Shown: positions 1 to 64,000 of the stretch, piece by piece
Numbering within the stretch: position 1 is the stretch's first letter
Layout: each line of letters begins with the position of its first letter
Source: Ruania suaedae
GTDB taxonomy: Bacteria > Actinomycetota > Actinomycetes > Actinomycetales > Beutenbergiaceae
DNA: 64,000 nucleotides
Assembly: GCF_021049265.1 (NCBI RefSeq)
Contig: NZ_CP088018.1
Span: 2,542,001-2,606,000 of the forward strand
Reading direction: 5' to 3'
Translations under genes and position numbers: made by a program
Notes under the pieces: generated by a model
What the model was told of the DNA's origin: nothing
What the model saw: the letters and a program-made list of their open reading frames with translations, nothing else
Database searches by the model: none

Positions 1-693
1 CACGTGGAGGCCAAGCCGGACACCACCCCGGTCACCGACGCCGACCGCTCCGCCGAGGAGATCGTGCGCGCCCAGCTCGCCCGTGCCCGGCCGCGGGACG
101 CCGTCCTCGGCGAGGAGTTCGGCAGCACCGGCCACGGAGCGCGCCAGTGGGTGATCGATCCGATCGACGGCACCAAGAACTTCGTGCGCGGAGTCCCGGT
201 GTGGGCCACCCTCATCTCGTTGATCGACGAGGGCCGGCCGGTCCTGGGGGTGGTGAGCGCGCCGGCGCTGAGCCGGCGCTGGTGGGCCGCGCTCGGCTCG
301 GGCGCCTGGACGGGCCGCTCCCTGTCGAAGGCGTCGCGCATGCACGTCTCGGGCGTGGGTGAGATCACCGATGCCTCGTTGTCCTACTCGAGCCTGAGCG
401 GCTGGGAGGCGCTGGACCTGCTGGACGAGTTCCTGATGCTGGAGGCCAGCTGCTGGCGCAGCCGCGCCTACGGGGACTTCTGGTCGTACATGCTGGTGGC
501 CGAGGGCGCGGTCGACATCGCGTGCGAACCCGAGCTCGCGCTCCACGACATGGCCGCGCTCGTGCCGATCGTCACCGAGGCCGGTGGGCGCTTCACCTCA
601 CTGGCGGGCGAGGACGGGCCGTTCGGCGGGAACGCGCTGGCCACCAACGGGCTGCTGCACGAGGAGTCACTGACCCAGCTCACCCGGCACTGA
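1..693 (+). CDS. hisN: Inositol monophosphatase-family phosphatase, histidinol-phosphatase HisN type (5' end missing)
   Basis: The reading frame is already open at base 1, so the N-terminus lies outside the window; about 230 residues remain of a family usually near 260-270. A GTG at 4 is internal, not a start. Visible family motifs are the acidic pair in GEEFG (about residue 37), the metal- and phosphate-binding DPIDGTKNF near residue 52, and a C-terminal [15 protein letters not shown] stretch in the place of the usual WDxAA motif. Actinobacterial proteins of this type (Rv3137 in M. tuberculosis) hydrolyse histidinol phosphate in histidine biosynthesis using Mg2+. The motifs alone do not exclude inositol-1-phosphatase activity. 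The gene ends 3 bp before the convergent DUF6912 gene. Confidence 0.8.
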
Positions 694-696
694 GTC

Positions 697-1143
697 TCAC
701 CGCTGGGAGACGAGCAGGCTCCGTTCGGTCACGTCGTACCAGAGCAGGTCTTCCTCCCCGACGGCGGAGATCGCGTCCGCCTCGCCGGCGGCCGCCCGCT
801 CGAGCAGGGCGTGCATGGAGGGGTTGTCGGCGTCGACGTGGAAACTGACCACGTCCTCCCAGGCACTGGCCGGTACGTGCACCCGCGCGAGCTGCTCGCC
901 GGGCGTCACCTCGGCGTCGGCGACGTCGGCCGCGACCACGACCCGGCACCATCCCGACTCCGGGCCGAGCAGACCGAGGGAGTCCTCGGCGGCCAGGACC
1001 AGGGCGGCGTACTCGGCCATCTCCTCGTCGGTGTCGGCGCCGAGCGCCTGCTGTAGGGAGGCCGTGACCGCACGGGCCGGACGGGCGGAGAGCCCGTCGT
1101 CGCTGTCGAGATCGCCGAGGGTGGCACCGAGGTAGACGCGCAT
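697..1143 (-). CDS. DUF6912 family protein
   Basis: 148-residue cytoplasmic protein with no signal peptide or membrane segment. The ATG at 1143 was chosen because it gives the MRVYLGATL opening typical of this actinobacterial family; an upstream in-frame start at 1182 would add a non-conserved arginine- and cysteine-containing leader. The protein is acidic, with an alternating alpha/beta appearance (LLWYDVTERSLLV at the C-terminus). No enzymatic motif is recognisable and no function is known to me. It is convergent with the HisN-like gene, and the CpaE-like gene ends 4 bp upstream of its start, so co-transcription with the SAF/CpaE pair is likely. Confidence 0.7.
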   Translation of the reverse strand: MRVYLGATLGDLDSDDGLSARPARAVTASLQQALGADTDEEMAEYAALVLAAEDSLGLLGPESGWCRVVVAADVADAEVTPGEQLARVHVPASAWEDVVSFHVDADNPSMHALLERAAAGEADAISAVGEEDLLWYDVTERSLLVSQR

Positions 1144-1147
1144 GCGC

Positions 1148-2443
1148 TCAGTCTGCCGTACGGCGCCGACGTCGCAGCCCACGGGCCTCCCGGCGTGCCC
1201 GACGACGGCCCGCGTCCGCGGCCGGTTCGCCCGCCTCGTCCGTGAGCCGCCGCGCCAGGTCGCGCACGGCGAGCCGGGCCGGGGACATCGGTCCGGCGCT
1301 GCGCCACGTGCTCGCGGTGAGCAGCGCGCGATCGGCCAGGGCCCGGTCGTCGGGAATCAGCACCGGCTCCCCCACTCCGGCGAAGCGATGCAGCGCCTCG
1401 GCCACCGACAGATCCGGGTGCGGCCCGGCCGCCGACAGCCGCAGCCGGTTGACCACGGTGCGCCGGGCGGGCAGGCCGGGGACGTCGTCGAGGTCGAGCA
1501 GTGTCTGCACCAGGCGCTCCAGACCGATCGGCTCGGCGGCGCCCACGACGACGAGCTCATCGGCCTCGGCGAGGAGCGTGTGCGCCACCGCGTTCCGGCA
1601 GGGCCCGAGATCGAACCCGGGCTCGTCCTCGGGCACCAGCACCGGCGCCTCGACCACCAGCCAGTCGGCACCCGCGCGGGCGCGGGTGAGGACCGCCTCC
1701 AGGCTCTCCGGGCCGACCTCGCGCCACCGGGAGGCCCGCGCCAACCCGGTGAGAACCCGCAGCCGGTCCGAGACCGGGACGAGCAGTCGGCTGAGGGCGG
1801 CATCGTCCAGCACCCCCTTGTCGGCGGCGCGGATCGCCGCCGAGAGGCCGGCGGTGTCGGCCACCAGGCCGAGGGTCTGCGCCACCGATCCGCCCCACAG
1901 GTCGGCGTCGATGAGCACGACCTGCCCCCCGGCGGCGGCCAGCTCGTCGGCCAGGGCCACCGCGAGCGTGGTCCGCCCCGGGGCACCCGCGGCGCCGGTG
2001 AGCACCACCAGGCGCGCCGGGCCCCGCGCGGGCGAGGGGACGCCGTCGTGGGCCTGGGGCGCAAGCCCGTCGGGGACGTCGGGCACGGTGTCCGGCACCG
2101 GCCGCGATGCCAGCCCTGCCGCCAGCGCCTCCACCGCAGGCAGCGGGTCGGTGCCGCGCGCCACCGCCATCGCCCCCATGTCGGCGTAGGCGTCCTGCTC
2201 GCCCTCCTCGCACAGCACGACGGCGGAGGCTCCCGCCGCGTGCAACCTCGCCACCAGCCGGCGATCGACGGGGTCATCGGCGTCGAGCACCGCCACGGTC
2301 CCGAGTCCGGCCACCGCGGCCGCCACCAGTTCGGTCAGGTCGGCGCACCGGCGGACCACGGTCAGATCCGGGCGCGCCTCGATGCGGCTCAGCAGGTCCG
2401 ACTCGGCGGCGCCGGAGAGGGCCAGGAGCACCCCGGTGCTCAC
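1148..2443 (-). CDS. CpaE/MinD-like P-loop ATPase
   Basis: 431 residues. The first roughly 130 residues resemble a degenerate receiver-like domain, as in CpaE proteins. A ParA/MinD-type ATPase follows, with a deviant Walker A motif in LTGAAGAPGRTTLAVALA and the following VVLIDADLWGG strand. The GTG start at 2443 was chosen because it overlaps the TGA of the upstream SAF gene (GTGA) and removes a 76-residue arginine-rich leader. CpaE-type ATPases position Flp/Tad pilus or secretion machines; no other pilus gene is in the window. The SAF partner and the downstream DUF6912 gene probably share its transcript. The client machine is unknown. Confidence 0.78.
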   Translation of the reverse strand: MSTGVLLALSGAAESDLLSRIEARPDLTVVRRCADLTELVAAAVAGLGTVAVLDADDPVDRRLVARLHAAGASAVVLCEEGEQDAYADMGAMAVARGTDPLPAVEALAAGLASRPVPDTVPDVPDGLAPQAHDGVPSPARGPARLVVLTGAAGAPGRTTLAVALADELAAAGGQVVLIDADLWGGSVAQTLGLVADTAGLSAAIRAADKGVLDDAALSRLLVPVSDRLRVLTGLARASRWREVGPESLEAVLTRARAGADWLVVEAPVLVPEDEPGFDLGPCRNAVAHTLLAEADELVVVGAAEPIGLERLVQTLLDLDDVPGLPARRTVVNRLRLSAAGPHPDLSVAEALHRFAGVGEPVLIPDDRALADRALLTASTWRSAGPMSPARLAVRDLARRLTDEAGEPAADAGRRRARREARGLRRRRRTAD

Positions 2444-3078
2444 GCGGCGCCACTCCCGGGCAGCGGCACCACCGCGATCGGTGCCTCCGCCGTGGTGGCC
2501 GCCAGCACGGCCGGTAGGTCGTCGACGTCGACCAGCAGGTGCGCCTGCATCGTTCCCGGACCTGCGAACAGCGAGGTGTCCTCGGCGATGTCGGCGACCT
2601 CGACGGCGCCGACCAGCAGTTCGGGTTCGGTGGCCGCCGTGGCCCCCTCGGCCGCCGGCATGCTGACCCACAGATCCACGCGTGAGCCCGACCCGATCGT
2701 GGCCGCCAACGCGGCCGAGACCGGCACGGCCACGGCCCGCACATCGACATCGGCGGCCTCACCGACGGAGGCAACCGGCACGATCTCACCGGCCTGCACC
2801 GTGCGGACCACGACCAGCCCGCCCTCGGCCGCCCCCGGGGTCAGGTACAGATCGTGCGCCTGCGCGAGGCCGACCTCGATCACATCGAGCCGGTCGACGT
2901 CGATCGTCTCCCCTGGCGTGAGCACATCCGGCGCGGCGTAGACCTGGACCGTCCGGCTCGCCTCGCCGACCACCCAGGAGCCGAGCGCGACCGAGCCCGC
3001 CACGAGCAGCACGCCCAGGCCCAGGCGCGGGTCACGCCAGCTCGGTCGCCGCAGCCCCGTCGTCGTGGACGTTGTCAT
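2440..3078 (-). CDS. SAF-domain membrane protein (CpaB/RcpC-like)
   Basis: 212 residues: a short basic cytoplasmic N-terminus, one membrane segment (about residues 20-40, LGLGVLLVAGSVALGSWVV) and an extracytoplasmic SAF domain (about 45-110; LTPGETIDVDRLDVIEVGLA, then VVVRTVQAGEIVPVASV). The SAF fold occurs in CpaB/FlgA pilus and flagellar assembly proteins. The ATG at 3078 follows a GAGGGGG Shine-Dalgarno-like stretch. Its TGA overlaps the GTG of the CpaE-like gene by 4 bp, which indicates translational coupling. The pair is common in actinobacteria away from complete tad clusters, so a role in a pilus is inferred, not shown. Confidence 0.78.
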   Translation of the reverse strand: MTTSTTTGLRRPSWRDPRLGLGVLLVAGSVALGSWVVGEASRTVQVYAAPDVLTPGETIDVDRLDVIEVGLAQAHDLYLTPGAAEGGLVVVRTVQAGEIVPVASVGEAADVDVRAVAVPVSAALAATIGSGSRVDLWVSMPAAEGATAATEPELLVGAVEVADIAEDTSLFAGPGTMQAHLLVDVDDLPAVLAATTAEAPIAVVPLPGSGAA

Positions 3079-3224
3079 CGTTCCCCCTCGAGTCGGCCAA
3101 CGCGCACCATCGTGCCAAAGACGACCCGACGGCGTGGGCCGATCCCGACTTGTCCACAGGACGGGCTGTCCACAGGCCGCGCGAAGGGCGGGTCCCGCGG
3201 CGACTCTGGTGGGACACTGGATGC

Positions 3225-3443
3225 ATGGACCAGCGGTTCCTCTCCCTCGCCGACGTCACCGAGATCCTGCAGATCACGATGTCGCAGGCGCGCGCCCTCG
3301 TGCGCAGCGGGGAGCTGCGCGGGATCCAGATCGGCGGTAAGGGCGTGTGGCGGGTGGAGAACGCCGAGCTCGAGGCCTACATCGAGCGCATGTACCGGCA
3401 GACGGCACAGCGCCTGCGCTCGGGCGAGACGACCCTGGACTGA
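3225..3443 (+). CDS. Small excisionase-family helix-turn-helix protein
   Basis: 72 residues forming a single MerR/Xis-like winged HTH (FLSLADVTEILQITMSQARA as helix-turn-helix, then GGKGVWRVENAELEAYIERM as wing and helix). The ATG at 3225 was chosen because it opens directly on the conserved domain; upstream in-frame sequence has no family character. An ATG at 3221 is out of frame. Such small DNA-binding proteins are very common in actinobacteria and are chromosomal regulators rather than phage excisionases; no integrase is nearby. It is divergent from the SAF gene (146-bp gap) and convergent with the next gene (9-bp gap). Confidence 0.8.
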   Translation: MDQRFLSLADVTEILQITMSQARALVRSGELRGIQIGGKGVWRVENAELEAYIERMYRQTAQRLRSGETTLD

Positions 3444-3452
3444 GGCGGCGGC

Positions 3453-3959
3453 TCAGGTCGACTCGACGCTGAGCAGACCGCTCCAGGTCAGCGTGAGCTG
3501 CGCCCGGGCCGTGGCGAGGTCGAGGTGATCGGCACCGACCCGCACGAGCCGGCCGCGGTGGTCGCCGGCCAGACTGCGCACCATCACCTCCGCTCCCGCG
3601 GCCGCGAGCGCCCGTAGCGCGTGGCCCAGGCCGAGCCGGGCTTCGACCCGGCCGGGCTCTGGCGCGCGTGACCCGAGCGGCCAGGCAGCCACGACGGCGT
3701 GGGCCGGCACGAGGCAACGGCGCTCCCCCATGGCCAGGCGCACCCAGCTGCGGGTGGCCTGCAGGACCTCGCCGGAGCGATCCGAGCCGTCCGTGAGCCG
3801 CAGCGTGAGCTGCTCGCCTCGCCGTGCCCGGCACCGGTCGATCCACGCGATGCCGGCCACCTCGGCCTGCACCAGCTCCACGAGCTCGGCGTCGGAGCCG
3901 GCCTGCAGCGCGGCCTCGAACTCGGCCTGAAGCTCGGAGAAGACGTCGTCCCAGCGCAT
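3453..3959 (-). CDS. Conserved actinobacterial hypothetical protein
   Basis: 168 residues starting MRWDDVFSELQAEFEAAL at the ATG at 3959; a frame extension to 4028 has no conserved character. The N-terminal third is an acidic amphipathic helix (possible coiled coil). The remainder looks beta-rich with repeated short strands (LTLRLTDGSDRSGEVL, TWSGLLSVEST), suggestive of a small barrel. No catalytic motif, signal peptide or membrane segment is present. I recognise it as a protein often found beside the small HTH gene in Micrococcales but know of no assigned function. Confidence 0.6.
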   Translation of the reverse strand: MRWDDVFSELQAEFEAALQAGSDAELVELVQAEVAGIAWIDRCRARRGEQLTLRLTDGSDRSGEVLQATRSWVRLAMGERRCLVPAHAVVAAWPLGSRAPEPGRVEARLGLGHALRALAAAGAEVMVRSLAGDHRGRLVRVGADHLDLATARAQLTLTWSGLLSVEST

Positions 3960-4034
3960 CCGCCCAGCGTACGGACCTGTCCACAACCGGGCGGGAAGGC
4001 TCGACAACCCGCCACCACCCATGTACACCTAGTC

Positions 4035-4051
4035 TCACGTAATGTCACGTA
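4035..4051 (+). promoter_or_regulatory. Pair of TCACGTA direct repeats upstream of the LysM gene
   Basis: Two identical 7-mers, TCACGTA at 4035-4041 and 4045-4051, are spaced exactly 10 bp apart (one helical turn). They lie about 20 bp before the ATG at 4072, in a locally AT-richer stretch between two divergent genes. This geometry suits a dimeric or tandem activator/repressor site. No -35/-10 pair is clear, and the binding protein is unknown. Confidence 0.35.
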
Positions 4052-4071
4052 CCGACACGAACTGATATGCA

Positions 4072-4821
4072 ATGAGACCAATGAAACCGAACCTGCGTCT
4101 CCTCGGCGCCGGTGTCGCCGGACTGCTGACCGCGACCCTGTCCGGCGGCGCGGCGTGGCTGCTGTGGCTACGCCTGTCCTCGACGCTGCGCCGCTCCCCG
4201 GTGCTGGAGGTCGAGCAGGCCACTGCTGCCGGACTGCTGGCAGTGGGTGCTCTCGTGGCGGCCTGGTACACGCTCAGTGCCGCAGCGGGCACCGCCTGCC
4301 TGGTGGTTCGCGCGCTCGGGGGGATCTGGACGGCAGGCGAGCGCTCGATCCGCAGACTCGGCGCGCCCGGGATGGGTCGGCTGCTCGGCGCCGGCGCCGG
4401 CGCGGTGCTCTCGGCTGCACTCCTGGCGGGGCCGGCGCACGCGAGCCCCGGCCCGGTTCCCGACGATCTCGCCTGGGGCGCCACCGTCAGCGCACCGGAT
4501 GACGAGGAACCCGCGGCGGAGCCGGCAGCACCAGAGGAGCCCGCCGGTGGGATCCACCAGCAAGGCAGGCTCTCGCCCCCGGCACCCGGTGGCCCGAGCC
4601 GCGCGGCCCCCGATCGAGCGCCCGGCGGCCACCAGGTCGCCCCGGGCGAGTCCCTCTGGTCGATCGCGGCCGACGCGCTCGGCCCCGGGGCCACGACGGC
4701 CGACATCGCCGAGGCGTGGCCGCGGTGGTACGCCGCCAACCGCGACGTGCTGGGACCCGACCCCGACCTCATCCACCCCGGTGACCACCTGGTCGCCCCG
4801 TCCGAGGAGAGCACCCGATGA
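4072..4821 (+). CDS. Membrane protein with C-terminal LysM domain
   Basis: 249 residues: two or three N-terminal hydrophobic segments (about residues 10-32, 48-75 and 100-125), an Ala/Pro/Glu-rich linker (about 130-185) and one LysM domain at the C-terminus (QVAPGESLWSIAADALG ... LIHPGDHLVAP, about 187-243). LysM domains bind N-acetylglucosamine-containing glycans, so the protein is probably membrane-tethered and touches peptidoglycan. The ATG at 4072 is used; an in-frame ATG at 4081 (MKPNLRLL) is equally possible. Its stop overlaps the next start by 4 bp (ATGA). Its position next to the Rv3235-family gene and secA is typical of Micrococcales. Confidence 0.78.
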   Translation: MRPMKPNLRLLGAGVAGLLTATLSGGAAWLLWLRLSSTLRRSPVLEVEQATAAGLLAVGALVAAWYTLSAAAGTACLVVRALGGIWTAGERSIRRLGAPGMGRLLGAGAGAVLSAALLAGPAHASPGPVPDDLAWGATVSAPDDEEPAAEPAAPEEPAGGIHQQGRLSPPAPGGPSRAAPDRAPGGHQVAPGESLWSIAADALGPGATTADIAEAWPRWYAANRDVLGPDPDLIHPGDHLVAPSEESTR

Positions 4822-5327
4822 GCATCGCACCCCAGGCCCTCACCGCGCGGCCGGCGCCCGCCGGCACGAGCACCCAGCGCCGGTCCGGCTGGGACAGGCT
4901 GCGTTTCGACGCTGCCGCCGAGGCGGCCGGCGGCGAGGACGAGGCACCTGTGCCCGCCCGTCCCCGTCTGGTGTGGTCTCACGGCCGCGCCACTGAGCGG
5001 GCCGACCCCGACCAGTGGGCCGGGGTACTGGTGCGGGCCTGCGCCGAGTCGCTGCTGGGGATGCGCCCACCCGCTCAGCTGGGGCGATGGCTGGACCCGG
5101 CGGTGTGGACCGCCCTGAAGCGGCGCAGCGCGCTGGCGCTGGACCTGCACGGACGGCCACGCAGCCCACGGCCGATCACGGTGCGCCGCGTCATCGGCGC
5201 GGTGGTGAGCGAGGGGGCCTGGGAGGGTTCGGTCGTCCTCGACGACGGCGTCCGGGTGCGTGGGGCGGCCGTCCGGCTGGAGGAACATCGTGGACGCTGG
5301 CGCGGGACCGCCGTACGGATCGGTTGA
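4818..5327 (+). CDS. Rv3235 family protein
   Basis: 169 residues with no signal peptide. A disordered N-terminus (about 1-60) precedes a compact domain with WAGVLVRACAESLLGMRPPA, the LGRWLDPAVWTAL segment and a C-terminal beta-rich stretch (VIGAVVSEGAWEGSVVL, then WRGTAVRIG). This matches the Rv3235 family found beside secA across actinobacteria. Function is unknown; the fold resembles small alpha+beta domains seen in accessory proteins. The ATG start overlaps the LysM gene stop, so the two are translationally coupled. It converges on secA across a 42-bp gap with only a weak hairpin. Confidence 0.75.
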   Translation: MSIAPQALTARPAPAGTSTQRRSGWDRLRFDAAAEAAGGEDEAPVPARPRLVWSHGRATERADPDQWAGVLVRACAESLLGMRPPAQLGRWLDPAVWTALKRRSALALDLHGRPRSPRPITVRRVIGAVVSEGAWEGSVVLDDGVRVRGAAVRLEEHRGRWRGTAVRIG

Positions 5328-5369
5328 GGTGGGCCGACCCGATCGGCGTCGCGCCGGGACCTGCGCCCC

Positions 5370-8261
<2,892 letters not shown>

Positions 8262-8382
8262 GCACTACTCCCGGGTCGGTCCGATCAGCGCCAGGCGGCA
8301 CCGATGCACCCTCCATGGTATGCGAGAGCGTCCACGGCGTGGCACCGCCGATCGCTGCCGGCAGAACCGGCGGTCGGGCACC

Positions 8383-9609
8383 TCACGCCGTCAGCTCCCG
8401 GGCGAGCGCACCCGTGAGGTCGCCGCGGGCCCCGTCCTCGAGCGCCACCCGCTCCAGATCCAGCCAGGCCGCCAGCTCCCGCAGCTCCGCCACCAGCTCC
8501 GCGGCAGTCTCCGCCGGCGCGGCCGGCTCGGCGAACGCAGTCCGCACCCGCAGCACTCCGCGATCGCGCTCGGCCTTGAGGTCCACCCGCGCCACCAGCT
8601 GTTCCCCGAGCAGGAAGGGCAGCACGTAGTACCCGTGCGTGCGCTGGGTGGCCGGCGTGTAGATCCCGATCCGGTAGTGCATCCCGAACAGTTCGAGCAG
8701 GCGGCGACGCTCGAACACGAGCGGGTCGAAGGGGGCGAGTAGCGCTCGGGCGCGGGTGCGCCGGGGCACCCTGGCTGCAGTGTGCAGCACCAGCGAGCGA
8801 TCCCATCCCCGCACCGCCACCTCCTCGAGCACCCCCTCCGCCGTCAGGTCGGCGGCGGCCACGGCGGTCTCGGCCACCGGCAGGCGGAAGTAGTCCGCCA
8901 GGCAGCGCACGGACCCGAGGCCGTGCGCCCGGGCAGCGGTCTCGACGAGGGTGCGCACCGCCGTCGGGCGATCAGGCACGGGCTCGGCGAGCACCGCCGC
9001 CGGAAGCACCCGCTCGGGAAGGTCGTAGGCCCGCTCGAACTGAGCGGTGCGGTGGGCAGCCATCACCCGGCCGCGGGCGAAGTGGGCCTCGAGCGCCTCC
9101 TTCGCGACGGTCCAGTTCCATCCCCAGTGCTCACGCCGGCCACTGTGGTGGCCCAGGCGCTCGTGCACCTGGGCGGCGGTGAGCGCACCCTCGGCACCGA
9201 TGATCTCCAGCACGGCCGCCATGGTCTGAGGGTGCTCGCGCCACAGCCGCTCGTCCCGGCGCTGCATCCGTGGCGAGTCCATCCGCCACCGCAGCGCCTG
9301 GTAGGTCCGCGGCGAGATGTAGGAGGCCTCGTGCGCCCAGTACTCGACCAGTCGCCGCGGGCGCGCCGGCGTGCCACGCGTGGCCCGCTCCAGCAGCGCC
9401 GTGTCGTAGCCACCCAGGCGCGCCTGCAGCGGTAGCAGGTGCGCACGGGCCAGCACGTTCACCGAGTCGATCTGCACCACCCCGAGCCGATCGATCGTGC
9501 GCTGCAGGTGCGCCATCGTGGGCCGCGACGGCCGCGGCGCGGACCGGTCCAGCAGCTGGGCCGCGACCGCGATGCGCCGCGCCTGACCGAGGGTGAGGGG
9601 GCGGGACAT
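8383..9609 (-). CDS. YcaQ-type winged-helix DNA glycosylase (HTH_42 family)
   Basis: 408 residues of the winged-HTH YcaQ/AlkZ family, which unhooks DNA interstrand cross-links and other alkylated bases. The catalytic Q-hydrophobic-D motif of the YcaQ-like branch is visible in LGVVQIDSVNVLARAH (QID); AlkZ toxin-resistance members have Q-x-Q instead. Other family features are VEYWAHEASYISP near the middle and the C-terminal HGYYVLPFLLGEQLVARVDLK barrel. The ATG at 9609 (MSRPLTLGQARRIA) was chosen because the upstream extension to 9639 is unconserved. It lies between hpf and secA, where mycobacteria have no such gene, so it is probably a lineage-specific insertion into a conserved order. Confidence 0.85.
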   Translation of the reverse strand: MSRPLTLGQARRIAVAAQLLDRSAPRPSRPTMAHLQRTIDRLGVVQIDSVNVLARAHLLPLQARLGGYDTALLERATRGTPARPRRLVEYWAHEASYISPRTYQALRWRMDSPRMQRRDERLWREHPQTMAAVLEIIGAEGALTAAQVHERLGHHSGRREHWGWNWTVAKEALEAHFARGRVMAAHRTAQFERAYDLPERVLPAAVLAEPVPDRPTAVRTLVETAARAHGLGSVRCLADYFRLPVAETAVAAADLTAEGVLEEVAVRGWDRSLVLHTAARVPRRTRARALLAPFDPLVFERRRLLELFGMHYRIGIYTPATQRTHGYYVLPFLLGEQLVARVDLKAERDRGVLRVRTAFAEPAAPAETAAELVAELRELAAWLDLERVALEDGARGDLTGALARELTA

Positions 9610-9677
9610 GACAGCCACAGTAGATCGCCGCACCGACACGGTCCCGGCGCCGCTGTCTCGACGTGCTCACGCAGAGG

Positions 9678-10373
9678 TCAGGCAGTGGCCTCCGCCGGCG
9701 GTTCGTCGCTGCCGGCCTCGGTGGCGGTGTAATTCAGGCGGATCACCCCGTAGGTCCACCCGCGGCGGTTGTAGACCACGCACGGCTGCATCGTCTCGGA
9801 GTCCACGAACAGGAAGAACGGGTGACCGACGAGCTCCATCTCCGCCAGCGCCTGGTCCACCGTCATCGGCGCGGTCTCGTGGACCTTCTGCCGGATGATC
9901 ACCGGGGAGTCGCCCAGCTGGGCCTCCACCGCCACGCCCGGCTCAGTGGGAGCCTGCGGGGTGAACCCGTCGTCGGGGTCCTCCTGCGGGGCGGGGTCCT
10001 CGTGCACCTGCTGCGTCAACGCCTCCAGGTCCGGCGCCGGAACGGGTGGGGAGTCGGGCCTGCGGCCGTGGTGGGACTTGCGCCGGTCCCGCGCGCGCCG
10101 CAACCGCTCGATCAGTTTCGCCGTGGCCAGGTCGAGCGCGCCGTACCGGTCCGACGCCGCCGCCTCCGCCCGCACGACCGGCCCCTTGGCGCGGACGGTG
10201 AGCTCCACACGTTCGGCCCGCTCCGCCATCCGCGGGTTGTTCTCGTGGGACACCTCGACGTCGACGCGCTGGGCGTAGGGAGACAGCTGTGGCACTTTGG
10301 CCAGCTTCTCCTCGGCGTGGCGACGGAAACGCTCCGGCACCTCGGTGTGACGGCTGACCACGATGATCTCCAT
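9678..10373 (-). CDS. hpf: Ribosome hibernation promoting factor, long form
   Basis: 231 residues. An N-terminal S30AE domain (about 1-105; MEIIVVSRHTEVPERFRRH through LDLATAKLIERLRRARDRR) is joined by a Pro/Asp-rich linker to the C-terminal dimerisation domain (about 165-222; MTVDQALAEMELVGHPFFLF, then YNRRGWTYGVIRL). Long HPF binds the decoding centre of idle 70S ribosomes and pairs them as 100S dimers in stationary phase. The ATG at 10373 is preceded by GGAGG with 5-nt spacing, which rules out the 24-residue upstream extension. It lies between comF and the glycosylase gene, the same position relative to secA and comF as Rv3241c. Confidence 0.93.
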   Translation of the reverse strand: MEIIVVSRHTEVPERFRRHAEEKLAKVPQLSPYAQRVDVEVSHENNPRMAERAERVELTVRAKGPVVRAEAAASDRYGALDLATAKLIERLRRARDRRKSHHGRRPDSPPVPAPDLEALTQQVHEDPAPQEDPDDGFTPQAPTEPGVAVEAQLGDSPVIIRQKVHETAPMTVDQALAEMELVGHPFFLFVDSETMQPCVVYNRRGWTYGVIRLNYTATEAGSDEPPAEATA

Positions 10374-10564
10374 GAGGACCTCCACAGGTCGTTCCGGCTG
10401 GTCCCTCGGGCTGCTCCACCCGGGGATTGCTGTGCGCCGCGCCAAGAGTGCGCGGCGTCCTACGAGGCGATATCACCTCCCCGGCCCCGGCACGGGCGGC
10501 GCGGGGCGCCGAACGCGGTGACGGGGTGAAGCTCCATGACATGACGCTAGTCCACCTCGGGCGG

Positions 10565-11338
10565 TTACGACAGCCTGGGCGGCGCCGTGTCCTGACCCGG
10601 GGCCGGCGTGGCCGCCAGCACCACGGCGCCGAGCACTCGCGCCCCGGCCCGTTCCAGGCTGGTCCGGGCGGCGTCGAGCGTGGCGCCGGTGGTGACGACG
10701 TCGTCGACGAGCAGGCAGGGCGTGCCGGGCGGAACCGGCCCCAGGCACCGCACCGCCTCACCGGTCGCGCGCCGGCGCCCCCGTGCGCCCAGGGCATGCC
10801 CCGATCCGCCCCGCCGGCGCAGCAGGTCGGCCACCCAGACCGGCCGCCCGGACGCGCGCGCGAGCGAGTCACCCACGGCGCGCGCCAGCGTGAGTGCGAC
10901 CAGGCGACGTCGCCACCGGCGGCGCCACCCGGACGGGGCGGGCACCACCACCAGCGCCGGCTCTGCGGCAGCCGCGCCCACCAGCTCCTCGGCCAGCCCG
11001 GTCACGCCGCGCGCGACCAGCGCCGCCAGCGGCCGGTCGAGATCGGGCCGGCCGCCGGACTTCCAGGCGAGCACCACCCGCTGCACCGGCCCGGCGTAGG
11101 GGCCCAGTGACCACACCGGCAATCCCAGCGCCGGCATCTGCTCGTCCACGGCGAGGAACACGGTCAATTCCTCACACCGCTGCGCCGGCCCCGTCAGCAT
11201 CGACGCGCAACGCCGGCACAGGCTCACGTCCGGGGCCTCACAGCCGGGGCAGGTGCGGGGCAGCACGAGGGCGAGCAGGTCCCGCATCGCTTCGAGCAGC
11301 ACCGCGAAGGGTGGCATACCGGCGCCGGAGGTGGCCAT
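10565..11338 (-). CDS. ComF-family phosphoribosyltransferase-like protein
   Basis: 257 residues. The N-terminal zinc-ribbon cysteines are CPGCEAPDVSLCRRC (about residues 29-43). The C-terminal type I phosphoribosyltransferase fold carries the PRPP-binding loop CLLVDDVVTTGATLDAA. ComF proteins are linked to DNA uptake in naturally competent bacteria; in actinobacteria the gene is conserved next to lpqB-mtrBA with an unclear job. Start uncertain: the ATG at 11338 is used; the ATG at 11317 (MPPFAVLLEAMRDLL) would also keep every motif, and neither has a strong Shine-Dalgarno. An 81-bp gap separates it from lpqB upstream. Confidence 0.85.
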   Translation of the reverse strand: MATSGAGMPPFAVLLEAMRDLLALVLPRTCPGCEAPDVSLCRRCASMLTGPAQRCEELTVFLAVDEQMPALGLPVWSLGPYAGPVQRVVLAWKSGGRPDLDRPLAALVARGVTGLAEELVGAAAAEPALVVVPAPSGWRRRWRRRLVALTLARAVGDSLARASGRPVWVADLLRRRGGSGHALGARGRRRATGEAVRCLGPVPPGTPCLLVDDVVTTGATLDAARTSLERAGARVLGAVVLAATPAPGQDTAPPRLS

Positions 11339-11419
11339 CGGCCCAGGATGGCGCCCGACGGCGCAGCCCGCCGGGGCGTGACCGGCGCCTGTGGACACGG
11401 GCACCACCGCCCGCCCCGG

Positions 11420-13117
11420 TCAGCCGGCGAAGGTGGGGTCCGAGGCTCCGGTGGCCAGCTGGGCCCACCCGTTCCCGGACCGGCCGTAGAGGAGGCCCTC
11501 CTCGGTGGTGAGGAAGAGGTCGCGCTCCCCGCTACCGGCCGCGATCGCCTCGGCGTCGGCCACGCTCGGCAGGCGCGTCACCGGGCCTCCGAGAGGTACC
11601 AGGTGCACGGTCTCGGTGCCCCGGGTGATGCCCAGCACCGCCACGGTGACCGGGTCGACCCACACCAGATCGGTGATCCCGTCGATGCCGCGAGAGGGTG
11701 CCAGGGAGTCGCCGAGCGACTCCGGGACGCCATCGGCCGTGCGCACCACGGAGAAGACCAGCAGCTGCGTGGCACCGTCCTGCTCGACCACCACCGCGAG
11801 GCGGGCACCGTCACGGCTCGCTCGCAGCGCGCGCACCTGCTGCCCCTCCAGCGCCGGCGCCGTCACGGTCGCCAGGCCGGTCCCGGGGCGCGCCACGACG
11901 AGCTCGCCCGGGTTCTCCTGTTCGCCGGTCCAGGCCCAGCCACGCGGGTCGTAGGAGGGCGCGAGCAGGTCGCTTCCCAGGTGCAGGCGCTCCGCTCCCC
12001 CGCCGGCGGTCGGCACCGTCACCAGAGCCGAACCGCCGGACAGTGCCACGGCCGGGCCGTCGTCGTAGGGCAGAGCGGGATCGCTCAGCTCGAGCCCACC
12101 CACGTCGGCCGCGTCCTCGAGGGGAACCAGCTCGGAACCGTTGAAGGTGGCCAGCACGTTGTCCTCGGTGAGCACGGTCGGGACGCGGCCGGCGGGCCGG
12201 TCCACGACCAGGTCGGTGCGCGGGCGGGCATCGAGCGTGACCCCGTCCACCGTCACCTCGGCCGACTGCACCTGCGGCAGCGCCGTCAGGGTCTGGCTGA
12301 TCTGGGCCAGCAGCAGCTCGCGGTCGTCGGAGCCGGCCGAGCGGACCTCCGCCGTCAACGGCACGGTCGCCACACCTGCCGAGACGGTGACCGAGCCGAT
12401 GGACAGCGCCGTCCCGGCCGGGATCGCCGAGACCACGGCGGGCCGCAGCCACTCCGAGGCCCCGGCGAGGAGGCTGCGCATCACGTAGGTGGCGGCATTG
12501 CGTTGCGGGAACCAGCGCACGTCCGGCACCAGCGCCGTCTGGTCGGAGGAGACGAAGTACAGCGGCGTCTGGGTGTACAGGGTGCTGAAGTTGACTTCCG
12601 AGATCAGGATGCCGTCCGGGAGGGCGCCGATGCGCCACTCGCCCTGGGAGGTCTGGTCGAGCTCGTAGGTCAGGGTGGTGGTGGCGCCGGGACTGGCCGG
12701 GGTGTAGACCCCGACGGCGTCCACGGTGGCCGCCACCGTGGCGGTCACCTCGACCACGCCCTCGCTCGGTTCGGCGAACCGCAACGGCGCCGACCCGTCG
12801 TAGATGAGGACCTGTTCGGCCGGCGCCCACGCGCCGGCCGCGGCGGAGGTGAGGTACTCGCGGGCCTGCACGTAGTCGTCGGAGCTGCCGGCCACCGACG
12901 CGGAGTGGAATCCGCGCACGATGCTCGCCGGGCCGTCGCCGGGGTTGGGGGCCTCGCCGGCGACGTAGCCCACGCCCTCGTCCAGGCCCGCCTCCACCCC
13001 TTCCTCCACCGGCCCGGAGGTCGGCACCCGGGAGCAGCCGGCCACGGCGAGCAGCGCGGCGCACACGAGCAGTGCGAGCACTTGACGTGCTCGGCGCGTT
13101 CTGGTGACGGCGGTCAT
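11420..13117 (-). CDS. lpqB: Lipoprotein LpqB, MtrAB-associated, GerMN domain
   Basis: 565 residues. A lipoprotein signal peptide ends in the lipobox VAGC (lipidated Cys about residue 28). An N-terminal LpqB domain, a GerMN domain (about 190-310; ISEVNFSTLYTQTPLYFV and QTLTALPQVQSAEVTVDG) and a C-terminal beta-propeller-like region follow. In mycobacteria LpqB sits outside the membrane and modulates the MtrB sensor. The start overlaps the mtrB stop by 4 bp (ATGA), so mtrA-mtrB-lpqB is one translationally coupled operon. Confidence 0.93.
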   Translation of the reverse strand: MTAVTRTRRARQVLALLVCAALLAVAGCSRVPTSGPVEEGVEAGLDEGVGYVAGEAPNPGDGPASIVRGFHSASVAGSSDDYVQAREYLTSAAAGAWAPAEQVLIYDGSAPLRFAEPSEGVVEVTATVAATVDAVGVYTPASPGATTTLTYELDQTSQGEWRIGALPDGILISEVNFSTLYTQTPLYFVSSDQTALVPDVRWFPQRNAATYVMRSLLAGASEWLRPAVVSAIPAGTALSIGSVTVSAGVATVPLTAEVRSAGSDDRELLLAQISQTLTALPQVQSAEVTVDGVTLDARPRTDLVVDRPAGRVPTVLTEDNVLATFNGSELVPLEDAADVGGLELSDPALPYDDGPAVALSGGSALVTVPTAGGGAERLHLGSDLLAPSYDPRGWAWTGEQENPGELVVARPGTGLATVTAPALEGQQVRALRASRDGARLAVVVEQDGATQLLVFSVVRTADGVPESLGDSLAPSRGIDGITDLVWVDPVTVAVLGITRGTETVHLVPLGGPVTRLPSVADAEAIAAGSGERDLFLTTEEGLLYGRSGNGWAQLATGASDPTFAG

Positions 13118-14874
13118 CGTGATCCCTCCGGCGAACGGCCGGGGCGCTCACCGGTGTCCCAGGGGCCGAGGAGCTCACCGAAGGCGGGCGTCATCAGCGG
13201 TGGCAGCGCCGCGGGTCCGGCCGGGTCCGCCTCGGGCACGGGTGGCTCCCCGACACTGCGGGGGGCCAGCGCCAGCGGCGGGGTGCCGATCTCCAGCCCG
13301 GCACGCCGGGGCAGCAGCAGCCGGAACGCGGCACCGTCCCCCGGACGGCCCCAGGCGTCCAAGGTGCCCCCGTGCAGCCGAGCGTCCTCGAGGGCGATCG
13401 CCAGCCCCAGCCCCGTCCCCCCGAGCGTGCGGGTCCGAGCGGGGTCGGCACGCCAGAAGCGGTCGAAGACCCGCTCGGCCTCCGGCAGAGTCATCCCGAT
13501 CCCGTGATCGCGGACGAGCACCGCCAGGGCTGTCTCGTGCATCGCGACCCGGACCTCGATGGGCTCGCCCTCGCCGTGCTCGACGGCGTTGACCAGCAGG
13601 TTGCGCAGGACGCGCTCGACGCGCCGGGTGTCCATGTCGGCCGTGCAGGGTTCGTCCGGGACGTGGACGATGATGCGCGAGCCCCGTTCGGCGGCCAGCG
13701 GTTCGGTGAGGCCCACGACGCGTTCGACCACACCGCGCAGGTCGGCCTCCTCCACCTCCAGCACCGCGGCGCCGGCGTCGAAGCGGGAGATCTCCAGCAG
13801 GTCCACCAGCAGGCTCTCGAACCGGTCCAGCTGGGTCTGCAGCAGCTCGGCCGAGCGCGCCTGCACCGGCGGCAGGTCGCCGCGGGCGCGGTAGAGCACC
13901 TCGGCGGCCATCCGGACCGTGGTCAGCGGGGTCCGCAGCTCGTGGGAGACATCGGAGACGAACCGCTGCTGCATGCGCGAGAGGGCAGCGAGGCGCTCGA
14001 TCTGATCCTGCAGGCTGGTGGCCATCTCGTTGAAGGAACGCCCGAGCCGGGCGAGTTCGTCGTGGCCACGCACCTGCATGCGTTCGGTGAGGTTCCCGTC
14101 GGCCAGCAGCTCGGCCGTGCGGGCCGCCTGCTGCACCGGGTCCAGCACCCGCCGCGTGATGTACCAGGTCATCACCACCAGCAGCAGTGCCAGGGTGACC
14201 GCCCCGACGGCGAGCACCCGCTGCAGCAGGTCGAGCTGGGCCTGCTGGGCGGCCAAAGAGTAGACCATGAACAGCTGGTAGTTGCCGGCCACCGGGATCG
14301 TGACCGGTGAGCCGACCGCGATCGCCGGGACCTGCTGCTCGCCCTCACCCAGCCCCACCGACTGCCACTGCTGGAAGCTGGACTCGGCAATCGCCTCCTG
14401 CAGCTCGTCGTCGATGATGCTGCGCAGCGACTGGTCGGTGGCCGGCGGGAGGATGGCCGCGCCCGCGGACGAGCCCGGCGCAGGCAGCAGCAGCGCGCCC
14501 TCGCTGTCGACCGCGGTCGCCTGGATGGACTCGACCATGTCGTTGGCGAGCAGCTGGGCGTCCTGGGCGGTGCTCACGGTCGCGCCGTCGAAGCGCTGCT
14601 GCGCCTGTTCGGCCCGGTTGGCCGCGTCGGCGAGCACCTGGTCGCGGCGCTGCTCGAACAACCCATCGCGTACCTGATCCGAGAGCACGGTGGCGAGCAG
14701 GGCCAGGGCGATCGTGCCGACCACCACGGTGAAGAACGCCACCCGCAGGCGCAGCGAGCGACCCCAGGCCAGGCGCCAGAACCGGGAGTAGGCGAGCGCC
14801 CGGGACCCCCCGCGGTGCCACCAGCGCCTCAGCCTCGATCGCAGGGCGGACCTCGCCGGCGCGCCGCCGGTCAC
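13114..14874 (-). CDS. mtrB: Sensor histidine kinase MtrB
   Basis: 586 residues. First membrane helix about 44-64, an extracytoplasmic sensor region about 65-218, second helix about 219-238, HAMP about 239-290. The HisKA domain carries the phospho-acceptor His311 in VSDVSHELRTP, and the HATPase domain has the N box RNLLVNAVEHGEG, G1 VRDHGIGM and G2 GGTGLGLAIA. The C-terminal 60 residues are Pro-rich and probably disordered. The GTG start at 14874 overlaps the mtrA TGA (GTGA). The pair MtrB-MtrA controls cell-wall hydrolase, division and osmotic genes in actinobacteria. Confidence 0.95.
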   Translation of the reverse strand: MTGGAPARSALRSRLRRWWHRGGSRALAYSRFWRLAWGRSLRLRVAFFTVVVGTIALALLATVLSDQVRDGLFEQRRDQVLADAANRAEQAQQRFDGATVSTAQDAQLLANDMVESIQATAVDSEGALLLPAPGSSAGAAILPPATDQSLRSIIDDELQEAIAESSFQQWQSVGLGEGEQQVPAIAVGSPVTIPVAGNYQLFMVYSLAAQQAQLDLLQRVLAVGAVTLALLLVVMTWYITRRVLDPVQQAARTAELLADGNLTERMQVRGHDELARLGRSFNEMATSLQDQIERLAALSRMQQRFVSDVSHELRTPLTTVRMAAEVLYRARGDLPPVQARSAELLQTQLDRFESLLVDLLEISRFDAGAAVLEVEEADLRGVVERVVGLTEPLAAERGSRIIVHVPDEPCTADMDTRRVERVLRNLLVNAVEHGEGEPIEVRVAMHETALAVLVRDHGIGMTLPEAERVFDRFWRADPARTRTLGGTGLGLAIALEDARLHGGTLDAWGRPGDGAAFRLLLPRRAGLEIGTPPLALAPRSVGEPPVPEADPAGPAALPPLMTPAFGELLGPWDTGERPGRSPEGSR

Positions 14875-15554
14875 TGGACCGGGGTGCCTGCCCGGTAGCC
14901 GACGCCGCGCACGGTCACGACGACCTCCGGGTTCTCCGGGTCACGCTCGACCTTGGCGCGCAGCCGCTGCACGTGCACGTTGACCAGCCGGGTGTCGGCC
15001 TGGTGGCGGTAGCCCCACACCTGCTCGAGCAGCACCTCGCGGGAGAAGACCTGCCACGGCTTGCGCGCCAGCGCCACCAGCAGGTCGAACTCCAGCGGGG
15101 TGAGGGAGATGATCTCCTCGCCGCGGGTGACCCGGTGCCCGGGCACGTCGACCACGAGATCGCCGATCAGCAGTCGTTCGGAGCCCTCGGTGTCACGGCC
15201 CCGTAGCCGGGCCCGGACCCGGGCGACCAGCTCGGTGGGCTTGGCCGGCTTGGTCATGTAGTCGTCGGCGCCCGCCTCCAGGCCCTCCACGACGTCGGCG
15301 GTGTCCCCCCGCGCCGTCAGCATGATGATCGGGACGCCGGACTCGACACGGATGCGGCGGCAGATCTCGATGCCGTCCATCCCGGGCAGCATCAGGTCCA
15401 GCAGGATCAGGTCCGGCTGGAGGGAGTGGAACGCCTCCAGCGCTGCTGAGCCGTTCGAGCAGAACTCGGTCTCGAACCCCTCCGACTGCAGGACGATGCC
15501 GATCATCTCCGCGAGCGCGGCATCGTCGTCGACCACCAGGACGCGTGCGTTCAT
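14871..15554 (-). CDS. mtrA: Response regulator MtrA
   Basis: 227 residues, OmpR/PhoB class. The receiver domain has the acidic pocket DDD at 9-11, phospho-acceptor Asp53 in LILLDLMLPGMDG and the conserved Lys in YMTKPAKPTEL. The C-terminal winged helix contains ISLTPLEFDLLVALARKPWQ and ADTRLVNVHVQRLRAKV. The ATG at 15554 gives the family start MNARVLVVDDD; an extension to 15647 is unconserved. First gene of mtrA-mtrB-lpqB. The 91-bp gap to the divergent membrane-protein gene must hold both promoters. Confidence 0.96.
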   Translation of the reverse strand: MNARVLVVDDDAALAEMIGIVLQSEGFETEFCSNGSAALEAFHSLQPDLILLDLMLPGMDGIEICRRIRVESGVPIIMLTARGDTADVVEGLEAGADDYMTKPAKPTELVARVRARLRGRDTEGSERLLIGDLVVDVPGHRVTRGEEIISLTPLEFDLLVALARKPWQVFSREVLLEQVWGYRHQADTRLVNVHVQRLRAKVERDPENPEVVVTVRGVGYRAGTPVQ

Positions 15555-15645
15555 GTGCCTATGGTGACACCTCCCGCACGAGGATGTCCGAACCGGCGCA
15601 CGTGCGAAGATGGCAGCAGGGATCCGAAGCAGTGGGAGGAACGCC

Positions 15646-16878
15646 ATGTCGTATCCGGGATCGCCGCCGCCCGAGGGCAGCGGATGGGGCGCACCGGACG
15701 CCGGTGGAGGCTGGGGAGCGCCGCGCCCGGGTGGCTATCAGCACCCGGATCACCAGCAGCCCGGCCCGCAGCAACCGGGTCAGCCGAGCCCCCAGCAGCC
15801 GAGCCAGTACGGGCAGCCGGCCGGGCCCCCACCGCCCCAGGGCGGGCCCGCGGGGTACGGGCAGTACGGCCAGGGCGCACCGGGCGGGCAGCCCGGCCAG
15901 CCTGGGCAGACCGGGCACGGCGGCTACGGCGGATTCGACCCCCACAGCGGCTTCGCCCCCCAGCCCGGAGTCATCCCGCTGCGCCCCCTGACCCTCGGTG
16001 AGCTCTACGACGGCGCGATCCGCTCCATCCGCGCCAACCCGGCCGTGATGTTCGCGCTCTCGGCGGTGCTGGTCTCACTCTCGGTGGCCGTTGAAGGGAT
16101 CGCCACCTGGGGGATCATGGAGGAGCTCAACACCCTCCTGGCCAACCCGGAGGACCCGGCGATGTTCGAGGGGGGCATGTCCAGCCTGTACGCCACCCTC
16201 CAGAGCGCGTTGCTGGGCGCCGGTATCTCGGCGGCGGTCTCGTTCCTGGTGACCACGATCCTGACGGGCCTGCTCATCCACTCGGTGAGCCAGTCGGTGA
16301 TCGGGCGCAAGATGAGCCTCGGTGAGGTCTGGGCGAGCACCCGCGGCCAGATCCCCCGGCTGCTGGGCCTGAGCCTGGTGATCTCGCTGATGCTGATCGC
16401 AGTGCTGGCGATCATGATCGGGCTGATCCTGCTGGCCACCCTGAGCCAGGAGGTCGCCGTCGTCGGTGTGGTGGGGCTGCTCTCGGCCCTGTTGGCCCTG
16501 GTGGGCGTGATCGTGATTGTCACCTTCACGCTGCTGGCCACCCCGACCCTGGTGCTGGAGCGGGCTGGCATCCTGACGGCGCTGCGCCGCTCCTTCACGC
16601 TGACGCGGCGGGCGTTCTGGCGGATCCTGGGCATCTACCTGCTCACCCAGTTGCTCGTGTTCGTGATCGCCTCCGCGGTCAGCTATCCGATCGGCGCGGT
16701 CGGGGGCCTCTTCGGCAGTGTCACCGCGATCGGTGTGGCGAGCCTGATCGGCAGCGCGATCACCCTCACCGTGACGACGCCGTTCGTGGCGGCCGTGACG
16801 GCGCTGCTCTACATCGACATCCGCATCCGCACCGAGGCCCTCGACGTCGAGCTCGCGCGCGCCGCGCAGGACTCCTGA
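15646..16878 (+). CDS. Multi-pass membrane protein with Pro/Gln/Gly-rich N-terminus (GPDPase_memb-like)
   Basis: 410 residues. Residues 1-105 are a disordered Gly/Pro/Gln/Tyr-rich tail. A conserved entry segment VIPLRPLTLGELYDGAIRSI follows, and then about six hydrophobic helices (for example LLGLSLVISLMLIAVLAIMI and VVGVVGLLSALLALVGVIVI). The segment ERAGILTALRRSFTLTRRAFW is typical of the glycerophosphodiester-phosphodiesterase membrane-domain family found first in the DUF4129/MoxR/DUF58 operon. There is no phosphodiesterase catalytic domain. The ATG at 15646 follows GGGAGGA with good spacing; it leads a five-gene operon. Confidence 0.78.
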   Translation: MSYPGSPPPEGSGWGAPDAGGGWGAPRPGGYQHPDHQQPGPQQPGQPSPQQPSQYGQPAGPPPPQGGPAGYGQYGQGAPGGQPGQPGQTGHGGYGGFDPHSGFAPQPGVIPLRPLTLGELYDGAIRSIRANPAVMFALSAVLVSLSVAVEGIATWGIMEELNTLLANPEDPAMFEGGMSSLYATLQSALLGAGISAAVSFLVTTILTGLLIHSVSQSVIGRKMSLGEVWASTRGQIPRLLGLSLVISLMLIAVLAIMIGLILLATLSQEVAVVGVVGLLSALLALVGVIVIVTFTLLATPTLVLERAGILTALRRSFTLTRRAFWRILGIYLLTQLLVFVIASAVSYPIGAVGGLFGSVTAIGVASLIGSAITLTVTTPFVAAVTALLYIDIRIRTEALDVELARAAQDS

Positions 16879-16881
16879 GGG

Positions 16882-17544
16882 ATGAGCGCGACCATCGTCC
16901 GCGAGGTGCCGCTGACGCCCTCCGCCGACGAGGCGCGCCAGTGGGCCGAGGAGGAGCTGCGCAAGGGGGTCTACAGCACCGAGCCGACGCTGCTCGAGCG
17001 CGTGCTGGACTGGCTGCGCGAATTGTGGGACCGCATCAACAGCCTGGAGGGGACCCTCGGCCCGGTGCTGATCCCGGTGGTGGTGCTGGTCGCCGTCGGG
17101 GCGGTGGTGCTGGTGGCGATGCTGCTCGGGGGCCCGGTGCGGCGACGCCGGGCGGCCGCGGCCGGTGGCGCGAGCATCACCGTGCTCGACGATGACGACC
17201 GCACCGCGGCAGACCTGCGCGCCGCCGCCGAGGCCGCACACGCGGCCGGGCAACCAGGGCTGGCGGTGCTCGAGCGGTACCGCGCGATCGTGCGCTCGCT
17301 GGACGAGCGGGCCATCCTCACCGACCGTGCCGGCCGCACCGCCCACGAGGCCGCGACCGACGGCGGCGCCCGCCTACCCGAGGTGGCGGACCAGCTGCAG
17401 GAGGCCTCCCGCCTCTTCGACGCCGTCGCCTACGGCGAGGCGGCCGCCACCGGTGAGCAGTACCTGTGGGTGCGGTCCGTGGACGAGCAGGTCAGCCGGA
17501 CCCGCCCGCAGCGCCGCCGGCAGCAGGCGGTGATGAGCGGATGA
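16882..17544 (+). CDS. DUF4129 domain-containing membrane protein
   Basis: 220 residues: N-terminal helical segment (ARQWAEEELRKGVYS), one membrane helix (about 60-82, LIPVVVLVAVGAVVLVAML), then a soluble DUF4129-type domain (about 100-210) with AGQPGLAVLERYRAIVRSLDERAIL and LFDAVAYGEAAATGEQY. It starts 3 bp after the preceding stop and overlaps the following gene by 4 bp. In this operon class the protein is thought to work with the MoxR ATPase and the DUF58 von Willebrand-like protein; mechanism unknown. Confidence 0.82.
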   Translation: MSATIVREVPLTPSADEARQWAEEELRKGVYSTEPTLLERVLDWLRELWDRINSLEGTLGPVLIPVVVLVAVGAVVLVAMLLGGPVRRRRAAAAGGASITVLDDDDRTAADLRAAAEAAHAAGQPGLAVLERYRAIVRSLDERAILTDRAGRTAHEAATDGGARLPEVADQLQEASRLFDAVAYGEAAATGEQYLWVRSVDEQVSRTRPQRRRQQAVMSG

Positions 17545-18712
17545 GCACCATCACCGCGCGCGGGCAGCGGCTGGCCGAACCTCGCAGCGCCGACTCCGGT
17601 CGCCGGTCCAACCGCCGCGGCCTGCTCATCGCAGCCTGCGCCGTGGTGGTGCTGCTCGCCGGCACGGTGGTGCTGGGCATCCTGGTCCCGCGCGAGAGCA
17701 GCGAACCCCTCGCACCGGCCAATCCCGAACCGGACGGGGCCCGCGCCGCAGCCCAGATCCTCTCCGAGCGCGGTGTCGAGGTCCAGGAGGTCACCACCAC
17801 CCGCGCGGTGCTGGAGGCGGCCGGCCCGGGCAGCACCCTGCTGATCACCGACCCGCAGGACCTGCGCGAGTCCCAGTTGCGCGCACTACGGGAGGTGGGG
17901 GCCGACGTCGTGGTCACGAATCTCGGCTTCTCCCCGATCGAGGCGCTCACCGAGCAGGTCACGGTCTCCGGTGGCGGCGCGCAGGGCACCTACGCCGCCG
18001 AGTGCGGCGACGAGCACGCGAGCGCCGCCGAGGAGATCACCACCGCCGGGCCAGGGGTGCTGCCGACCGGGAACGTGGAGGGCTGCTTCCCCCTCGAGGG
18101 CGAGGAGGGCGCCTATGCGTTCGCCACCTGGCGCGAGGGCGAGCAGCGCTGGTCCGTCCTGCCCAACCCCTACCCGCTGACCAACGAAGGGCTCGCGCAG
18201 GCCGGCAACGCCGCCCTGACGCTGCGCCTGCTCGGCCAGCACGAGCACCTGACCTGGTACGTGCCCGACCCCGCCGACCCGTTCGGAACCTCCTCCGACG
18301 GCGCACCCACCCCGGTCATCCCGACGGCGGTGTGGTGGTTCTCCGGCCTGCTCGCCCTGACTCTGGTGCTCTGGCGCGGCCGGCACCTGGGCCGCGTGGT
18401 CGTCGAACCGCTGCCCGTGGTGGTCCGGGCCACCGAGACCATCCGCGGCCGCGGCCGGCTCTACCGCCGTGCCCGCGCCTTCGGGCACGCCGGTGCCGCG
18501 CTGCGCGCCGGGACAGTGCGCCGGCTGGCCCGGCGCACCGGCCTGGCCCGCACCGCCCAGCCCGGGGAGGTGGTGGACGCGCTCGCCCGGGCGAGCGGAC
18601 GCCGTCCGGAGGAGATCGACTCCCTGCTCTACGGTCCGCCACCCACCGACGACGCCACTCTGCTCACCCTGACGCACGCCCTGGACACCTTGGAAGGCGA
18701 GGTTCACCGCTC

Positions 18713-18716
<4 letters not shown>
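17541..18716 (+). CDS. DUF4350 domain-containing membrane protein
   Basis: 391 residues. A cytoplasmic N-terminus precedes a membrane helix at about 28-50 (GLLIAACAVVVLLAGTVVLG). The extracytoplasmic DUF4350 domain (about 60-250) is GATase-like, with SEPLAPANPEPDGARAAAQI and STLLITDPQDL. A second membrane helix (about 255-275, VWWFSGLLALTLVLWRG) and a basic cytoplasmic tail end the protein. Homologue of Rv3691 in the mycobacterial cluster. The ATG at 17541 overlaps the upstream TGA (ATGA), as it does with the MoxR gene downstream. Confidence 0.82.
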
Positions 18717-19983
<1,267 letters not shown>

Positions 19984-19984
<1 letters not shown>

Positions 19985-21276
19985 TGGCGATCACCGGTCG
20001 GACCGTCCTGCTGGTCCTGCTCGGCGCGGTGCCGGTGCTGCTGGCGCCCCAGGTCACCACGGTGGCCGTGTGGGCCGGCGCCGTCGCGCTGCTGGTTGCT
20101 CTCGATGTGCTGCTCGCCGCCGCGATCGGTCCGCTCGAGGTGGAACGCAGCACGGCCGGAGCGGTGCGCCGTGGTGAGCAGGTCGAATCGGTGCTCACGC
20201 TGACGAACCTCGGGCGGCGGACCGCTCGCGGGCTGGTGCGCGACGCGTGGCAACCCAGCGCCGGTGCGACCGGCAACCGGCACCGGCTGCGGATCCCGCC
20301 CGAGGACGGTCAGCGGGTACGGACCCCGCTGCGCCCGACCCGGCGCGGCGACGTCCGCGCCGACCGGGTGACGATCCGCACGTACGGACCGCTCGGTCTG
20401 GCAGCCCGGCAGGCCTCCCGGGACGTGCCCGGCATCGTGCGGGTGCTGCCCGAGTTCTCCTCGCGTCGTCACCTGCCCTCCCGTCTCGCCCGGCTGCGCG
20501 AGATGGACGGCCGGACGGCGGTCAACGTGCGGGGGCAGGGCACCGAGTTCGACTCGCTGCGGGAGTACGTGGTCGGCGACGACGTGCGCGCCATCGACTG
20601 GCGCGCGACGGCGCGGCGCTCGGAGGTGGTGGTGCGCACCTGGCGCCCGGAGCGGGACCGCCGAGTGCTGATCGTGCTGGACTCCTCCCGGCTGTCCGCC
20701 GCCCGGCTCGGGGATGCTCCCCGGATCGACGCCTCGATCGAGGCGGCGCTGCTGCTGACGGCGCTCGCGACCAAGGCCGGGGACCGGGTGGACCTGCTGG
20801 CCATCGACTCCAGCGTGCAGGCGCGGGTGCGCGGCACGCACGGGCCGGCCGTGATGGCTGCCCTGGCCGATGCGCTCTCGCAGGTGACGCCGTCGTTGGT
20901 GGAGCCCGACTGGGCGCGGATCACGCAGGAGGTGCGCGACACCCTCTCCCAGCGGGCGCTGGTGGTGCTGCTGACCGGCCTGGAGGCCGGGGCCACCGAG
21001 ACCGGGATGCTGCCGGCCGTGGCGACCATCGCGCGCGACCACCAGGTGATCCTCGGCTCGGCGACCGACCCGGCCGCCGAGGAGCTGCGCCGCGGCCGGG
21101 AGACCTCGGCCGACCTCTTCGACGCCGCCGCCGCCGAGCGTAGCGACCTCGAGCGCGAGGCCCTCGCGGCCCGGATGCAGCGCGGGGGCAGCGAGATCGT
21201 CGAGCGGGTGCCCGAGGCGCTGCCGCCGGCGGTCGCCGACACCTATCTGGCGCTGAAGGCGGCCGGCCGGCTCTGA
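19984..21276 (+). CDS. DUF58 domain-containing protein (vWA-like partner of MoxR)
   Basis: 430 residues. Two N-terminal hydrophobic helices (about 5-45) are followed by a beta-rich region and the DUF58 signature REYVVGDDVRAIDWRATARR, then the MIDAS-like vWA opening VLIVLDSSRLSA. It shares one base with the MoxR gene (TGATG), so translation is coupled. In mycobacteria (Rv3693) the next genes are a convergent SpoIIM protein and a divergent RDD protein; here those lie 13 kb away at 34.4-36.5 kb. Confidence 0.88.
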
Positions 21277-21527
21277 GGCCGGGCGCGCTGGGGACGGGCT
21301 CGGGCGCTGGCGTGCGGGCCGGTTCCGTCGCGCGCCGACACAGGTTCCCCGCCCCGACCCGACCTCAGGGCACAGACCCCACCTGCATCCCGCCTCCGTG
21401 CCCGGAAGGTGGGTCCGCGCGACTGTGCAGAGGCCCGGGCGCGCAGGGAGCCGGTGGTGGCAGGACCCGCCCCGGCCGGAACGTAGTATCACCGGGCGCA
21501 ATGAGTTCCCGCGAAGCAGGAGGATGA

Positions 21528-22109
21528 GTGGCAGGCGAACGGACCGACAGTGCAGGCGGCGCGCGCCTCGCACTCATCGAGACCGGGATCCGGAGTTTCG
21601 GCCGGTCCGGATTCGGCGTGGGGCTGCGCGAGGTCGCGCTCGAGGCGGGACTGACGGCGGGTTCGATCACGTATTTCTTCGGGGGGAAGAAAGGGCTGGT
21701 CGCCGCCTGCGACGAGCACGTCATGGCCGAGGTGCGGGCACAGCTGCCCGCGATCCTCAGCTCTCGGAAGAAGACCGCACGGCTGCGCGGTGACGCGCAA
21801 CGGCACCTCGCCAATCTCGAGTACCTGATGCGGGCGTTGCGGGAGTCCCCGGCGGTGCTGGCCGAGATGGAGGAGCTGCTGACCGGCGTCGCCTGCCGCC
21901 AGCTCGAGCACGCCTCGACGACGCCTCCGGATCGTGTCGAACTACAGGCGAGAGCGGCGGAGGTGGTCCGGCGATCACTCGGCATCGCCATGCTCGACCA
22001 TGCGCTCGAGCCACCCCGCACGGCCGCTGACCTCGCCGCCTTCGTCACGAGCAGCCGGGACCTCTCCCAGCAACTCGCCAGTGAACTCGCTACGGATTCA
22101 CCACCGTGA
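21528..22109 (+). CDS. TetR-family transcriptional regulator
   Basis: 193 residues. N-terminal TetR HTH with LREVALEAGLTAGSITYFFGGKKGL (recognition helix LTAGSITYFF), and a helical C-terminal domain with no recognisable ligand motif. The GTG at 21528 is preceded by AGGAGG (21518-21523) at 4-nt spacing; an ATG at 21524 is out of frame. A TAGTAT hexamer at 21484-21489 is a candidate -10 box without a clear -35. The 251 bp between the DUF58 stop and this start contains nothing else recognisable. Its 3' end overlaps the convergent sigma-factor gene by 20 bp, so antisense interference is possible. Target unknown; the neighbouring sigma factor and surface protein are obvious candidates. Confidence 0.82.
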   Translation: MAGERTDSAGGARLALIETGIRSFGRSGFGVGLREVALEAGLTAGSITYFFGGKKGLVAACDEHVMAEVRAQLPAILSSRKKTARLRGDAQRHLANLEYLMRALRESPAVLAEMEELLTGVACRQLEHASTTPPDRVELQARAAEVVRRSLGIAMLDHALEPPRTAADLAAFVTSSRDLSQQLASELATDSPP

Positions 22110-24015
22110 ACGTGACCGAGTACCAGGCTCCCTCGCGGTCGGACTGGAGGTCCACATAGCGCACGGACATCGTGGCCGGCCCTGGCACGTGCGGGCTGCT
22201 GACGAAGGTCATCGGGGACCCGGAGGCCTCGTGCACGAAGGATGAGACCTGGTCGTCACGGCGGAACTGCATCCCCCAGCCGACATCGCCGACGGCGGTG
22301 ACCAGCACGTCATCGAGGTCGCCGTTGCCATTGACGTCACTGGTCTCGAGCGGCACCTGCTGACCGTCGGCGATGTTCGTGATCTGCGGCGCCAGCAGAT
22401 CGATCGGTGCACTCGTGCCCAGCGCGGAGACCTCGCCGTCGACGATCTGACGTGCTGAGAAGGTCACGCCCTCGGCCACGTCGATGCTCGGCGGCAGCAC
22501 ACTCCAGCTACCGGCGTCGTCGACCTGCGTGGTCGCGATGACCTCTCCCGCGGCCGAGAGGATCTCGACGGCGGCCCCGGGCTCGCCGCTGCCCGCGAGC
22601 GTGGGCATCACGCGCGAGACGGTCTCCTGGAACGGGTCGAAGGTGGGCGGGGACGGGGGCTCCGGGTCCTCGGTCGGGTCCTCGGTCGGGTCCTCAGTGG
22701 GGTCCTCGGTCGGGTCCTCAGTGGGGTCCTCGGTCGGGTCCTCGGTGGGGTCCTCGGTCGGGTCCTCGGTGGGGTCGTCGGTCGAGTTCTCAGTCGGGTC
22801 CGGGGCAGGCACGTCCGGCGCAGGCAGCACCGGCGGCGCAGGCAACTCCATCGCGGGAGGCAGGTCCAGTCCGGGGCTGGGTGCCGGTGCCGGAGCGCGT
22901 CCCGGGGCAGGTGCTGGGGCGGGTGCGGTCGAGTCCGGCGGCGGCCCTTCGCCGTCGTCCGGCTCGGCGTCCGGCTCGTCGTCCGAGTCGTCGTCCGGCT
23001 CGTCCTGGCCGTCAGGCGCCGACGGCGGTGCCGGAGCCGGTGCGGGAGGCGGCGCCGGAGCCGTGGCAGCAGGCGGCGCCGGCTCCGAGGCCTCGCCGAG
23101 CCCGCCCCCGAGCAGGGCGACAGCCGGGATCGCCACGATCACCACGGCCACCGCTGCGGCACCCGCGATCTGGCCGCGCGGCCTGGTCGCCAGCCAGGAG
23201 CCCGCGGCCAGATGTCCCACCTGAGGGACGGCACCCGCGAGGAGAAGCAGCATGCCGGCCTCGTGCAGGCGCGAGGACGCGTGGGACAGATCGAGCAGCA
23301 CCGCCTGACAGTGCGTGCAGTCCTCGACGTGATCCTCGATGCCGCGGGCGCGGCGGTCGCTGACCTTGCCGCGCTGCCACCCGGCCAGACGAGCCACGAA
23401 GGGACGGCATTGCGCCGGAGCGCCGGTGCTGTTGAGGTGGGCACCGAGCCATTCGGTGCGCAGGCGCTCGCGGGCGCGATACGCGAGGGCCGAGGTGCTA
23501 CCCGCGCTCAGCCCCAGATCAGCGCCGACCTCGCGCAGCGAACGCCCCTCGACGTCCACCAGCCAGAGCACCTGCCGCCAGCGCTCGGGCAGGGTCCGGA
23601 AGGCCGTCGTGAGCAGCATCCGATCGAGCACCGCCCCCTCGGACCCGGGGGCCGCCTGATCGGACAGGGTCTCGACCTCGAGCGCAGCCGTCTGACCATC
23701 CGGCCGGAGGCGGGCGGCCGCCCGCCTGACCGAGGTGGTGATGTAGGCGCGGACGTGCTCCTGCGGCCCGCCCCCCGAGCGCACGGCCTGCAGGACCTGC
23801 AGGAAACCCAGCTGGACGGCGTCCTCCGCATCCGTGGAGCTCGTCACGCGCCGGGCCGCCGCGAGCGCCGCCGGGCGGTGACGGCGGTAGATCTCCTCGA
23901 AGGCGCCGACGTCGCCGCCGCGGACCCGATCCAGCGCGGCCGAGTCGTCGGCGCTCATGCCGACGTCTGCGTCCTCAATCATCGCCGGCACCGGCTCCGC
24001 GGGTGCGTAGGGCAT
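22090..24015 (-). CDS. ECF-type sigma factor fused to zinc-finger, membrane and extracellular Ig-like domains
   Basis: 641 residues in one intact frame. Order: sigma-70 region 2 (about 27-95; FEEIYRRHRPAALAAARRV, DAEDAVQLGFLQVL), region 4 (about 135-190; LPERWRQVLWLVDVEGRSL and the HTH LREVGADLGLSAGSTSALAY), an HxxxCxxC motif (H229, C233, C236) like the zf-HC2 zinc finger of anti-sigma factors, and a membrane helix (about 283-303). Outside come a Pro/Ala/Asp linker (310-405), a DPTE repeat (406-451), an Ig-like Big domain (about 461-545) and a C-terminal beta domain. Sigma factor and anti-sigma-like anchor are thus one polypeptide, as in ECF groups with C-terminal extensions. Signal-triggered proteolysis could release the sigma part (inference). 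It is divergent from the giant surface protein gene, a likely target. Alternative starts: M12, M20. Confidence 0.88.
   Translation of the reverse strand: MPYAPAEPVPAMIEDADVGMSADDSAALDRVRGGDVGAFEEIYRRHRPAALAAARRVTSSTDAEDAVQLGFLQVLQAVRSGGGPQEHVRAYITTSVRRAAARLRPDGQTAALEVETLSDQAAPGSEGAVLDRMLLTTAFRTLPERWRQVLWLVDVEGRSLREVGADLGLSAGSTSALAYRARERLRTEWLGAHLNSTGAPAQCRPFVARLAGWQRGKVSDRRARGIEDHVEDCTHCQAVLLDLSHASSRLHEAGMLLLLAGAVPQVGHLAAGSWLATRPRGQIAGAAAVAVVIVAIPAVALLGGGLGEASEPAPPAATAPAPPPAPAPAPPSAPDGQDEPDDDSDDEPDAEPDDGEGPPPDSTAPAPAPAPGRAPAPAPSPGLDLPPAMELPAPPVLPAPDVPAPDPTENSTDDPTEDPTEDPTEDPTEDPTEDPTEDPTEDPTEDPTEDPEPPSPPTFDPFQETVSRVMPTLAGSGEPGAAVEILSAAGEVIATTQVDDAGSWSVLPPSIDVAEGVTFSARQIVDGEVSALGTSAPIDLLAPQITNIADGQQVPLETSDVNGNGDLDDVLVTAVGDVGWGMQFRRDDQVSSFVHEASGSPMTFVSSPHVPGPATMSVRYVDLQSDREGAWYSVTFTVVNP
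22663..22800 (-). repeat. 12-bp in-frame tandem repeat coding (Asp-Pro-Thr-Glu)n in the sigma-factor linker
   Basis: About ten units of a 12-bp repeat (reading GGTCCTCGGTCG or close variants on the plus strand) encode DPTE four-residue units, with one diverged unit (NSTD). Because the unit is a multiple of three, copy-number change would lengthen or shorten the extracellular stalk without breaking the frame. No spacers exist, so this is not a CRISPR array. Confidence 0.9.
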
Positions 24016-24357
24016 TCACCTGCCCAACATAACCCGGCCGCCGATCACCGCATTGATGATCCCGCCCCGGCGTCACGATTTCGTCAATAGCGCCACGCCC
24101 GGCGATCATGACGCGAGAGTGCGATATGTCACAGTCCGATCCCGCGAACTTCACGATCGTTCAGGAATGTCGTCTGACTTTTCCGGCCGTGCCGCCGCGC
24201 ATTTCCCGAACAGGTACACGGCCGTTCAATTGCGGCTTTCCCCGGATATCCCGTCCGGCCCCACTCACGCTTTCCGAGAGCCCCTAGCCTCGAATTTGCC
24301 AGCCAGCCGCGCGGTCGCGGATGGGCACGCGTCGACGGAAAGTTCTCTCACACGATC
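24016..24357. other. 342-bp divergent intergenic region between sigma-factor gene and giant surface-protein gene
   Basis: This stretch is visibly less GC-rich than its surroundings and must hold the promoters of both flanking genes. The 7-mer TCACGAT occurs twice (24073-24079 and 24151-24157). CGAACTT at 24145-24151 resembles an ECF -35 element, but the nearest CGTC lies too far away for normal spacing, so I do not call a promoter. No open frame or stable hairpin was noticed. Confidence 0.5.
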
Positions 24358-27300
24358 ATGCTGCACTCTGCCCTGCGCCTCCCGCTCGCCGCGGTTGCGA
24401 CACTCTCCTTGGTCCTGACGCTGCTGGTGGCGCCCTTCGGCCTCGCCCCCGCTCAGGCCGACGGCACACCCGATATCCAGGTCTCGCAGAACACGCCCAC
24501 CGAAGCCCTCTACGGCGGGCCCGTCCCGGTCACGCTCACCGCGTCCAACGACACCGAGACCGACGCATACAACGTCAGCGTCGTGGACGTCATCCCGGCG
24601 GGCGTGAGCATCGGCAACGCCTCCCCGGCGCCTACGCGCACCGTCGAGCGCGAGGACGGCAGCACAGTCGTCATCTGGAGCAACATCTCGGACCTGCTGG
24701 CCGGCACCGACGTCACCCTCACCTACGAGCTGGTGCCCGCCGCGGAGTCCTTCGTGATCGGTGACACGCTGACCAACGACGCGACCGTGCTGGCGCACTC
24801 CGACGCACGTGCCCTGCCCGCCTTCGACGCCGCCGGCAACCCGGTCGAAGGCAGCTTCACCTCCTTCGCCGGCACCTCCGCCGCCTCCGAACTCGTCCCG
24901 TTCCGGATCACCAAGTCCGAGCCCAGCCCCGAGGCCGAGCTGCTGCGCGGCGTGCACGACCAGCAGACCGTCTACACCCTCACCGTCGACAACAACCTCC
25001 TCCACGCCAGCGAGCACTTCACCGTGGTCGACTATCTGCCCGCGGGGCTGGAGTTCCTCGGCTGCGGCGAGGTCGACAGCTCCACCGCCGAGACCGAGGA
25101 GTACACCGGTTCCGGCCGGCTCGACACGATCACCGCCCCGGCCATGGAGTTCCCGTGCCCGGCCCCGAGCAACGTGCAGACCGTCACCACCGACCCCGAC
25201 GGCCCGGGCCCGCTCGAGGCCGGCGTCTACACCCGCGTCACCTGGGACGCGGCGAGCCTGGCCGAGGCCCTCGGCTCGGCCTCCCTCGGCGCGGCCGGGT
25301 CCTTTTCCTTCCAGTACGTCGCCGCAGTCCCGCTTCGCGAGAACGTCCTGGCCGAGCTCGACGAACCGACCGCCAACCTGGACAACAACACCGGCGACCT
25401 GACCACCGACGAACAGGAACTGCGTAACGGCGCCTCCGCGCAGGGCACCACCCTGGGCACCACGGCCGAGGCTTGGGACGACCACGTCGTCACCGCCGAG
25501 GACGTGGCGATCGTGAAGTCCGTGGACACCGGCGGCGACGTCGAGCAGGGCTCGACCTCCACCTGGACCCTCGACATCCGCTCCAGCGAGTACGCGCAGG
25601 AGACCGGGACCATCACAGTCACCGACACCCTGCCCGCCGCACTAGACCTCACCGGGGCGACCCCCGGCGTCGCCTCCCAGGCCGAGCAGCCCGACGGCAC
25701 GGTGCTGCTCACGTGGGAGCTGCCCGGGTTCACCGAGCCGAACAGCGACACCCGGATCACCTACACCACCGAGACCCGCCAGAACTACCGCGGCAGCGAG
25801 GCTCCGGTGGCAGCCAATGACAGCTGGACCAACACGGTCGACCTGGCCACCGACGCCACGATCATCACCGACAACGACGCGAGCACCGAGGTGCTCGGCA
25901 TCGTCGATGACTCCGCCGCCGGGCAGAACACCCGCGGCCCCGCACTCAGCAAGGCCGTGGCCGACCGGACCGCCGCGATCGGCGACTGCACCGACGCCGC
26001 ACTCACCTTCTCCGAGGACCAGGCCGACGGCCAGTTCCGTGCGGGTGACCGGGTGTGCTGGCGGGTCACCGTCGACTACCCCACAAACCTGGACACCCTC
26101 TCGCCGCTGGTGCGCGACTTCCTCCCGGAGGGCTTCACGTTCGAGGGCTGGGAGGTCACGGATGCGAACACCCTCTCCACCGACGGGATCGACTTCACCG
26201 AGGACGGCTCGGTCCTGACCTGGGACCTCGAGGACGTCGCCTCCACCGGCGAGACGTTCGAGGTGGTCGTCTCGACCATCGTCACCGACCCGAACGCCGC
26301 CAGCTCGGCCGACATCGTGGAGAACCTGGCCAAGCTCAGCTACCGCAACAGCGACGGCCGTGCCTTCCAGGACCGCGACATGGCGGACGTGGAGTACCTC
26401 GCGCCCACCGTCACCCTCGACAAGTCGGTCGACGTCGAGATCGTGCAGGGCGGTGACGTCGCCACCTACACGGTCGCCGTCAGCAACAGCGACGACCTGG
26501 ACGCGACCAACGCCTCCGTGCGCGACCTCCTGCCCCCGGGCATCACCTGCGCGGAGGTCACCGACCCCGGGGCGACCACCTGCAGCGATGACGGCGAGAC
26601 CGCGCAGCTGCAGTGGGACGGCCTCGACCTGCCCGCGGGCGAGACGCTCGAGCTCACCTACCAGGTGGCCTTCCCCGACACCTACGCCCCCGGCACGGCC
26701 CTGGACAACCACGCCGGCGTCCGCCAGTTCGAGACCGGAACCAACACCGGCGAGCCGTTCGTGCACGTCCCGGCCGAGAACATCGACCCCGAGCTCACGC
26801 CCAACACCACCCCGGCCGACGACCCGGCCACGGTGACCGTGACCGGCGCCGAGACCCTCAAGTCCCAGACCACCGGCCTGGACGAGGAGGGCAACGCCGG
26901 CGCCGACGAGGCCACCATCGGCGAGACGATCGACTACACCGTCACCGCCACCGTGCCCGAGGGCACGACCGTCGAGGGCGCCCAGCTGGTCGACACCCTC
27001 CCTGCGGGTGTGCGCCTCGAGGGCGGATCGGTCGCCACCCTCAACGGTGAGCCCCTGCCGGACGGCTTCGGCACCGTGGTCGACAGCACCGGGGCGGACG
27101 GCACCGTGGTGACCGTGACCTTCCCGGCCACCTACACCAACGCCGAGGGCAGCGGCGAGGACGTCCTCGAGCTGACCTTCACCGTCACCGTCCTCGACGA
27201 CGCCGCGCTCACCGCCGGCGACGCCCTGACCAACACCGCTCAGCTCACCTGGGACGGCGGTGGGACCTCCCCGGCCGAGGTGACCACCACGATCGTCGAG

Positions 27301-30300
27301 CCCGACCTCGCAGTCGCCAAGAGCAACGACGTCCCCGACGGCTTCGTCGAGCCCGGGCAGCTCGTCGGCTACACCGTCGAGGTGACCAACGACGGCGCAG
27401 CCTCCACCGCGTACGAGGTCGCCGTGACCGACGTGGTGCCCCAGGACGTCACCCCCGTCGACGCCGAGGGCGAGGCGATCACCAGTGGCACCGCCACGCT
27501 GCCCGGGGGCGGGGAGTGGAACGCCTCCACCCGCACCATCACCTGGCAGCTGGCCTCGCTCGCCCCCGGCGACTCCGAGACCTACACCTACGACGCGCGC
27601 ATCTCCGACCCGCTCACCAGCGGCTCCGAGCTGACCAACGCCGTCACGGTCACCGGCACCTCGATGCCCGGGACCACCGCCGACGAGCGGACCCCCGAGG
27701 CCGGTGTGCCCGGCTACCAGGACTCCGCCTCCTCCACCCTGGAGGGCCCGGTGGTCACCGTCGCCAAGGCGGTCGACCCGGCCGAGGCCACCGTCGGTGA
27801 GAACCTCACCTACACCCTGGACGTGTCCGTGCCGGCGCTGACCCGCGCCTTCGACACGGTCGTGCTCGACGAGCTGCCCTCGGGCGTCACCTTCGACGAG
27901 CTCGTCAGCGTGACCTGCGCCGACTGCGAACCGGCCATCGACGCCGATCTCATCGGCACCGACGGGCAGACCGTCGGCTTCTCCCTCGGCGACATCGCAC
28001 CGGCCCAGACCGACCGCACCCTCACCCTCGTCTACACCGGGTACGTGGACTCGGCGGCCGGCGCCGGGGACACGGTGACCAACACCGCGGCCGCGTACTA
28101 CAACAGCACCGACGAGGTCACCGGCCCGCCCGCTGAGGTTCCCTCCCCCGAGGACTTCGACTCCTCCACCCCGCCCGGCGAGGCGAGCGTGGACATCGAG
28201 GAGCCGGCGCTGAGCCTGGACAAGGACGTGAGCGGTCAGGTCGGCGACTCCGACCAGCGCCGCGCCACCCCGGGCGAGACCCTCACCTACACCGTGGACA
28301 TCACCAACACCGGCGGTTCGGACGCCTTCGACCTGACCGTCGAGGACAGCCCGGACGAGCGACTGCTCGACCTGGCCGACGAGACCGACCTCAGCCAGGC
28401 CGGCGGCGTCACCGTCACCGACGGTGACCACACCGACGGCTCCCTGGCCTGGCAGGTCGCCGGGCCACTGGCCCCCGGGGAGACGCTCACCCTCACCTAC
28501 TCCCTCACCATCCCGGCCGACTGGGACGAGTCCCAGGAGGTCGATGGTCCCGAGCTGACCAACACCGCCGTCGTGACCTCGGCCTACGGGCTGGACGAGG
28601 ACACCCGCACCGACAACCCCGGGCGGGAGTACCCGGTGTACGAATCCGAGGAGGACGTCGTCGAGGTCGAGCTGGACCTCGCCTCGATCGGCGACACCCT
28701 CTGGTACGACGTGAACGGTGACGGCGTCATCGACGACGGTGAGCCCCGCCTCGGCGGCGTCGACGTGACGATCACCTACCTCGGCGCGGACGGGGTCCCC
28801 GGGGGCGGTGACGATGAGACGATCACCGTGACCACGAACGAGAACGGTGAGTACCTGGCCGAGCACCTGCCCGGCGGTGAGTACATCGTCTCGGTCGATA
28901 CCGAGTCCGAGACCCTCCTCGAGCAGGGCCTGGCCCCGACCTACGACCTCGACGACGGCACGGACGGTGCCGACGCCGTCTGGCAGGGCTCCCTCGGCGA
29001 GGCCGAGGCCAAGCGGGACGTCGACTTCGGCTTCCGCGGCTCGGCCGGTATCGGCGACACGGTCTGGTTCGACCAGAACCGCGACGGCGTGAAGGACGCC
29101 GGCGAGGCCGGCATCCCCGGCGCCGCGGTCACGGTGACCTGGGCCGGCCCCGACGGCGACCTGTCCACCACCGAGGACAACGTCACCTACACCACCACCA
29201 CCGACGAGTCCGGCACCTACCGCGTCGGGGCCCTCCCGGCCGGCGAGTTCAGCGTCGAGGTGGACCTACCGGACGGGTACGACAGCTACGTCCAGGTCAG
29301 CGGACCCGGCGGTGAGGACGACGCACTCGACTCCTCCTCCCAGGTCACCCTGACCACCGGCGAGGAGAACGAGGACCAGGACTTCGGCTACGCCGGCACC
29401 GGCTCCCTCGGTGACACCGTCTGGCTGGACCAGGACGGCGACGGCACCCAGAACGGTGACGAGCCGGGGATCGCCGGCGTCACCGTCGAGGCCGTGCTCA
29501 CCGGCCCCGGCGGCGAGGAGACGACGCTCACCACCGTGACCGACGAGAACGGCGGGTACCTCTTCGAGAACCTGCCGGCCGGCGACTTCACCGTCACCGT
29601 CACCGGGCCGCTGCCCGGCGCCGTGGAGAACACGGGCTACCCCGACGGCGGCGGCGACTCCACCTCCGCCGGCACCCTGGCCGACGGCGAGGACAACCTC
29701 GCGCAGGACTTCGGCTACTACGCCGAGGGTCTGCTGGGTGACCGCGTCTGGTGGGACATCGACGCCGACGGCGTCCAGGACGACGACGAGCCGGGCCTGT
29801 CCGGTGTCACCGTCACCGCCACCGGCCCGAACGGCCTGTCGTTCACCACGACCACCGGCGAGGACGGGGAGTACCTCTTCGAGAACCTCCCCGACGGTGA
29901 GTGGACCGTGACCGTGACCGACGGCGTGGCCGAGGGCTTCGCGCCCACCTTCGACGCCGACTCCGGGACCGAGAACCCGGACGAGACCTCGACCGTGGAG
30001 CTGATCGGCTCCGACCTGGAGCAGGACTTCGGCTACACCGGCACCGCCGCCCTCGGCGACACCGTCTGGTTCGACCGCGACGGCGACGGCAACCAGAGCG
30101 ACGGCGAGCCCGGCCTGCCCGGTGTGGGCATCACCCTCACCTGGGCCGGACCGGACGGTGAGCTGGGCACCGATGACGACCTGGTGCGCACCACCACCAC
30201 CGATGCCGAGGGCCGGTACGGCTTCGAGAGCCTGCCCGCCGGCGAGTTCACGGTCTCGGTGGACCCGCAGACCCTCCCCGAGGGGATGCGCGCCACGTTC

Positions 30301-32868
30301 GACCGGGACGACGAGGCCGATGGCACCACCGACGTCTCGCTCGAGACCGGGCAGACGCTGGACGACGTCGACTTCGGCTACCGGGGCGCGTCCGCCATCG
30401 GCGACACCGTCTGGCTGGACCAGGACCGCGACGGTGAGCTCGGCCCGGACGAGCAGGGCCTGTCCGGCGTGGACGTCACCGTCACCTGGGCCGGACCGGA
30501 CGGCCGGTTCGGCACCGGCGACGAGGAGACCTTCTCGACGACGACCGACGCCGACGGGCGCTACCTGGTGGACCACCTGCCCGCCGGTGAGTACCGCGTG
30601 GACGTCGACACCGACACCCTCGCCCCCGGCCTGGCCGCCACCTACGACGAGGACGGCGGGCTGGACTCCTCCAGCGAGCTCACCCTCGGGGCGGACGAGG
30701 TGCACGACAGCGCCGACTTCGGCTACGCCGGCGAGGGCGTGGTGGGCGACACCGTCTACCTCGACCTCGACGGTGACGGCAGCCAGGGCGGGTCCGAGCC
30801 GGGTGTGCCCGGCCAGCCGGTCGAACTCGTCTGGGCCGGCCCCGACGGCGAACCCGGTACGGAGGACGACCTCACCTTCACCACGGTGACCGACGAGGAG
30901 GGCCGGTACTCCTTCGAGGGGCTGCCCGACGGCCGGTACCAGGTGTCCGTGCCCGGCGGCATCAGCGAGGCCGCCGAGAACACGGCCGATCCCGACGGCG
31001 GAGCTGACTCGGTCGCCGAGCTCACCCTGGGTGAGCAGGAGGGCCGCGAGCGTCTTGACCAGGACTTCGGCTACCAGGGCCTGAACACCCTCGGTGACCG
31101 CATCTGGTGGGACGACAACGGCGACGGCGTCCAGGACGAGGGCGAGCCGGGCCTGCCCGGCGTCAGCACCGCCGTCACCTGGTTCGGTCCGGACGGCGAG
31201 CCGGGCACCAGCGATGACGTCCTGATCCCCTCCCCGCTCACCGACGCCGAGGGCCAGTACCTGGTCACCGGTCTGCCGGACGGCAGCTACTCGGTCGAGG
31301 TGACCGGCGGCGTGCCCGAGGGCCTGCAGATCAGCCACGACGCCGACGGTGGTGAGGATGGCCCGGACGGCATCTCCATCACCACCCTGCAGTCCGAGGA
31401 AGGCGTGGGCGTCGAGGACCTGGAGCAGGACTTCGGCTACACCGGCACCGGCGTGATCGGTGACACCGTGTGGCTGGACCTGGACGGCAACGGCGTGCGC
31501 GACGAGGGTGAGCCCGGCCTGACCGGGACCACGGTCACGCTGACCTGGGCCGGCCCCAACGGTGACGCCTCCACCACCGAGGACAACCGCACCTGGACCA
31601 CGCAGGTCGACGCCGAGGGCCACTACTCCTTCGACGGCCTGCCGGCGGGCGAGTTCGGGATCGAGCTCACCGATCTGCCGGCGGGGCTGACCCCGACGGC
31701 GGACCCGGACGGCGGGGCGGACTCCTCCTCCGCCCTCACCCTGACCACGGGTGAGGAGAACCTCGACCAGGACTTCGGCTACACCGGCGATGCCAGCGTG
31801 GGTGACACGATCTGGCTGGACGTCAACGGCAACGACCAGCAGGACGCCGGTGAGCCCGGTGTTCCCGGGGTCACGGTGACCGTGGCCTCCCCCGGCTCCG
31901 ACGGCGTGCCCGGCACGGCGGATGACCTGATCATCACCACGGTCACCGATGCCGAGGGTCGTTACCTGGTGGAGAACCTGCCCCCGGGGACCACGATCGT
32001 CTCCTACGACGCCGGTGACCTGCCCGAGGGCACCACGCCCTCCTGGGACTCCGACGGCGAGGACCCCACCACCACCACACAGCCGCTGGCCACCGGTGAG
32101 GACATCCGCACGGTCGACTTCGCGATCGTCGGCACCGCCACGGTCGAGGGCCTGGTGTGGGAGGACACCGACGGCGACGGCACTCAGAACGGCGACGAGC
32201 CGGGGATCGGTGACGTGACCGTCGTCGTGACCTGGCACGGGCCGGACGGGCCGGTCGAGCTCGAGGTGGCCACGGACTCCGACGGTCGCTGGGAGCTGCC
32301 GAACGTGCCCAGCGGTGAGTGGAGCGCCGTCGTGGATCCGGGGACCGTACCCGGCGGACTGGTGCCGAGCACGCCGGGCGAGGACTCCGTGACCGTGCCG
32401 CCGAACGGCTCAGGCTTCCTGGAGCACGGCTTCGTGCCGACCGGCAGCATCGGCGACCTCGTCTGGCACGACAAGGACGGCGACGGCGAGCGCGATGAGG
32501 GTGAGCCGGGCCTGAACGGGGTCACGGTGATCCTCACCGACGCCGAGGGCAACGAGATCGCCAGGACGGTCACCGACGAGAACGGGCACTACCTGTTCGA
32601 GGACGTGCCGCCGGGTGACTACACGGTCGAGCTCGACCGCTCGAGCCTGCCGGAGGGCTACGGCCCGACCAACGGGACGCTGAGCATCGACGTCACGGTC
32701 GGGCCCGGCGAGGACGTGCTCACGGCGGACTTCCCGCTGGCGCCCGGGTACGACCTGCCCAGCACCGGCGTGAACCCGCTCGGGATCGCGGTCGCAGCAC
32801 TGCTGCTCCTCGGGCTCGGTGGCTGGCTGGTGACGCGCCGACGCGCTGGTGAGACCGCCGGCGCCTGA
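24358..32868 (+). CDS. Giant LPXTG-anchored surface protein with DUF11-type domains and SdrD B repeats
   Basis: 2836 residues, intact. Signal peptide about 1-34 (LTLLVAPFGLAPAQADG). Residues about 39-1440 hold some nine DUF11/isopeptide-type beta domains (recurring forms such as YTVEVTNDG and DTLPAGVRL). About twelve SdrD B-type domains follow, at residues 1443-2795, each opening with a form of IGDTVWLDxDGDGxxDxGEPG, an Asp-rich Ca2+-binding loop. The C-terminus has the sortase signal LPSTG (2800-2804), a membrane helix and an Arg-rich tail. In Gram-positives such proteins are covalently attached to peptidoglycan and act as rigid stalk-like adhesins. No sortase gene is in the window. It is divergent from the fused sigma factor and ends in a strong terminator. 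Confidence 0.93.
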   Translation: MLHSALRLPLAAVATLSLVLTLLVAPFGLAPAQADGTPDIQVSQNTPTEALYGGPVPVTLTASNDTETDAYNVSVVDVIPAGVSIGNASPAPTRTVEREDGSTVVIWSNISDLLAGTDVTLTYELVPAAESFVIGDTLTNDATVLAHSDARALPAFDAAGNPVEGSFTSFAGTSAASELVPFRITKSEPSPEAELLRGVHDQQTVYTLTVDNNLLHASEHFTVVDYLPAGLEFLGCGEVDSSTAETEEYTGSGRLDTITAPAMEFPCPAPSNVQTVTTDPDGPGPLEAGVYTRVTWDAASLAEALGSASLGAAGSFSFQYVAAVPLRENVLAELDEPTANLDNNTGDLTTDEQELRNGASAQGTTLGTTAEAWDDHVVTAEDVAIVKSVDTGGDVEQGSTSTWTLDIRSSEYAQETGTITVTDTLPAALDLTGATPGVASQAEQPDGTVLLTWELPGFTEPNSDTRITYTTETRQNYRGSEAPVAANDSWTNTVDLATDATIITDNDASTEVLGIVDDSAAGQNTRGPALSKAVADRTAAIGDCTDAALTFSEDQADGQFRAGDRVCWRVTVDYPTNLDTLSPLVRDFLPEGFTFEGWEVTDANTLSTDGIDFTEDGSVLTWDLEDVASTGETFEVVVSTIVTDPNAASSADIVENLAKLSYRNSDGRAFQDRDMADVEYLAPTVTLDKSVDVEIVQGGDVATYTVAVSNSDDLDATNASVRDLLPPGITCAEVTDPGATTCSDDGETAQLQWDGLDLPAGETLELTYQVAFPDTYAPGTALDNHAGVRQFETGTNTGEPFVHVPAENIDPELTPNTTPADDPATVTVTGAETLKSQTTGLDEEGNAGADEATIGETIDYTVTATVPEGTTVEGAQLVDTLPAGVRLEGGSVATLNGEPLPDGFGTVVDSTGADGTVVTVTFPATYTNAEGSGEDVLELTFTVTVLDDAALTAGDALTNTAQLTWDGGGTSPAEVTTTIVEPDLAVAKSNDVPDGFVEPGQLVGYTVEVTNDGAASTAYEVAVTDVVPQDVTPVDAEGEAITSGTATLPGGGEWNASTRTITWQLASLAPGDSETYTYDARISDPLTSGSELTNAVTVTGTSMPGTTADERTPEAGVPGYQDSASSTLEGPVVTVAKAVDPAEATVGENLTYTLDVSVPALTRAFDTVVLDELPSGVTFDELVSVTCADCEPAIDADLIGTDGQTVGFSLGDIAPAQTDRTLTLVYTGYVDSAAGAGDTVTNTAAAYYNSTDEVTGPPAEVPSPEDFDSSTPPGEASVDIEEPALSLDKDVSGQVGDSDQRRATPGETLTYTVDITNTGGSDAFDLTVEDSPDERLLDLADETDLSQAGGVTVTDGDHTDGSLAWQVAGPLAPGETLTLTYSLTIPADWDESQEVDGPELTNTAVVTSAYGLDEDTRTDNPGREYPVYESEEDVVEVELDLASIGDTLWYDVNGDGVIDDGEPRLGGVDVTITYLGADGVPGGGDDETITVTTNENGEYLAEHLPGGEYIVSVDTESETLLEQGLAPTYDLDDGTDGADAVWQGSLGEAEAKRDVDFGFRGSAGIGDTVWFDQNRDGVKDAGEAGIPGAAVTVTWAGPDGDLSTTEDNVTYTTTTDESGTYRVGALPAGEFSVEVDLPDGYDSYVQVSGPGGEDDALDSSSQVTLTTGEENEDQDFGYAGTGSLGDTVWLDQDGDGTQNGDEPGIAGVTVEAVLTGPGGEETTLTTVTDENGGYLFENLPAGDFTVTVTGPLPGAVENTGYPDGGGDSTSAGTLADGEDNLAQDFGYYAEGLLGDRVWWDIDADGVQDDDEPGLSGVTVTATGPNGLSFTTTTGEDGEYLFENLPDGEWTVTVTDGVAEGFAPTFDADSGTENPDETSTVELIGSDLEQDFGYTGTAALGDTVWFDRDGDGNQSDGEPGLPGVGITLTWAGPDGELGTDDDLVRTTTTDAEGRYGFESLPAGEFTVSVDPQTLPEGMRATFDRDDEADGTTDVSLETGQTLDDVDFGYRGASAIGDTVWLDQDRDGELGPDEQGLSGVDVTVTWAGPDGRFGTGDEETFSTTTDADGRYLVDHLPAGEYRVDVDTDTLAPGLAATYDEDGGLDSSSELTLGADEVHDSADFGYAGEGVVGDTVYLDLDGDGSQGGSEPGVPGQPVELVWAGPDGEPGTEDDLTFTTVTDEEGRYSFEGLPDGRYQVSVPGGISEAAENTADPDGGADSVAELTLGEQEGRERLDQDFGYQGLNTLGDRIWWDDNGDGVQDEGEPGLPGVSTAVTWFGPDGEPGTSDDVLIPSPLTDAEGQYLVTGLPDGSYSVEVTGGVPEGLQISHDADGGEDGPDGISITTLQSEEGVGVEDLEQDFGYTGTGVIGDTVWLDLDGNGVRDEGEPGLTGTTVTLTWAGPNGDASTTEDNRTWTTQVDAEGHYSFDGLPAGEFGIELTDLPAGLTPTADPDGGADSSSALTLTTGEENLDQDFGYTGDASVGDTIWLDVNGNDQQDAGEPGVPGVTVTVASPGSDGVPGTADDLIITTVTDAEGRYLVENLPPGTTIVSYDAGDLPEGTTPSWDSDGEDPTTTTQPLATGEDIRTVDFAIVGTATVEGLVWEDTDGDGTQNGDEPGIGDVTVVVTWHGPDGPVELEVATDSDGRWELPNVPSGEWSAVVDPGTVPGGLVPSTPGEDSVTVPPNGSGFLEHGFVPTGSIGDLVWHDKDGDGERDEGEPGLNGVTVILTDAEGNEIARTVTDENGHYLFEDVPPGDYTVELDRSSLPEGYGPTNGTLSIDVTVGPGEDVLTADFPLAPGYDLPSTGVNPLGIAVAALLLLGLGGWLVTRRRAGETAGA
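28684..32743 (+). repeat. Array of about 12 SdrD B-type coding repeats
   Basis: Twelve units of roughly 100-125 codons lie within the surface-protein gene. Openings counted by eye lie near residues 1443, 1562, 1682, 1796, 1897, 2017, 2127, 2242, 2363, 2480, 2597 and 2697. The Asp-rich loop DGDG (or NGDG/DGNG) and the closing DFGY are conserved between units. The eleventh unit is divergent (VEGLVWEDTDGDG). The array is a natural site for recombination and assembly errors, but the frame is intact here. Confidence 0.85.
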
Positions 32869-32877
32869 GTCACCGAT

Positions 32878-32920
32878 GCGAACGGGCCCGGATCCTCGGC
32901 GATCCGGGCCCGTTCGCTTT
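32878..32920. terminator. Strong bidirectional hairpin terminator
   Basis: A perfect 17-bp inverted repeat (arms 32878-32894 and 32901-32917, GCGAACGGGCCCGGATC and its complement) with a 6-nt loop CTCGGC is followed by TTT. It lies 10 bp after the surface-protein stop and 18 bp before the end of the convergent TetR gene, so it can terminate both transcripts. Confidence 0.88.
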
Positions 32921-32937
32921 CGGGTTGCTGTGGTTGC

Positions 32938-33489
32938 TCAGGCGGCGCAGGGGTGAGCGCTCAGCAGCGGGACGAACTCCTGCTCCCAGGCGGCCCGGAC
33001 GAAAGCGTGCGCCTCGTCCTTGGTGCGTGGCCGCTTCGCGGTGAAGTCCAGCAGCGTGGCACCGAGCGCGTGGCGAACGATCTGCCGCGCGCGGGAGACG
33101 TCCTCGGGTGAGCCGGTGCCGATCAGGTACAGCACATGGGCGCTCAGCCGGGTGACGATCTGGTGGGCCAGCGGCGTGCCCAGAGCCAGGCTCCGGAAGG
33201 TGTAGTCCACGAACGGTGCCACCAGCACCGGGTCGTCGCGGTCCATCGCCGCCAGGCGGTCCGGGTGGAAGTGGCGCGGCACGGCCTCGTCGATCACCGT
33301 GTAGACCAGCCGGTCGCACTGCTCACGCAGGCCGGCCTTGCCCCCGAAGTGGTACTGCACGAGTCCGACCGCCACACCGGCGCGGGCGGCGATGGTGCGG
33401 ATGCTTGCCTCGAAGCCGTCGCTACCGAAGGTCTCAACGGCGACGGCCAGGAGGTGCTCCCTGGTCGGGGTGCGGGAGGTCGGGGTCAC
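32938..33489 (-). CDS. TetR-family transcriptional regulator (paralogue 1)
   Basis: 183 residues. HTH region IRTIAARAGVAVGLVQYHFG followed by GKAGLREQCDRLVYTVIDEA; C-terminal region TLLDFTAKRPRTKDEAHAFV. The GTG start at 33489 gives MTPTSRTPTREHLL. It is closely similar along its whole length to the gene at 33732-34319 (shared VGLVQYHFGGK, CDRxVY, HFHxxxL, AFVRxAWExEFxPL), so the two arose by duplication. It converges on the surface-protein gene across the hairpin terminator. Ligand and targets unknown. Confidence 0.83.
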   Translation of the reverse strand: MTPTSRTPTREHLLAVAVETFGSDGFEASIRTIAARAGVAVGLVQYHFGGKAGLREQCDRLVYTVIDEAVPRHFHPDRLAAMDRDDPVLVAPFVDYTFRSLALGTPLAHQIVTRLSAHVLYLIGTGSPEDVSRARQIVRHALGATLLDFTAKRPRTKDEAHAFVRAAWEQEFVPLLSAHPCAA

Positions 33490-33555
33490 GGAACTCGCTC
33501 GCGTCCTCGTGCCGTGGCACGGTCGGGGTCAGGATGTTCACTCAGACTACCCGCC

Positions 33556-33574
33556 GTTTACTAGAAATCTAAAC
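33556..33574 (-). promoter_or_regulatory. Candidate promoter/operator of TetR paralogue 1
   Basis: An AT-rich 19-mer with inverted ends (GTTTA ... TAAAC) stands out in GC-rich sequence about 67 bp upstream of the GTG at 33489. On the minus strand it contains TAGATT, a plausible -10 hexamer (33566-33571). The overlap of a short palindrome with a -10 element would fit TetR autoregulation. This is suggestive only; the inner positions are not symmetrical. Confidence 0.35.
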
Positions 33575-33619
33575 TACCTTCGGCCCGCGCCCGGCACGCC
33601 TCTCTCCCCGGCCGGATCC

Positions 33620-33698
33620 GCTGACCGCACCGACATGCATGCGTGGAGTGCGGGGCCATGCCGCCGCAGACCGGCGCAGCCGTGTCTCTCCGGTCAGC
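33620..33698 (-). repeat. 79-bp palindromic interspersed repeat, copy C
   Basis: Exactly 79 bp, beginning GCTGACCG and ending CGGTCAGC on the plus strand. Its reverse complement matches copy A (36602-36680) at about 70 of 79 positions by eye. It lies between the two TetR paralogues, in the opposite orientation to copies A and B. Confidence 0.85.
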
Positions 33699-33731
33699 GC
33701 GGGCGCGGCGGGGTGGCCCGGTCCACAGCGC

Positions 33732-34319
33732 TCATCGGAGCTCGGGTCTGCCCAGCACGCCGGCCCCGAGGATCAGCGGCAGGAACTCCTTCTCCCAGGC
33801 GCGGCGGACGAAGGCGACGGCCTCCTCCGGGCTCTGCGGGCGGGCGATCGCGTAGTCGAGGAGCGTCGCGCCCAGGCCGAACCGGACGGTCTCCCGCGCG
33901 TGCTGCAGCACCTGTGGGCCACCCTCGGGGCTCACCCCGGTCAGGCCCTGGACGTGCGCCGCCAGCCGCATGACGACCTGCGGGGCGAGCGGGCCGCCCT
34001 CCCCCAGGCTGCGCATCAGGTAGTGGAGGATGTGCCCCAGCAGCGGCAGATCGTCCGGTTCGAGCGCGACGAGGCCGGCGCGGTGGAAGTGGGTGGGCAG
34101 GGCGACATCGAGGGCGGCATAGACCTGCCGGTCGCAGGCGGAGCGCAGACCCTCCTTGCCGCCGAAGTGGTACTGCACGAGTCCGACCGCGGAACCGGCC
34201 CGGGCGGCGATCGCCCGGATGCCCGCGTCGAATCCCTCGCGGCCGAACAGCTCGATGCCGGCGTCGATCACTCGCTGCTTGGCCGGGGTGGCAGAGCGGG
34301 GGTAGGTCACAGTGGGCAT
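33732..34319 (-). CDS. TetR-family transcriptional regulator (paralogue 2)
   Basis: 195 residues. HTH region IRAIAARAGSAVGLVQYHFG, then GKEGLRSACDRQVYAALDVA; C-terminal segment TLLDYAIARPQSPEEAVAFV. The ATG at 34319 gives MPTVTYPRSATPAKQRVIDA. It is a duplicate of the gene at 32938-33489. Paralogue 1 lies 242 bp downstream with repeat copy C in the gap; the SpoIIM gene ends 119 bp upstream of its start. Targets unknown; self-regulation and control of the neighbouring surface protein are possible. Confidence 0.83.
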   Translation of the reverse strand: MPTVTYPRSATPAKQRVIDAGIELFGREGFDAGIRAIAARAGSAVGLVQYHFGGKEGLRSACDRQVYAALDVALPTHFHRAGLVALEPDDLPLLGHILHYLMRSLGEGGPLAPQVVMRLAAHVQGLTGVSPEGGPQVLQHARETVRFGLGATLLDYAIARPQSPEEAVAFVRRAWEKEFLPLILGAGVLGRPELR

Positions 34320-34438
34320 TCCGTCTCTCGTCCTCGTGCCGGGGCACGGCGGTCAGGGCACGCCCGTGGGGGAAACGGGCGACTACCTGAAGAGACCTTG
34401 TTGAACGCTCGACTATGACGCGGAAATCGGAACTTTTC

Positions 34439-35434
34439 TCAGTCCGCCATCGCGACGGTGTCCTCGGCGTGCTCGGACCGGACGTCCCCGGTCTCACCGT
34501 CGCGCACCGCACGGCGGCCCAGCGCGATCGTGTAGATCCAGTAGCCGGCCAGGACCAGGGCGCCGATCGTGATCTTGACGCCGGTGGGCAGGGCCGAGGG
34601 GGTCACGAAACCCTCGACCAGCCCGCTCACGCCGAGCACCACCACCAGGCCGATGGCGACGGTGAAGACCGACCGGCCCTCCTCGGCGAGGGCCCGGCTG
34701 CGCGTGCGAGGACCGGCGAAGGCCCAGGCGAAGAACAATCGCAGGCCGGCCCCGGCGGCGATGAAGATGGCCGAGAGCTCCATCAGCCCGTGCGGGAGGA
34801 TGAGCGCGAAGAACACGTCCAGGTACCCGTGCTCGGCCATCACCGCCCCGGCCATGCCGATCCCGACGGCGTTCTGGACCAGCACGTAGACCGGGAAGAC
34901 CCCGGTGATCCCCCCGGCGATGCACTGGGCGGCGATCCAGGCGTTGTTGGTCCAGACCTGGGCGGCGAAGTCGGGAGCGGGATAGTTGGAGTAGTAGGCG
35001 GCGAAGGCCTCCTCCGCATACTGCTCGCGCTCGCTCGGCGTGCCCATCTGGGCGAGCAGCCCGGGATCGGCGCTCGCGCGCAGACCGGCGATCAGTGCGA
35101 CCGCGCAGAAGAACACCATCGCGGCGATCGTCAGCCATCGCGCCCGGTAGAAGGCGGCCGGCAGGGAGATCACGACGAACCGGGTGATGTCGCTCCAGGC
35201 CGGTTCGTGCGCCCCGGCGACGACCCCGCGGGCCCGCGCCAGGAGGCCGCTGAGCCGGGCGATGATCTCGGGATCGGGTGCGCTCGTGCGGACCTGGGAG
35301 AGGTGGGTGGCGGTGAGCCGGTAGAGGTGGACCAGCTCGTCCGCCTCCGCACCGGTACGGCGCCGGGCGCGGGTGAGGCGGTCCAGCCGGTCCCACCGCG
35401 CGGCGTTGACCGCGACGAACGCATCCAGATCCAT
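34439..35434 (-). CDS. Stage II sporulation protein M (SpoIIM/DUF95) family membrane protein
   Basis: 331 residues. A soluble N-terminus (MDLDAFVAVNAARWDRLDRL, then HLYRLTATHLSQVRTSAPD) precedes five or six membrane helices with the family features NNAWIAAQCIAGGITGVFPV and LPHGLMELSAIFIAAGAGLR. Non-sporulating actinobacteria keep this protein (Rv3694c in M. tuberculosis) beside the MoxR/DUF58 operon; role unknown, probably membrane organisation. The ATG at 35434 lies only 19 bp from the divergent RDD gene start. Confidence 0.9.
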   Translation of the reverse strand: MDLDAFVAVNAARWDRLDRLTRARRRTGAEADELVHLYRLTATHLSQVRTSAPDPEIIARLSGLLARARGVVAGAHEPAWSDITRFVVISLPAAFYRARWLTIAAMVFFCAVALIAGLRASADPGLLAQMGTPSEREQYAEEAFAAYYSNYPAPDFAAQVWTNNAWIAAQCIAGGITGVFPVYVLVQNAVGIGMAGAVMAEHGYLDVFFALILPHGLMELSAIFIAAGAGLRLFFAWAFAGPRTRSRALAEEGRSVFTVAIGLVVVLGVSGLVEGFVTPSALPTGVKITIGALVLAGYWIYTIALGRRAVRDGETGDVRSEHAEDTVAMAD

Positions 35435-35440
35435 ACCGGC

Positions 35441-35446
35441 TAATCT
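35441..35446 (+). promoter_or_regulatory. Candidate -10 box for a leaderless RDD transcript
   Basis: TAATCT fits the actinobacterial TANNNT -10 consensus and ends 7 nt before the ATG at 35454, so the predicted first transcribed base is the A of the start codon. There is no Shine-Dalgarno and only 19 bp to the divergent SpoIIM start. Any -35 element would lie inside the SpoIIM coding start. Confidence 0.45.
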
Positions 35447-35453
35447 GCCATAG

Positions 35454-36506
35454 ATGAACTCTTCAGCGACGCCACCGGCGAGCCGGGCCGGCGGGGCGAA
35501 CCCGTACGCCACCTCCGCCACGCGCGATGCCGGGCCGGGCCAGCCGGGCGAGCCAGCCGCGGCGGATCGGGCTGGTCCGGCTGGCTCCGGTGGCTCAGGT
35601 GGCTCAGGCGGTGCAGGGCGCTCAGGCGGTGCCGGGCGCGCGAGCAGTGCGGGCGGAACGACGGCTCCCTCGGACCCGTTCCGCCCGGTCGGGCTGCCGA
35701 CCGACCTGATCGTCACGGGCGAGGCGGTGGCGCTGGAAGCACGGCCGGCGATGCTGCTCAGCCGAGTCGGGTCCGGGCTGATCGACGTGGCCGTCCAGGG
35801 CCTGGGCGGGGCGCTGGTCCTCATCATCGGCCTCTCGCTGGCCTCCAACACGGCCCAGGCCAACACCGCCATGATCCTCGCGCTGGTCACCGCGATCGTC
35901 CTCATCCCCACCACCGTGGAGACCATCACCCGGGGCCTGTCGGCCGGCAAGGTCGCCACCGGCGTGCGGATCGTGCGCGAGGACGGCGGGCCGGTGCGTT
36001 TCCGGCAGGCGTTCGTCCGGGCCCTGGCCGGGGCGATCGAGATCTGGGTGAGCTTCGGCTCGCTGGCGATCATCACCTCGCTGGTGAATGCCCGCGGCAA
36101 GCGCCTCGGCGATCTGCTGGCGGGCACCTACGCCGTGCGCAGCAGGTCCGGAACCGGGGTGCGCGCACCGCTGCTGATGCCGCCGGATCTGGCTGCCTGG
36201 GCCGAGCGCGCCGACATCCGCCGGCTACCGGCCGCGCCGGCCCTGCACGCGCGGATCTTCCTCTCCCGCACCAGCTCGATGCGACCGGAACCGCGCCAGC
36301 AGGCGGCGCAGGCGCTCGCGGCGGCGATCGAGCCCTACGTCGCTCCCCCGCCCCCCTGGGGCACGCACCCGGAGCGGTTCCTGGCCGCTGTGCTCGTGGC
36401 CCGCCGGGACCGGGAGTACGCCGCCGCCACGCGCCGCCAAGCCACCGAGCACGAGGAAGCCGAGCGGATGCGCCACCTCCCCTACGGCATCGCCGACTGG
36501 TCCTGA
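35454..36506 (+). CDS. RDD-family membrane protein
   Basis: 350 residues. A disordered Gly/Ser/Ala-rich N-terminus (about 1-75) precedes an RDD domain with helices about 98-125 and 135-160. The RDD-type features are LLSRVGSGLIDVAVQGLGGA, the central loop GLSAGKVATGVRIVREDGGP and ARGKRLGDLLAGTYAVR. A soluble basic C-terminal region (about 240-350) ends the protein. Homologue of Rv3695, which pairs with the SpoIIM gene in the same divergent layout. Function unknown; some RDD proteins are ion exchangers. Confidence 0.86.
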   Translation: MNSSATPPASRAGGANPYATSATRDAGPGQPGEPAAADRAGPAGSGGSGGSGGAGRSGGAGRASSAGGTTAPSDPFRPVGLPTDLIVTGEAVALEARPAMLLSRVGSGLIDVAVQGLGGALVLIIGLSLASNTAQANTAMILALVTAIVLIPTTVETITRGLSAGKVATGVRIVREDGGPVRFRQAFVRALAGAIEIWVSFGSLAIITSLVNARGKRLGDLLAGTYAVRSRSGTGVRAPLLMPPDLAAWAERADIRRLPAAPALHARIFLSRTSSMRPEPRQQAAQALAAAIEPYVAPPPPWGTHPERFLAAVLVARRDREYAAATRRQATEHEEAERMRHLPYGIADWS

Positions 36507-36521
36507 CGGGGCCGGTCCAGC

Positions 36522-36557
36522 TCGTCCAGCAGTTCCAGCAGTTCCAGCAATTCCGGC
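36522..36557 (+). repeat. 9-bp tandem microrepeat downstream of the RDD gene
   Basis: Four near-identical 9-mers (TCGTCCAGC, AGTTCCAGC, AGTTCCAGC, AATTCCGGC) begin 15 bp after the RDD stop. They are non-coding in the chosen annotation and have no evident hairpin. Confidence 0.6.
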
Positions 36558-36601
36558 AGGTCCCACCCCGCACCGACTACCCCAGCCCCCGCCGCGCCCC
36601 C

Positions 36602-36680
36602 GCTGACCGGAACGACACGGCTGCGTCAGTCTGCGGCACCATGGTCCCGCACCCCACGCATGCGTGTCGGTGCGGTCAGC
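36602..36680 (+). repeat. 79-bp palindromic interspersed repeat, copy A
   Basis: 79 bp with inverted ends GCTGACCG ... CGGTCAGC. The two arms pair for roughly 24 bp with a few mismatches (about 20 of the outer 24 positions are complementary), giving a long imperfect hairpin. Core words GACACGGCTGCG and CCACGCAT are shared with copies B and C. It lies 27 bp upstream of the acyltransferase start, so it would be in that gene's leader if transcribed. Confidence 0.88.
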
Positions 36681-36706
36681 CAGACCCGGGCAGGGAGGAG
36701 CCGATG

Positions 36707-37792
36707 ATGTCGGAGCAGGCCGGCACCTCCTCTCGACTGCCCTGGATCGACATCGCCAAGGCGGCCGCCATCGTGCTCGTGGTCCACTACCACGTCAGCG
36801 TCGCCGGTGCCCCTCAGCTGCTACCGGACTCGACCAGTGCGGTGGTGGCCTGGTGGCGCGATCTGAGCCTGGCGATGATTCCGCTGCGGATGCCGCTGTT
36901 CTTCCTGACCGCGGGGCTGCTCGCCGGCGGCGCGATCCAGCGCCCCTGGTCGGCGCTGTGGCGGCCGCGGATCGGCAACCTGCTCTGGCCGTTCCTGCTG
37001 TGGAGCGTGCTGTTCGCCGTCCTCTGCGCCCCGCGGTACGACCCCGAGGAGCCGGTCCGCTACATGCGGCGGAGCCTGGAGGCGATCCCGTTCGGCGGCA
37101 CCGCCTACTGGTTCCTCTCGGTCCTGGTGGTCTACTTCGTCATCGCCCGGCTGCTACGACGATTCCCTCACCTCCTGCTGCTGGGCGCCGTGGCGGCCGT
37201 GGGACTGGCTCCCCTGGTGGGCTCGTTCCTGACCGACGCCCTGGGCGCCCCGGACGCGCTTGCCACGAACGCCTCCCGGGCCGCCTCGTTCGCAGTGTGG
37301 TACTTCCTCGGGTGCTTCGCCCGGCCGGTGGTCACGCAGATCGCCACCCGCGCCACGTGGGCCGGCGCGGCCACGGCGACGGCCCTGTACGTGGTGATCG
37401 CCTGGGCGCTCTACTTCGCCGGGATGGCCGCGAGCATCACCGACCTGCTGAATCTCGCGCTGAACGTGCTCGGCCTCGTCGCCGCCCTCCAGCTCGCCGT
37501 CCTGGCCTCCCGTGCCGGCCCGGCCCGGCGCCTGGGCCACTATCTGGCCGGGCGCACGCTGGCGATCTACGTACTGCACCCGATCCTGCTCAGCGGGGTC
37601 ATCGTGGCGGTCCGCCGCGGCGACGGCACGGCCGTGCTGCCCCTGACGAGTCCGATCCTGAACGTGCTGCTGTTCCCGCTCCTCACGGTCGCACTCGTGG
37701 CCGCCTCCACCGCCCTCTACGACCTCGCCCGGCGGGTCGGTGCGCCGTGGTTGTTCGCACTACCCGGGGGCCGCACGCGCGAGCCGCGCTGA
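36707..37792 (+). CDS. Acyltransferase-3 family membrane protein
   Basis: 361 residues with about ten hydrophobic helices. The acyltransferase-3 (OafA/NodX-like) opening LPWIDIAKAAAIVLVVHYHV is present, with the conserved His in the first helix, and RMPLFFLTAGLLAGG and TLAIYVLHPILLSG follow. Such proteins O-acetylate surface glycans or lipids on the outer face of the membrane. ATG codons at 36704 and 36707 both follow GGGAGGAG; 36707 has the better spacing. It is flanked by repeat copies A and B, and its TGA stop lies inside copy B. No other glycan gene is adjacent. Confidence 0.85.
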   Translation: MSEQAGTSSRLPWIDIAKAAAIVLVVHYHVSVAGAPQLLPDSTSAVVAWWRDLSLAMIPLRMPLFFLTAGLLAGGAIQRPWSALWRPRIGNLLWPFLLWSVLFAVLCAPRYDPEEPVRYMRRSLEAIPFGGTAYWFLSVLVVYFVIARLLRRFPHLLLLGAVAAVGLAPLVGSFLTDALGAPDALATNASRAASFAVWYFLGCFARPVVTQIATRATWAGAATATALYVVIAWALYFAGMAASITDLLNLALNVLGLVAALQLAVLASRAGPARRLGHYLAGRTLAIYVLHPILLSGVIVAVRRGDGTAVLPLTSPILNVLLFPLLTVALVAASTALYDLARRVGAPWLFALPGGRTREPR

Positions 37793-37866
37793 CCCGATCG
37801 ACACGGCTGCGCCGATCTGCGGCAGCATCGCTGCGCACCCCACGCATCCGTGCCTGTCCGGTCATC
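37788..37866 (+). repeat. 79-bp palindromic interspersed repeat, copy B (diverged)
   Basis: 79 bp in the same orientation as copy A, beginning GCTGACC and ending GTCATC. It keeps the core words GACACGGCTGCG, TCTGCGGCA, CGCACCCCACGCAT but has more changes near the 3' end than A or C. The first bases of the element supply the TGA stop codon (37790-37792) of the acyltransferase gene. Confidence 0.82.
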
Positions 37867-37923
37867 CACAACCCCCACCCGGGCCGCCGACGCCCCCGCC
37901 TCCGGATCACCAGGCTGACCGGC

Positions 37924-38760
37924 ATGACCACCTCACCCTCACTCGATGTCGGGCTCTACTCCCCCGCCCAGCTGCGGGCACGCGGGATCGACCGGCGCCG
38001 GCTCCGCCATCTGCTCGCCCATGGGCGGCTGCTGCACGTCGCCCGCGGCTGGTACGCCCGGCCCGATGCCGATACCGCCGCGGTCGCCGCCGTCAGCGCC
38101 GGCGCCCGCCTGACCTGCCTCTCCGCGGCCCGCCTGCATGACCTGTGGCTGCCCGAGCACTCCCGCTCTCACGTCCACGCCCGCCGCGGCAATGTCCCGG
38201 CCGGCTGGGTCCCGCACGGCCCGCGTCTGGATGCCTGGCCCGGACCCGACCCGGTGGCCGGCCTACCGCTGTGCCTGGACCATGCCGCACGCTGCCTGAT
38301 CCCCGAGAGCGCCGCGATCCTGTTCGAGTCCGCGCTCACCCGGGGCAGGATCACCCCCACCGACGCGGACGTGATCCTGGCCGGGTTGCCGGTGCGCGTC
38401 ACGTCGGCGATCGGCAACGTCACCGCCTTGAGCCAGTCCGGCTCGGAGACCCGGATCGCCCGCTGGCTACGACGGCGGGGCGTGCGGTTCGCCCAGCAGG
38501 TCGCCATCCCCGGGGTGGGCACGGTGGACTTCCTGGTCGGGCGGTGGATCATCGAGGCCGACAGCGCCGCCCACCACCGCTCGCGGCAGGAGTACGAGAA
38601 CGACCGCCGCCGGGACATGGCAGCGAGGATGCAGGGGCTGGACACGAGCCGGCTGAGCTTCTCCCAGATCTGGCAGCACTGGCCCACGACCACCGCTCAC
38701 CTCGCCGCGATCCTGGCCACCCGCCGGCACCTGGCCCGGCCCCGGCCCATCCCCTACTGA
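37924..38760 (+). CDS. AbiEi-type N-terminal domain with DUF559/Vsr-like nuclease-fold C-terminus
   Basis: 278 residues starting at the ATG at 37924. The N-terminus (SPAQLRARGIDRRRLRHLLA, then RLLHVARGWYA) is the winged-helix AbiEi antitoxin-type domain. The C-terminus (about 165-265) has the PDDEXK-type pattern TVDFLVGRWIIEADSAAHHR followed by ENDRRRDMAARMQGL, like DUF559/Vsr endonucleases; the acidic E and D of IEAD are plausible metal ligands. This combination is frequent as solitary, multi-copy genes in actinobacteria. No AbiEii toxin partner is present, so a working type IV toxin-antitoxin pair is not supported here. Confidence 0.75.
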   Translation: MTTSPSLDVGLYSPAQLRARGIDRRRLRHLLAHGRLLHVARGWYARPDADTAAVAAVSAGARLTCLSAARLHDLWLPEHSRSHVHARRGNVPAGWVPHGPRLDAWPGPDPVAGLPLCLDHAARCLIPESAAILFESALTRGRITPTDADVILAGLPVRVTSAIGNVTALSQSGSETRIARWLRRRGVRFAQQVAIPGVGTVDFLVGRWIIEADSAAHHRSRQEYENDRRRDMAARMQGLDTSRLSFSQIWQHWPTTTAHLAAILATRRHLARPRPIPY

Positions 38761-38781
38761 GGGCCCGCCGACCGGCCGGAC

Positions 38782-39540
38782 TCACCCAGCCGTCAGCGCC
38801 ACCAGCCGGCCGTCGATCTCACGCACGTCCACCGCCATGTCGTAGACCGACTCCAGCACGGCCGGGTCCATCACCTCGGCCGCCGGCCCGTCGCAGACCA
38901 CTCGCCCCTCCCGCATCGCCACGATCCGGTCGGAGTAGCGGGCGGCGACGTTGATGTCGTGCAGCACCACCACCACCCGCTTGTCGAGCTCGTCGGCCAT
39001 CCGCCGCAGCAGCCGCATGATCTCAACCGCGTGCTTGAGGTCGAGGTTGTTCAGCGGCTCGTCCAGCAGCACGTACCGCGTGTCCTGGGCGAGGACCATC
39101 GCCACGAACGCCCGCTGGCGCTGCCCGCCGGAGAGCTGGTCCAGGAACCGGGTGCGGAAGGGCTGCAGGTCGAGGTAGTCCAGCGCCCGCTCCACGTGCT
39201 CGCGGTCCTCGGCGGTGGTCCGCCCGCGCGAGTGGGGGAACCGGCCGAACTCCACCAGGTCCTCCACCGTGAGACGGGCGGCGATGTGGTTGTCCTGGCG
39301 CAGCACCGCCAGCCGGGTGGCCAGGGTGCGCGAGGGTGCGGTGGCCACGTCGAGGTCATCGATGCTCACCCGCCCCTCCTCGGCCTGGATCAGCCGTCCG
39401 ATCACGCCGAACAGGGTGGATTTGCCGGCCCCATTGGGGCCGATGAGCGCGGTCACGCCCTCGCCGCCGAAGGTCAGCGAGACGTGGTCGAGCACCGTGG
39501 CCGGGCCGTAGCGCTTGGTGGCGCCCTCGAGCACGATCAT
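38782..39540 (-). CDS. Iron-siderophore ABC transporter, ATP-binding protein
   Basis: 252 residues. ABC ATPase with Walker A GPNGAGKS, signature LSGGQRQR, Walker B YVLLDEPLNNLD and the switch His in VVVVLHDINVAARYSD. Close in type to YclP/FepC importers. The ATG at 39540 overlaps the upstream permease stop (ATGA). Last gene of the four-gene iron uptake operon; provides energy for the two FecCD permeases. Confidence 0.92.
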   Translation of the reverse strand: MIVLEGATKRYGPATVLDHVSLTFGGEGVTALIGPNGAGKSTLFGVIGRLIQAEEGRVSIDDLDVATAPSRTLATRLAVLRQDNHIAARLTVEDLVEFGRFPHSRGRTTAEDREHVERALDYLDLQPFRTRFLDQLSGGQRQRAFVAMVLAQDTRYVLLDEPLNNLDLKHAVEIMRLLRRMADELDKRVVVVLHDINVAARYSDRIVAMREGRVVCDGPAAEVMDPAVLESVYDMAVDVREIDGRLVALTAG

Positions 39541-40598
39541 CGTGCCCCCTTTCGCAACACGAGGTAGAGGAAGAACAGGCCGCCGGCGAACTCGATGATC
39601 ATCGCCAGCGCGCCGCCGAAGCCGAAGATCCGCTCGAGCACCAGCTGCCCGCCCACCAGGCAGACCATGCCCAGCCCGACGGCGGCCGGCAGCGTGAACC
39701 GGTGCCGGAAGCTGCCCACGTAGGAGTAGGCGAGATTGGCCACGATCAGACCGAAGAACAGGATCGGGCCCACCATCGAGGTGGAGGCGGCCACCATCAC
39801 CGAGACGATCGCGAACAGCCCCATCACCACCCGCCGATGATCGATCCCGAGCCCGACCGCCATCGACTCCCCGAGCGTGAGCACGTCCAGGATCCGCAGC
39901 AGCGGGATCAGCGCCACCACGCCGGCCACCACGAGAGCGCCGGTGAGCATCAGCAACGTCTCGTCGGGCCGGCTGAGCGAGGCGAACATCGCATCGGTGA
40001 CCACCTGGAAGTCCAGCGGGTCCAGCATCCGCTGCATCCACTCCGCCAGCGCCCGCAGCAGGGTGCCCAGCACGATCCCCACCAGCAGCATCAGGTGCAG
40101 GGAGCGCCGCTTGCCCCCGAACAGCCAGGTGAACAGCAGCACGCTGAAGGCCACCATCACCACCACCTGGCCGATCCAGAGCGTGACCGCGTCGGCGTTC
40201 AGGAACGCCGCGGACCCGAGGAAGAACACCATCGCGGTGGCGGTCAGGCCGTAGAACGCGTCGAAGCCCATGATCGAGGGCGTGAGGATGCGGTTGGCGG
40301 TGATCGTGTGGAACACCACGGTGGAGGTGCCCACCGCGATCGAGACCACCAGCATCGCCAGCACCGTCATGCCCCGGATCTTGACGGCGAACGCCAGCGA
40401 TCCGGGCACGTCGGTGAGCAGGTAGGTGGCCACGAGGAGCACGACGGCGCAGCCCAGGACCGCCAGTCGCACCCCAGGCCTGTGCCACAGCTGCCACAGG
40501 TGGCGCAGACCTCGTGGTGGCGTGCCACGACCGGCCGCCGGCCGGCGCGGCGCCGATACCGCCGTGGGTGGGGTTGCGGTCTCGCGGTCAGTGAGCAC
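39537..40598 (-). CDS. Iron-siderophore ABC transporter permease (FecCD family)
   Basis: 353 residues with about nine membrane helices after a roughly 40-residue Pro/Arg-rich cytoplasmic tail. FecCD features include GIDHRRVVMGLFAIVSVMVA and STSMVGPILFFGLIVANLAY. It pairs with the permease encoded just upstream to form the channel; the order matches YclO in the Bacillus yclNOPQ petrobactin system. The GTG start at 40598 overlaps the preceding permease gene by 11 bp. Confidence 0.9.
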   Translation of the reverse strand: MLTDRETATPPTAVSAPRRPAAGRGTPPRGLRHLWQLWHRPGVRLAVLGCAVVLLVATYLLTDVPGSLAFAVKIRGMTVLAMLVVSIAVGTSTVVFHTITANRILTPSIMGFDAFYGLTATAMVFFLGSAAFLNADAVTLWIGQVVVMVAFSVLLFTWLFGGKRRSLHLMLLVGIVLGTLLRALAEWMQRMLDPLDFQVVTDAMFASLSRPDETLLMLTGALVVAGVVALIPLLRILDVLTLGESMAVGLGIDHRRVVMGLFAIVSVMVAASTSMVGPILFFGLIVANLAYSYVGSFRHRFTLPAAVGLGMVCLVGGQLVLERIFGFGGALAMIIEFAGGLFFLYLVLRKGAR

Positions 40599-41598
40599 GG
40601 GACCCCTTCCGCAGCAGCAGCCAGAGGAAGATGCCGGCGCCGAGGATGCCCACGATCACCGAGAGCGGGATCTCGTAGGGGAACCGCACGACGCGGGCGA
40701 GGATGTCGCAGGCGAGGATGAACACGGCGCCGAGCCCGGCCACCCACGGGATGGCCCGGCGGCAGTTGTCACCGATGATCAGGCTCACGACGTTCGGCAC
40801 CACCAGCCCGAGGAACGGCACGATCCCGGCGGTGGCCAGCACCGTGGCGGTGATGACGGCGATCACCACCATCCCCACGGCCATCACCCGGCGGTAGTTC
40901 AGCCCGAGGTTGGTGGCGAAGTCCTCGCCGAGCCCGATCACGGAGAACCGGTCGGCGGCCACCCAGGCCACCACCACCATCGCGCCGGCGAGCCAGAGCA
41001 GCTCGTAGCGCCCGGCCATCACCGAGGCGAAGCTGCCCTGGGCCCACTGCCCGAGCGACTGCAACAGGTCCATCCGGTAGGCGATGAACGTGGTGAAGGC
41101 GCCCACCACTCCCCCGAGCATGATGCCCACCAGCGGCACCAGCACGAGCTGGCGCACCGGTATGGCCTTGATCACCTGCAGGAACACCCAGGTGCCGACC
41201 AGCCCGAACACGGCCGCCACACCGGCCTTGCCGACCACCGGCAGCGCCGGGGCGAAGATGATGCAGCCGAGCATGCCGAGGGTGGCGAACTCGGTGACGC
41301 CGGTGGTGCTGGGCTCGACGAACCGGTTGCGCACCATCATCTGCATGATCAGCCCCGCGATCCCGAGCGAGGCGCCCACGAGCAGCACCGCCACGGTCCG
41401 CGGGATGCGGCTGACCAACAGCAGGAACTGCGCGTGGGAGTCGGCGTCGGCCCGCAGCAGCGAGGCGGGGGTGACGTCGGAGACACCGGTGAACACGCTC
41501 GCCACGGCCAGCAGCACCAGCGCCGCCCCGATGACGACGCCCACCCCGGTCCGCGCGGAGCGGACCGGGGTGGGCGCGTAAGTGGTCGGAGTCGACAC
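40588..41598 (-). CDS. Iron-siderophore ABC transporter permease (FecCD family)
   Basis: 336 residues with about nine membrane helices. Typical segments are SRIPRTVAVLLVGASLGIAG followed by LIMQMMVRNRFVEPSTTGV, and AGIVPFLGLVVPNVVSLIIG. YclN-like half of the permease pair. The GTG at 41598 is used; no clear Shine-Dalgarno is seen in the 20 bp after the lipoprotein stop, so translation may depend on coupling. Confidence 0.9.
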   Translation of the reverse strand: MSTPTTYAPTPVRSARTGVGVVIGAALVLLAVASVFTGVSDVTPASLLRADADSHAQFLLLVSRIPRTVAVLLVGASLGIAGLIMQMMVRNRFVEPSTTGVTEFATLGMLGCIIFAPALPVVGKAGVAAVFGLVGTWVFLQVIKAIPVRQLVLVPLVGIMLGGVVGAFTTFIAYRMDLLQSLGQWAQGSFASVMAGRYELLWLAGAMVVVAWVAADRFSVIGLGEDFATNLGLNYRRVMAVGMVVIAVITATVLATAGIVPFLGLVVPNVVSLIIGDNCRRAIPWVAGLGAVFILACDILARVVRFPYEIPLSVIVGILGAGIFLWLLLRKGSRAH

Positions 41599-41618
41599 AG
41601 GAGGTGGCTCGCTGGTCC

Positions 41619-42626
41619 TTACAGCGCGGCCGAGATGTCGTCGATCATGACCTGCGTGGTGTCCAGGCCGCCGTAGACGATGTACCAGGCCACCGGGTTG
41701 AGGTAGTGGATCCGGTCGTTCTGGGCTGCCGCGGTCTCGTTGATGATGTCGTTGTCGAGCACCTCGGCGGCGGCCTGCGCGTCCTCGGTGCCGACGGCCT
41801 GGTCGCGATCGATGACGAACAGGTGGTCGGGGTTCTCCTCGAGCACGAACTCGAAGGAGACGGGCTCGCCGTGGGTGGCGCCCTGGATGTCGTCGATCAC
41901 CGGCTCCACGCCGAAGACGTCGTACATGATGCCGCTGCGGTAGGTGAACCCGCCCTCGGTGCCGCCGCTGGCGGCGAGTGCGCTGAGGCTGCCGCCGGAG
42001 ACCATCAGACCCAGGCCGGTGCCGAGCTCGGCGGTCTGGGCGCGCACGTCCTCGATCTGGGCGTTGAGACTCTCGACCGCCTCGGCAGCCTCGTCCTCGG
42101 CCTCGAGCACCTCACCGAGGAAGGTGGTGTTGCGCTCGAGGGTCTCGAGGTAGCTGCCGGCGGGGCTGAGGTCGACCGTGGGGGCGATCTCGTTGAGGTC
42201 CTCCCACAGCGCCGAGGAGCGGCCCGAGACGAGGATCAGGTCGGGCTGCTGGGCCTCGATCGCGACGAGGTCGGCCTCGAAGAGGGTGCCGGCGTTGAAG
42301 GCATCCTCGGCGAGGTAGTCGGCCAGGTAGTCCGGCACGTTGTCCAGCGGCGCACCGGCGATCTCGCCACCGAGGGCACCGACGGTGTCCAGGCTCGCGA
42401 TGTCGAAGGCCACGATGGTCTCCGGGTTCACCGGCGCCTCGACACTGGTCTCCTCGTACTGCGGGTCCTCGTCCTCACCGGCGGTGTTGCGGTCCCAGGT
42501 GAAGGTGACCGTCTCGGTCGACTCCCCGTCGGATCCGGCGGCGGTCTCGGGGCCACCGCAGGCCGCCACGGCGAGCGACGTCGCCGCCGCGAGCGAGATG
42601 AGGGCCACAGGGCGCTTCACTGACAT
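41619..42626 (-). CDS. Siderophore-binding lipoprotein of iron ABC importer
   Basis: 335 residues. Lipoprotein signal peptide with lipobox VAAC (lipidated Cys23), then a two-lobed periplasmic-binding fold of the FatB/YclQ type (VNPETIVAFDIASLDTVGAL, ADLVAIEAQQPDLILVSGRS). The ATG at 42626 is preceded by GAGGAGA. It captures ferric siderophore and delivers it to the two FecCD permeases. First gene of the operon, directly behind paired iron boxes, so it is expected to be repressed when iron is abundant. The natural siderophore is not predictable; no siderophore synthesis gene is in the window. Confidence 0.9.
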   Translation of the reverse strand: MSVKRPVALISLAAATSLAVAACGGPETAAGSDGESTETVTFTWDRNTAGEDEDPQYEETSVEAPVNPETIVAFDIASLDTVGALGGEIAGAPLDNVPDYLADYLAEDAFNAGTLFEADLVAIEAQQPDLILVSGRSSALWEDLNEIAPTVDLSPAGSYLETLERNTTFLGEVLEAEDEAAEAVESLNAQIEDVRAQTAELGTGLGLMVSGGSLSALAASGGTEGGFTYRSGIMYDVFGVEPVIDDIQGATHGEPVSFEFVLEENPDHLFVIDRDQAVGTEDAQAAAEVLDNDIINETAAAQNDRIHYLNPVAWYIVYGGLDTTQVMIDDISAAL

Positions 42627-42652
42627 GCAGGTTCTCCTCGGTTAGGTCGGTA

Positions 42653-42691
42653 TTAGCCGAGCCTAACCTAGCGAAGGCGAGCCTAACCTCA
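42653..42691 (-). promoter_or_regulatory. Tandem DtxR/IdeR-like iron boxes
   Basis: Two 19-bp sites, 42653-42671 and 42673-42691, each keep the right half-site GAGCCTAACCT. They match the classical DtxR consensus (TTAGGTTAGGCTAACCTAA) at about 14 and 13 of 19 positions, and their centres are exactly 20 bp apart. A further half-site TTAGGTCGG lies at 42642. The sites begin 27 bp upstream of the lipoprotein ATG and probably cover its promoter. Confidence 0.8.
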
Positions 42692-42728
42692 CCCGGGCCG
42701 GAGAGTGATTGGGATCACGCCGCGCTTC

Positions 42729-44200
<1,472 letters not shown>

Positions 44201-44204
<4 letters not shown>

Positions 44205-45478
44205 GGAGTCAGGGTATCCGCCGGCACCGCCCCGGACGCCCGCACCCGCAGCGCCCCCACCAGCAGCACCACCGCCGGCACCAGCAGCACCGCCCCGGCG
44301 ATGTTCACCGCCGTGAACCCTCCCCAGGCGAGGATCGGGCCGGCGAGGGCGGCCGCGAGCGCCCCGGCGCCGTTCATCCCGGCGTCGGTGGCGCCCTGCA
44401 GCGGCACCCGCACGTGCTCGGCGGTACTCGCCAGCAGCGCGGAGGCACCGATCACGCAGGCCGACCAGCCCACCCCGAGCACCGTCAGCGCCACGGCGGT
44501 CATCGCTCCCCCGGCCGAGTCCTGGGCCGCGACCACGCCGAGCACCAGCGCCACCACCAGCCCGGCCATCCCCCCGGCGCCGGTGCGCACGCCCCCGAAC
44601 CGGTCGGCGCACCACCCGAACACCGGGCTGAGGCCGAACATGCCGAGGATGTGCAGGCTGATCACCACCCCCACCACCGTCAGTGACATGCCGTGGTGGG
44701 CCAGGTGCACCGGCGTCATCACCATCACCATGACCATCACCGAGTGCGCGCAGGCGATCAGCCCGACGGCGTAGCGCGCCACCGCATGCCGGCCCGCCCA
44801 CCGCAGGGCTGCCAGGGTGCCGACCGGTTCGGCCGACCGTTCCGGCTCCCCGGCCCCCGCCACGGCGGGGGCGGGCTGCGCCGTCGGGACTCGTGGGTAG
44901 AGCACGGCGATGACGATCCCGGCGAGGGCGAAGGCGACTACGGAGAACAAATACGGCCCGGCGAGCGAAGGGAGGCCGGCGGCGATGCCGACGGCGTTGC
45001 CCGGGTCGGTGAGGTTCGGCCCGGCGACCGAGCCGATGGTGGTGGCCCAGATGACGATCGCCATGGTGCGCCCACGGGCGCCGGCCCCGGCGTTCTCCCC
45101 GGCCGCGTAGCGCGACTGCAGGTTGACCGCCTGGGCCACCCCGAACAGGCCCAGGCCGAGCAGGAGCACCACGAGCTGATTGACGACGGCGGCCGTCAGG
45201 ATGGTCAGGGCCCCCGCCGTGGCGAGGGCGTATCCCAGGGCGAGGGACCGCCGTCGGCCCGCTCGTGCTGCCAGCCGGGCCAGTGGCACGGCGGCGATGG
45301 CCGCCCCGAGCACGCTGGCGGCCTGACCGAGGCCGGCCACGGAGGTGCCGCCGAGGCGTTCGGCGAGCAGCCCGCCCACGGCGACACCGGAGGCCACACC
45401 CACTCCGCCGAGCAGGTTGCTGGCGATGAGCACGCCGACGGCGCGGCGGGCGGTCGAGTGCTCGACGGCTGCGGTCAC
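44201..45478 (-). CDS. MFS transporter
   Basis: 425 residues, about 12 membrane helices. The MFS loop-2/3 motif is seen as [20 protein letters not shown]; the second half contains [16 protein letters not shown]. The GTG at 45478 was chosen because the upstream part of the frame is not hydrophobic or conserved. It is translationally coupled to ahcY (4-bp overlap) and divergent from the PatB-like gene, which suggests a substrate in sulfur or methyl metabolism, but the sequence does not fix it. Confidence 0.82.
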
Positions 45479-45555
45479 CGGCAGATTCTCGCATCCGGTG
45501 CACCCGGCCCTGCGGGTGCTGCGGTCTGGCACGCGTCCTGGGAGAGGATGGGGCC

Positions 45556-46737
45556 ATGGATGCCCACCAGATGCAGTCCCTGGACGAGCTCACCATCGAG
45601 CAGCTGCGCGCCGCCGGCAGCGTGAAGTGGACCGCGTTCCCCGGCAAGATTGGGGCTTTCGTGGCCGAGATGGACTTCGGCACGGCCGAGCCGATCACCC
45701 GGGCGCTGCACGAGGCCGTGGACGCCGGCGTCTTCGGATACCTGCCGGCGGCGATGTCGGATCGGATGAGCGAGGCGTACACCGACTGGGCGGGCCGGCG
45801 CTACGGCTGGACGGTGGATCCGGGCGATGTGCACCCGGTCGCGGACGTGCTCGCCGCGCTGGAGCTGACGATCGACTTCTTCTGCGAGCCGGATTCGGCG
45901 GTGGTGCTGCCCACGCCCGCCTACATGCCGTTCCTGACGGTGCCGCTGCTGCACGGCCGGCGGATCATCCAGGTGCCGATGGCACGCGAGGGCGGGCGCT
46001 ACGTCTACGACCTGGCGGCCCTTGATGCGGCGTTCGCCGACGGCGGCGGGCTGCTCGTGCTGTGCAACCCGCACAACCCGATCGGCCGGGTGCTCGAGAC
46101 CGAGGAGATGGTGGCCATCAGTGAGGTGGTCCAGCGGCACGGGGCGCGGGTGTTCTCCGACGAGATCCACGCACCGCTGGTCTACTCCCCCGGGCGGCAC
46201 GTGCCGTACGCCTCGGTGAACGAGGCGGCCGCCGGGCACACGCTCACGGCGACCTCGGCCTCGAAAGCGTGGAACCTGCCGGGCCTGAAGTGTGCGCAGG
46301 TGGTGGCCTCCAACGATGCGGACCGGGCGCTGTGGCGCGAGCACGGCAAGTCCTTCGAGCACGGCGCGGCGAATCTAGGGGTGGTGGCCAACACCGCCGC
46401 CTACACCGCCGGTGAGCCCTGGCTGGCCGGGGTGCTCGAGTACCTGGACGGCAACCGCCGGCGGTTGGCGGAGCTCGTCGCCGAGCACCTGCCCGGCGTT
46501 CGCTACACCCCGCCCGAGGGGACGTACCTGGCGTGGCTGGACTTCCGCGGCGTCGAGGTCGGGGGTGCTGCCAGCGCGACGGCGTTCCTCGCCTCCCGCG
46601 CGGGCGTGGCCACCACCGACGGCGCCCAGTGCGGGCAGGCCGGTGAGGGTTTCGTGCGCTACAACCTGGCCACGCCGCGGCCGATCATGGAGGAGACGGT
46701 CGCCGCGATGGGCCGGGCGGTGCGGGAGATTCGCTAG
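45556..46737 (+). CDS. PLP-dependent aminotransferase/lyase of the MalY/PatB family
   Basis: 393 residues, fold type I PLP enzyme. The PLP Lys is in [15 protein letters not shown]; upstream are [11 protein letters not shown] and [12 protein letters not shown], typical of cystathionine beta-lyase PatB/MalY. Such enzymes cleave cystathionine or related C-S bonds to give homocysteine, pyruvate and ammonia. Its place next to ahcY and the MFS gene supports a role in homocysteine/methionine metabolism. The start ATG lies 77 bp from the divergent MFS gene. Confidence 0.85.
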
Positions 46738-46806
46738 CGGCTCCCCCGCGGGCACCCATGCCCCCTAGGGTGCTGCTGTCAGACCTTCGGCCTCAAGGAG
46801 CCAGCC

Positions 46807-47973
46807 GTGAAGATCGCCGTTGTCGGTACCGGATACGTCGGCCTGTCCATCGCGGCGCTGCTGGCCCAGCACCACGAGGTGGTCGCGCTCGACATCGATG
46901 CTTCGCGCGTGGACCAGGTCAACGCCGGCGGGTCGCCGATCACCGATACCGAGCTGGAGGACTACCTGGCCTCGGGGAACCTGCGGTTGCGCGCCACCCT
47001 CGACCAGCGTGAGGCCTACGAGGGCGCCGAGTTCGTGGTGGTGGCCACCCCCACGAACTACGAGGAGGAGACCAACTCCTTCGACACCTCCACGGTGGAA
47101 TCGGTGATCGCCGATGTCGCGCGGATCAATCCGGACGCGGTCACCGTGGTCAAGTCCACGATCCCGGTGGGCTTCATCGACACGATCCGGGCCGCCCACC
47201 CCGACGTCCACGTACTCTTCTCCCCCGAGTTCCTGCGCGAGGGCCGCGCCCTGGCCGACAACCTGCACCCCACCCGGATCGTGGTGGGCGACCGCTCCGA
47301 GGCCGGCCGGCGGTTCGCCGACCTGCTGCTGGAGGGCTCGCTGGACGAGGACGTGCCCGTGCTGCTCACCGACGCCACCGAGGCCGAGGCGATCAAGCTG
47401 TTCGCCAACACCTTCCTGGCGCTGCGGGTGGCCTACTTCAACGAGCTCGACACCTTTGCCGCCACCCGTGGGCTCGACCCCGAGCAGATCATCCGGGGGG
47501 TGGGCCTGGATCCGCGGATCGGCACCCACTACAACAACCCCTCCTTCGGCTACGGCGGCTACTGCCTGCCCAAGGACACCAAGCAGCTCCTGGCCAACTA
47601 CCAGGAGGTGCCACAGAACCTGATCCGCGCCGTGGTGGACGCCAACACCACCCGCAAGGACTTCATCGCTGCCGACGTGCTACGCCGCGGCCCCGAGGTG
47701 GTGGGCGTCTACCGGCTGGTGATGAAGGCAGGCTCGGACAACTTCCGCACCTCGGCGATCCAGGGGATCATGAAGCGCATCAAGGCCAAGGGCGTCGAGG
47801 TGATCGTGTTCGAGCCGAACCTGGAGGAGGAGCACTTCTTCCGCTCCCCGGTGGTGCGCAACCTCGACGAGTTCAAGGCGCGGGCCGATGTCATCCTCTC
47901 CAACCGGGTGCACGAGGATCTCGCCGACGTTCCGCACAAGGTGTACACGCGGGACCTGTACGGGCGTGACTGA
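46807..47973 (+). CDS. ugd: UDP-glucose 6-dehydrogenase
   Basis: 388 residues, the same length as E. coli Ugd. N-terminal Rossmann motif [22 protein letters not shown]-linked [14 protein letters not shown], sugar-binding [19 protein letters not shown], and catalytic Cys in [19 protein letters not shown]. Oxidises UDP-glucose to UDP-glucuronate with two NAD+. The GTG at 46807 follows AAGGAG with 6-nt spacing. It opens the right-hand envelope cluster and supplies a uronate donor. Confidence 0.93.
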
Positions 47974-47996
47974 GGCCGGCCCACCGCCGCCGGCGG

Positions 47997-49031
47997 TCAG
48001 CTGGTCGTGCGGCCTGCTCCGCTCATGGCGTCGATCAGCATGCCCGCCACGTCGCGCTCCTGGCCCTCCCACGGGAAGTGGTGGCCGGAGATCATCGGGC
48101 TGGAGTTGATCTCGAGGATGGAGGGAGCACTCCCCCGGCCGCCCCGAGGCAGCAGCATGTCCAACCCGGCCAGCCGCAGGCCGGGGATGGCTCGCACCGC
48201 ACGTTCGGCCAGCTCGATCTCATCGGGCAACAGCTCGTCGGTGGCGTCGACGCCGTCACCGCCGCTGTGCACATTGGAGTTGGAGCGCAGCCAGACCCGC
48301 TCGCCGGCCGGTGGGACCGACTCCAGCGTCAGCTGCTGCCGAGCGAGCTCGCGGTGGGTGAGCTCGTCGATGACGAGCTCGAAGTGGGTCGGGTTCTTCG
48401 AGCGCACCCGCGCGCGGTTCTTCGCGGTGATGAGGTGCTCGACGGTGTGCCTGCCGTCGCCAATCACGTTCGCCGGCAATCGGCGAGCCGCAGCGGCCAC
48501 CTTGCCGTAGACCATCAGCACGCGGTGCTCCTCGCCGTCCACGAACTGTTCGACGAGCACCTCCCGCGCCTGGTCCGAGACCGCCGTGAAGGCCGCGTGG
48601 AAGGCATCCCGATCGTCGATGTTCAGGTGCACCAGCTCCCCGGACCCGCCGCTGTTGGGCTTGACGACGACCGGGGCGATCGCCTCCGCCCAGGCCCAGG
48701 CGCGCTCGGCCTCGCCGGCCGAGAAGACCGCATTCTCGGGAGCCCGCAGCCCGTAGGAGCGCAGCAGCCGGCTCGTGATGTCCTTGTGCAGCGCGCACCG
48801 GCGGGCCAGTGCGCCGTTGAGGTTGGTCTGGGCGCCGTTGAACCGGCGCAGCGTGCCGCCCAGGGTCATGGTCAGTCGCTGCTGGGAGTCCGGGTGCAGC
48901 TCGATGCCCCGCGCCATCGCCCGATCGGCGAGAAGGGAGTTGGTCAGACCGGTGTGGATCCCGCGCTTGCGCAGGTAGTTGCGCGCGGACCGCAAGCTCG
49001 CCGGCTTCGAGCCGGAACTCTCTCGTGGCAT
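47997..49031 (-). CDS. Cyanophycin-synthetase-like ATP-grasp ligase
   Basis: 344 residues. ATP-grasp fold with the nucleotide-binding Lys in APVVVKPNSGGSGE, VLVEQFVDGEEHRVLMVYGK, the CphA-like IGDGRHTVEHLITAKNRARV, LESVPPAGERVWLRSN, and the metal ligand pair E-x-N in ILEINSSPMISG. It resembles the ligase half of cyanophycin synthetase and GshAB rather than D-Ala-D-Ala ligase. Expected reaction: ATP-dependent amide bond formation between a carboxylate and an amino acid. It lies on the minus strand between two plus-strand nucleotide-sugar dehydrogenase genes, and shares three motifs with the ligases at 53211 and 62091. Confidence 0.82.
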   Translation of the reverse strand: MPRESSGSKPASLRSARNYLRKRGIHTGLTNSLLADRAMARGIELHPDSQQRLTMTLGGTLRRFNGAQTNLNGALARRCALHKDITSRLLRSYGLRAPENAVFSAGEAERAWAWAEAIAPVVVKPNSGGSGELVHLNIDDRDAFHAAFTAVSDQAREVLVEQFVDGEEHRVLMVYGKVAAAARRLPANVIGDGRHTVEHLITAKNRARVRSKNPTHFELVIDELTHRELARQQLTLESVPPAGERVWLRSNSNVHSGGDGVDATDELLPDEIELAERAVRAIPGLRLAGLDMLLPRGGRGSAPSILEINSSPMISGHHFPWEGQERDVAGMLIDAMSGAGRTTS

Positions 49032-49127
49032 GCGTCTCAGAGTACGTCAGCCGCAGCTCCCGCCCGGGAGTCGGCGCCCGGTGCCACGCGTATGCTGGGC
49101 GGGCCCGCTGGACGAGAAGGAGCACAC

Positions 49128-50387
49128 GTGAGCGCAGATGTCGTCATCGTCGGAATGGGCTACGTCGGCCTTCCCCTGGCGCAGGAGGCGGCTCGGCAGG
49201 GCCTGTCCGTGATCGGGTTCGACATCAAGCAGGACGTGGTGGACGGACTCAACGCCGGCCGCTCCCACATCGACGATCTCGCAGAGTCCGACATCCAACG
49301 GATGCTGGAGGCCGGATTCCGGGCCAGCACCGACGAGTCGGTCCTGGCCGAGGCTCCCGCCGTGGTGGTCTGTGTGCCGACGCCGCTGGCGCGCGACGGC
49401 GCACCGGACCTGGGCGCCGTGACCGGAGCGGTAAGCACGATCGCGCGCAACCTGCGCCCGGGCATGCTCGTGGTGCTGGAATCGACCACCTGGCCGGGCA
49501 CCACCGAGGAGATCGTGCGCCCGGTGCTGGAGGAGGGGGGCCTGACCGTGGGTTCCGACATCTCCCTCGCCTTCTCCCCCGAGCGCATCGACCCGGGCAA
49601 CCGCACCTACGGCGTGCGCAACACTCCCAAGGTGGTGGGCGGCGTGACCCCTGCCTGCACCGAGCGAGCGACGGCGTTCTACCAGCGGTTCATCGACACC
49701 GTGGTGCCCGCGAAGGGCAGCCGGGAGGCGGAGACAGCGAAGCTGCTGGAGAACACCTACCGTCACATCAACATCGCGCTGGTCAACGAGATGGCCCGGT
49801 TCTGCCACGAGCTCGGGATCGACCTGTGGAACGTGATCGACCTGGCCGCGACGAAGCCGTTCGGGTTCCAGGCCTTCTATCCCGGCCCCGGTGTGGGCGG
49901 GCACTGCATCCCCATCGATCCGAACTACCTGAGCTACACGGTGCGCACGCGCCTTGGCTACCCGTTCCGGTTCGTGGAGCTGGCGCAGGAGGTCAACTCC
50001 AGCATGCCGGCCTACGTCGCGCGCCGCGCCCAGGACATCCTGAACGAGGATGCGAAGGCACTGCGTGGCTCGCGGGTGCTGCTGCTCGGTGTGACGTACA
50101 AGCGCAACATCGCCGACCAGCGTGAGTCCCCGGCCGTCCCCCTCGCGGAGTACCTGCAGGAGTGGGGAGCCGAGGTCAGCTTCCACGATCCGGCCGTGGC
50201 CACCTGGAACCTGCCCGACGGGCCGTTGGAGCGCGTGCCGGATCTGGCCGAGGCCGTTGCCGGGGCGGACCTGGTCATCCTGGTGCAGAACCATGACGCC
50301 TACGACGTCGAGGCGTTGGCCGAGAGCGCGCGGTCGTTCTTCGACACGCGAGGCGTGACCACGTCCTCGCAGACCCACCGCTTGTGA
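49128..50387 (+). CDS. Nucleotide-sugar dehydrogenase (UDP-N-acetylmannosaminuronate/WecC-like)
   Basis: 419 residues. Rossmann motif IVGMGYVGLPLAQEAARQG, SLAFSPERIDPGNRTYG, KLLENTYRHINIALVNEMAR, and catalytic Cys in PGPGVGGHCIPIDPNYLSY. These features place it with WecC/WbpA dehydrogenases, which oxidise UDP-ManNAc or UDP-GlcNAc to the uronic acid, distinct from the Ugd-type enzyme at 46807. The GTG at 49128 follows AGAAGGAG. Confidence 0.87.
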   Translation: MSADVVIVGMGYVGLPLAQEAARQGLSVIGFDIKQDVVDGLNAGRSHIDDLAESDIQRMLEAGFRASTDESVLAEAPAVVVCVPTPLARDGAPDLGAVTGAVSTIARNLRPGMLVVLESTTWPGTTEEIVRPVLEEGGLTVGSDISLAFSPERIDPGNRTYGVRNTPKVVGGVTPACTERATAFYQRFIDTVVPAKGSREAETAKLLENTYRHINIALVNEMARFCHELGIDLWNVIDLAATKPFGFQAFYPGPGVGGHCIPIDPNYLSYTVRTRLGYPFRFVELAQEVNSSMPAYVARRAQDILNEDAKALRGSRVLLLGVTYKRNIADQRESPAVPLAEYLQEWGAEVSFHDPAVATWNLPDGPLERVPDLAEAVAGADLVILVQNHDAYDVEALAESARSFFDTRGVTTSSQTHRL

Positions 50388-50574
50388 GCTGACCGGCCAT
50401 CTTCCGAGAACACTGTGCGTATCCGCTGAGCCTCCGCCGACCTACTTCCAGGCCCGGGATCTGCCGCCAGGTCAATCGCGGCGGGTCTCAATCGGCGCCG
50501 TAGCGACGGGCGGGTCACCCTGAGTCGCTCATGTACCCTCAGAATAGTTCGTCGAGCCTCCACAGGAAGAAGTC

Positions 50575-52029
50575 ATGCGCGTCGCAACTCTGGTTGAAGT
50601 GATCGGATCACGCAGCGACGTCCACTACCGCGGCGACCCGGAAGCACAGTTCCGAGGAGTAAGTTATCGCTTGCGCCGCAGCATGCGCCCCGGGCAGTTC
50701 ATCGTCCTGGTCGACTCGGCCTGGGGACGTGGGGCAATCGAGAAGTATGGAATCGACCAGGAAAAGACTCCCGAGTACGTGCAACGCTGCATCGAAGCAG
50801 GTGTCGCCGGATTCATCTGCAACAAAGAGACTGCTCAACTGGACCACCTGGCACGCCAGAATGTCATTCAAGCCGACAACACCATGGATGCCGTCTACCG
50901 AATGGCAGAGGCGATCAGAGATGCGCGCGGCAGCCGACGCATCGCCACCATCACGGGCTCGGCCGGCAAATCTTCCACCAAAGCTATGCTGACCCATGCT
51001 CTGACGGCGACCGGAGACTCGGCACGCGTCTTTTCCCCGCCGAGTTCTCAGAACATTGCGACGTCAATACTCAGCCACTACTGTCGCATCGATCAAGCTG
51101 GTCACAACGTGATCGAGGTCGCTGGCTCCGCCTTCCGCTCGTTCCAGCGAAACGACTTCGCGCTGGGTTCGGACGTCAGCATCGTGACGAACATCTCCGA
51201 GGCACATCTCGACTATCTGGGCGATCTGCGCGGCGTTGCCGAGCAGAAGTCGCACATCTTCGACGGGACACCGGTCGGCGGCGTAGCGATCATCAACGCC
51301 GACACACCCCATGCGGACCTCTTGATTGAGCATGCAGTGTCAGAAGGTCGTCAGCTCGTGACCTACGGCGAGCACTCGTCCGCGACCTTTCGCCTCATCG
51401 ATTACGATCCCGATTCAGGTCGGGTCGTGGCGCGAGTGGGGAGAGAAGAGGTGTCGTATCGCCTCGGCGCACCGGGACTCCACATGGCTCTCAACAGCCT
51501 CGCGGTCCTCGCAACCCTTCGTTGCTACCGTATTCGTGACTGGCGACGAGGCATCGACTCGTTGGCAGACTTCCTGCCACTCTCGGGCCGGGGAGAGACG
51601 AGTGAATTGACGCTCGCCAACGGCGCCACGGTCTCGTTGATCGATGACGCGTACAACGCGAACCCGTCTTCGATGCGAGCCGCCTTGACCGCACTTCTCC
51701 AGCGCGTGGACGGTGACCGCCGCAGCGTTGCGATCCTTGGCGACATGTTGGAATTGGGAAGCGAACCCCAGCGATACCACGACGACCTGGTTCACTACCT
51801 CCGAGACAACCCTCCCGCCGTCGTGCATCTCTATGGCGACTACATGCGTGGCGTCTACACCGAACTCTCCAAGCACCGCCGGGATATCCAGTTCTGGGAA
51901 AGCGTTGCCGAGCTGGAGGCGAGCATCTCAACAAACAGCAAGTCCGGCGACGTCATTCTCGTGAAGAGCTCCAACGGAACCGGGCTACATGAGCTGGTCG
52001 CGGGTCTCAAATCGAGCGCCACAGCCTGA
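50575..52029 (+). CDS. MurF-like Mur ligase family protein
   Basis: 484 residues. N-terminal substrate domain (about 1-115, RRSMRPGQFIVLVDSAWGRG), central ATPase with P-loop ITGSAGKSSTKAML (MurF-type proteins have GSxGKTTT here), VTNISEAHLDYLGDL, and GAPGLHMALNSLAVLATLR. The C-terminal domain has the MurF hallmark IDDAYNANPSSMRAALTAL and AILGDMLELG. Mur ligases join amino acids or peptides to a carboxylate through an acyl phosphate. It lies outside any dcw cluster and among ATP-grasp ligases, so a role other than ordinary peptidoglycan synthesis is likely. The gene and the 187 bp before it are noticeably poorer in G+C than their neighbours. ATG preceded by AGGAAGAAG; ends 1 bp before the convergent operon. 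Confidence 0.85.
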   Translation: MRVATLVEVIGSRSDVHYRGDPEAQFRGVSYRLRRSMRPGQFIVLVDSAWGRGAIEKYGIDQEKTPEYVQRCIEAGVAGFICNKETAQLDHLARQNVIQADNTMDAVYRMAEAIRDARGSRRIATITGSAGKSSTKAMLTHALTATGDSARVFSPPSSQNIATSILSHYCRIDQAGHNVIEVAGSAFRSFQRNDFALGSDVSIVTNISEAHLDYLGDLRGVAEQKSHIFDGTPVGGVAIINADTPHADLLIEHAVSEGRQLVTYGEHSSATFRLIDYDPDSGRVVARVGREEVSYRLGAPGLHMALNSLAVLATLRCYRIRDWRRGIDSLADFLPLSGRGETSELTLANGATVSLIDDAYNANPSSMRAALTALLQRVDGDRRSVAILGDMLELGSEPQRYHDDLVHYLRDNPPAVVHLYGDYMRGVYTELSKHRRDIQFWESVAELEASISTNSKSGDVILVKSSNGTGLHELVAGLKSSATA

Positions 52030-52030
52030 C

Positions 52031-53221
52031 CTACATGCCGGAATGCGCGCCCGTCAGTGGGCGCAGCACCACCAGCATGACGCTCTGCTGCTCGACATCC
52101 CCATCGAGAAGCTCGTTCGTCAGTCGTGCGATCAAGCCTGCCTCACCGGAGAAGCGCCCTTCGACCAGTCCGCCGAGCGTATCGATCCGGGTGATCTCGC
52201 TCGCGAGACCGATAGCAGTTGCTGCCGCCGCGATGGCCTCACCGCCCCGGTCCGGGTCAGGCAGCGAATGAGCCTCGAAGGCGACGTCCACCTCACCGAT
52301 GGGCTCAGCCACCGTCCAGCCAGAGGCTGAGGCATACCGGTGGACAACCTCCTCGCTCAGGCGCTCCGCGAGGGCAGGGTCGACCTTTGCCTGGACCGAC
52401 AGACCGGCCCGCTCAGAGAACTCGACGACGCCCACGGTGCTCTCCTCGAAGGGAGCCGTGACGTCGGGGACCACCATGTCGATCGAGCACAGGCCAAGAC
52501 CGGGCAGGCCAGCACTCGCGCGCAGTGCGAGGCCACGGACGTCCTCGTGGGCGTCCTCGGTCACGTCCTCACCGCCGGTCATGCTGCCGTCGCTGGGCGC
52601 ACCGTGGCACCGCACGATCGACCGCACCTCACCGTCACTGACCAGGATCCGCAGGTACTCCCCCTCGAGCTGCTTCTCCACCATGAACATGTAGCCGGGC
52701 GGCACGACGATCCGGCCGTTCTCCTCACCGGGCTCGCGGAGCTCGGTCAGCCCGTAGGCGGAGCGATTGAACCCCTCACGCTCACTCGTCGGGTTGCGCA
52801 GGTACTCCAGCGCCGCATCGATTCCAGCATCGTCGTGGATGTCACGGAACGTCTCGATGCCGTTGTCACCCACGGCCGGCTTGACCACCACCGGGTAGCC
52901 CAAGATCGAGGCGGTGCGCTTGGCCGCCTTCACTCCCTTGCCGATCGTGAACGTTGCGCTCGAGGGAACCGGCACCCCATTGCGCTCCAGCAGTCCGCGG
53001 CGCATGCGCTTGTCCTGGGCGAAGGTCACCGGGCCGAGGCCACTGGTTCCCGGCAGGCCGTGGACGAACGATAGCTCGGCGCCATCTCCGGCCGGCACGT
53101 AGCAGACCTGCCGAGGGTAGACCTCGGCATCGAGGCCGGCACGCAGTACTGCCCGCAGTGCGAGGACGCCGTCCAGTTCCGCGGCGGGGACCGATGAGAG
53201 TGCGTGGGTATCAGCGGACAC
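52031..53221 (-). CDS. ATP-grasp protein with altered metal-binding motif
   Basis: 396 residues. ATP-grasp elements: FAQDKRMRRGLLERNGVPVP, the nucleotide Lys in GYPVVVKPAVGDNG, MVEKQLEGEYLRILVSDGEV and the late strand LGLCSIDMVVPDV. The expected E-x-N metal motif reads VVEFSERAGLS, with Ser in place of Asn, and the CphA-like GDGxxTxxEL and LESVPxAG segments of its neighbours are missing. It may therefore be a weak or inactive paralogue acting as a partner subunit. Its start overlaps the end of the 53211 gene by 11 bp. An additional C-terminal alpha/beta region (about 310-396) is not recognised. Confidence 0.75.
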   Translation of the reverse strand: MSADTHALSSVPAAELDGVLALRAVLRAGLDAEVYPRQVCYVPAGDGAELSFVHGLPGTSGLGPVTFAQDKRMRRGLLERNGVPVPSSATFTIGKGVKAAKRTASILGYPVVVKPAVGDNGIETFRDIHDDAGIDAALEYLRNPTSEREGFNRSAYGLTELREPGEENGRIVVPPGYMFMVEKQLEGEYLRILVSDGEVRSIVRCHGAPSDGSMTGGEDVTEDAHEDVRGLALRASAGLPGLGLCSIDMVVPDVTAPFEESTVGVVEFSERAGLSVQAKVDPALAERLSEEVVHRYASASGWTVAEPIGEVDVAFEAHSLPDPDRGGEAIAAAATAIGLASEITRIDTLGGLVEGRFSGEAGLIARLTNELLDGDVEQQSVMLVVLRPLTGAHSGM

Positions 53222-55790
53222 TGGTCAACTCCTGGGGTGCGCGGCGGACCGCTCGGAAGTCGGTGACGTCGGGCGGCTGAACGTGCTCTGTGGTGACCGA
53301 TGTCGGGCGGGACCGCGGCGAGCCCAGCACCGCCGCGGCGGCGAGAGCACTGACCGCGATGGTCTCTCCGACCAGCACCACCTCCACCCGTCTGCGGCTG
53401 ATGTTGCGGACCCACCCGGTCAGTCCGAACTCGACCGCCTGACGCCGCATCCAGCGGCGGTAACCCACACCGGTGACGCGGCCGCGCACCACCAGGCGCA
53501 GCGACAGCTGCTCGGCGTGCTGAGGCGCTACCTGGAGGTCATAACGCGCCACCGCCTCGTTCATGAACGTGCGGGCCACCTCACGGGGCGTGCCGTAGGT
53601 CGGGTACTCGCAGTTGCCGATGGCGGCGTGCGCGTTCAGCTCGCAGATGCCGGCTTCCTGCTCGCTGAGCGGCTTGTGGTGGTCCTCCAGCAGGAAGTCG
53701 ACGCCGCAGAAGGCGAGCCCCGGCACAGCCTTCACGGCGGCCACGGAGGCCTCCTTGATGCTGGGGTGCAGCTCATCGAGCACGTCGACCGAGTCACCAC
53801 CCTGCGAAAGGCTGCAGGTGTTGGACAGAATCACCCGGTCCCCGGCCTCCGGCACGCTCTCCAGCGTCAGCCCCGCGCGTGAGAGCTGATAGCGCGCAGC
53901 CGCCCCGTAGAGGATCGGGCGCCCCCACAGGTGCGGGTTGAGGCGACGAGTGGCGTTCTTGCGGATGATCAACTCGGCCACGTTGTGGACCCCATCGCCC
54001 ACCACCGAGGCCGGATCACGCAGGATCGCCGCGATCACCTGATCACCGATCACCACGATCCGGTAGTCCTTGCCGGGAATGTGCTTCTCGACGATGAAGT
54101 CCTGGCTGCCCAGCTTGCTCTCGCGCAGCTGGTCGAACGCGCTCTCGAGCTCGGTGCGGTTGCTGATCCCGGCCACCACGCCGATCCCGCGCACACCCAT
54201 GGCCGGCTTGACCACCACGGGATAGCCGAGCAGGTCGGCGAACTCTCGCGCGGTCGCGAAGTCACCATTGCGGAACGTACGCCCACGCGGCACCGGCACC
54301 CCGGCCCGGCCCAGGCGCAGCCGGGTGGCTTCCTTGTGCGTGGCGAGCGCCAGCGACGATGCGCTCGACATCGGCGAGCGGCTCCACTTGAACAGCAGCG
54401 GCTCGTGGACGCCGTCGGAGGCGTAGAACGCGCCCTTGGAGAACCGGACGGTCGACATGCCCAGCGCGAGCGCCTGCCGCTCGAGCAGGTGCCCCTTGGT
54501 GCCGTTGGGCCCCAGCGGCTGCAGGAAAGGTACCTCGCGGTAGACGTTGGGCTGTGGCCCGATCGTGGTCTCGGGCACGTCGGGCACGGTGATGCGATCG
54601 GTCACCGCATCGACGATCTCTTCCCAGGGCACGCCGACACCCAGGCCGGTACTACCGCGGGCCCCGTCCTGTCCCTCGGGCGGCTGAGCGACCACGCCCG
54701 CGACGCCGGGCACGGTCGCGGCGAGCTGACGCAGCGCCGCCGAGGCCACCGCCCCACCCGCTTCGGAGTCGACGATGTACAAGCGCCCTGATCCTTGGGC
54801 CGTCTCGCGGACCGCCACCTCGCGAGCGGTGAGGATCCCCCCCACCGCTGCCGGGCGGAGGGCCGCGACGCGGGTCAGGCGAGAACGCCCGTGGCGCATG
54901 ACTGCCCGGCCGCCTGCGGAGAGGTCGGTGGCGACGGTGAGGCTCACCCGGTCGGCACGTTCGACGATGTGCTGGATCTCCCGCAGCAGTGCCGGGCGAT
55001 GGTGGAGATCCTGCAGGCGCAACGCTCGGCGAAGCACGAGGTTCGGACTGATCTCACCGCGACCGGCGGCGGCGACCAGTGCTCGCACACGCTCCAGCAC
55101 CGCGTCGTAGCGGAGAGAACGTTCGAAGTCGAGCCAGATCGGGTGCTCGGAGTCGGACTCGTCGTGGTGCGCCTGCAACTCGTGGATCAGTTCCTCGGTG
55201 CCCATGCCACCCGCTGCCACGGGGGCCAGCACGGGGACGTCGCGCACCTGCGTCGAGAGCAGTTCGGAGATCGACAGCCCCATCGCCTGGGCGCACACAT
55301 CGAGCAGCGCGGTCTCGATGCCGAACAATGTGCCCGCGTAGGCGGGGACGTCCTCCAGGACACCGACGCGCTGCCCGGCCACGCGGGCCAGGCGCTTGGC
55401 GGAGCGGAGATCGAGCCGCCAGGAGGAGGCCAGCTGACGGTCCGTCTGACGAGCGAGGATTCGCAGCTCGTCCATGATCGCCCGGATCGAGTGCAGCGCG
55501 GTCGACCTGTCCCTGCAGTCGATCGAGCGGGTACCGAGCACACCGAGAGCCTGCTGGAGAAACTCCCAGGAGTGTCGGTTACGATCGCCGGTCTCGCTTC
55601 CGCGGAACTGCGCCTCGCCGACCCCGCGGAGCGGAGACGCCTCACGGGCCGCGCCCTCGATCACCACGATCGCGTTGGTGAATCGACGGCGCTTGCTGCC
55701 GCGGCCAATGGCTTCCGAGCGATAGCTCAGGGCTTGCAGACGCTCGAGGGTGACCGTTCTGGTCGCCGGCGTCACTTCAGACTGCACCAT
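53211..55790 (-). CDS. Enolase-superfamily-like domain / ATP-grasp ligase / acylphosphatase fusion
   Basis: 859 residues from the ATG at 55790. Residues about 37-370 resemble the enolase superfamily (muconate-cycloisomerase or methylaspartate-lyase type): GVGEAQFRGSETGD, the capping-barrel helix FGIETALLDVCAQAMGLSIS and AALRPAAVGGILTAREVAV; the usual catalytic Lys before the Pro of KPxxVGG is Arg, and metal ligands are not clear. Residues about 480-750 are a CphA-like ATP-grasp (GYPVVVKPAMGVRGIG, VVGDGVHNVAELIIRKNA, LESVPEAGDRVILSN, metal E-x-N in ICELNAHAAIGN). Residues about 764-845 are an acylphosphatase (LVVRGRVTGVGYRRWMRRQA, GLTGWVRNI). The ligase forms an acyl phosphate, so the fused acylphosphatase may proofread or discharge it. 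Central gene of the seven-gene minus operon. Confidence 0.82.
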   Translation of the reverse strand: MVQSEVTPATRTVTLERLQALSYRSEAIGRGSKRRRFTNAIVVIEGAAREASPLRGVGEAQFRGSETGDRNRHSWEFLQQALGVLGTRSIDCRDRSTALHSIRAIMDELRILARQTDRQLASSWRLDLRSAKRLARVAGQRVGVLEDVPAYAGTLFGIETALLDVCAQAMGLSISELLSTQVRDVPVLAPVAAGGMGTEELIHELQAHHDESDSEHPIWLDFERSLRYDAVLERVRALVAAAGRGEISPNLVLRRALRLQDLHHRPALLREIQHIVERADRVSLTVATDLSAGGRAVMRHGRSRLTRVAALRPAAVGGILTAREVAVRETAQGSGRLYIVDSEAGGAVASAALRQLAATVPGVAGVVAQPPEGQDGARGSTGLGVGVPWEEIVDAVTDRITVPDVPETTIGPQPNVYREVPFLQPLGPNGTKGHLLERQALALGMSTVRFSKGAFYASDGVHEPLLFKWSRSPMSSASSLALATHKEATRLRLGRAGVPVPRGRTFRNGDFATAREFADLLGYPVVVKPAMGVRGIGVVAGISNRTELESAFDQLRESKLGSQDFIVEKHIPGKDYRIVVIGDQVIAAILRDPASVVGDGVHNVAELIIRKNATRRLNPHLWGRPILYGAAARYQLSRAGLTLESVPEAGDRVILSNTCSLSQGGDSVDVLDELHPSIKEASVAAVKAVPGLAFCGVDFLLEDHHKPLSEQEAGICELNAHAAIGNCEYPTYGTPREVARTFMNEAVARYDLQVAPQHAEQLSLRLVVRGRVTGVGYRRWMRRQAVEFGLTGWVRNISRRRVEVVLVGETIAVSALAAAAVLGSPRSRPTSVTTEHVQPPDVTDFRAVRRAPQELTSVR

Positions 55791-56565
55791 GCCCGTTCTC
55801 TCCTGGTCCTGTCTTCCTGCCGCTGAGCGCAGCACGCTCGTGCCGGTCACGAATGTACGCGACGCTGGCCTCCGCCAGCGCATCCGCCGAGTCCCACACC
55901 GGCATCGCGATACCGGCCGGCGCGGGGCCCAGCACGGCCGAGATGTCGGTGCAGCCGTAGATGATCCCCTGCGCGCCCCGCTCGGCCAGCACGCGCGCGC
56001 CTTCGGTCAGCACTACGCGCGCTCCGTCCAGGTCGCCGGCCTTGACCGCCCGGATGCCGGACATCACCGGGCTCGCCGGGCCCAGGTCGGTCAGGTCCAG
56101 GAGCTCCAGCCCATGGTCGGCCAGCCGGGAGTACACCCCGGAGCGTGCGGTGCCGTCGGTGGACATCAGGCCCAGCCGGGTCACGTCGGCACCGCTGCGC
56201 CGGATCTGTTCCGCCACCGCGTCCACGATGTGCACTACCGGCACGGACGCCTCGTCCTGCATCGCCTCGAACCAGTAGTGGGCCGAGTTGCAGGGCACGG
56301 CGATGACACGGGCACCGGCCTCGCTCAGGAACCGGATCCCCCGGCGCAGCGCGGGCTCGGGGTCGGGCCCGCTACCGATCATCGCGTCGGAGCGGTCCGG
56401 GGTGGAGGGGTCGGAGTAGACCAGCGTGGCGATGTGGTCCTGATCGCGGTTGGCGGGCGTGCGCGCTGCGAGCTTCGCCAGGAAGTCCGCGGTGGCGGCC
56501 GGGCCCATCCCACCCAGGACGCCGAGCATCGGCCCGGCGGACGCGGGCATCACGTCAGTGGTCAC
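55777..56565 (-). CDS. Aspartate/glutamate racemase family protein
   Basis: 262 residues. PLP-independent racemase fold with both catalytic cysteines: VPCNSAHYWFEAM and GIIYGCTDISAVL; N-terminal LGVLGGMGPAATADFLAKL is typical of aspartate racemase. It would make D-Asp or D-Glu. The GTG at 56565 lies one base after the upstream stop; GTG 56553 or ATG 56550 (MPASAG) are alternatives. Its 3' end overlaps the ATP-grasp fusion gene by 14 bp, so the racemase and ligase are coupled, as with Racfm and the D-aspartate ligase Aslfm of Enterococcus faecium. Confidence 0.87.
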   Translation of the reverse strand: MTTDVMPASAGPMLGVLGGMGPAATADFLAKLAARTPANRDQDHIATLVYSDPSTPDRSDAMIGSGPDPEPALRRGIRFLSEAGARVIAVPCNSAHYWFEAMQDEASVPVVHIVDAVAEQIRRSGADVTRLGLMSTDGTARSGVYSRLADHGLELLDLTDLGPASPVMSGIRAVKAGDLDGARVVLTEGARVLAERGAQGIIYGCTDISAVLGPAPAGIAMPVWDSADALAEASVAYIRDRHERAALSGRKTGPGENGHGAV

Positions 56566-56566
56566 G

Positions 56567-57739
56567 TCACACCGGTTCCTCGACGACAACGGCGGGTGGT
56601 TCGGATCCCAGCTCGGTGTGGACGCCGCGCTCGGCGTAGTAGGCACGTACCCGCGGGTCGGCGAACAGCGGCTGGTGCGACTGCAGCACGTTGACGCCGG
56701 TGTTGATGTTGGCTTCCAGCACCAGCGGTCCCTCGGGACCGATCACGATGTCCCAGCCCACGTACTCCATGAAGGACAGCACCCGGGCGGCGTGCATCAC
56801 CAGGTCCCGGGTCTCCTGCCAGTACGGCAACACCACGCCCTCGATCTGCGCGCCGGTGTCCGGGTGCGCGTCGAACCACTCCTTGACGTTGCTGTCCGGC
56901 AGCCGGGTGGCCGGCCCCAGCTCCCCGGTCTCCAGATCGATCCGCGAGCTGAGGCCGCCGCGGCTCCAGTTGTCGGAGGGCTCGGCCCGCCGGCACCCGA
57001 TCCGCTGGACCGCGAGCGCGATGAACGGCTCGTACCCGTTGTTCACATCGAGCATCGTCAGCACCCGGACCGTGTTGACCGTGTTCGGGTACAGCCCGCC
57101 CACCACCTCGTGCTGGGCCAGGCCGCGCTCGACGATGAACGGCCGGTCATGGGTGCCCAGCAGCTGCTTCATCTGCTCCGGTGCCATCGCCTCACCGTTG
57201 GCCCGCACGGTGGTGGCATCGACCTTCTCGACCGCGACGATGTTCTTGCCCTCGGCGCCCGCGAGCACCTTGAAGAACACCTTCTCGCCCTCGGTCATCC
57301 GGCCCAGGAACTCCTCGATGGGCACCCGGCCCTCCGCGGGGAAGGGGTGCACGGCCCCGCGGGAGTAGAGACCGAGCAACTCCGGTGAGCGCACGTCCAT
57401 GGCACGCAGGAGCAGGTGGGTGGTCAGCTTGTTGTTGATGACGTCCTGCAGCCGGGCGTGCACCATGTACTTGGTGCGGAAGAGCCGCTGCAGGTCGGAG
57501 ACGTACTGGCCGTGGTCGGTGTGCTGCAGGTCGTAGAGCACCGCGCTGCGGGAGAGGAACCCCTTGAACCAGAACCGGGGGTGGCGCATCGCGAGCGGCA
57601 CCTGCCACTGGCGCTCTTTGCGAGCGAGCTTGCGCAGCTCCTTGAGCAGCACCCGCGCGGCACGCACCTTGCGCCGCACCCGCCCCAGCACGCCACGTAC
57701 CGGCCGGACGACGGCACCTACTGCACTACCTGCACTCAC
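56567..57739 (-). CDS. Sugar-transfer-associated ATP-grasp protein
   Basis: 390 residues. A basic amphipathic N-terminus (about 1-45) precedes the conserved HPRFWFKGFLSRSAVLYDL and an ATP-grasp fold with FFKVLAGAEGKNIVAVEK, FIVERGLAQHEVV, SRGGLSSRIDLETGELGPAT, YVGWDIVIGPEGPLVLEAN and the metal E-x-N in LEANINTGVN. This pattern is the family found in surface-polysaccharide clusters; it is thought to attach amino acids or similar groups to sugars, but no reaction is firmly established. One base separates it from the racemase gene, and 20 bp from the glycosyltransferase gene. Confidence 0.85.
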   Translation of the reverse strand: MSAGSAVGAVVRPVRGVLGRVRRKVRAARVLLKELRKLARKERQWQVPLAMRHPRFWFKGFLSRSAVLYDLQHTDHGQYVSDLQRLFRTKYMVHARLQDVINNKLTTHLLLRAMDVRSPELLGLYSRGAVHPFPAEGRVPIEEFLGRMTEGEKVFFKVLAGAEGKNIVAVEKVDATTVRANGEAMAPEQMKQLLGTHDRPFIVERGLAQHEVVGGLYPNTVNTVRVLTMLDVNNGYEPFIALAVQRIGCRRAEPSDNWSRGGLSSRIDLETGELGPATRLPDSNVKEWFDAHPDTGAQIEGVVLPYWQETRDLVMHAARVLSFMEYVGWDIVIGPEGPLVLEANINTGVNVLQSHQPLFADPRVRAYYAERGVHTELGSEPPAVVVEEPV

Positions 57740-57759
57740 GTTCGCGATCCCCTCCTCGT

Positions 57760-59868
57760 TCAGGTACTCCGTTGCGCACTCAGACTCTCAGCGATGTCGA
57801 GTGCTTCATCGAGCGAGCACGACGGCACTGATGGCACAGACGGCTCGAACGTGAGGCTCACGGCGGCGGCCGGCTGGAACGCGTGGACGACTTCGATGAG
57901 GCGGCGGCGGAAGTACCCTGACCAGCCAGAAGTATACGCGGCGGCGATCGCGTCCTTCGGTGTCAGCGTCTCGATCGCCAGCCCGCTGCGATGCGCGGCC
58001 TCGATCCACACCGGCGGGGCCAGCAGCACCGGCCGGAAGGCGTTGCTCAGCACCGCCCGTTCGGCGATGGCGGCCACCGCTCCCTCGGCGGGCGGGCCGG
58101 CGGCGGTGACGACGAACAGGGCCGTCGGGCGTTCCTCGCCGACGGGTGAGGGCGGGGTGCTCAGCGCGGGCACCTCGGTGCTACGCAGGCGCAGCACGCC
58201 GGCCGGCATGAGCCGGCCCACCGCTTGCCCGTGCGCGGTGCGCGCCGCGCGCTTGGCCCGCACCCCCAGCCCGACGACGGGGCGTGGGGCCCGCTGGCGC
58301 AGCAGGTTCGCGCCGCGGCGGGCCAGGTCCTGCGGGGTGCGCCGGGCGGGAGCCTGCGCCGGCGCGGACGGTTGCTCAACCAGCGTCCACGGTGACGGTC
58401 GCTCGCCGGCCGGTGCGGCGCCGTCGGCCGTGCTGCGCACGGCGACCACCTCGATCGCGGGATCGAGTGCGCGCCGCACCCAGACGGCATCGCCGACCAC
58501 GGCCACCCGCCCGATGGCGCAGGTGGCCACCAGACCGGTGACGCGGGCGGTCAGGTAGCGCGCCCGCTCCCCCGCGGCGAGCTGCTCGGCCACGGCCGGG
58601 ATCGTCTCCACCTGATGCTCGGGCAGGTGGCCGGCCTCGCTCGCCGGCAGCAGCACGATCAGGGCCTCGGCGTGGTCGTCGGCCGGGCCGGCCACGGCCC
58701 CCAGCAGCGCCGCATCCGGCATCGTGCCGGCCTGCGGCAGGAGCAACAGGGTCCGGGGCGAGGGCTGCGCCGCATCGGCGCCGGGCGCGGCCGGAGCGGT
58801 GGCTTCCTCGGGCGGCCCGATCAGGTCGGCGAGCCGGCGGGCATGCGCCTCGTAACTGAAACGCTCGCGTACGAGCGCCACTCCGAGGGCGGATTGACGG
58901 CGGTAGGCCTCACCCTCGGGGGGCAGGCTCTCGATCGCGGCGCGCGCCTCCCGCACTCCGGCGTAGACGCAGGCGGGGCCGAAGGTGGGCTCGAAGGAGG
59001 GGTCGACCACGGCCACCGCTCCGGAGGCCAGGCCCTCGAGGACCGTGCGGCCGAAGGCCTCGATCAGGGAGGGGTGGTGGTAGTAGACGAGGAAGTCGAT
59101 CGAGGCGAGGAACTGCGCCGGCGTGACGGAGTTGAAGGGCAGGTCCACCCAGTTGGCCGGCAGGTGGCCGAGGATGTCCCGCGGGGCCTCGGTCCCGCCG
59201 AGCACCCGCACCGTGACGCGTGGGTCGTCCGGGTAGGCGGCCAGCACGTCCTCCCGGGTGGCCGGCCACTTGCTCCAGTGCCCGCGGCTGTGGCGGCCGA
59301 TCACTGGCCGGTCGGAGACGCCACCTCCACGCGGCTGGTACCAGGCGTCGACGTCGACGATGTTGGTCCAGTCCTCGGCCAGGACCGGAACCTGGCCGGC
59401 CCAGGGCGCCAGGGCCTCGCGCACGGTCGGCCCGATGGGGGCCCACACCGGCTCGCGGCGCCCGAACGCCCGGGCCGCCTGCTGGGTGGCGAGCACGTCG
59501 TAGTAGGGGGCGCGAGCGCGCGGGTCGACCGGGACCTGGTTGGCCACGATGAGCACGTGCTCGGCCTGTACCTGCGGCAGCCACGACGGCGGTGCGCCCA
59601 GCACGCTCGGGTGACGGATCACGAGCACCTTCGCGTGCACCGGACCGTCCAGGACCAGCTCGGCTGCACCGGACTCCACCAGGGAGCGGATCCTCGGTGC
59701 GAACGGGTCCCCGGGCCGCTGGATCGGCGAGGGCAGGTGCAGCAATCCGGTGCGGTAGCCGGCCCGGTGCTGGGCCAGGCACTCCTCCACCACGCTCGCC
59801 GTGGTCCCCCCCGGGAACCGGAGATCGGTCGCCATCAGCACGTCGACGGTGCGCGGCGCCTCAGTCAT
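57760..59868 (-). CDS. Large GT4-like glycosyltransferase
   Basis: 702 residues. The first about 350 residues form a GT-B glycosyltransferase: N-terminal VLMATDLRFPGGTTASVVEE, IGRHSRGHWSKWP, and the GT4 E-x7-E signature in LIEAFGRTVLEGLASGAVAV. The second half (about 355-702) is Ala/Pro-rich with a Rossmann-like start (RTLLLLPQAG), a basic helical stretch near residue 540 (LARRGANLLRQRAPRP) and a final alpha/beta segment (TALFVVTAAG); I do not recognise it. No signal peptide or membrane helix, so it acts on the cytoplasmic face. It overlaps the upstream 158-residue gene by 4 bp. Confidence 0.82.
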   Translation of the reverse strand: MTEAPRTVDVLMATDLRFPGGTTASVVEECLAQHRAGYRTGLLHLPSPIQRPGDPFAPRIRSLVESGAAELVLDGPVHAKVLVIRHPSVLGAPPSWLPQVQAEHVLIVANQVPVDPRARAPYYDVLATQQAARAFGRREPVWAPIGPTVREALAPWAGQVPVLAEDWTNIVDVDAWYQPRGGGVSDRPVIGRHSRGHWSKWPATREDVLAAYPDDPRVTVRVLGGTEAPRDILGHLPANWVDLPFNSVTPAQFLASIDFLVYYHHPSLIEAFGRTVLEGLASGAVAVVDPSFEPTFGPACVYAGVREARAAIESLPPEGEAYRRQSALGVALVRERFSYEAHARRLADLIGPPEEATAPAAPGADAAQPSPRTLLLLPQAGTMPDAALLGAVAGPADDHAEALIVLLPASEAGHLPEHQVETIPAVAEQLAAGERARYLTARVTGLVATCAIGRVAVVGDAVWVRRALDPAIEVVAVRSTADGAAPAGERPSPWTLVEQPSAPAQAPARRTPQDLARRGANLLRQRAPRPVVGLGVRAKRAARTAHGQAVGRLMPAGVLRLRSTEVPALSTPPSPVGEERPTALFVVTAAGPPAEGAVAAIAERAVLSNAFRPVLLAPPVWIEAAHRSGLAIETLTPKDAIAAAYTSGWSGYFRRRLIEVVHAFQPAAAVSLTFEPSVPSVPSCSLDEALDIAESLSAQRST

Positions 59869-60341
59869 CGCTCAAGTCTGCCATCTGCCCCACCGCGCCT
59901 GGCGACTGCGCGCACGGCTCGGCGCGCACGCCGGCGCACGCGCTGCAGCGCTGCCTGCGTGCGGCGGGCCGCGGTCCGCGAGGCCGGCACCGGCAGCCGG
60001 CGCAGCACGGCATCGACGTCGGCCGGTGCCAGGGAATCGACGGCCCGCACCTGGGCGCTGCCCCAGATCGCGCGGGCCTGCGCCAGGACCTGCTCGTCCG
60101 CGGCGAGGACATAGCGGCAGATCGCTGCGACCGAGGTGGTCAGGTCCGCGGGAGCGGCGGCCACGAGCACCGTGTGCAACCCGCGGCGCTCGATGTCGAT
60201 CAGCACCTCGATCAACGACTCGTCGAGGTGGGCAGGCCCTCCCGCCGAGGCGCCCGGCACCACGACCGTGCGCACCGCGCGCGGCGCCGACAGATGGTCG
60301 GCGGCGAGGGTCACCACGCTGGGGAACGAGGTCCGGCTCAT
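59865..60341 (-). CDS. Hypothetical protein in the ligase operon
   Basis: 158 residues. An alpha/beta-looking core (VRTVVVPGASAGGPAHLDES, GLHTVLVAAAPADLTTSVAA, ICRYVLAADEQVLAQARAIW) is followed by a strongly basic C-terminal helix (RRTQAALQRVRRRARRAVRA). Not recognised. The core is reminiscent of one half of a Rossmann or glycosyltransferase-like fold, and the basic tail could bind membrane or polyanionic glycan. Overlaps both neighbours by 4 bp, so it is surely part of the operon. Confidence 0.6.
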   Translation of the reverse strand: MSRTSFPSVVTLAADHLSAPRAVRTVVVPGASAGGPAHLDESLIEVLIDIERRGLHTVLVAAAPADLTTSVAAICRYVLAADEQVLAQARAIWGSAQVRAVDSLAPADVDAVLRRLPVPASRTAARRTQAALQRVRRRARRAVRAVARRGGADGRLER

Positions 60342-61969
60342 CGCGTGAGCTCCCTCGGGTCGGTCGCCGTCAGGGTGCCCTCGTACTCCCGGCACCACCG
60401 GCTCAGCACCGCCAGCCCGCGGATCAGGTGCTGCCCGCCGGTGGTGGAGAGCACCTGCTCCCACACCGCCGGTCCGCCCTCGGCCAGGCGGCGGGAGACG
60501 AGCGGGCGCACGGCGTCGGTGAGCACGAGGTCGCGGAGCCCGACGATGGCCTCCCGGGAGGTGATCCGCCGAGGATGGGGGCGCGGCCACGGCACGAGCT
60601 CCTGCGCGGTGGGCATGGCACCGAGGCGTGGATCGAGCCTGCTGGTGAACTGGGGGTAAAGGCGACCCTCGGCGTGCTCGCGCGGCGGCAACGCCAGGGC
60701 GGTGGCGACCACGGCCTCGCTCAGGAACGGCGTCGCCACCGGGCCGGTGCGGGCCATGAGCCCATGCGGGGCGAGGCTGATACCCGGCAGCGTGCGGCTG
60801 ACATAGGCGGTGAAGGTGTGACCGAAGGGGTGGTCGAGATAACGCTGCACCACCGGTTCGGCGCCGGCGATCATCCGCTCCCGCAGCCGTGCAGTGAGGC
60901 CGGGGGCCAGGACGTCCTCGGCTGCGGCCAGGTAGCGGGTCACCCCCGCGAGCCGGCGCTCGGCGAGCGGGGTGTCGGAGGAGTCGTCGGCGAACGCCCC
61001 GCCGACGAACAGCCCTCCGCCGAGGCCGTCCAGCACCGCGGCCGGTGCGGATGGCGGCAGGCTCTGACCGGTCTCGTGCAGGGCGCGTGCCAACGGGACG
61101 AGCCAGACATGGAAGGCGGTCTGGTGGTCCACCGACTCGGCGAAGTAGTCGAGGTCGGAAGCGAACCGGTCCCGGCGGGGCATGACGATCGTGTGCGGGA
61201 GGCCCCGGGTGGCCGCGACGCGGGCGGCGACGAGCTCCTCCATGGCGGTACCGGTGTCGGAGGACGTCGTGTACGCCCTCACCCCGTGCGGAGCGCCGGC
61301 ATCCAGCGCACCGGCGAGCAGCAGCCGCGAGTCCCAGCCCCCGCTGAGCAGGGAGATCAGCGGGCCGGACCGGGCCAGGTCGGCCAGCGTCTCGCGCAGC
61401 GCCGCCAGCACATCCTCGGAGGTGGCAGAGCCGATCGAGACCTCCGGCCAGCTCCACTCCTGCCGCACGGAGATCGTGCCGGCGGCGCTGCGGTGGACGA
61501 CCTCGCCCGGCTGCAGCCTGCGGATCTCGCGCACGAGGGTGCGCCCGCCGATCGGCCCGCTCGCGGCCACCATCTGCGCCACGGCGTCCCAGTCCGGGCT
61601 CGCCGGGGTGGTCCGGGTGCGGATCAGGGCATCGAGGCTCGAGGCGAAAGCGAGGGTGGTCTCGCCGAGCTCGACGTAGAGCGGAAGCGCACCCGAGGTG
61701 CTGCCGCGTAGCTCGACGCCGTCATCGGTGGTCCGGACCGTCACCTCGTCGTGGCCCCCGGCACCCGATGCGGGCCAGTGGCTCCACGCGATCCCCCGCG
61801 CGGCCTGACGTGCGCCCCGGCCCGAGGCCACGGCGTCGCCGGTGTCCAGCAGCACCGGGAGGCCACCGCACCAGCTCGCCAGCGCCCGCGCGCGCTCGCC
61901 GCGGTCACCGATCGAGCCGACGATCACCGGCGCCGCCTCCGCGCTGCGACCGGACTCAGCTGCTGGCAC
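60338..61969 (-). CDS. Asparagine-synthase-related ATP-pyrophosphatase-type amide synthetase
   Basis: 543 residues from GTG 61969. The N-terminal region (about 1-165) keeps the layout of an asparagine synthase glutaminase domain (GALPLYVELGETTLAFASSL, REIRRLQPGEVVHRS) but has no N-terminal catalytic Cys, so glutamine cannot be the nitrogen source in the usual way. The synthase domain has the PP-loop SLLSGGWDSRLLLAGAL and FLSEAVVATALALPPREH. Such enzymes adenylate a carboxylate and amidate it with ammonia or an amino donor. Start uncertain: AGGAGG at 61985-61990 is 15 nt from the GTG but exactly 6 nt from a CTG at 61978, and an ATG exists at 62071. First gene of the minus-strand operon. Confidence 0.78.
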   Translation of the reverse strand: MPAAESGRSAEAAPVIVGSIGDRGERARALASWCGGLPVLLDTGDAVASGRGARQAARGIAWSHWPASGAGGHDEVTVRTTDDGVELRGSTSGALPLYVELGETTLAFASSLDALIRTRTTPASPDWDAVAQMVAASGPIGGRTLVREIRRLQPGEVVHRSAAGTISVRQEWSWPEVSIGSATSEDVLAALRETLADLARSGPLISLLSGGWDSRLLLAGALDAGAPHGVRAYTTSSDTGTAMEELVAARVAATRGLPHTIVMPRRDRFASDLDYFAESVDHQTAFHVWLVPLARALHETGQSLPPSAPAAVLDGLGGGLFVGGAFADDSSDTPLAERRLAGVTRYLAAAEDVLAPGLTARLRERMIAGAEPVVQRYLDHPFGHTFTAYVSRTLPGISLAPHGLMARTGPVATPFLSEAVVATALALPPREHAEGRLYPQFTSRLDPRLGAMPTAQELVPWPRPHPRRITSREAIVGLRDLVLTDAVRPLVSRRLAEGGPAVWEQVLSTTGGQHLIRGLAVLSRWCREYEGTLTATDPRELTR

Positions 61970-61994
61970 GGAGTCCAGGGGACGCCTCCTGTGG

Positions 61995-62025
61995 TTGACT
62001 ACGGCGCGTACAGACGCGCAGTCTA
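61995..62025 (+). promoter_or_regulatory. Candidate promoter for the right-edge ATP-grasp gene
   Basis: In the 121-bp gap between divergent genes, TTGACT (61995-62000) resembles a -35 box, followed after 18 bp by CAGTCT (62019-62024), a weak -10. The same palindromic stretch reads TAGACT on the minus strand and could serve the operon. Support is from position and partial consensus only. Confidence 0.25.
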
Positions 62026-62090
62026 CGCCGCCGCCACGAACGGGCCGGCGGTCTGCTGCGCCGTCGCGCACGCCCCGTCGGGAGGTTCCG

Positions 62091-64000
62091 GTGACCGTTG
62101 GCCGCCACGACGCTCCGACGCCCGGGCACGGCGTCGAGTCGCTCCTGCCGGCTGCCCTGGCACTGTTGGGCGAGCCTCGCCCGAACGGCTACGAACGCCG
62201 GCACGAGGTGCTCAAACGCGAGCTCGACGTCGTCCGCCTCGAGGAGGCAGCGCTGCGCCGCGGCCTGGAGAGCATCCGGATGGACCCGCTCGTGCGGGTT
62301 TTCCACGACGGCGCCTCCGCGCTGGGTTTCGTGAAGAACATGTCCTCCACCCTGCTCTACCTCGATCGCGCGACCACGAACCGCAAACCGCTCACGCGGC
62401 GGATTCTGCAGCGGGGCGGCGTCCCTGTGGCTCGTGGTGCCGAAACCGGCGACCCGGACGAGCTGGCGAGAGCCGTCGAGTCGATCGGGTGCCCGGTGGT
62501 GGTCAAACCCGTCACCGGAAGCGGTGGGAAGGGCGTGGTCACCGATCTGGCCTCGGTCGAGGAGGCGCAGGAGGCCGCCGCGGAGATCTTCGCGGCGGGC
62601 AAGCGGGTGCTGGTCGAGGAGATGGTGCACGGCGTCGACCTGCGGGTCAGCGTGGTGGCGGGGACGGCCGTCGCCTCGACCCTGCGGGTACCGGCGAGCG
62701 TGATCGGGGACGGCTCATCCACGATCGCCGAGCTCGCGGAGGCCAAGAACGAGCTCCGCGCCCGCAGCGACTACCTGCGCCACCAGCCGATCGTGCTCGG
62801 CCCCGACAAGGAGCGGTTCCTCGCCGCACGCGGGCTGAGCGCGGAGTCCGTACCGCCTGCGGGCCGGCCGGTGCTGCTGCACCACGTGGCGAACCTCTCT
62901 GCCGGAGGCGACAGCTACGAGGTTCTCCCCGTGCTCCATCCCGAGGTTGCCGCACTGGCCGAGCGTGCCGCGTCCTTCTTCCCCACCTCCCTGCACGCCG
63001 GGGTCGACATCCTCCTCGAGCGCCTGGATGCCCCGCTCGCCGAGCAGCACGCCGTGGTGTGCGAGGTCAACCTCAACAACGAGATGCCGATGCACGTCTA
63101 CCCCATGTACGGCACACCCGTCGCACTCGACGAGCTGGAGATCGCCGCCCACTGGCAGGCCGAGGCCGTGATCCCGTCCGCGTCGCTAAACGCCGAGACC
63201 GCCCCGGGCCCGGTCAGCGTGACGCTGGACGAACTGTGCGAGGACACCCGGATCTGCGCCACGGCTCCCCCGCCACAGCGGGAACCGGCACCTTCGGCCA
63301 CGCTCCAGAGCCTCGACGACAAGCACCTGCTCGCCGCGCTCGACCCCCTCCTCGACAAGGGGTGCGGGGCAAGGATCCCGGATGACGGACTGGTGCACCT
63401 GACCGGCAGCGGGGAGCGGGTCGCCGACCGATACGGTCGCACCGTGCTCGCCGGCGAGGTGGGCCGCACCCCCGGGGCAGTGCACCGCTACGCCCGGACG
63501 TCGGGCATCGACGTGGCGGACCACCACGAGCGGGCCGAGACCCCGGTCGATCCCGCGTGCGTCCTGCTCATGGACGGCACCACTCTCCTGGCGGCCCAGT
63601 TATGGGTTCCACTGACGGTGGCCGGGGACGGCGTCACCGCGCTGGGCGAGCTGGTGGAGCAGCAGCTCGCCACCCGCCGGTTTCATGCTCCGCTGGCCCG
63701 GTTCGCGGCCGGGCTGGAGGCGGCGGATCTACTCCTCACGCGCGGTCTCGAGCCCGCCACGGTCCCGGAGGATGGCGCGCTCGTGCAGGTGGGGCGCTCC
63801 CCCATGCTCTCCGACGGCGCCGCCACCCTCGGCCTGAGCGAACTGCCGTGGCCGGGCCTGACCGAGCTGGCGGCGCGGCTGGTCACCGCCATCGGCAGTC
63901 ACGGCATCGTCACCGTGGCCTTCGTCCCGCGGCGGCGGGACGGCAACCACGCGACATGGGCGTTGTGGCGCTACCACTGCGAGCCACCGCTGGCGCCGTT
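62091..64000 (+). CDS. Cyanophycin-synthetase-like ATP-grasp protein with second degenerate ATP-grasp half (3' end missing)
   Basis: The frame opens at GTG 62091, behind GGGAGG with 5-nt spacing, and has no stop to the window end: at least 636 residues. Residues about 95-350 are a CphA-like ATP-grasp: KPLTRRILQRGGVPVA, nucleotide Lys in GCPVVVKPVTGSGGKG, VLVEEMVHGVDLRVSVVAG, VIGDGSSTIAELAEAKNE, AESVPPAGRPVLLHHV and the metal E-x-N in VVCEVNLNNEMP. Residues about 425-600 repeat the later motifs in weaker form: LLMDGTTLLAAQLWVPLTVA-GDG then ALGELVEQQ, and TRGLEPATVPEDGALVQV, without a VVVKP lysine. That suggests a tandem, partly inactive second domain. Divergent from the asparagine-synthase-like gene, 121 bp away. 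Confidence 0.82.
   Translation, partial: MTVGRHDAPTPGHGVESLLPAALALLGEPRPNGYERRHEVLKRELDVVRLEEAALRRGLESIRMDPLVRVFHDGASALGFVKNMSSTLLYLDRATTNRKPLTRRILQRGGVPVARGAETGDPDELARAVESIGCPVVVKPVTGSGGKGVVTDLASVEEAQEAAAEIFAAGKRVLVEEMVHGVDLRVSVVAGTAVASTLRVPASVIGDGSSTIAELAEAKNELRARSDYLRHQPIVLGPDKERFLAARGLSAESVPPAGRPVLLHHVANLSAGGDSYEVLPVLHPEVAALAERAASFFPTSLHAGVDILLERLDAPLAEQHAVVCEVNLNNEMPMHVYPMYGTPVALDELEIAAHWQAEAVIPSASLNAETAPGPVSVTLDELCEDTRICATAPPPQREPAPSATLQSLDDKHLLAALDPLLDKGCGARIPDDGLVHLTGSGERVADRYGRTVLAGEVGRTPGAVHRYARTSGIDVADHHERAETPVDPACVLLMDGTTLLAAQLWVPLTVAGDGVTALGELVEQQLATRRFHAPLARFAAGLEAADLLLTRGLEPATVPEDGALVQVGRSPMLSDGAATLGLSELPWPGLTELAARLVTAIGSHGIVTVAFVPRRRDGNHATWALWRYHCEPPLAP

Follow-up and report, generated by a model that had tools for sequence, protein, structure and literature searches.

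A membrane-anchored, ECF52-like sigma factor with an adhesin-like ectodomain in Ruania suaedae

In the actinobacterium Ruania suaedae, a 641-residue reading frame begins as a sigma factor and ends as a set of extracellular beta domains, and it lies back to back with the gene of a giant surface protein. Is this frame a single regulator, what does it sense, and does it control its neighbor? The window analyzed here is the whole 64,000-nucleotide stretch of contig NZ_CP088018.1 (positions 2,542,001 to 2,606,000, forward strand), to which the coordinates below refer unless a locus is named. The source genome comprises 3.56 Mb in a single contig, and among the contigs of its genus are some from Ruania rhizosphaerae and R. 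albidiflava. A first-pass annotation, made from the letters alone, had read the frame as sigma regions 2 and 4, an HxxxCxxC motif, a membrane helix, a stalk and extracellular beta domains. All of these parts were confirmed, and they are arranged as follows.

22090..24015, minus strand: whole gene of a 641-aa membrane-anchored ECF sigma factor (ECF52-like); open frame, plan shared with 61 homologues
23710..23892, minus strand: sigma-70 region 2, residues 42-102; Pfam PF04542 (Sigma70_r2), E=6e-9
23458..23604, minus strand: sigma-70 region 4, residues 138-186; Pfam PF04545 (Sigma70_r4), E=1.5e-8, and PF08281, E=4e-8
23308..23409, minus strand: zinc anti-sigma (ZAS) finger, C203-x25-H229-x3-C233-x2-C236; invariant ligands, ChrR profile match, zf-HC2
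23203..23259, minus strand: weak hydrophobic segment, residues 253-271, not counted as membrane-spanning; Kyte-Doolittle 1.52
23113..23169, minus strand: main predicted transmembrane helix, residues 283-301; Kyte-Doolittle 2.67, charge +2 before and -2 after
22651..23103, minus strand: disordered Pro/Asp/Thr/Glu-rich extracellular stalk, residues 305-455; pLDDT below 50
22393..22650, minus strand: Ig-like Big_6 domain, residues about 456-541; Pfam Big_6, E=6e-7 (match 462-508), model pLDDT 96.6
22093..22392, minus strand: second, C-terminal beta-sandwich, residues about 542-641, of no Pfam family; AlphaFold models
22309..22338, minus strand: DVNGNGDLDD loop (residues 560-569), EF-like and acidic, a possible Ca2+ site judged from the conserved acidic loop

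The N-terminal part is an ECF sigma factor with sigma2 and sigma4, lacks sigma3, and matches the NCBI ECF superfamily model TIGR02937 at E=7e-19. The start codon of the frame is uncertain, because good alignment with homologues begins only at about residue 20. A sequencing error that fused two genes, the alternative named in the first-pass annotation, is exceedingly improbable. One homologue (locus L029) is indeed split after the stalk, and a similar split has been reported for S. clavuligerus. However, almost every other homologue examined runs as a single frame with its domains in this order, across many genera and separate assemblies. The fusion was rejected on these grounds. The same order of parts recurs in the 61 homologues read, whose frames span about 430-1370 aa; the exceptions seen are the split in L029 and a substitution of the first cysteine in L090.

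The finger that follows sigma4 reads from its sequence as a real and complete ZAS site. ChrR/RsrA-type ZAS domains are zinc-dependent anti-sigma domains. Pfam zf-HC2 covers residues 203-237 at 20.2 bits, slightly below the cut-off of 22.2, and the same model scores in 57 of 59 relatives. All four ligands (C203, H229, C233 and C236) are invariant among 22 homologues from the bacterial family; in an alignment of 59 members, H229, C233 and C236 stay invariant and 90% or more of the members have C203, while the HxxxCxxC motif is kept in every one of the 61 homologues read. A profile built from the alignment of the 22 family homologues matches the ZAS domain of ChrR, whose structure was solved together with its sigma factor (2q1z and 2z2s), with E about 4e-4. 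The geometry with which the finger might dock on the sigma regions is not readable from the full-length model, whose pTM is 0.39. At locus L090 (8642-11572), His stands in the place of the first Cys ligand (SEHQW), which may make this finger a His-His-Cys-Cys variant.

The helix at residues 283-301 is predicted to run from inside to outside. Because positive charge precedes it and negative charge follows it, the C-terminal part is placed outside the cell. The same pattern of hydropathy and charge is seen in many relatives, and the structural model places the helix at 287-302 with low confidence. A weaker hydrophobic stretch directly behind the finger also recurs in relatives. In the 641-aa protein, this segment (253-271) is more likely an in-plane or half helix, since the basic TRPRGQ loop after it should lie inside; the segment leaves the topology slightly open. 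Beyond the main helix comes the stalk, whose DPTE part corresponds to a 12-bp DNA repeat of 11.6 copies at 22663-22801 (TRF). A search for a second sigma copy in the same genome gave a match at 283 kb, which was rejected because nothing but the PTEEPTEDPTE linker of an HtaA surface protein had matched. This HtaA-domain LPXTG protein (L166:500-2647, about 282.5-284.6 kb of the genome) carries the same PTEEPTEDPTE-type linker as the sigma stalk, so that the linker is seen to be a general spacer of surface proteins in this genome.

Structure prediction bears out the proposed beta domains: AlphaFold folds the last 190 residues into two beta-sandwiches with a pLDDT of 96.6. The Big_6 profile matches the staphylococcal biofilm-associated protein 7dm0. 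With the two-domain model as query, Foldseek returned the Ca2+-binding adhesin SiiE and a biofilm-associated protein at the top and a Ca2+-stabilised ice adhesin lower down, at TM-scores of only 0.3-0.4, as expected if two freely hinged domains are superposed as one body. These Big-domain adhesins resemble the ectodomain in fold and, for Big_6, in sequence; unlike the sigma protein, they are structural proteins without a transcription part. The acidic loop is retained as DxNxNG/DxDxDG in 7 of 16 aligned sensors, namely the orthologues and one paralogue lineage, and the sensor may depend on Ca2+. Orthologues are 68, 53 and 51% identical in the sensor versus 69, 64 and 60% in the sigma core. The sensor is therefore nearly as conserved as the core, which argues that it is under constraint rather than a passive tail. 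A homologous domain common to sensor and adhesin, as receptor and target, was considered and rejected, the adhesin being built of SdrD_B, DUF11 and DUF7927 domains. When the sensor was compared with the neighbor proteins at the homologue loci, it matched none save the split fragment in L029.

One-protein signalling from the surface to transcription, which the first-pass annotation had suggested, is supported as a reading of this protein, yet it is of a kind already published as ECF52 and ECF53. SCO4117 of S. coelicolor (ECF52) combines a sigma factor, zinc finger, membrane helix, Pro-rich stalk and carbohydrate-binding ectodomain, and its release by proteolysis or conformational change has been proposed (PMC5826349). 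The release mechanism suggested for the R. suaedae protein is this published proposal. Truncated SCO4117 consisting of the sigma part only is partly functional and activates its own gene (PMC5826349). The shared plan (sigma2-sigma4, zf-HC2, helix, Pro-rich stalk and extracellular domain in one actinobacterial protein) extends to the particulars described for ECF52: a fused ZAS finger after sigma4, with the C-x25-H-x3-C-x2-C spacing and the ChrR match; a transmembrane helix with positive-inside charge at 283-301; and a proline-rich C-terminal extension at 305-455. The two proteins differ in ectodomain, which is NPCBM in SCO4117 and Big_6 plus a second beta-sandwich here. They share only about 30% identity, and the clade of the 641-aa protein is separate in the tree. 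ECF53 and ECF48 are likewise C-terminal fusions with a zinc finger, one or two membrane helices and predicted proteolytic activation (PMC8999054), and for some members of ECF52/53 the literature describes a glycosyl hydrolase or carbohydrate-binding domain. In the feature comparison by Pfam, the 641-aa protein has no GH family, such as the glycosyl hydrolase domain in the ECF53 extension, and its ectodomain has no CBM family, such as the carbohydrate-binding domain of ECF52. The ChrR/RsrA-type factors have the same spacing of zinc ligands but are separate soluble proteins, whereas here the ZAS finger is fused to sigma factor and membrane anchor.

Judged by domain plan and profile matches, the protein thus appears to belong to the ECF52 kind but to bear another ectodomain. 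The family profile retrieves the NPCBM proteins of three loci (L076-L078, family f26, read as Streptomyces) at about 1e-66; in one of them (L077), a TetR-like gene lies directly upstream, as in the reported atrA-SCO4117 arrangement. What was published already is the plan of sigma factor, finger, helix, stalk and ectodomain; what is new is the adhesin-like sensor and its gene surroundings. The literature search found no paper on Ig ectodomains of ECF sigma factors, no experiment on any Ig-bearing member and no established ligand for an ECF52-like sigma factor.

Relatives occur in 7 of 8 genomes of the genus, with up to four per genome, and in 15 of 24 genomes of the family; in the class, the profile search at E <= 1e-30 found them in 140 of 395 genomes and 34 of 138 genera. 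All named relatives are actinobacterial, the searches having covered genus, family and class. A Big_6 ectodomain is present in 21 of the 59 relatives scanned, and other clades carry ricin-B lectin, I-set Ig, NPCBM, DUF642, fn3 or DUF3344 domains instead. The proteins look, from their sequences, like one chassis with interchangeable ectodomains across the class. The R. suaedae protein is a genuine and well-conserved regulator; its kind has been published, and its ectodomain resembles adhesins.

How would such a protein work? Sequence and modeling give the domain order, the zinc ligands, the topology signals and the sensor fold; inhibition by the ZAS finger, proteolytic release, the ligand and the regulon we infer. 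The protein is probably a one-protein, ECF52-type transmembrane signalling device that is released by proteolysis and serves an envelope regulon. At the membrane, the ZAS finger fused to the N-terminal sigma factor would keep it inactive, while the transmembrane helix and the long disordered stalk would carry the two adhesin-type Ig-like domains to the cell wall or surface. There, the Ig domains may sense a change, such as binding of a ligand or polymer, mechanical load, or loss of Ca2+-dependent folding. This change would lead to cleavage of the extracellular part and then to regulated intramembrane proteolysis by an M50 site-2 protease, and the freed sigma2-sigma4 part would direct RNA polymerase to the envelope regulon. 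M50 proteases are encoded in the genome, but their presence says little, as they were also found in 14 of 14 control genomes. No site-1 protease or cleavage site was identified for the 641-aa protein.

Proteolysis is the expected route of activation for ECF48, ECF52 and ECF53. An alternative is a reversible conformational change of the fused ZAS finger, or loss of zinc or a redox change at it, which would activate the sigma factor without proteolysis. The profile match to ChrR, whose type of finger acts zinc-dependently, speaks for this, and publications on ECF52 mention conformational change as the other option. Against it stands the precedent of IutY (ECF243, Pseudomonas putida), a studied sigma factor fused to a membrane anti-sigma factor, for which proteolytic release was shown experimentally (PMC8999054). 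IutY itself differs in belonging to Gram-negative iron-starvation cell-surface signalling, in its other type of anti-sigma factor and in having no Ig ectodomain. Moreover, a sigma factor that stays tethered to the membrane would presumably be limited in the promoters within its reach. Activation without proteolysis accordingly seems rather unlikely.

Whether the device also controls the adhesin depends on the genes around it:

21528..22109, plus strand: TetR regulator A, convergent to the sigma gene; TetR_N; beside the sigma gene in L026, L027 and L116 (tblastn 48-50%)
24016..24357, no strand: divergent intergenic region of 342 bp, common to sigma and adhesin genes (from gene coordinates)
24150..24163, no strand: TetR-operator-like palindrome TTCACGATCGTTCA; motif scan
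24215..24228, no strand: second, weaker palindrome TACACGGCCGTTCA; motif scan
24358..32868, plus strand: 2836-aa LPXTG surface protein, DUF11 and pilin-type isopeptide domains, then 12 SdrD_B repeats; accessory neighbor
32938..33489, minus strand: TetR regulator B; TetR_N, TetR_C_25
33732..34319, minus strand: TetR regulator C; TetR_N; in L026/L027, the TetR next upstream of sigma matches it best, at 54% identity

The divergent giant surface protein is real and of a pilin/SdrD-like LPXTG type, and it holds all SdrD_B repeats found in its genome. As a conserved partner of the sigma factor it was rejected, since it is absent from the syntenic position at the orthologue loci of three Ruania genomes (L026, L027 and L116), where the sigma core is 60-69% identical. 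In R. rhizosphaerae (L026/L116) and in genome G003 (L027), the sigma gene occupies the same slot, with TetR A on one side and TetR, SpoIIM and RDD genes on the other, and at two of the three loci a TetR gene takes the adhesin's place. By this comparison of gene order, the adhesin appears to be an accessory neighbor and not part of the conserved system.

That the sigma factor senses the state of wall or adhesin and drives the divergent SdrD_B adhesin gene, as the first-pass annotation proposed, is unlikely in this specific form; control of the neighbor is possible, though not specifically supported. Beyond the shared intergenic region, the proposal can draw on the wider genus. Of the 8 sigma genes in three single-contig Ruania genomes, 4 have an LPXTG-anchor gene no farther than 10 kb away, where random placement predicts 0.8 (p=0.005), and 7 have one no farther than 15 kb away, where it predicts 1.2. 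These loci are partly related by descent, which makes the p-values optimistic. A 1270-aa DUF7507 LPXTG protein adjoins the L028 paralogue, and a Big_8 Ig surface protein is encoded directly downstream of the paralogues L035, L036 and L040. What is supported within the genus is thus a looser link between such sigma genes and the genes of large LPXTG surface proteins. The narrower claim is weakened by the missing adhesin at all three orthologue loci: the sister species keep their SdrD_B proteins elsewhere in the genome, and the LPXTG proteins near their sigma genes are of the unrelated DUF7507 type (1455 aa beyond RDD in L026 and L027; 2131 aa beyond TetR A in L116, where DUF58 also lies beyond TetR A). 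Nor do the orthologue upstream regions share a promoter motif; L026 and L027 have a block in common that the window lacks. A conserved sigma promoter drawn from these regions was rejected. One sigma-70-like site lies on the minus strand, with 9 of 12 matches. The published SCO4117 motif, CSGYN-17-SRHA, would give about 0.5 chance matches in 342 bp on both strands at simple base frequencies, so that a scan for it would be uninformative. The RNA-family search gave no match.

The flanking TetR regulators could instead be the main controllers of the adhesin, with the sigma factor serving another envelope regulon and the adjacency incidental. This possibility is more credible than sigma control of the adhesin, if still short of probable. 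Three TetR genes surround the sigma/adhesin pair, TetR genes are conserved at the locus, and in three species TetR-operator-like palindromes around TTGAACGNNNGTTCA precede the sigma gene. In a one-strand scan of the 64 kb, 2 of the 5 distinct places fitting TGAACGN3GTTCA with <=2 mismatches fall in the 342-bp intergenic region, and perfect or near-perfect copies precede the orthologous sigma genes in L116/L026 (TTGAACGATAGTTCA, L116:8858-8871) and L027 (L027:8534-8547). These palindromes, and the better copies before the orthologues, make TetR at least an equal candidate for control of the adhesin. However, the motif was noticed after the fact, and its matches in the whole window (11 versus 7.1 expected) are not above chance; TetR binding and sigma control can, moreover, coexist. 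The proteolytically released, ECF52-type device described above remains the preferred reading of the sigma protein.

A bolder extension would make this ECF52-like branch a dedicated surface-adhesion sensor, whose possibly Ca2+-dependent Ig domains monitor how large LPXTG proteins are loaded or assembled and directly determine how strongly the genes of these proteins are transcribed. We regard this as speculative and, on balance, improbable. If true, a single polypeptide would house an adhesin-homeostasis circuit; should the link to the adhesin fail, the protein is one more uncharacterized regulator of the ECF52-like type. The exchangeable ectodomains (Ig, lectin, NPCBM, DUF642 and fn3) form a natural set for probing which signals are perceived and how they pass through the membrane, and the Ig-type branch of Ruania, with large LPXTG genes nearby, allows a concrete test of whether a one-component sigma factor can sense surface structures.

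Several details of related loci were also observed. The Big_8 surface-protein genes at L035:10810-11886, L036:10851-11918 and L040:10830-12170 lie on the same strand as the sigma genes they follow; in L040, a collagen-binding domain accompanies Big_8, and in this sub-lineage a similar set of further genes then follows. Downstream of the adhesin in the window, 32938-34319 holds two related TetR genes in tandem, where the sister species have one. The split homologue in Ruania genome G001 (L029:8769-10576) consists of a 433-aa sigma frame that overlaps with a 175-aa Ig frame; it resembles the split reported for the S. clavuligerus SCO4117 orthologue, and either slippage within the stalk repeats or faulty assembly may explain it. 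At L028, two paralogous membrane-anchored sigma genes (6571-8394 and 9997-11820) point toward one another across a gap of about 1.6 kb, in which tblastn matches a TetR-like coding region (9260-9793).

Follow-up and report, generated by a model that had tools for sequence, protein, structure and literature searches.

A predicted peptide ligase fused to a dipeptide-epimerase-like barrel and an acylphosphatase domain in a putative surface-polymer gene cluster of Ruania suaedae

Introduction

ATP-grasp and Mur-type acyl-phosphate ligases build much of the bacterial surface, and to our knowledge no dedicated proofreading domain has been established for such ligases. In the soil actinobacterium Ruania suaedae, one gene joins an ATP-grasp ligase to an acylphosphatase (AcP) and to a fold of the enolase superfamily, and this gene sits inside a predicted cell-surface polymer gene cluster. 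The locus raises the question of whether the two additional domains edit the ligase, perform chemistry of their own or serve as architecture. The window analysed is a 64,000 nt stretch of contig NZ_CP088018.1 (positions 2,542,001–2,606,000); coordinates below are window positions.

53211..55790, minus strand: three-domain fusion gene, 859 aa (open frame; AGGAG before ATG; orthologues in more than 10 other genomes)
54516..55760, minus strand: enolase-superfamily domain of muconate cycloisomerase/dipeptide-epimerase type, catalytic residues lost (profile, AF2, Foldseek, residue table)
53532..54494, minus strand: CphA/GshF-type ATP-grasp ligase domain; K528, R577, E717, N719 and the Asp of GVDFL intact (NCBIfam, PDB match, residue table)
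53253..53516, minus strand: AcP domain with catalytic Arg (GVGYR) and Asn (WVRN) (Pfam, alignment, residue table)

Domain architecture and conservation

Domains, catalytic residues, conservation and gene order were computed. The protein comprises an enolase-superfamily fold (residues ~10–425), a CphA-type ATP-grasp ligase (~433–753) and an AcP (~759–846). The Shine–Dalgarno-like AGGAG lies 9 nt upstream of the ATG, and the structure predicted for the whole protein is compact (pTM 0.86). Orthologous fusions occur in Ruania, Nesterenkonia, Glutamicibacter, Phytoactinopolyspora and Propionibacteriaceae, and the three-domain order is kept in 14 proteins of a well-supported clade (98/94). Because the frame is conserved across several genera and is open and collinear in these 14 members, a chance fusion or frame artefact is ruled out.

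A first-pass annotation, made from the sequence letters, had placed three domains in the single 859-residue frame, with intact nucleotide and metal residues in the ATP-grasp and an intact catalytic Arg and Asn in the AcP. The sequence landmarks that it named are all present, and the architecture is borne out by Pfam and NCBIfam matches, a family profile and the predicted structure; alignment upholds the residue assignments in both domains. The HMM search that it proposed succeeded in part: AcP and ATP-grasp were matched directly, while Pfam gave no match for the enolase-like domain in the protein itself, which was reached through relatives. A literature search, which did not extend to the 2009 amidoligase survey of Iyer and colleagues, found no paper combining ATP-grasp, acylphosphatase and the enolase superfamily. 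The protein belongs to a small family, apparently undescribed so far, in which epimerase, ligase and AcP parts recur in different combinations.

The ATP-grasp ligase domain

The central domain matches the CphA-like NCBIfam model at residues 475–746 (E 4.6e-65), its best PDB match is CphA1 (7wac, E 2.8e-37) and Foldseek returns 7wae at 4.3e-24. It has an ATP-grasp fold with the P-loop Lys, the substrate Arg and the Mg-binding Asp, Glu and Asn, and these five residues are identical in every family fusion for which the domain sequence is complete. They correspond to K261, R309, D431 and E450 of CphA1, whose roles are ATP and Mg binding and stabilisation of the acyl phosphate (PMC9427784). From its residues the domain is predicted to activate a carboxylate by phosphorylation to the acyl phosphate before coupling it to an amino acid.

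Sequence, fold and the catalytic Lys/Arg/Asp/Glu/Asn are shared with the G domain of CphA1 and CphA2. However, the fusion lacks the CphA N domain and the fused MurE-like M domain, has enolase-type and AcP domains instead, and carries Arg in place of the P-loop His267 of TeCphA1. Cyanophycin synthetase proper is ruled out: the protein reached 220 bits on the full model (cut-off 877), the match was confined to positions 204–471 of 871, and no MurE-like domain accompanies the ATP-grasp in the chain. The likeness to CphA does not fix the amino acid used. Plasmid-borne candidates for relatives were also set aside, as they gave only CphA- or CapA-type ATP-grasp matches at ~30 % coverage.

The enolase-superfamily domain

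In a single-sequence phmmer search the N-terminal domain reached only E 0.006, to a chloromuconate cycloisomerase. The orthologue L006:9959-12577 exceeds the MR_MLE_C cut-off (E 1.6e-8), paralogues match at 1e-11 to 1e-19, and the family profile finds muconate-cycloisomerase structures at 5e-20 and dipeptide-epimerase structures below 1e-13. The AF2 model (pLDDT 85.6, pTM 0.88) shows the capping domain and modified TIM barrel of the superfamily, and the best 50 Foldseek matches all belong to it (TM normalised to target 0.52–0.68). Two observations had been named that would refute the assignment, namely that the fold is no TIM barrel or that a different one fits better; neither was found, and a non-enolase fold for residues 1–425 is ruled out by the profile and the predicted structure together. 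Fold, sequence family and the capping-loop TGD motif are shared with dipeptide epimerases (L-Ala-D/L-Glu epimerase 1jpm; 3rit; 3r0k), from which the domain differs in its fusion to a ligase and in lacking the catalytic Lys pair and the metal-binding Glu.

These losses are evident in the alignment. The segment carrying the strand-2 Lys (KxK) is deleted, as it is in the other Ruania and the Phytoactinopolyspora sequences, and the strand-6 Lys position is Arg (LRPAAVGG). Of the metal ligands Asp, Glu and Asp, the first is kept, the Glu is Arg and the third aligns only loosely. None of the 14 clade members with an enolase-like domain has the full catalytic set, which is complete, with all three acidic ligands, in 8 paralogues; the metal Glu is missing from many clade members, Arg occupies the strand-6 position in 13 of the 14, and TGD is retained in 10 of 11 aligned orthologues. 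The Arg replacing the barrel Lys, noticed at first pass, is therefore confirmed, and the doubt then raised about activity now extends to both lysines and the metal Glu in this protein and to its orthologues. The accompanying idea that the barrel epimerises or eliminates from the substrate is not supported, and an active epimerase in this protein is ruled out on residues; judged in the same way, the idea fits the sister fusions that keep the full set.

Sequence identities show the domain to diverge far more rapidly than the ligase: with R. rhizosphaerae it shares 54 %, against 94 % for the ligase, and with eight more distant orthologues 24–37 %, against 54–79 %. The barrel probably descends from a dipeptide-epimerase-like enzyme whose chemistry has been lost here, and would most likely have been kept as a scaffold or peptide-holding domain.

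The acylphosphatase domain

The C-terminal domain matches Pfam PF00708 at residues 765–846 (E 1.1e-15, 58.1 bits, cut-off 22.5), and a genome-wide search found this match and no second acylphosphatase. Alignment to 2w4d shows a ferredoxin-like domain with the loop Arg (GRVxGVGxR) and the WVRN Asn, such that the whole domain and both catalytic residues are common to known acylphosphatases (2w4d/1v3z); the usual form of these is free-standing, whereas here it is fused C-terminally to a peptide ligase. Both Arg and Asn persist in 11 of 17 clade members, among them the three complete Ruania sequences, in an otherwise varied domain. One or both have been lost in three separate clade lineages in which the ligase is untouched. 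AcP activity, as read from these residues, is not essential to the fusion family.

The gene cluster

Gene context was not used in the first-pass annotation, and it points to an exported polymer.

46807..47973, plus strand: second nucleotide-sugar dehydrogenase
47997..49031, minus strand: CphA-type ATP-grasp ligase, 344 aa (NCBIfam E 6.6e-68)
49128..50387, plus strand: nucleotide-sugar (UDP-sugar) dehydrogenase (TIGR03026, 1.6e-127; true start near 49128 within a longer frame)
50575..52029, plus strand: extra MurF-like Mur ligase (canonical murF elsewhere in the genome)
52031..53221, minus strand: partner gene, 396 aa, paralogue of the ATP-grasp and AcP half (overlaps the fusion end by 11 nt)
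55777..56646, minus strand: Asp/Glu/cysteate-type amino-acid racemase (Asp_Glu_race 2.8e-37; NCBIfam CuyB 219.6 bits, cut-off 190)
56567..57739, minus strand: sugar-transfer-associated ATP-grasp (ATPgrasp_ST, PF14397, E 2e-39), conserved neighbour
57760..59868, minus strand: 702-aa gene conserved in the cluster, glycosyltransferase-like by eye (loose assignment; no match in Pfam or NCBIfam)
60338..61969, minus strand: asparagine-synthetase-like amide-forming enzyme (PF00733, 3.7e-7), conserved neighbour
62091..64000, plus strand: large ATP-grasp protein, 666 aa (extends 91 bases beyond the window)
directly past the large ATP-grasp gene, outside the window: ABC-2 permease and ATPase gene pair (exporter assignment loose)

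The racemase gene overlaps the fusion start by 14 nt and encodes both family Cys motifs (PCNS, GCTD); its product could plausibly supply the ligated amino acid in the D form. The partner lacks the omega insert, has ExS (mostly SERP) in place of the Mg-binding ExN and ends in a degenerate AcP-like region. It appears to have arisen as a copy of the ligase half that degenerated, and is probably a structural partner in a complex. Racemase, ATPgrasp_ST, partner gene, AsnB, further ATP-grasps, UDP-sugar dehydrogenase, Mur ligase and ABC-2 exporter are conserved as neighbours across genera.

By analogy with teichuronopeptide or poly-glutamate capsules, the cluster would make and export an amino-acid-containing surface glycopolymer. 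Teichuronopeptide consists of polyglutamate and polyglucuronate (PMC8153356). Like the teichuronopeptide and poly-gamma-glutamate capsule systems, the cluster combines UDP-sugar dehydrogenases with amide ligases, and sister clusters contain the CapA (PGA_cap) domains of the latter. It differs in that its ligases are of ATP-grasp, Mur and AsnB types; none of its genes was recognised as CapB/CapC-like, and the single PGA_cap gene of the genome lies ~1.2 Mb away. Clusters of this kind suggest that several actinobacterial genera make a surface polymer containing amino acids that has yet to be described.

Role of the fusion protein

From these data we infer a substrate, a polymer, a complex and a role for each accessory domain. 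The reading favoured, with moderate confidence, is that the fusion is a peptide ligase in a cluster making and exporting an amino-acid-containing wall or capsule polymer, the retired epimerase acting as a scaffold or to hold the peptide. The invariant ATP-grasp residues, the fast divergence of the barrel, the clade support, the conserved neighbours, the relatives with CapA domains and the gene-end overlaps on both sides count in its favour. Against it, AcP residues intact in 11 of 17 clade members are more than a purely structural role predicts, the barrel could yet bind metal or perform other chemistry, and the exporter and 702-aa gene assignments are loose.

It is plausible, at somewhat below even weight, that the AcP fold and the barrel are both purely structural or ligand-binding, the protein being a ligase flanked by two architectural modules. 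Many relatives show decay of both, against an invariant ligase, the partner gene retains its AcP-like C-terminus without catalytic residues, and the predicted full-length structure is compact; however, the 11 members that keep Arg and Asn, the complete Ruania sequences included, speak against such a role for the AcP.

Built-in editing, suggested at first pass, is a more tentative and rather doubtful proposal. The C-terminal AcP may hydrolyse a stray or stalled acyl phosphate of the ATP-grasp when the wrong amine or none arrives, as proofreading or damage control. The intact Arg and Asn in this protein and in 11 of 17 clade members are consistent with this, and AcP is fused to two unrelated acyl-phosphate ligase folds, ATP-grasp and MurF-like (L002:13726-17106). 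In R. rhizosphaerae, two such fusions also flank a free-standing AcP with both residues (L002:17103-17393). However, the AcP within the MurF fusion is degenerate (Val, Thr), and the residue losses in three clade lineages left the ligase unchanged.

Across the family, AcP is fused to both kinds of ligase, and the dipeptide-epimerase fold can be joined to one kind or the other; catalytic residues persist in certain members and have gone from the rest. These natural variants therefore allow AcP editing and the role of the retired epimerase to be tested. The opposite tendency is seen in sister fusions, with epimerase residues complete and the AcP usually degenerate. It is conceivable, if unlikely, that this is a modular ligase family with acyl-phosphate proofreading by AcP and stereochemical editing by the enolase-type domain, the activities being split between sister proteins of one pathway, one keeping the epimerase and the other the acylphosphatase. 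That the barrel remains catalytic and has acquired a new reaction relying on the conserved Arg is very improbable: the Arg of RPxxxGG, the retained TGD motif and the orthologue L045, which keeps one Lys and acidic residues at the metal positions, could mean a changed function or metal binding and not a dead domain, but the strand-2 deletions, the frequent loss of the metal Glu and the fast divergence argue against it.

Other relatives carry the enolase domain fused to Mur ligases or to CapA, PGA_cap domains being present in related fusions. Elsewhere in the R. suaedae genome, nine MR_MLE_C matches lie far from the cluster; because their frames are only 318–556 aa, none is a ligase fusion, and an epimerase-fusion paralogue is ruled out there. 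Long AcP frames of ~800–1100 aa in other genomes are probably HypF, a known AcP fusion with partners different from those described here.

Domain composition of the fusion protein

The gene at 53211–55790 (-) is an uninterrupted frame of 859 codons, with a Shine–Dalgarno-like AGGAG upstream of its ATG. The R. suaedae genome carrying it is a single contig of 3.56 Mb, and the closest relatives with this fusion gene are other Ruania species. The first-pass annotation had described three joined domains in this frame, and profile, PDB and Foldseek matches bear out all three: an enolase-type domain, an ATP-grasp ligase and an acylphosphatase (AcP). In a profile search, residues 475–746 align with the ATP-grasp portion of cyanophycin synthetase; the best PDB match is 7wac (E 2.8e-37), and Foldseek retrieves 7wae. 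The ATP-grasp catalytic residues are identical across all fusions in which the domain sequence is complete. Residues 765–846 are an acylphosphatase (PF00708, E 1.1e-15) and match PDB 2w4d.

The N-terminal half has no Pfam match, and a single-sequence search of the PDB gave only chloromuconate cycloisomerase at E 0.006; this half was therefore identified through its relatives. An iterated search of related loci recovered the domain in more than 20 proteins, several of which exceed the MR_MLE_C cut-off and one of which matches the dipeptide epimerase 3rit (1.4e-9). Searching with a family profile built from 22 sequences, the E value is 5e-20 for the structure of a muconate lactonizing enzyme and between 3e-15 and 8e-14 for dipeptide epimerases. 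Additionally, the AlphaFold2 model of the domain (pLDDT 85.6, pTM 0.88) retrieves enolase superfamily members as all of its best 50 Foldseek matches.

At related loci in other genomes the enolase domain occurs in several combinations.

Domain architectures of the window protein and related proteins
53211–55790 (-), R. suaedae: enolase + ATP-grasp + AcP
L002:13726–17106, R. rhizosphaerae: enolase + AcP + MurF-like
L003:18188–21394: enolase + MurF-like
L011:8280–12761: enolase + MurF-like + ATP-grasp
L006:13909–17523 (-): enolase + PGA_cap (CapA) + ATP-grasp, 1204 aa, epimerase domain intact-looking
L007:13845–18206 (+): enolase + PGA_cap (CapA) + ATP-grasp, 1453 aa, epimerase domain intact-looking
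L002:17103–17393 (+): free-standing AcP inside the R. rhizosphaerae cluster, 96 aa, Arg and Asn intact

The free-standing AcP of R. rhizosphaerae is flanked by two enolase–ligase fusions, both with degenerate AcP domains. At another locus, a single frame (L027:4812–8222, +) joins BspA-type leucine-rich repeats to PGA_cap and ATP-grasp.

Loss of the epimerase residues

Eight paralogues have the complete catalytic set: the strand-2 Lys (RxK), Asp, Asn, Glu, Asp-Glu and the strand-6 Lys. Within the fusion clade, 14 members have the domain, and each of them lacks part of this set. The first-pass annotation had proposed that the domain could epimerise or eliminate, and this role is not supported for the window protein, in which the strand-2 segment is deleted and Arg replaces both the metal Glu and the strand-6 Lys. 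The loss is graded: in the Nesterenkonia-related member L045, a single Lys persists and the metal positions are still acidic. A TGD motif in the capping loop, alignable with dipeptide epimerases, is retained in 10 of 11 orthologues aligned. A search of the R. suaedae genome found no enolase–ligase fusion with an intact epimerase set, of which R. rhizosphaerae has two; the sole version recovered carries the retired barrel.

In the ATP-grasp tree the window protein lies within a clade of 17 (support 98/94), nearest to the R. rhizosphaerae orthologue, to which it is 54 % identical in the barrel and 94 % in both the ligase and the AcP domain. Identity to eight more distant orthologues is 24–37 % in the barrel against 54–79 % in the ligase; thus, constraint is weakest on the barrel. 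The fusion is rare: two samples of 396 genomes, one drawn from the order and one from the phylum, contained it in 6 and 3 genomes, respectively (the R. suaedae genome counted in both). Within one family it occurs in 5 of 197 genomes, all from one genus.

Role of the acylphosphatase domain

The fusion of an ATP-grasp ligase with an AcP had been taken to suggest built-in editing or control. A genome search found the fusion's AcP to be the sole one in R. suaedae; in a sample of 198 genomes from the order, 117 have an AcP match. Both the Arg and the Asn of the AcP are kept in 11 of 17 fusion-clade members, with loss in three lineages. Four sister fusions with the complete epimerase set have an AcP domain, and three of these have lost AcP residues; since the remaining one (L033) keeps both Arg and Asn, the reciprocal pattern is no more than a tendency. 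The AcP domain of the window protein may have an editing role, which we regard as less likely than not.

Genomic neighbourhood and possible pathway

The fusion gene overlaps a gene on either side.

Genes overlapping the fusion gene
52031–53221 (-): 396-aa protein, 11 nt overlap
55777–56646 (-): racemase, 14 nt overlap

The 396-aa protein duplicates the ATP-grasp and AcP half, lacks the omega insert and has Ser in place of the Mg-binding Asn; its gene adjoins the fusion at nearly all loci examined. The corresponding omega module of CphA1 recognises the incoming aspartate (PMC9427784), and its loss suggests that the 396-aa protein may be a structural partner of the fusion.

Around these three genes are ATPgrasp_ST, AsnB, more ATP-grasps and two nucleotide-sugar dehydrogenases. 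The cluster also has an extra MurF-like ligase, the canonical murF being located elsewhere in the genome, and an ABC-2 exporter pair lies directly outside the window. This combination fits a pathway for an exported glycopolymer bearing amino acids, of which teichuronopeptide, composed of polyglutamate and polyglucuronate, is a described example (PMC8153356). The best-supported reading, whose functional steps we infer throughout, is that the window protein is probably a peptide ligase that carries a retired epimerase domain and serves the synthesis of such a surface polymer.

The racemase scores above the curated cut-off for the cysteate racemase CuyB (219.6 vs 190 bits), so cysteate, rather than Asp or Glu, might be the D-amino acid. 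An ATP-grasp protein is encoded at 62091–64091 (+), extending beyond the window end; its second half resembles, by eye, a degenerate second ATP-grasp domain.
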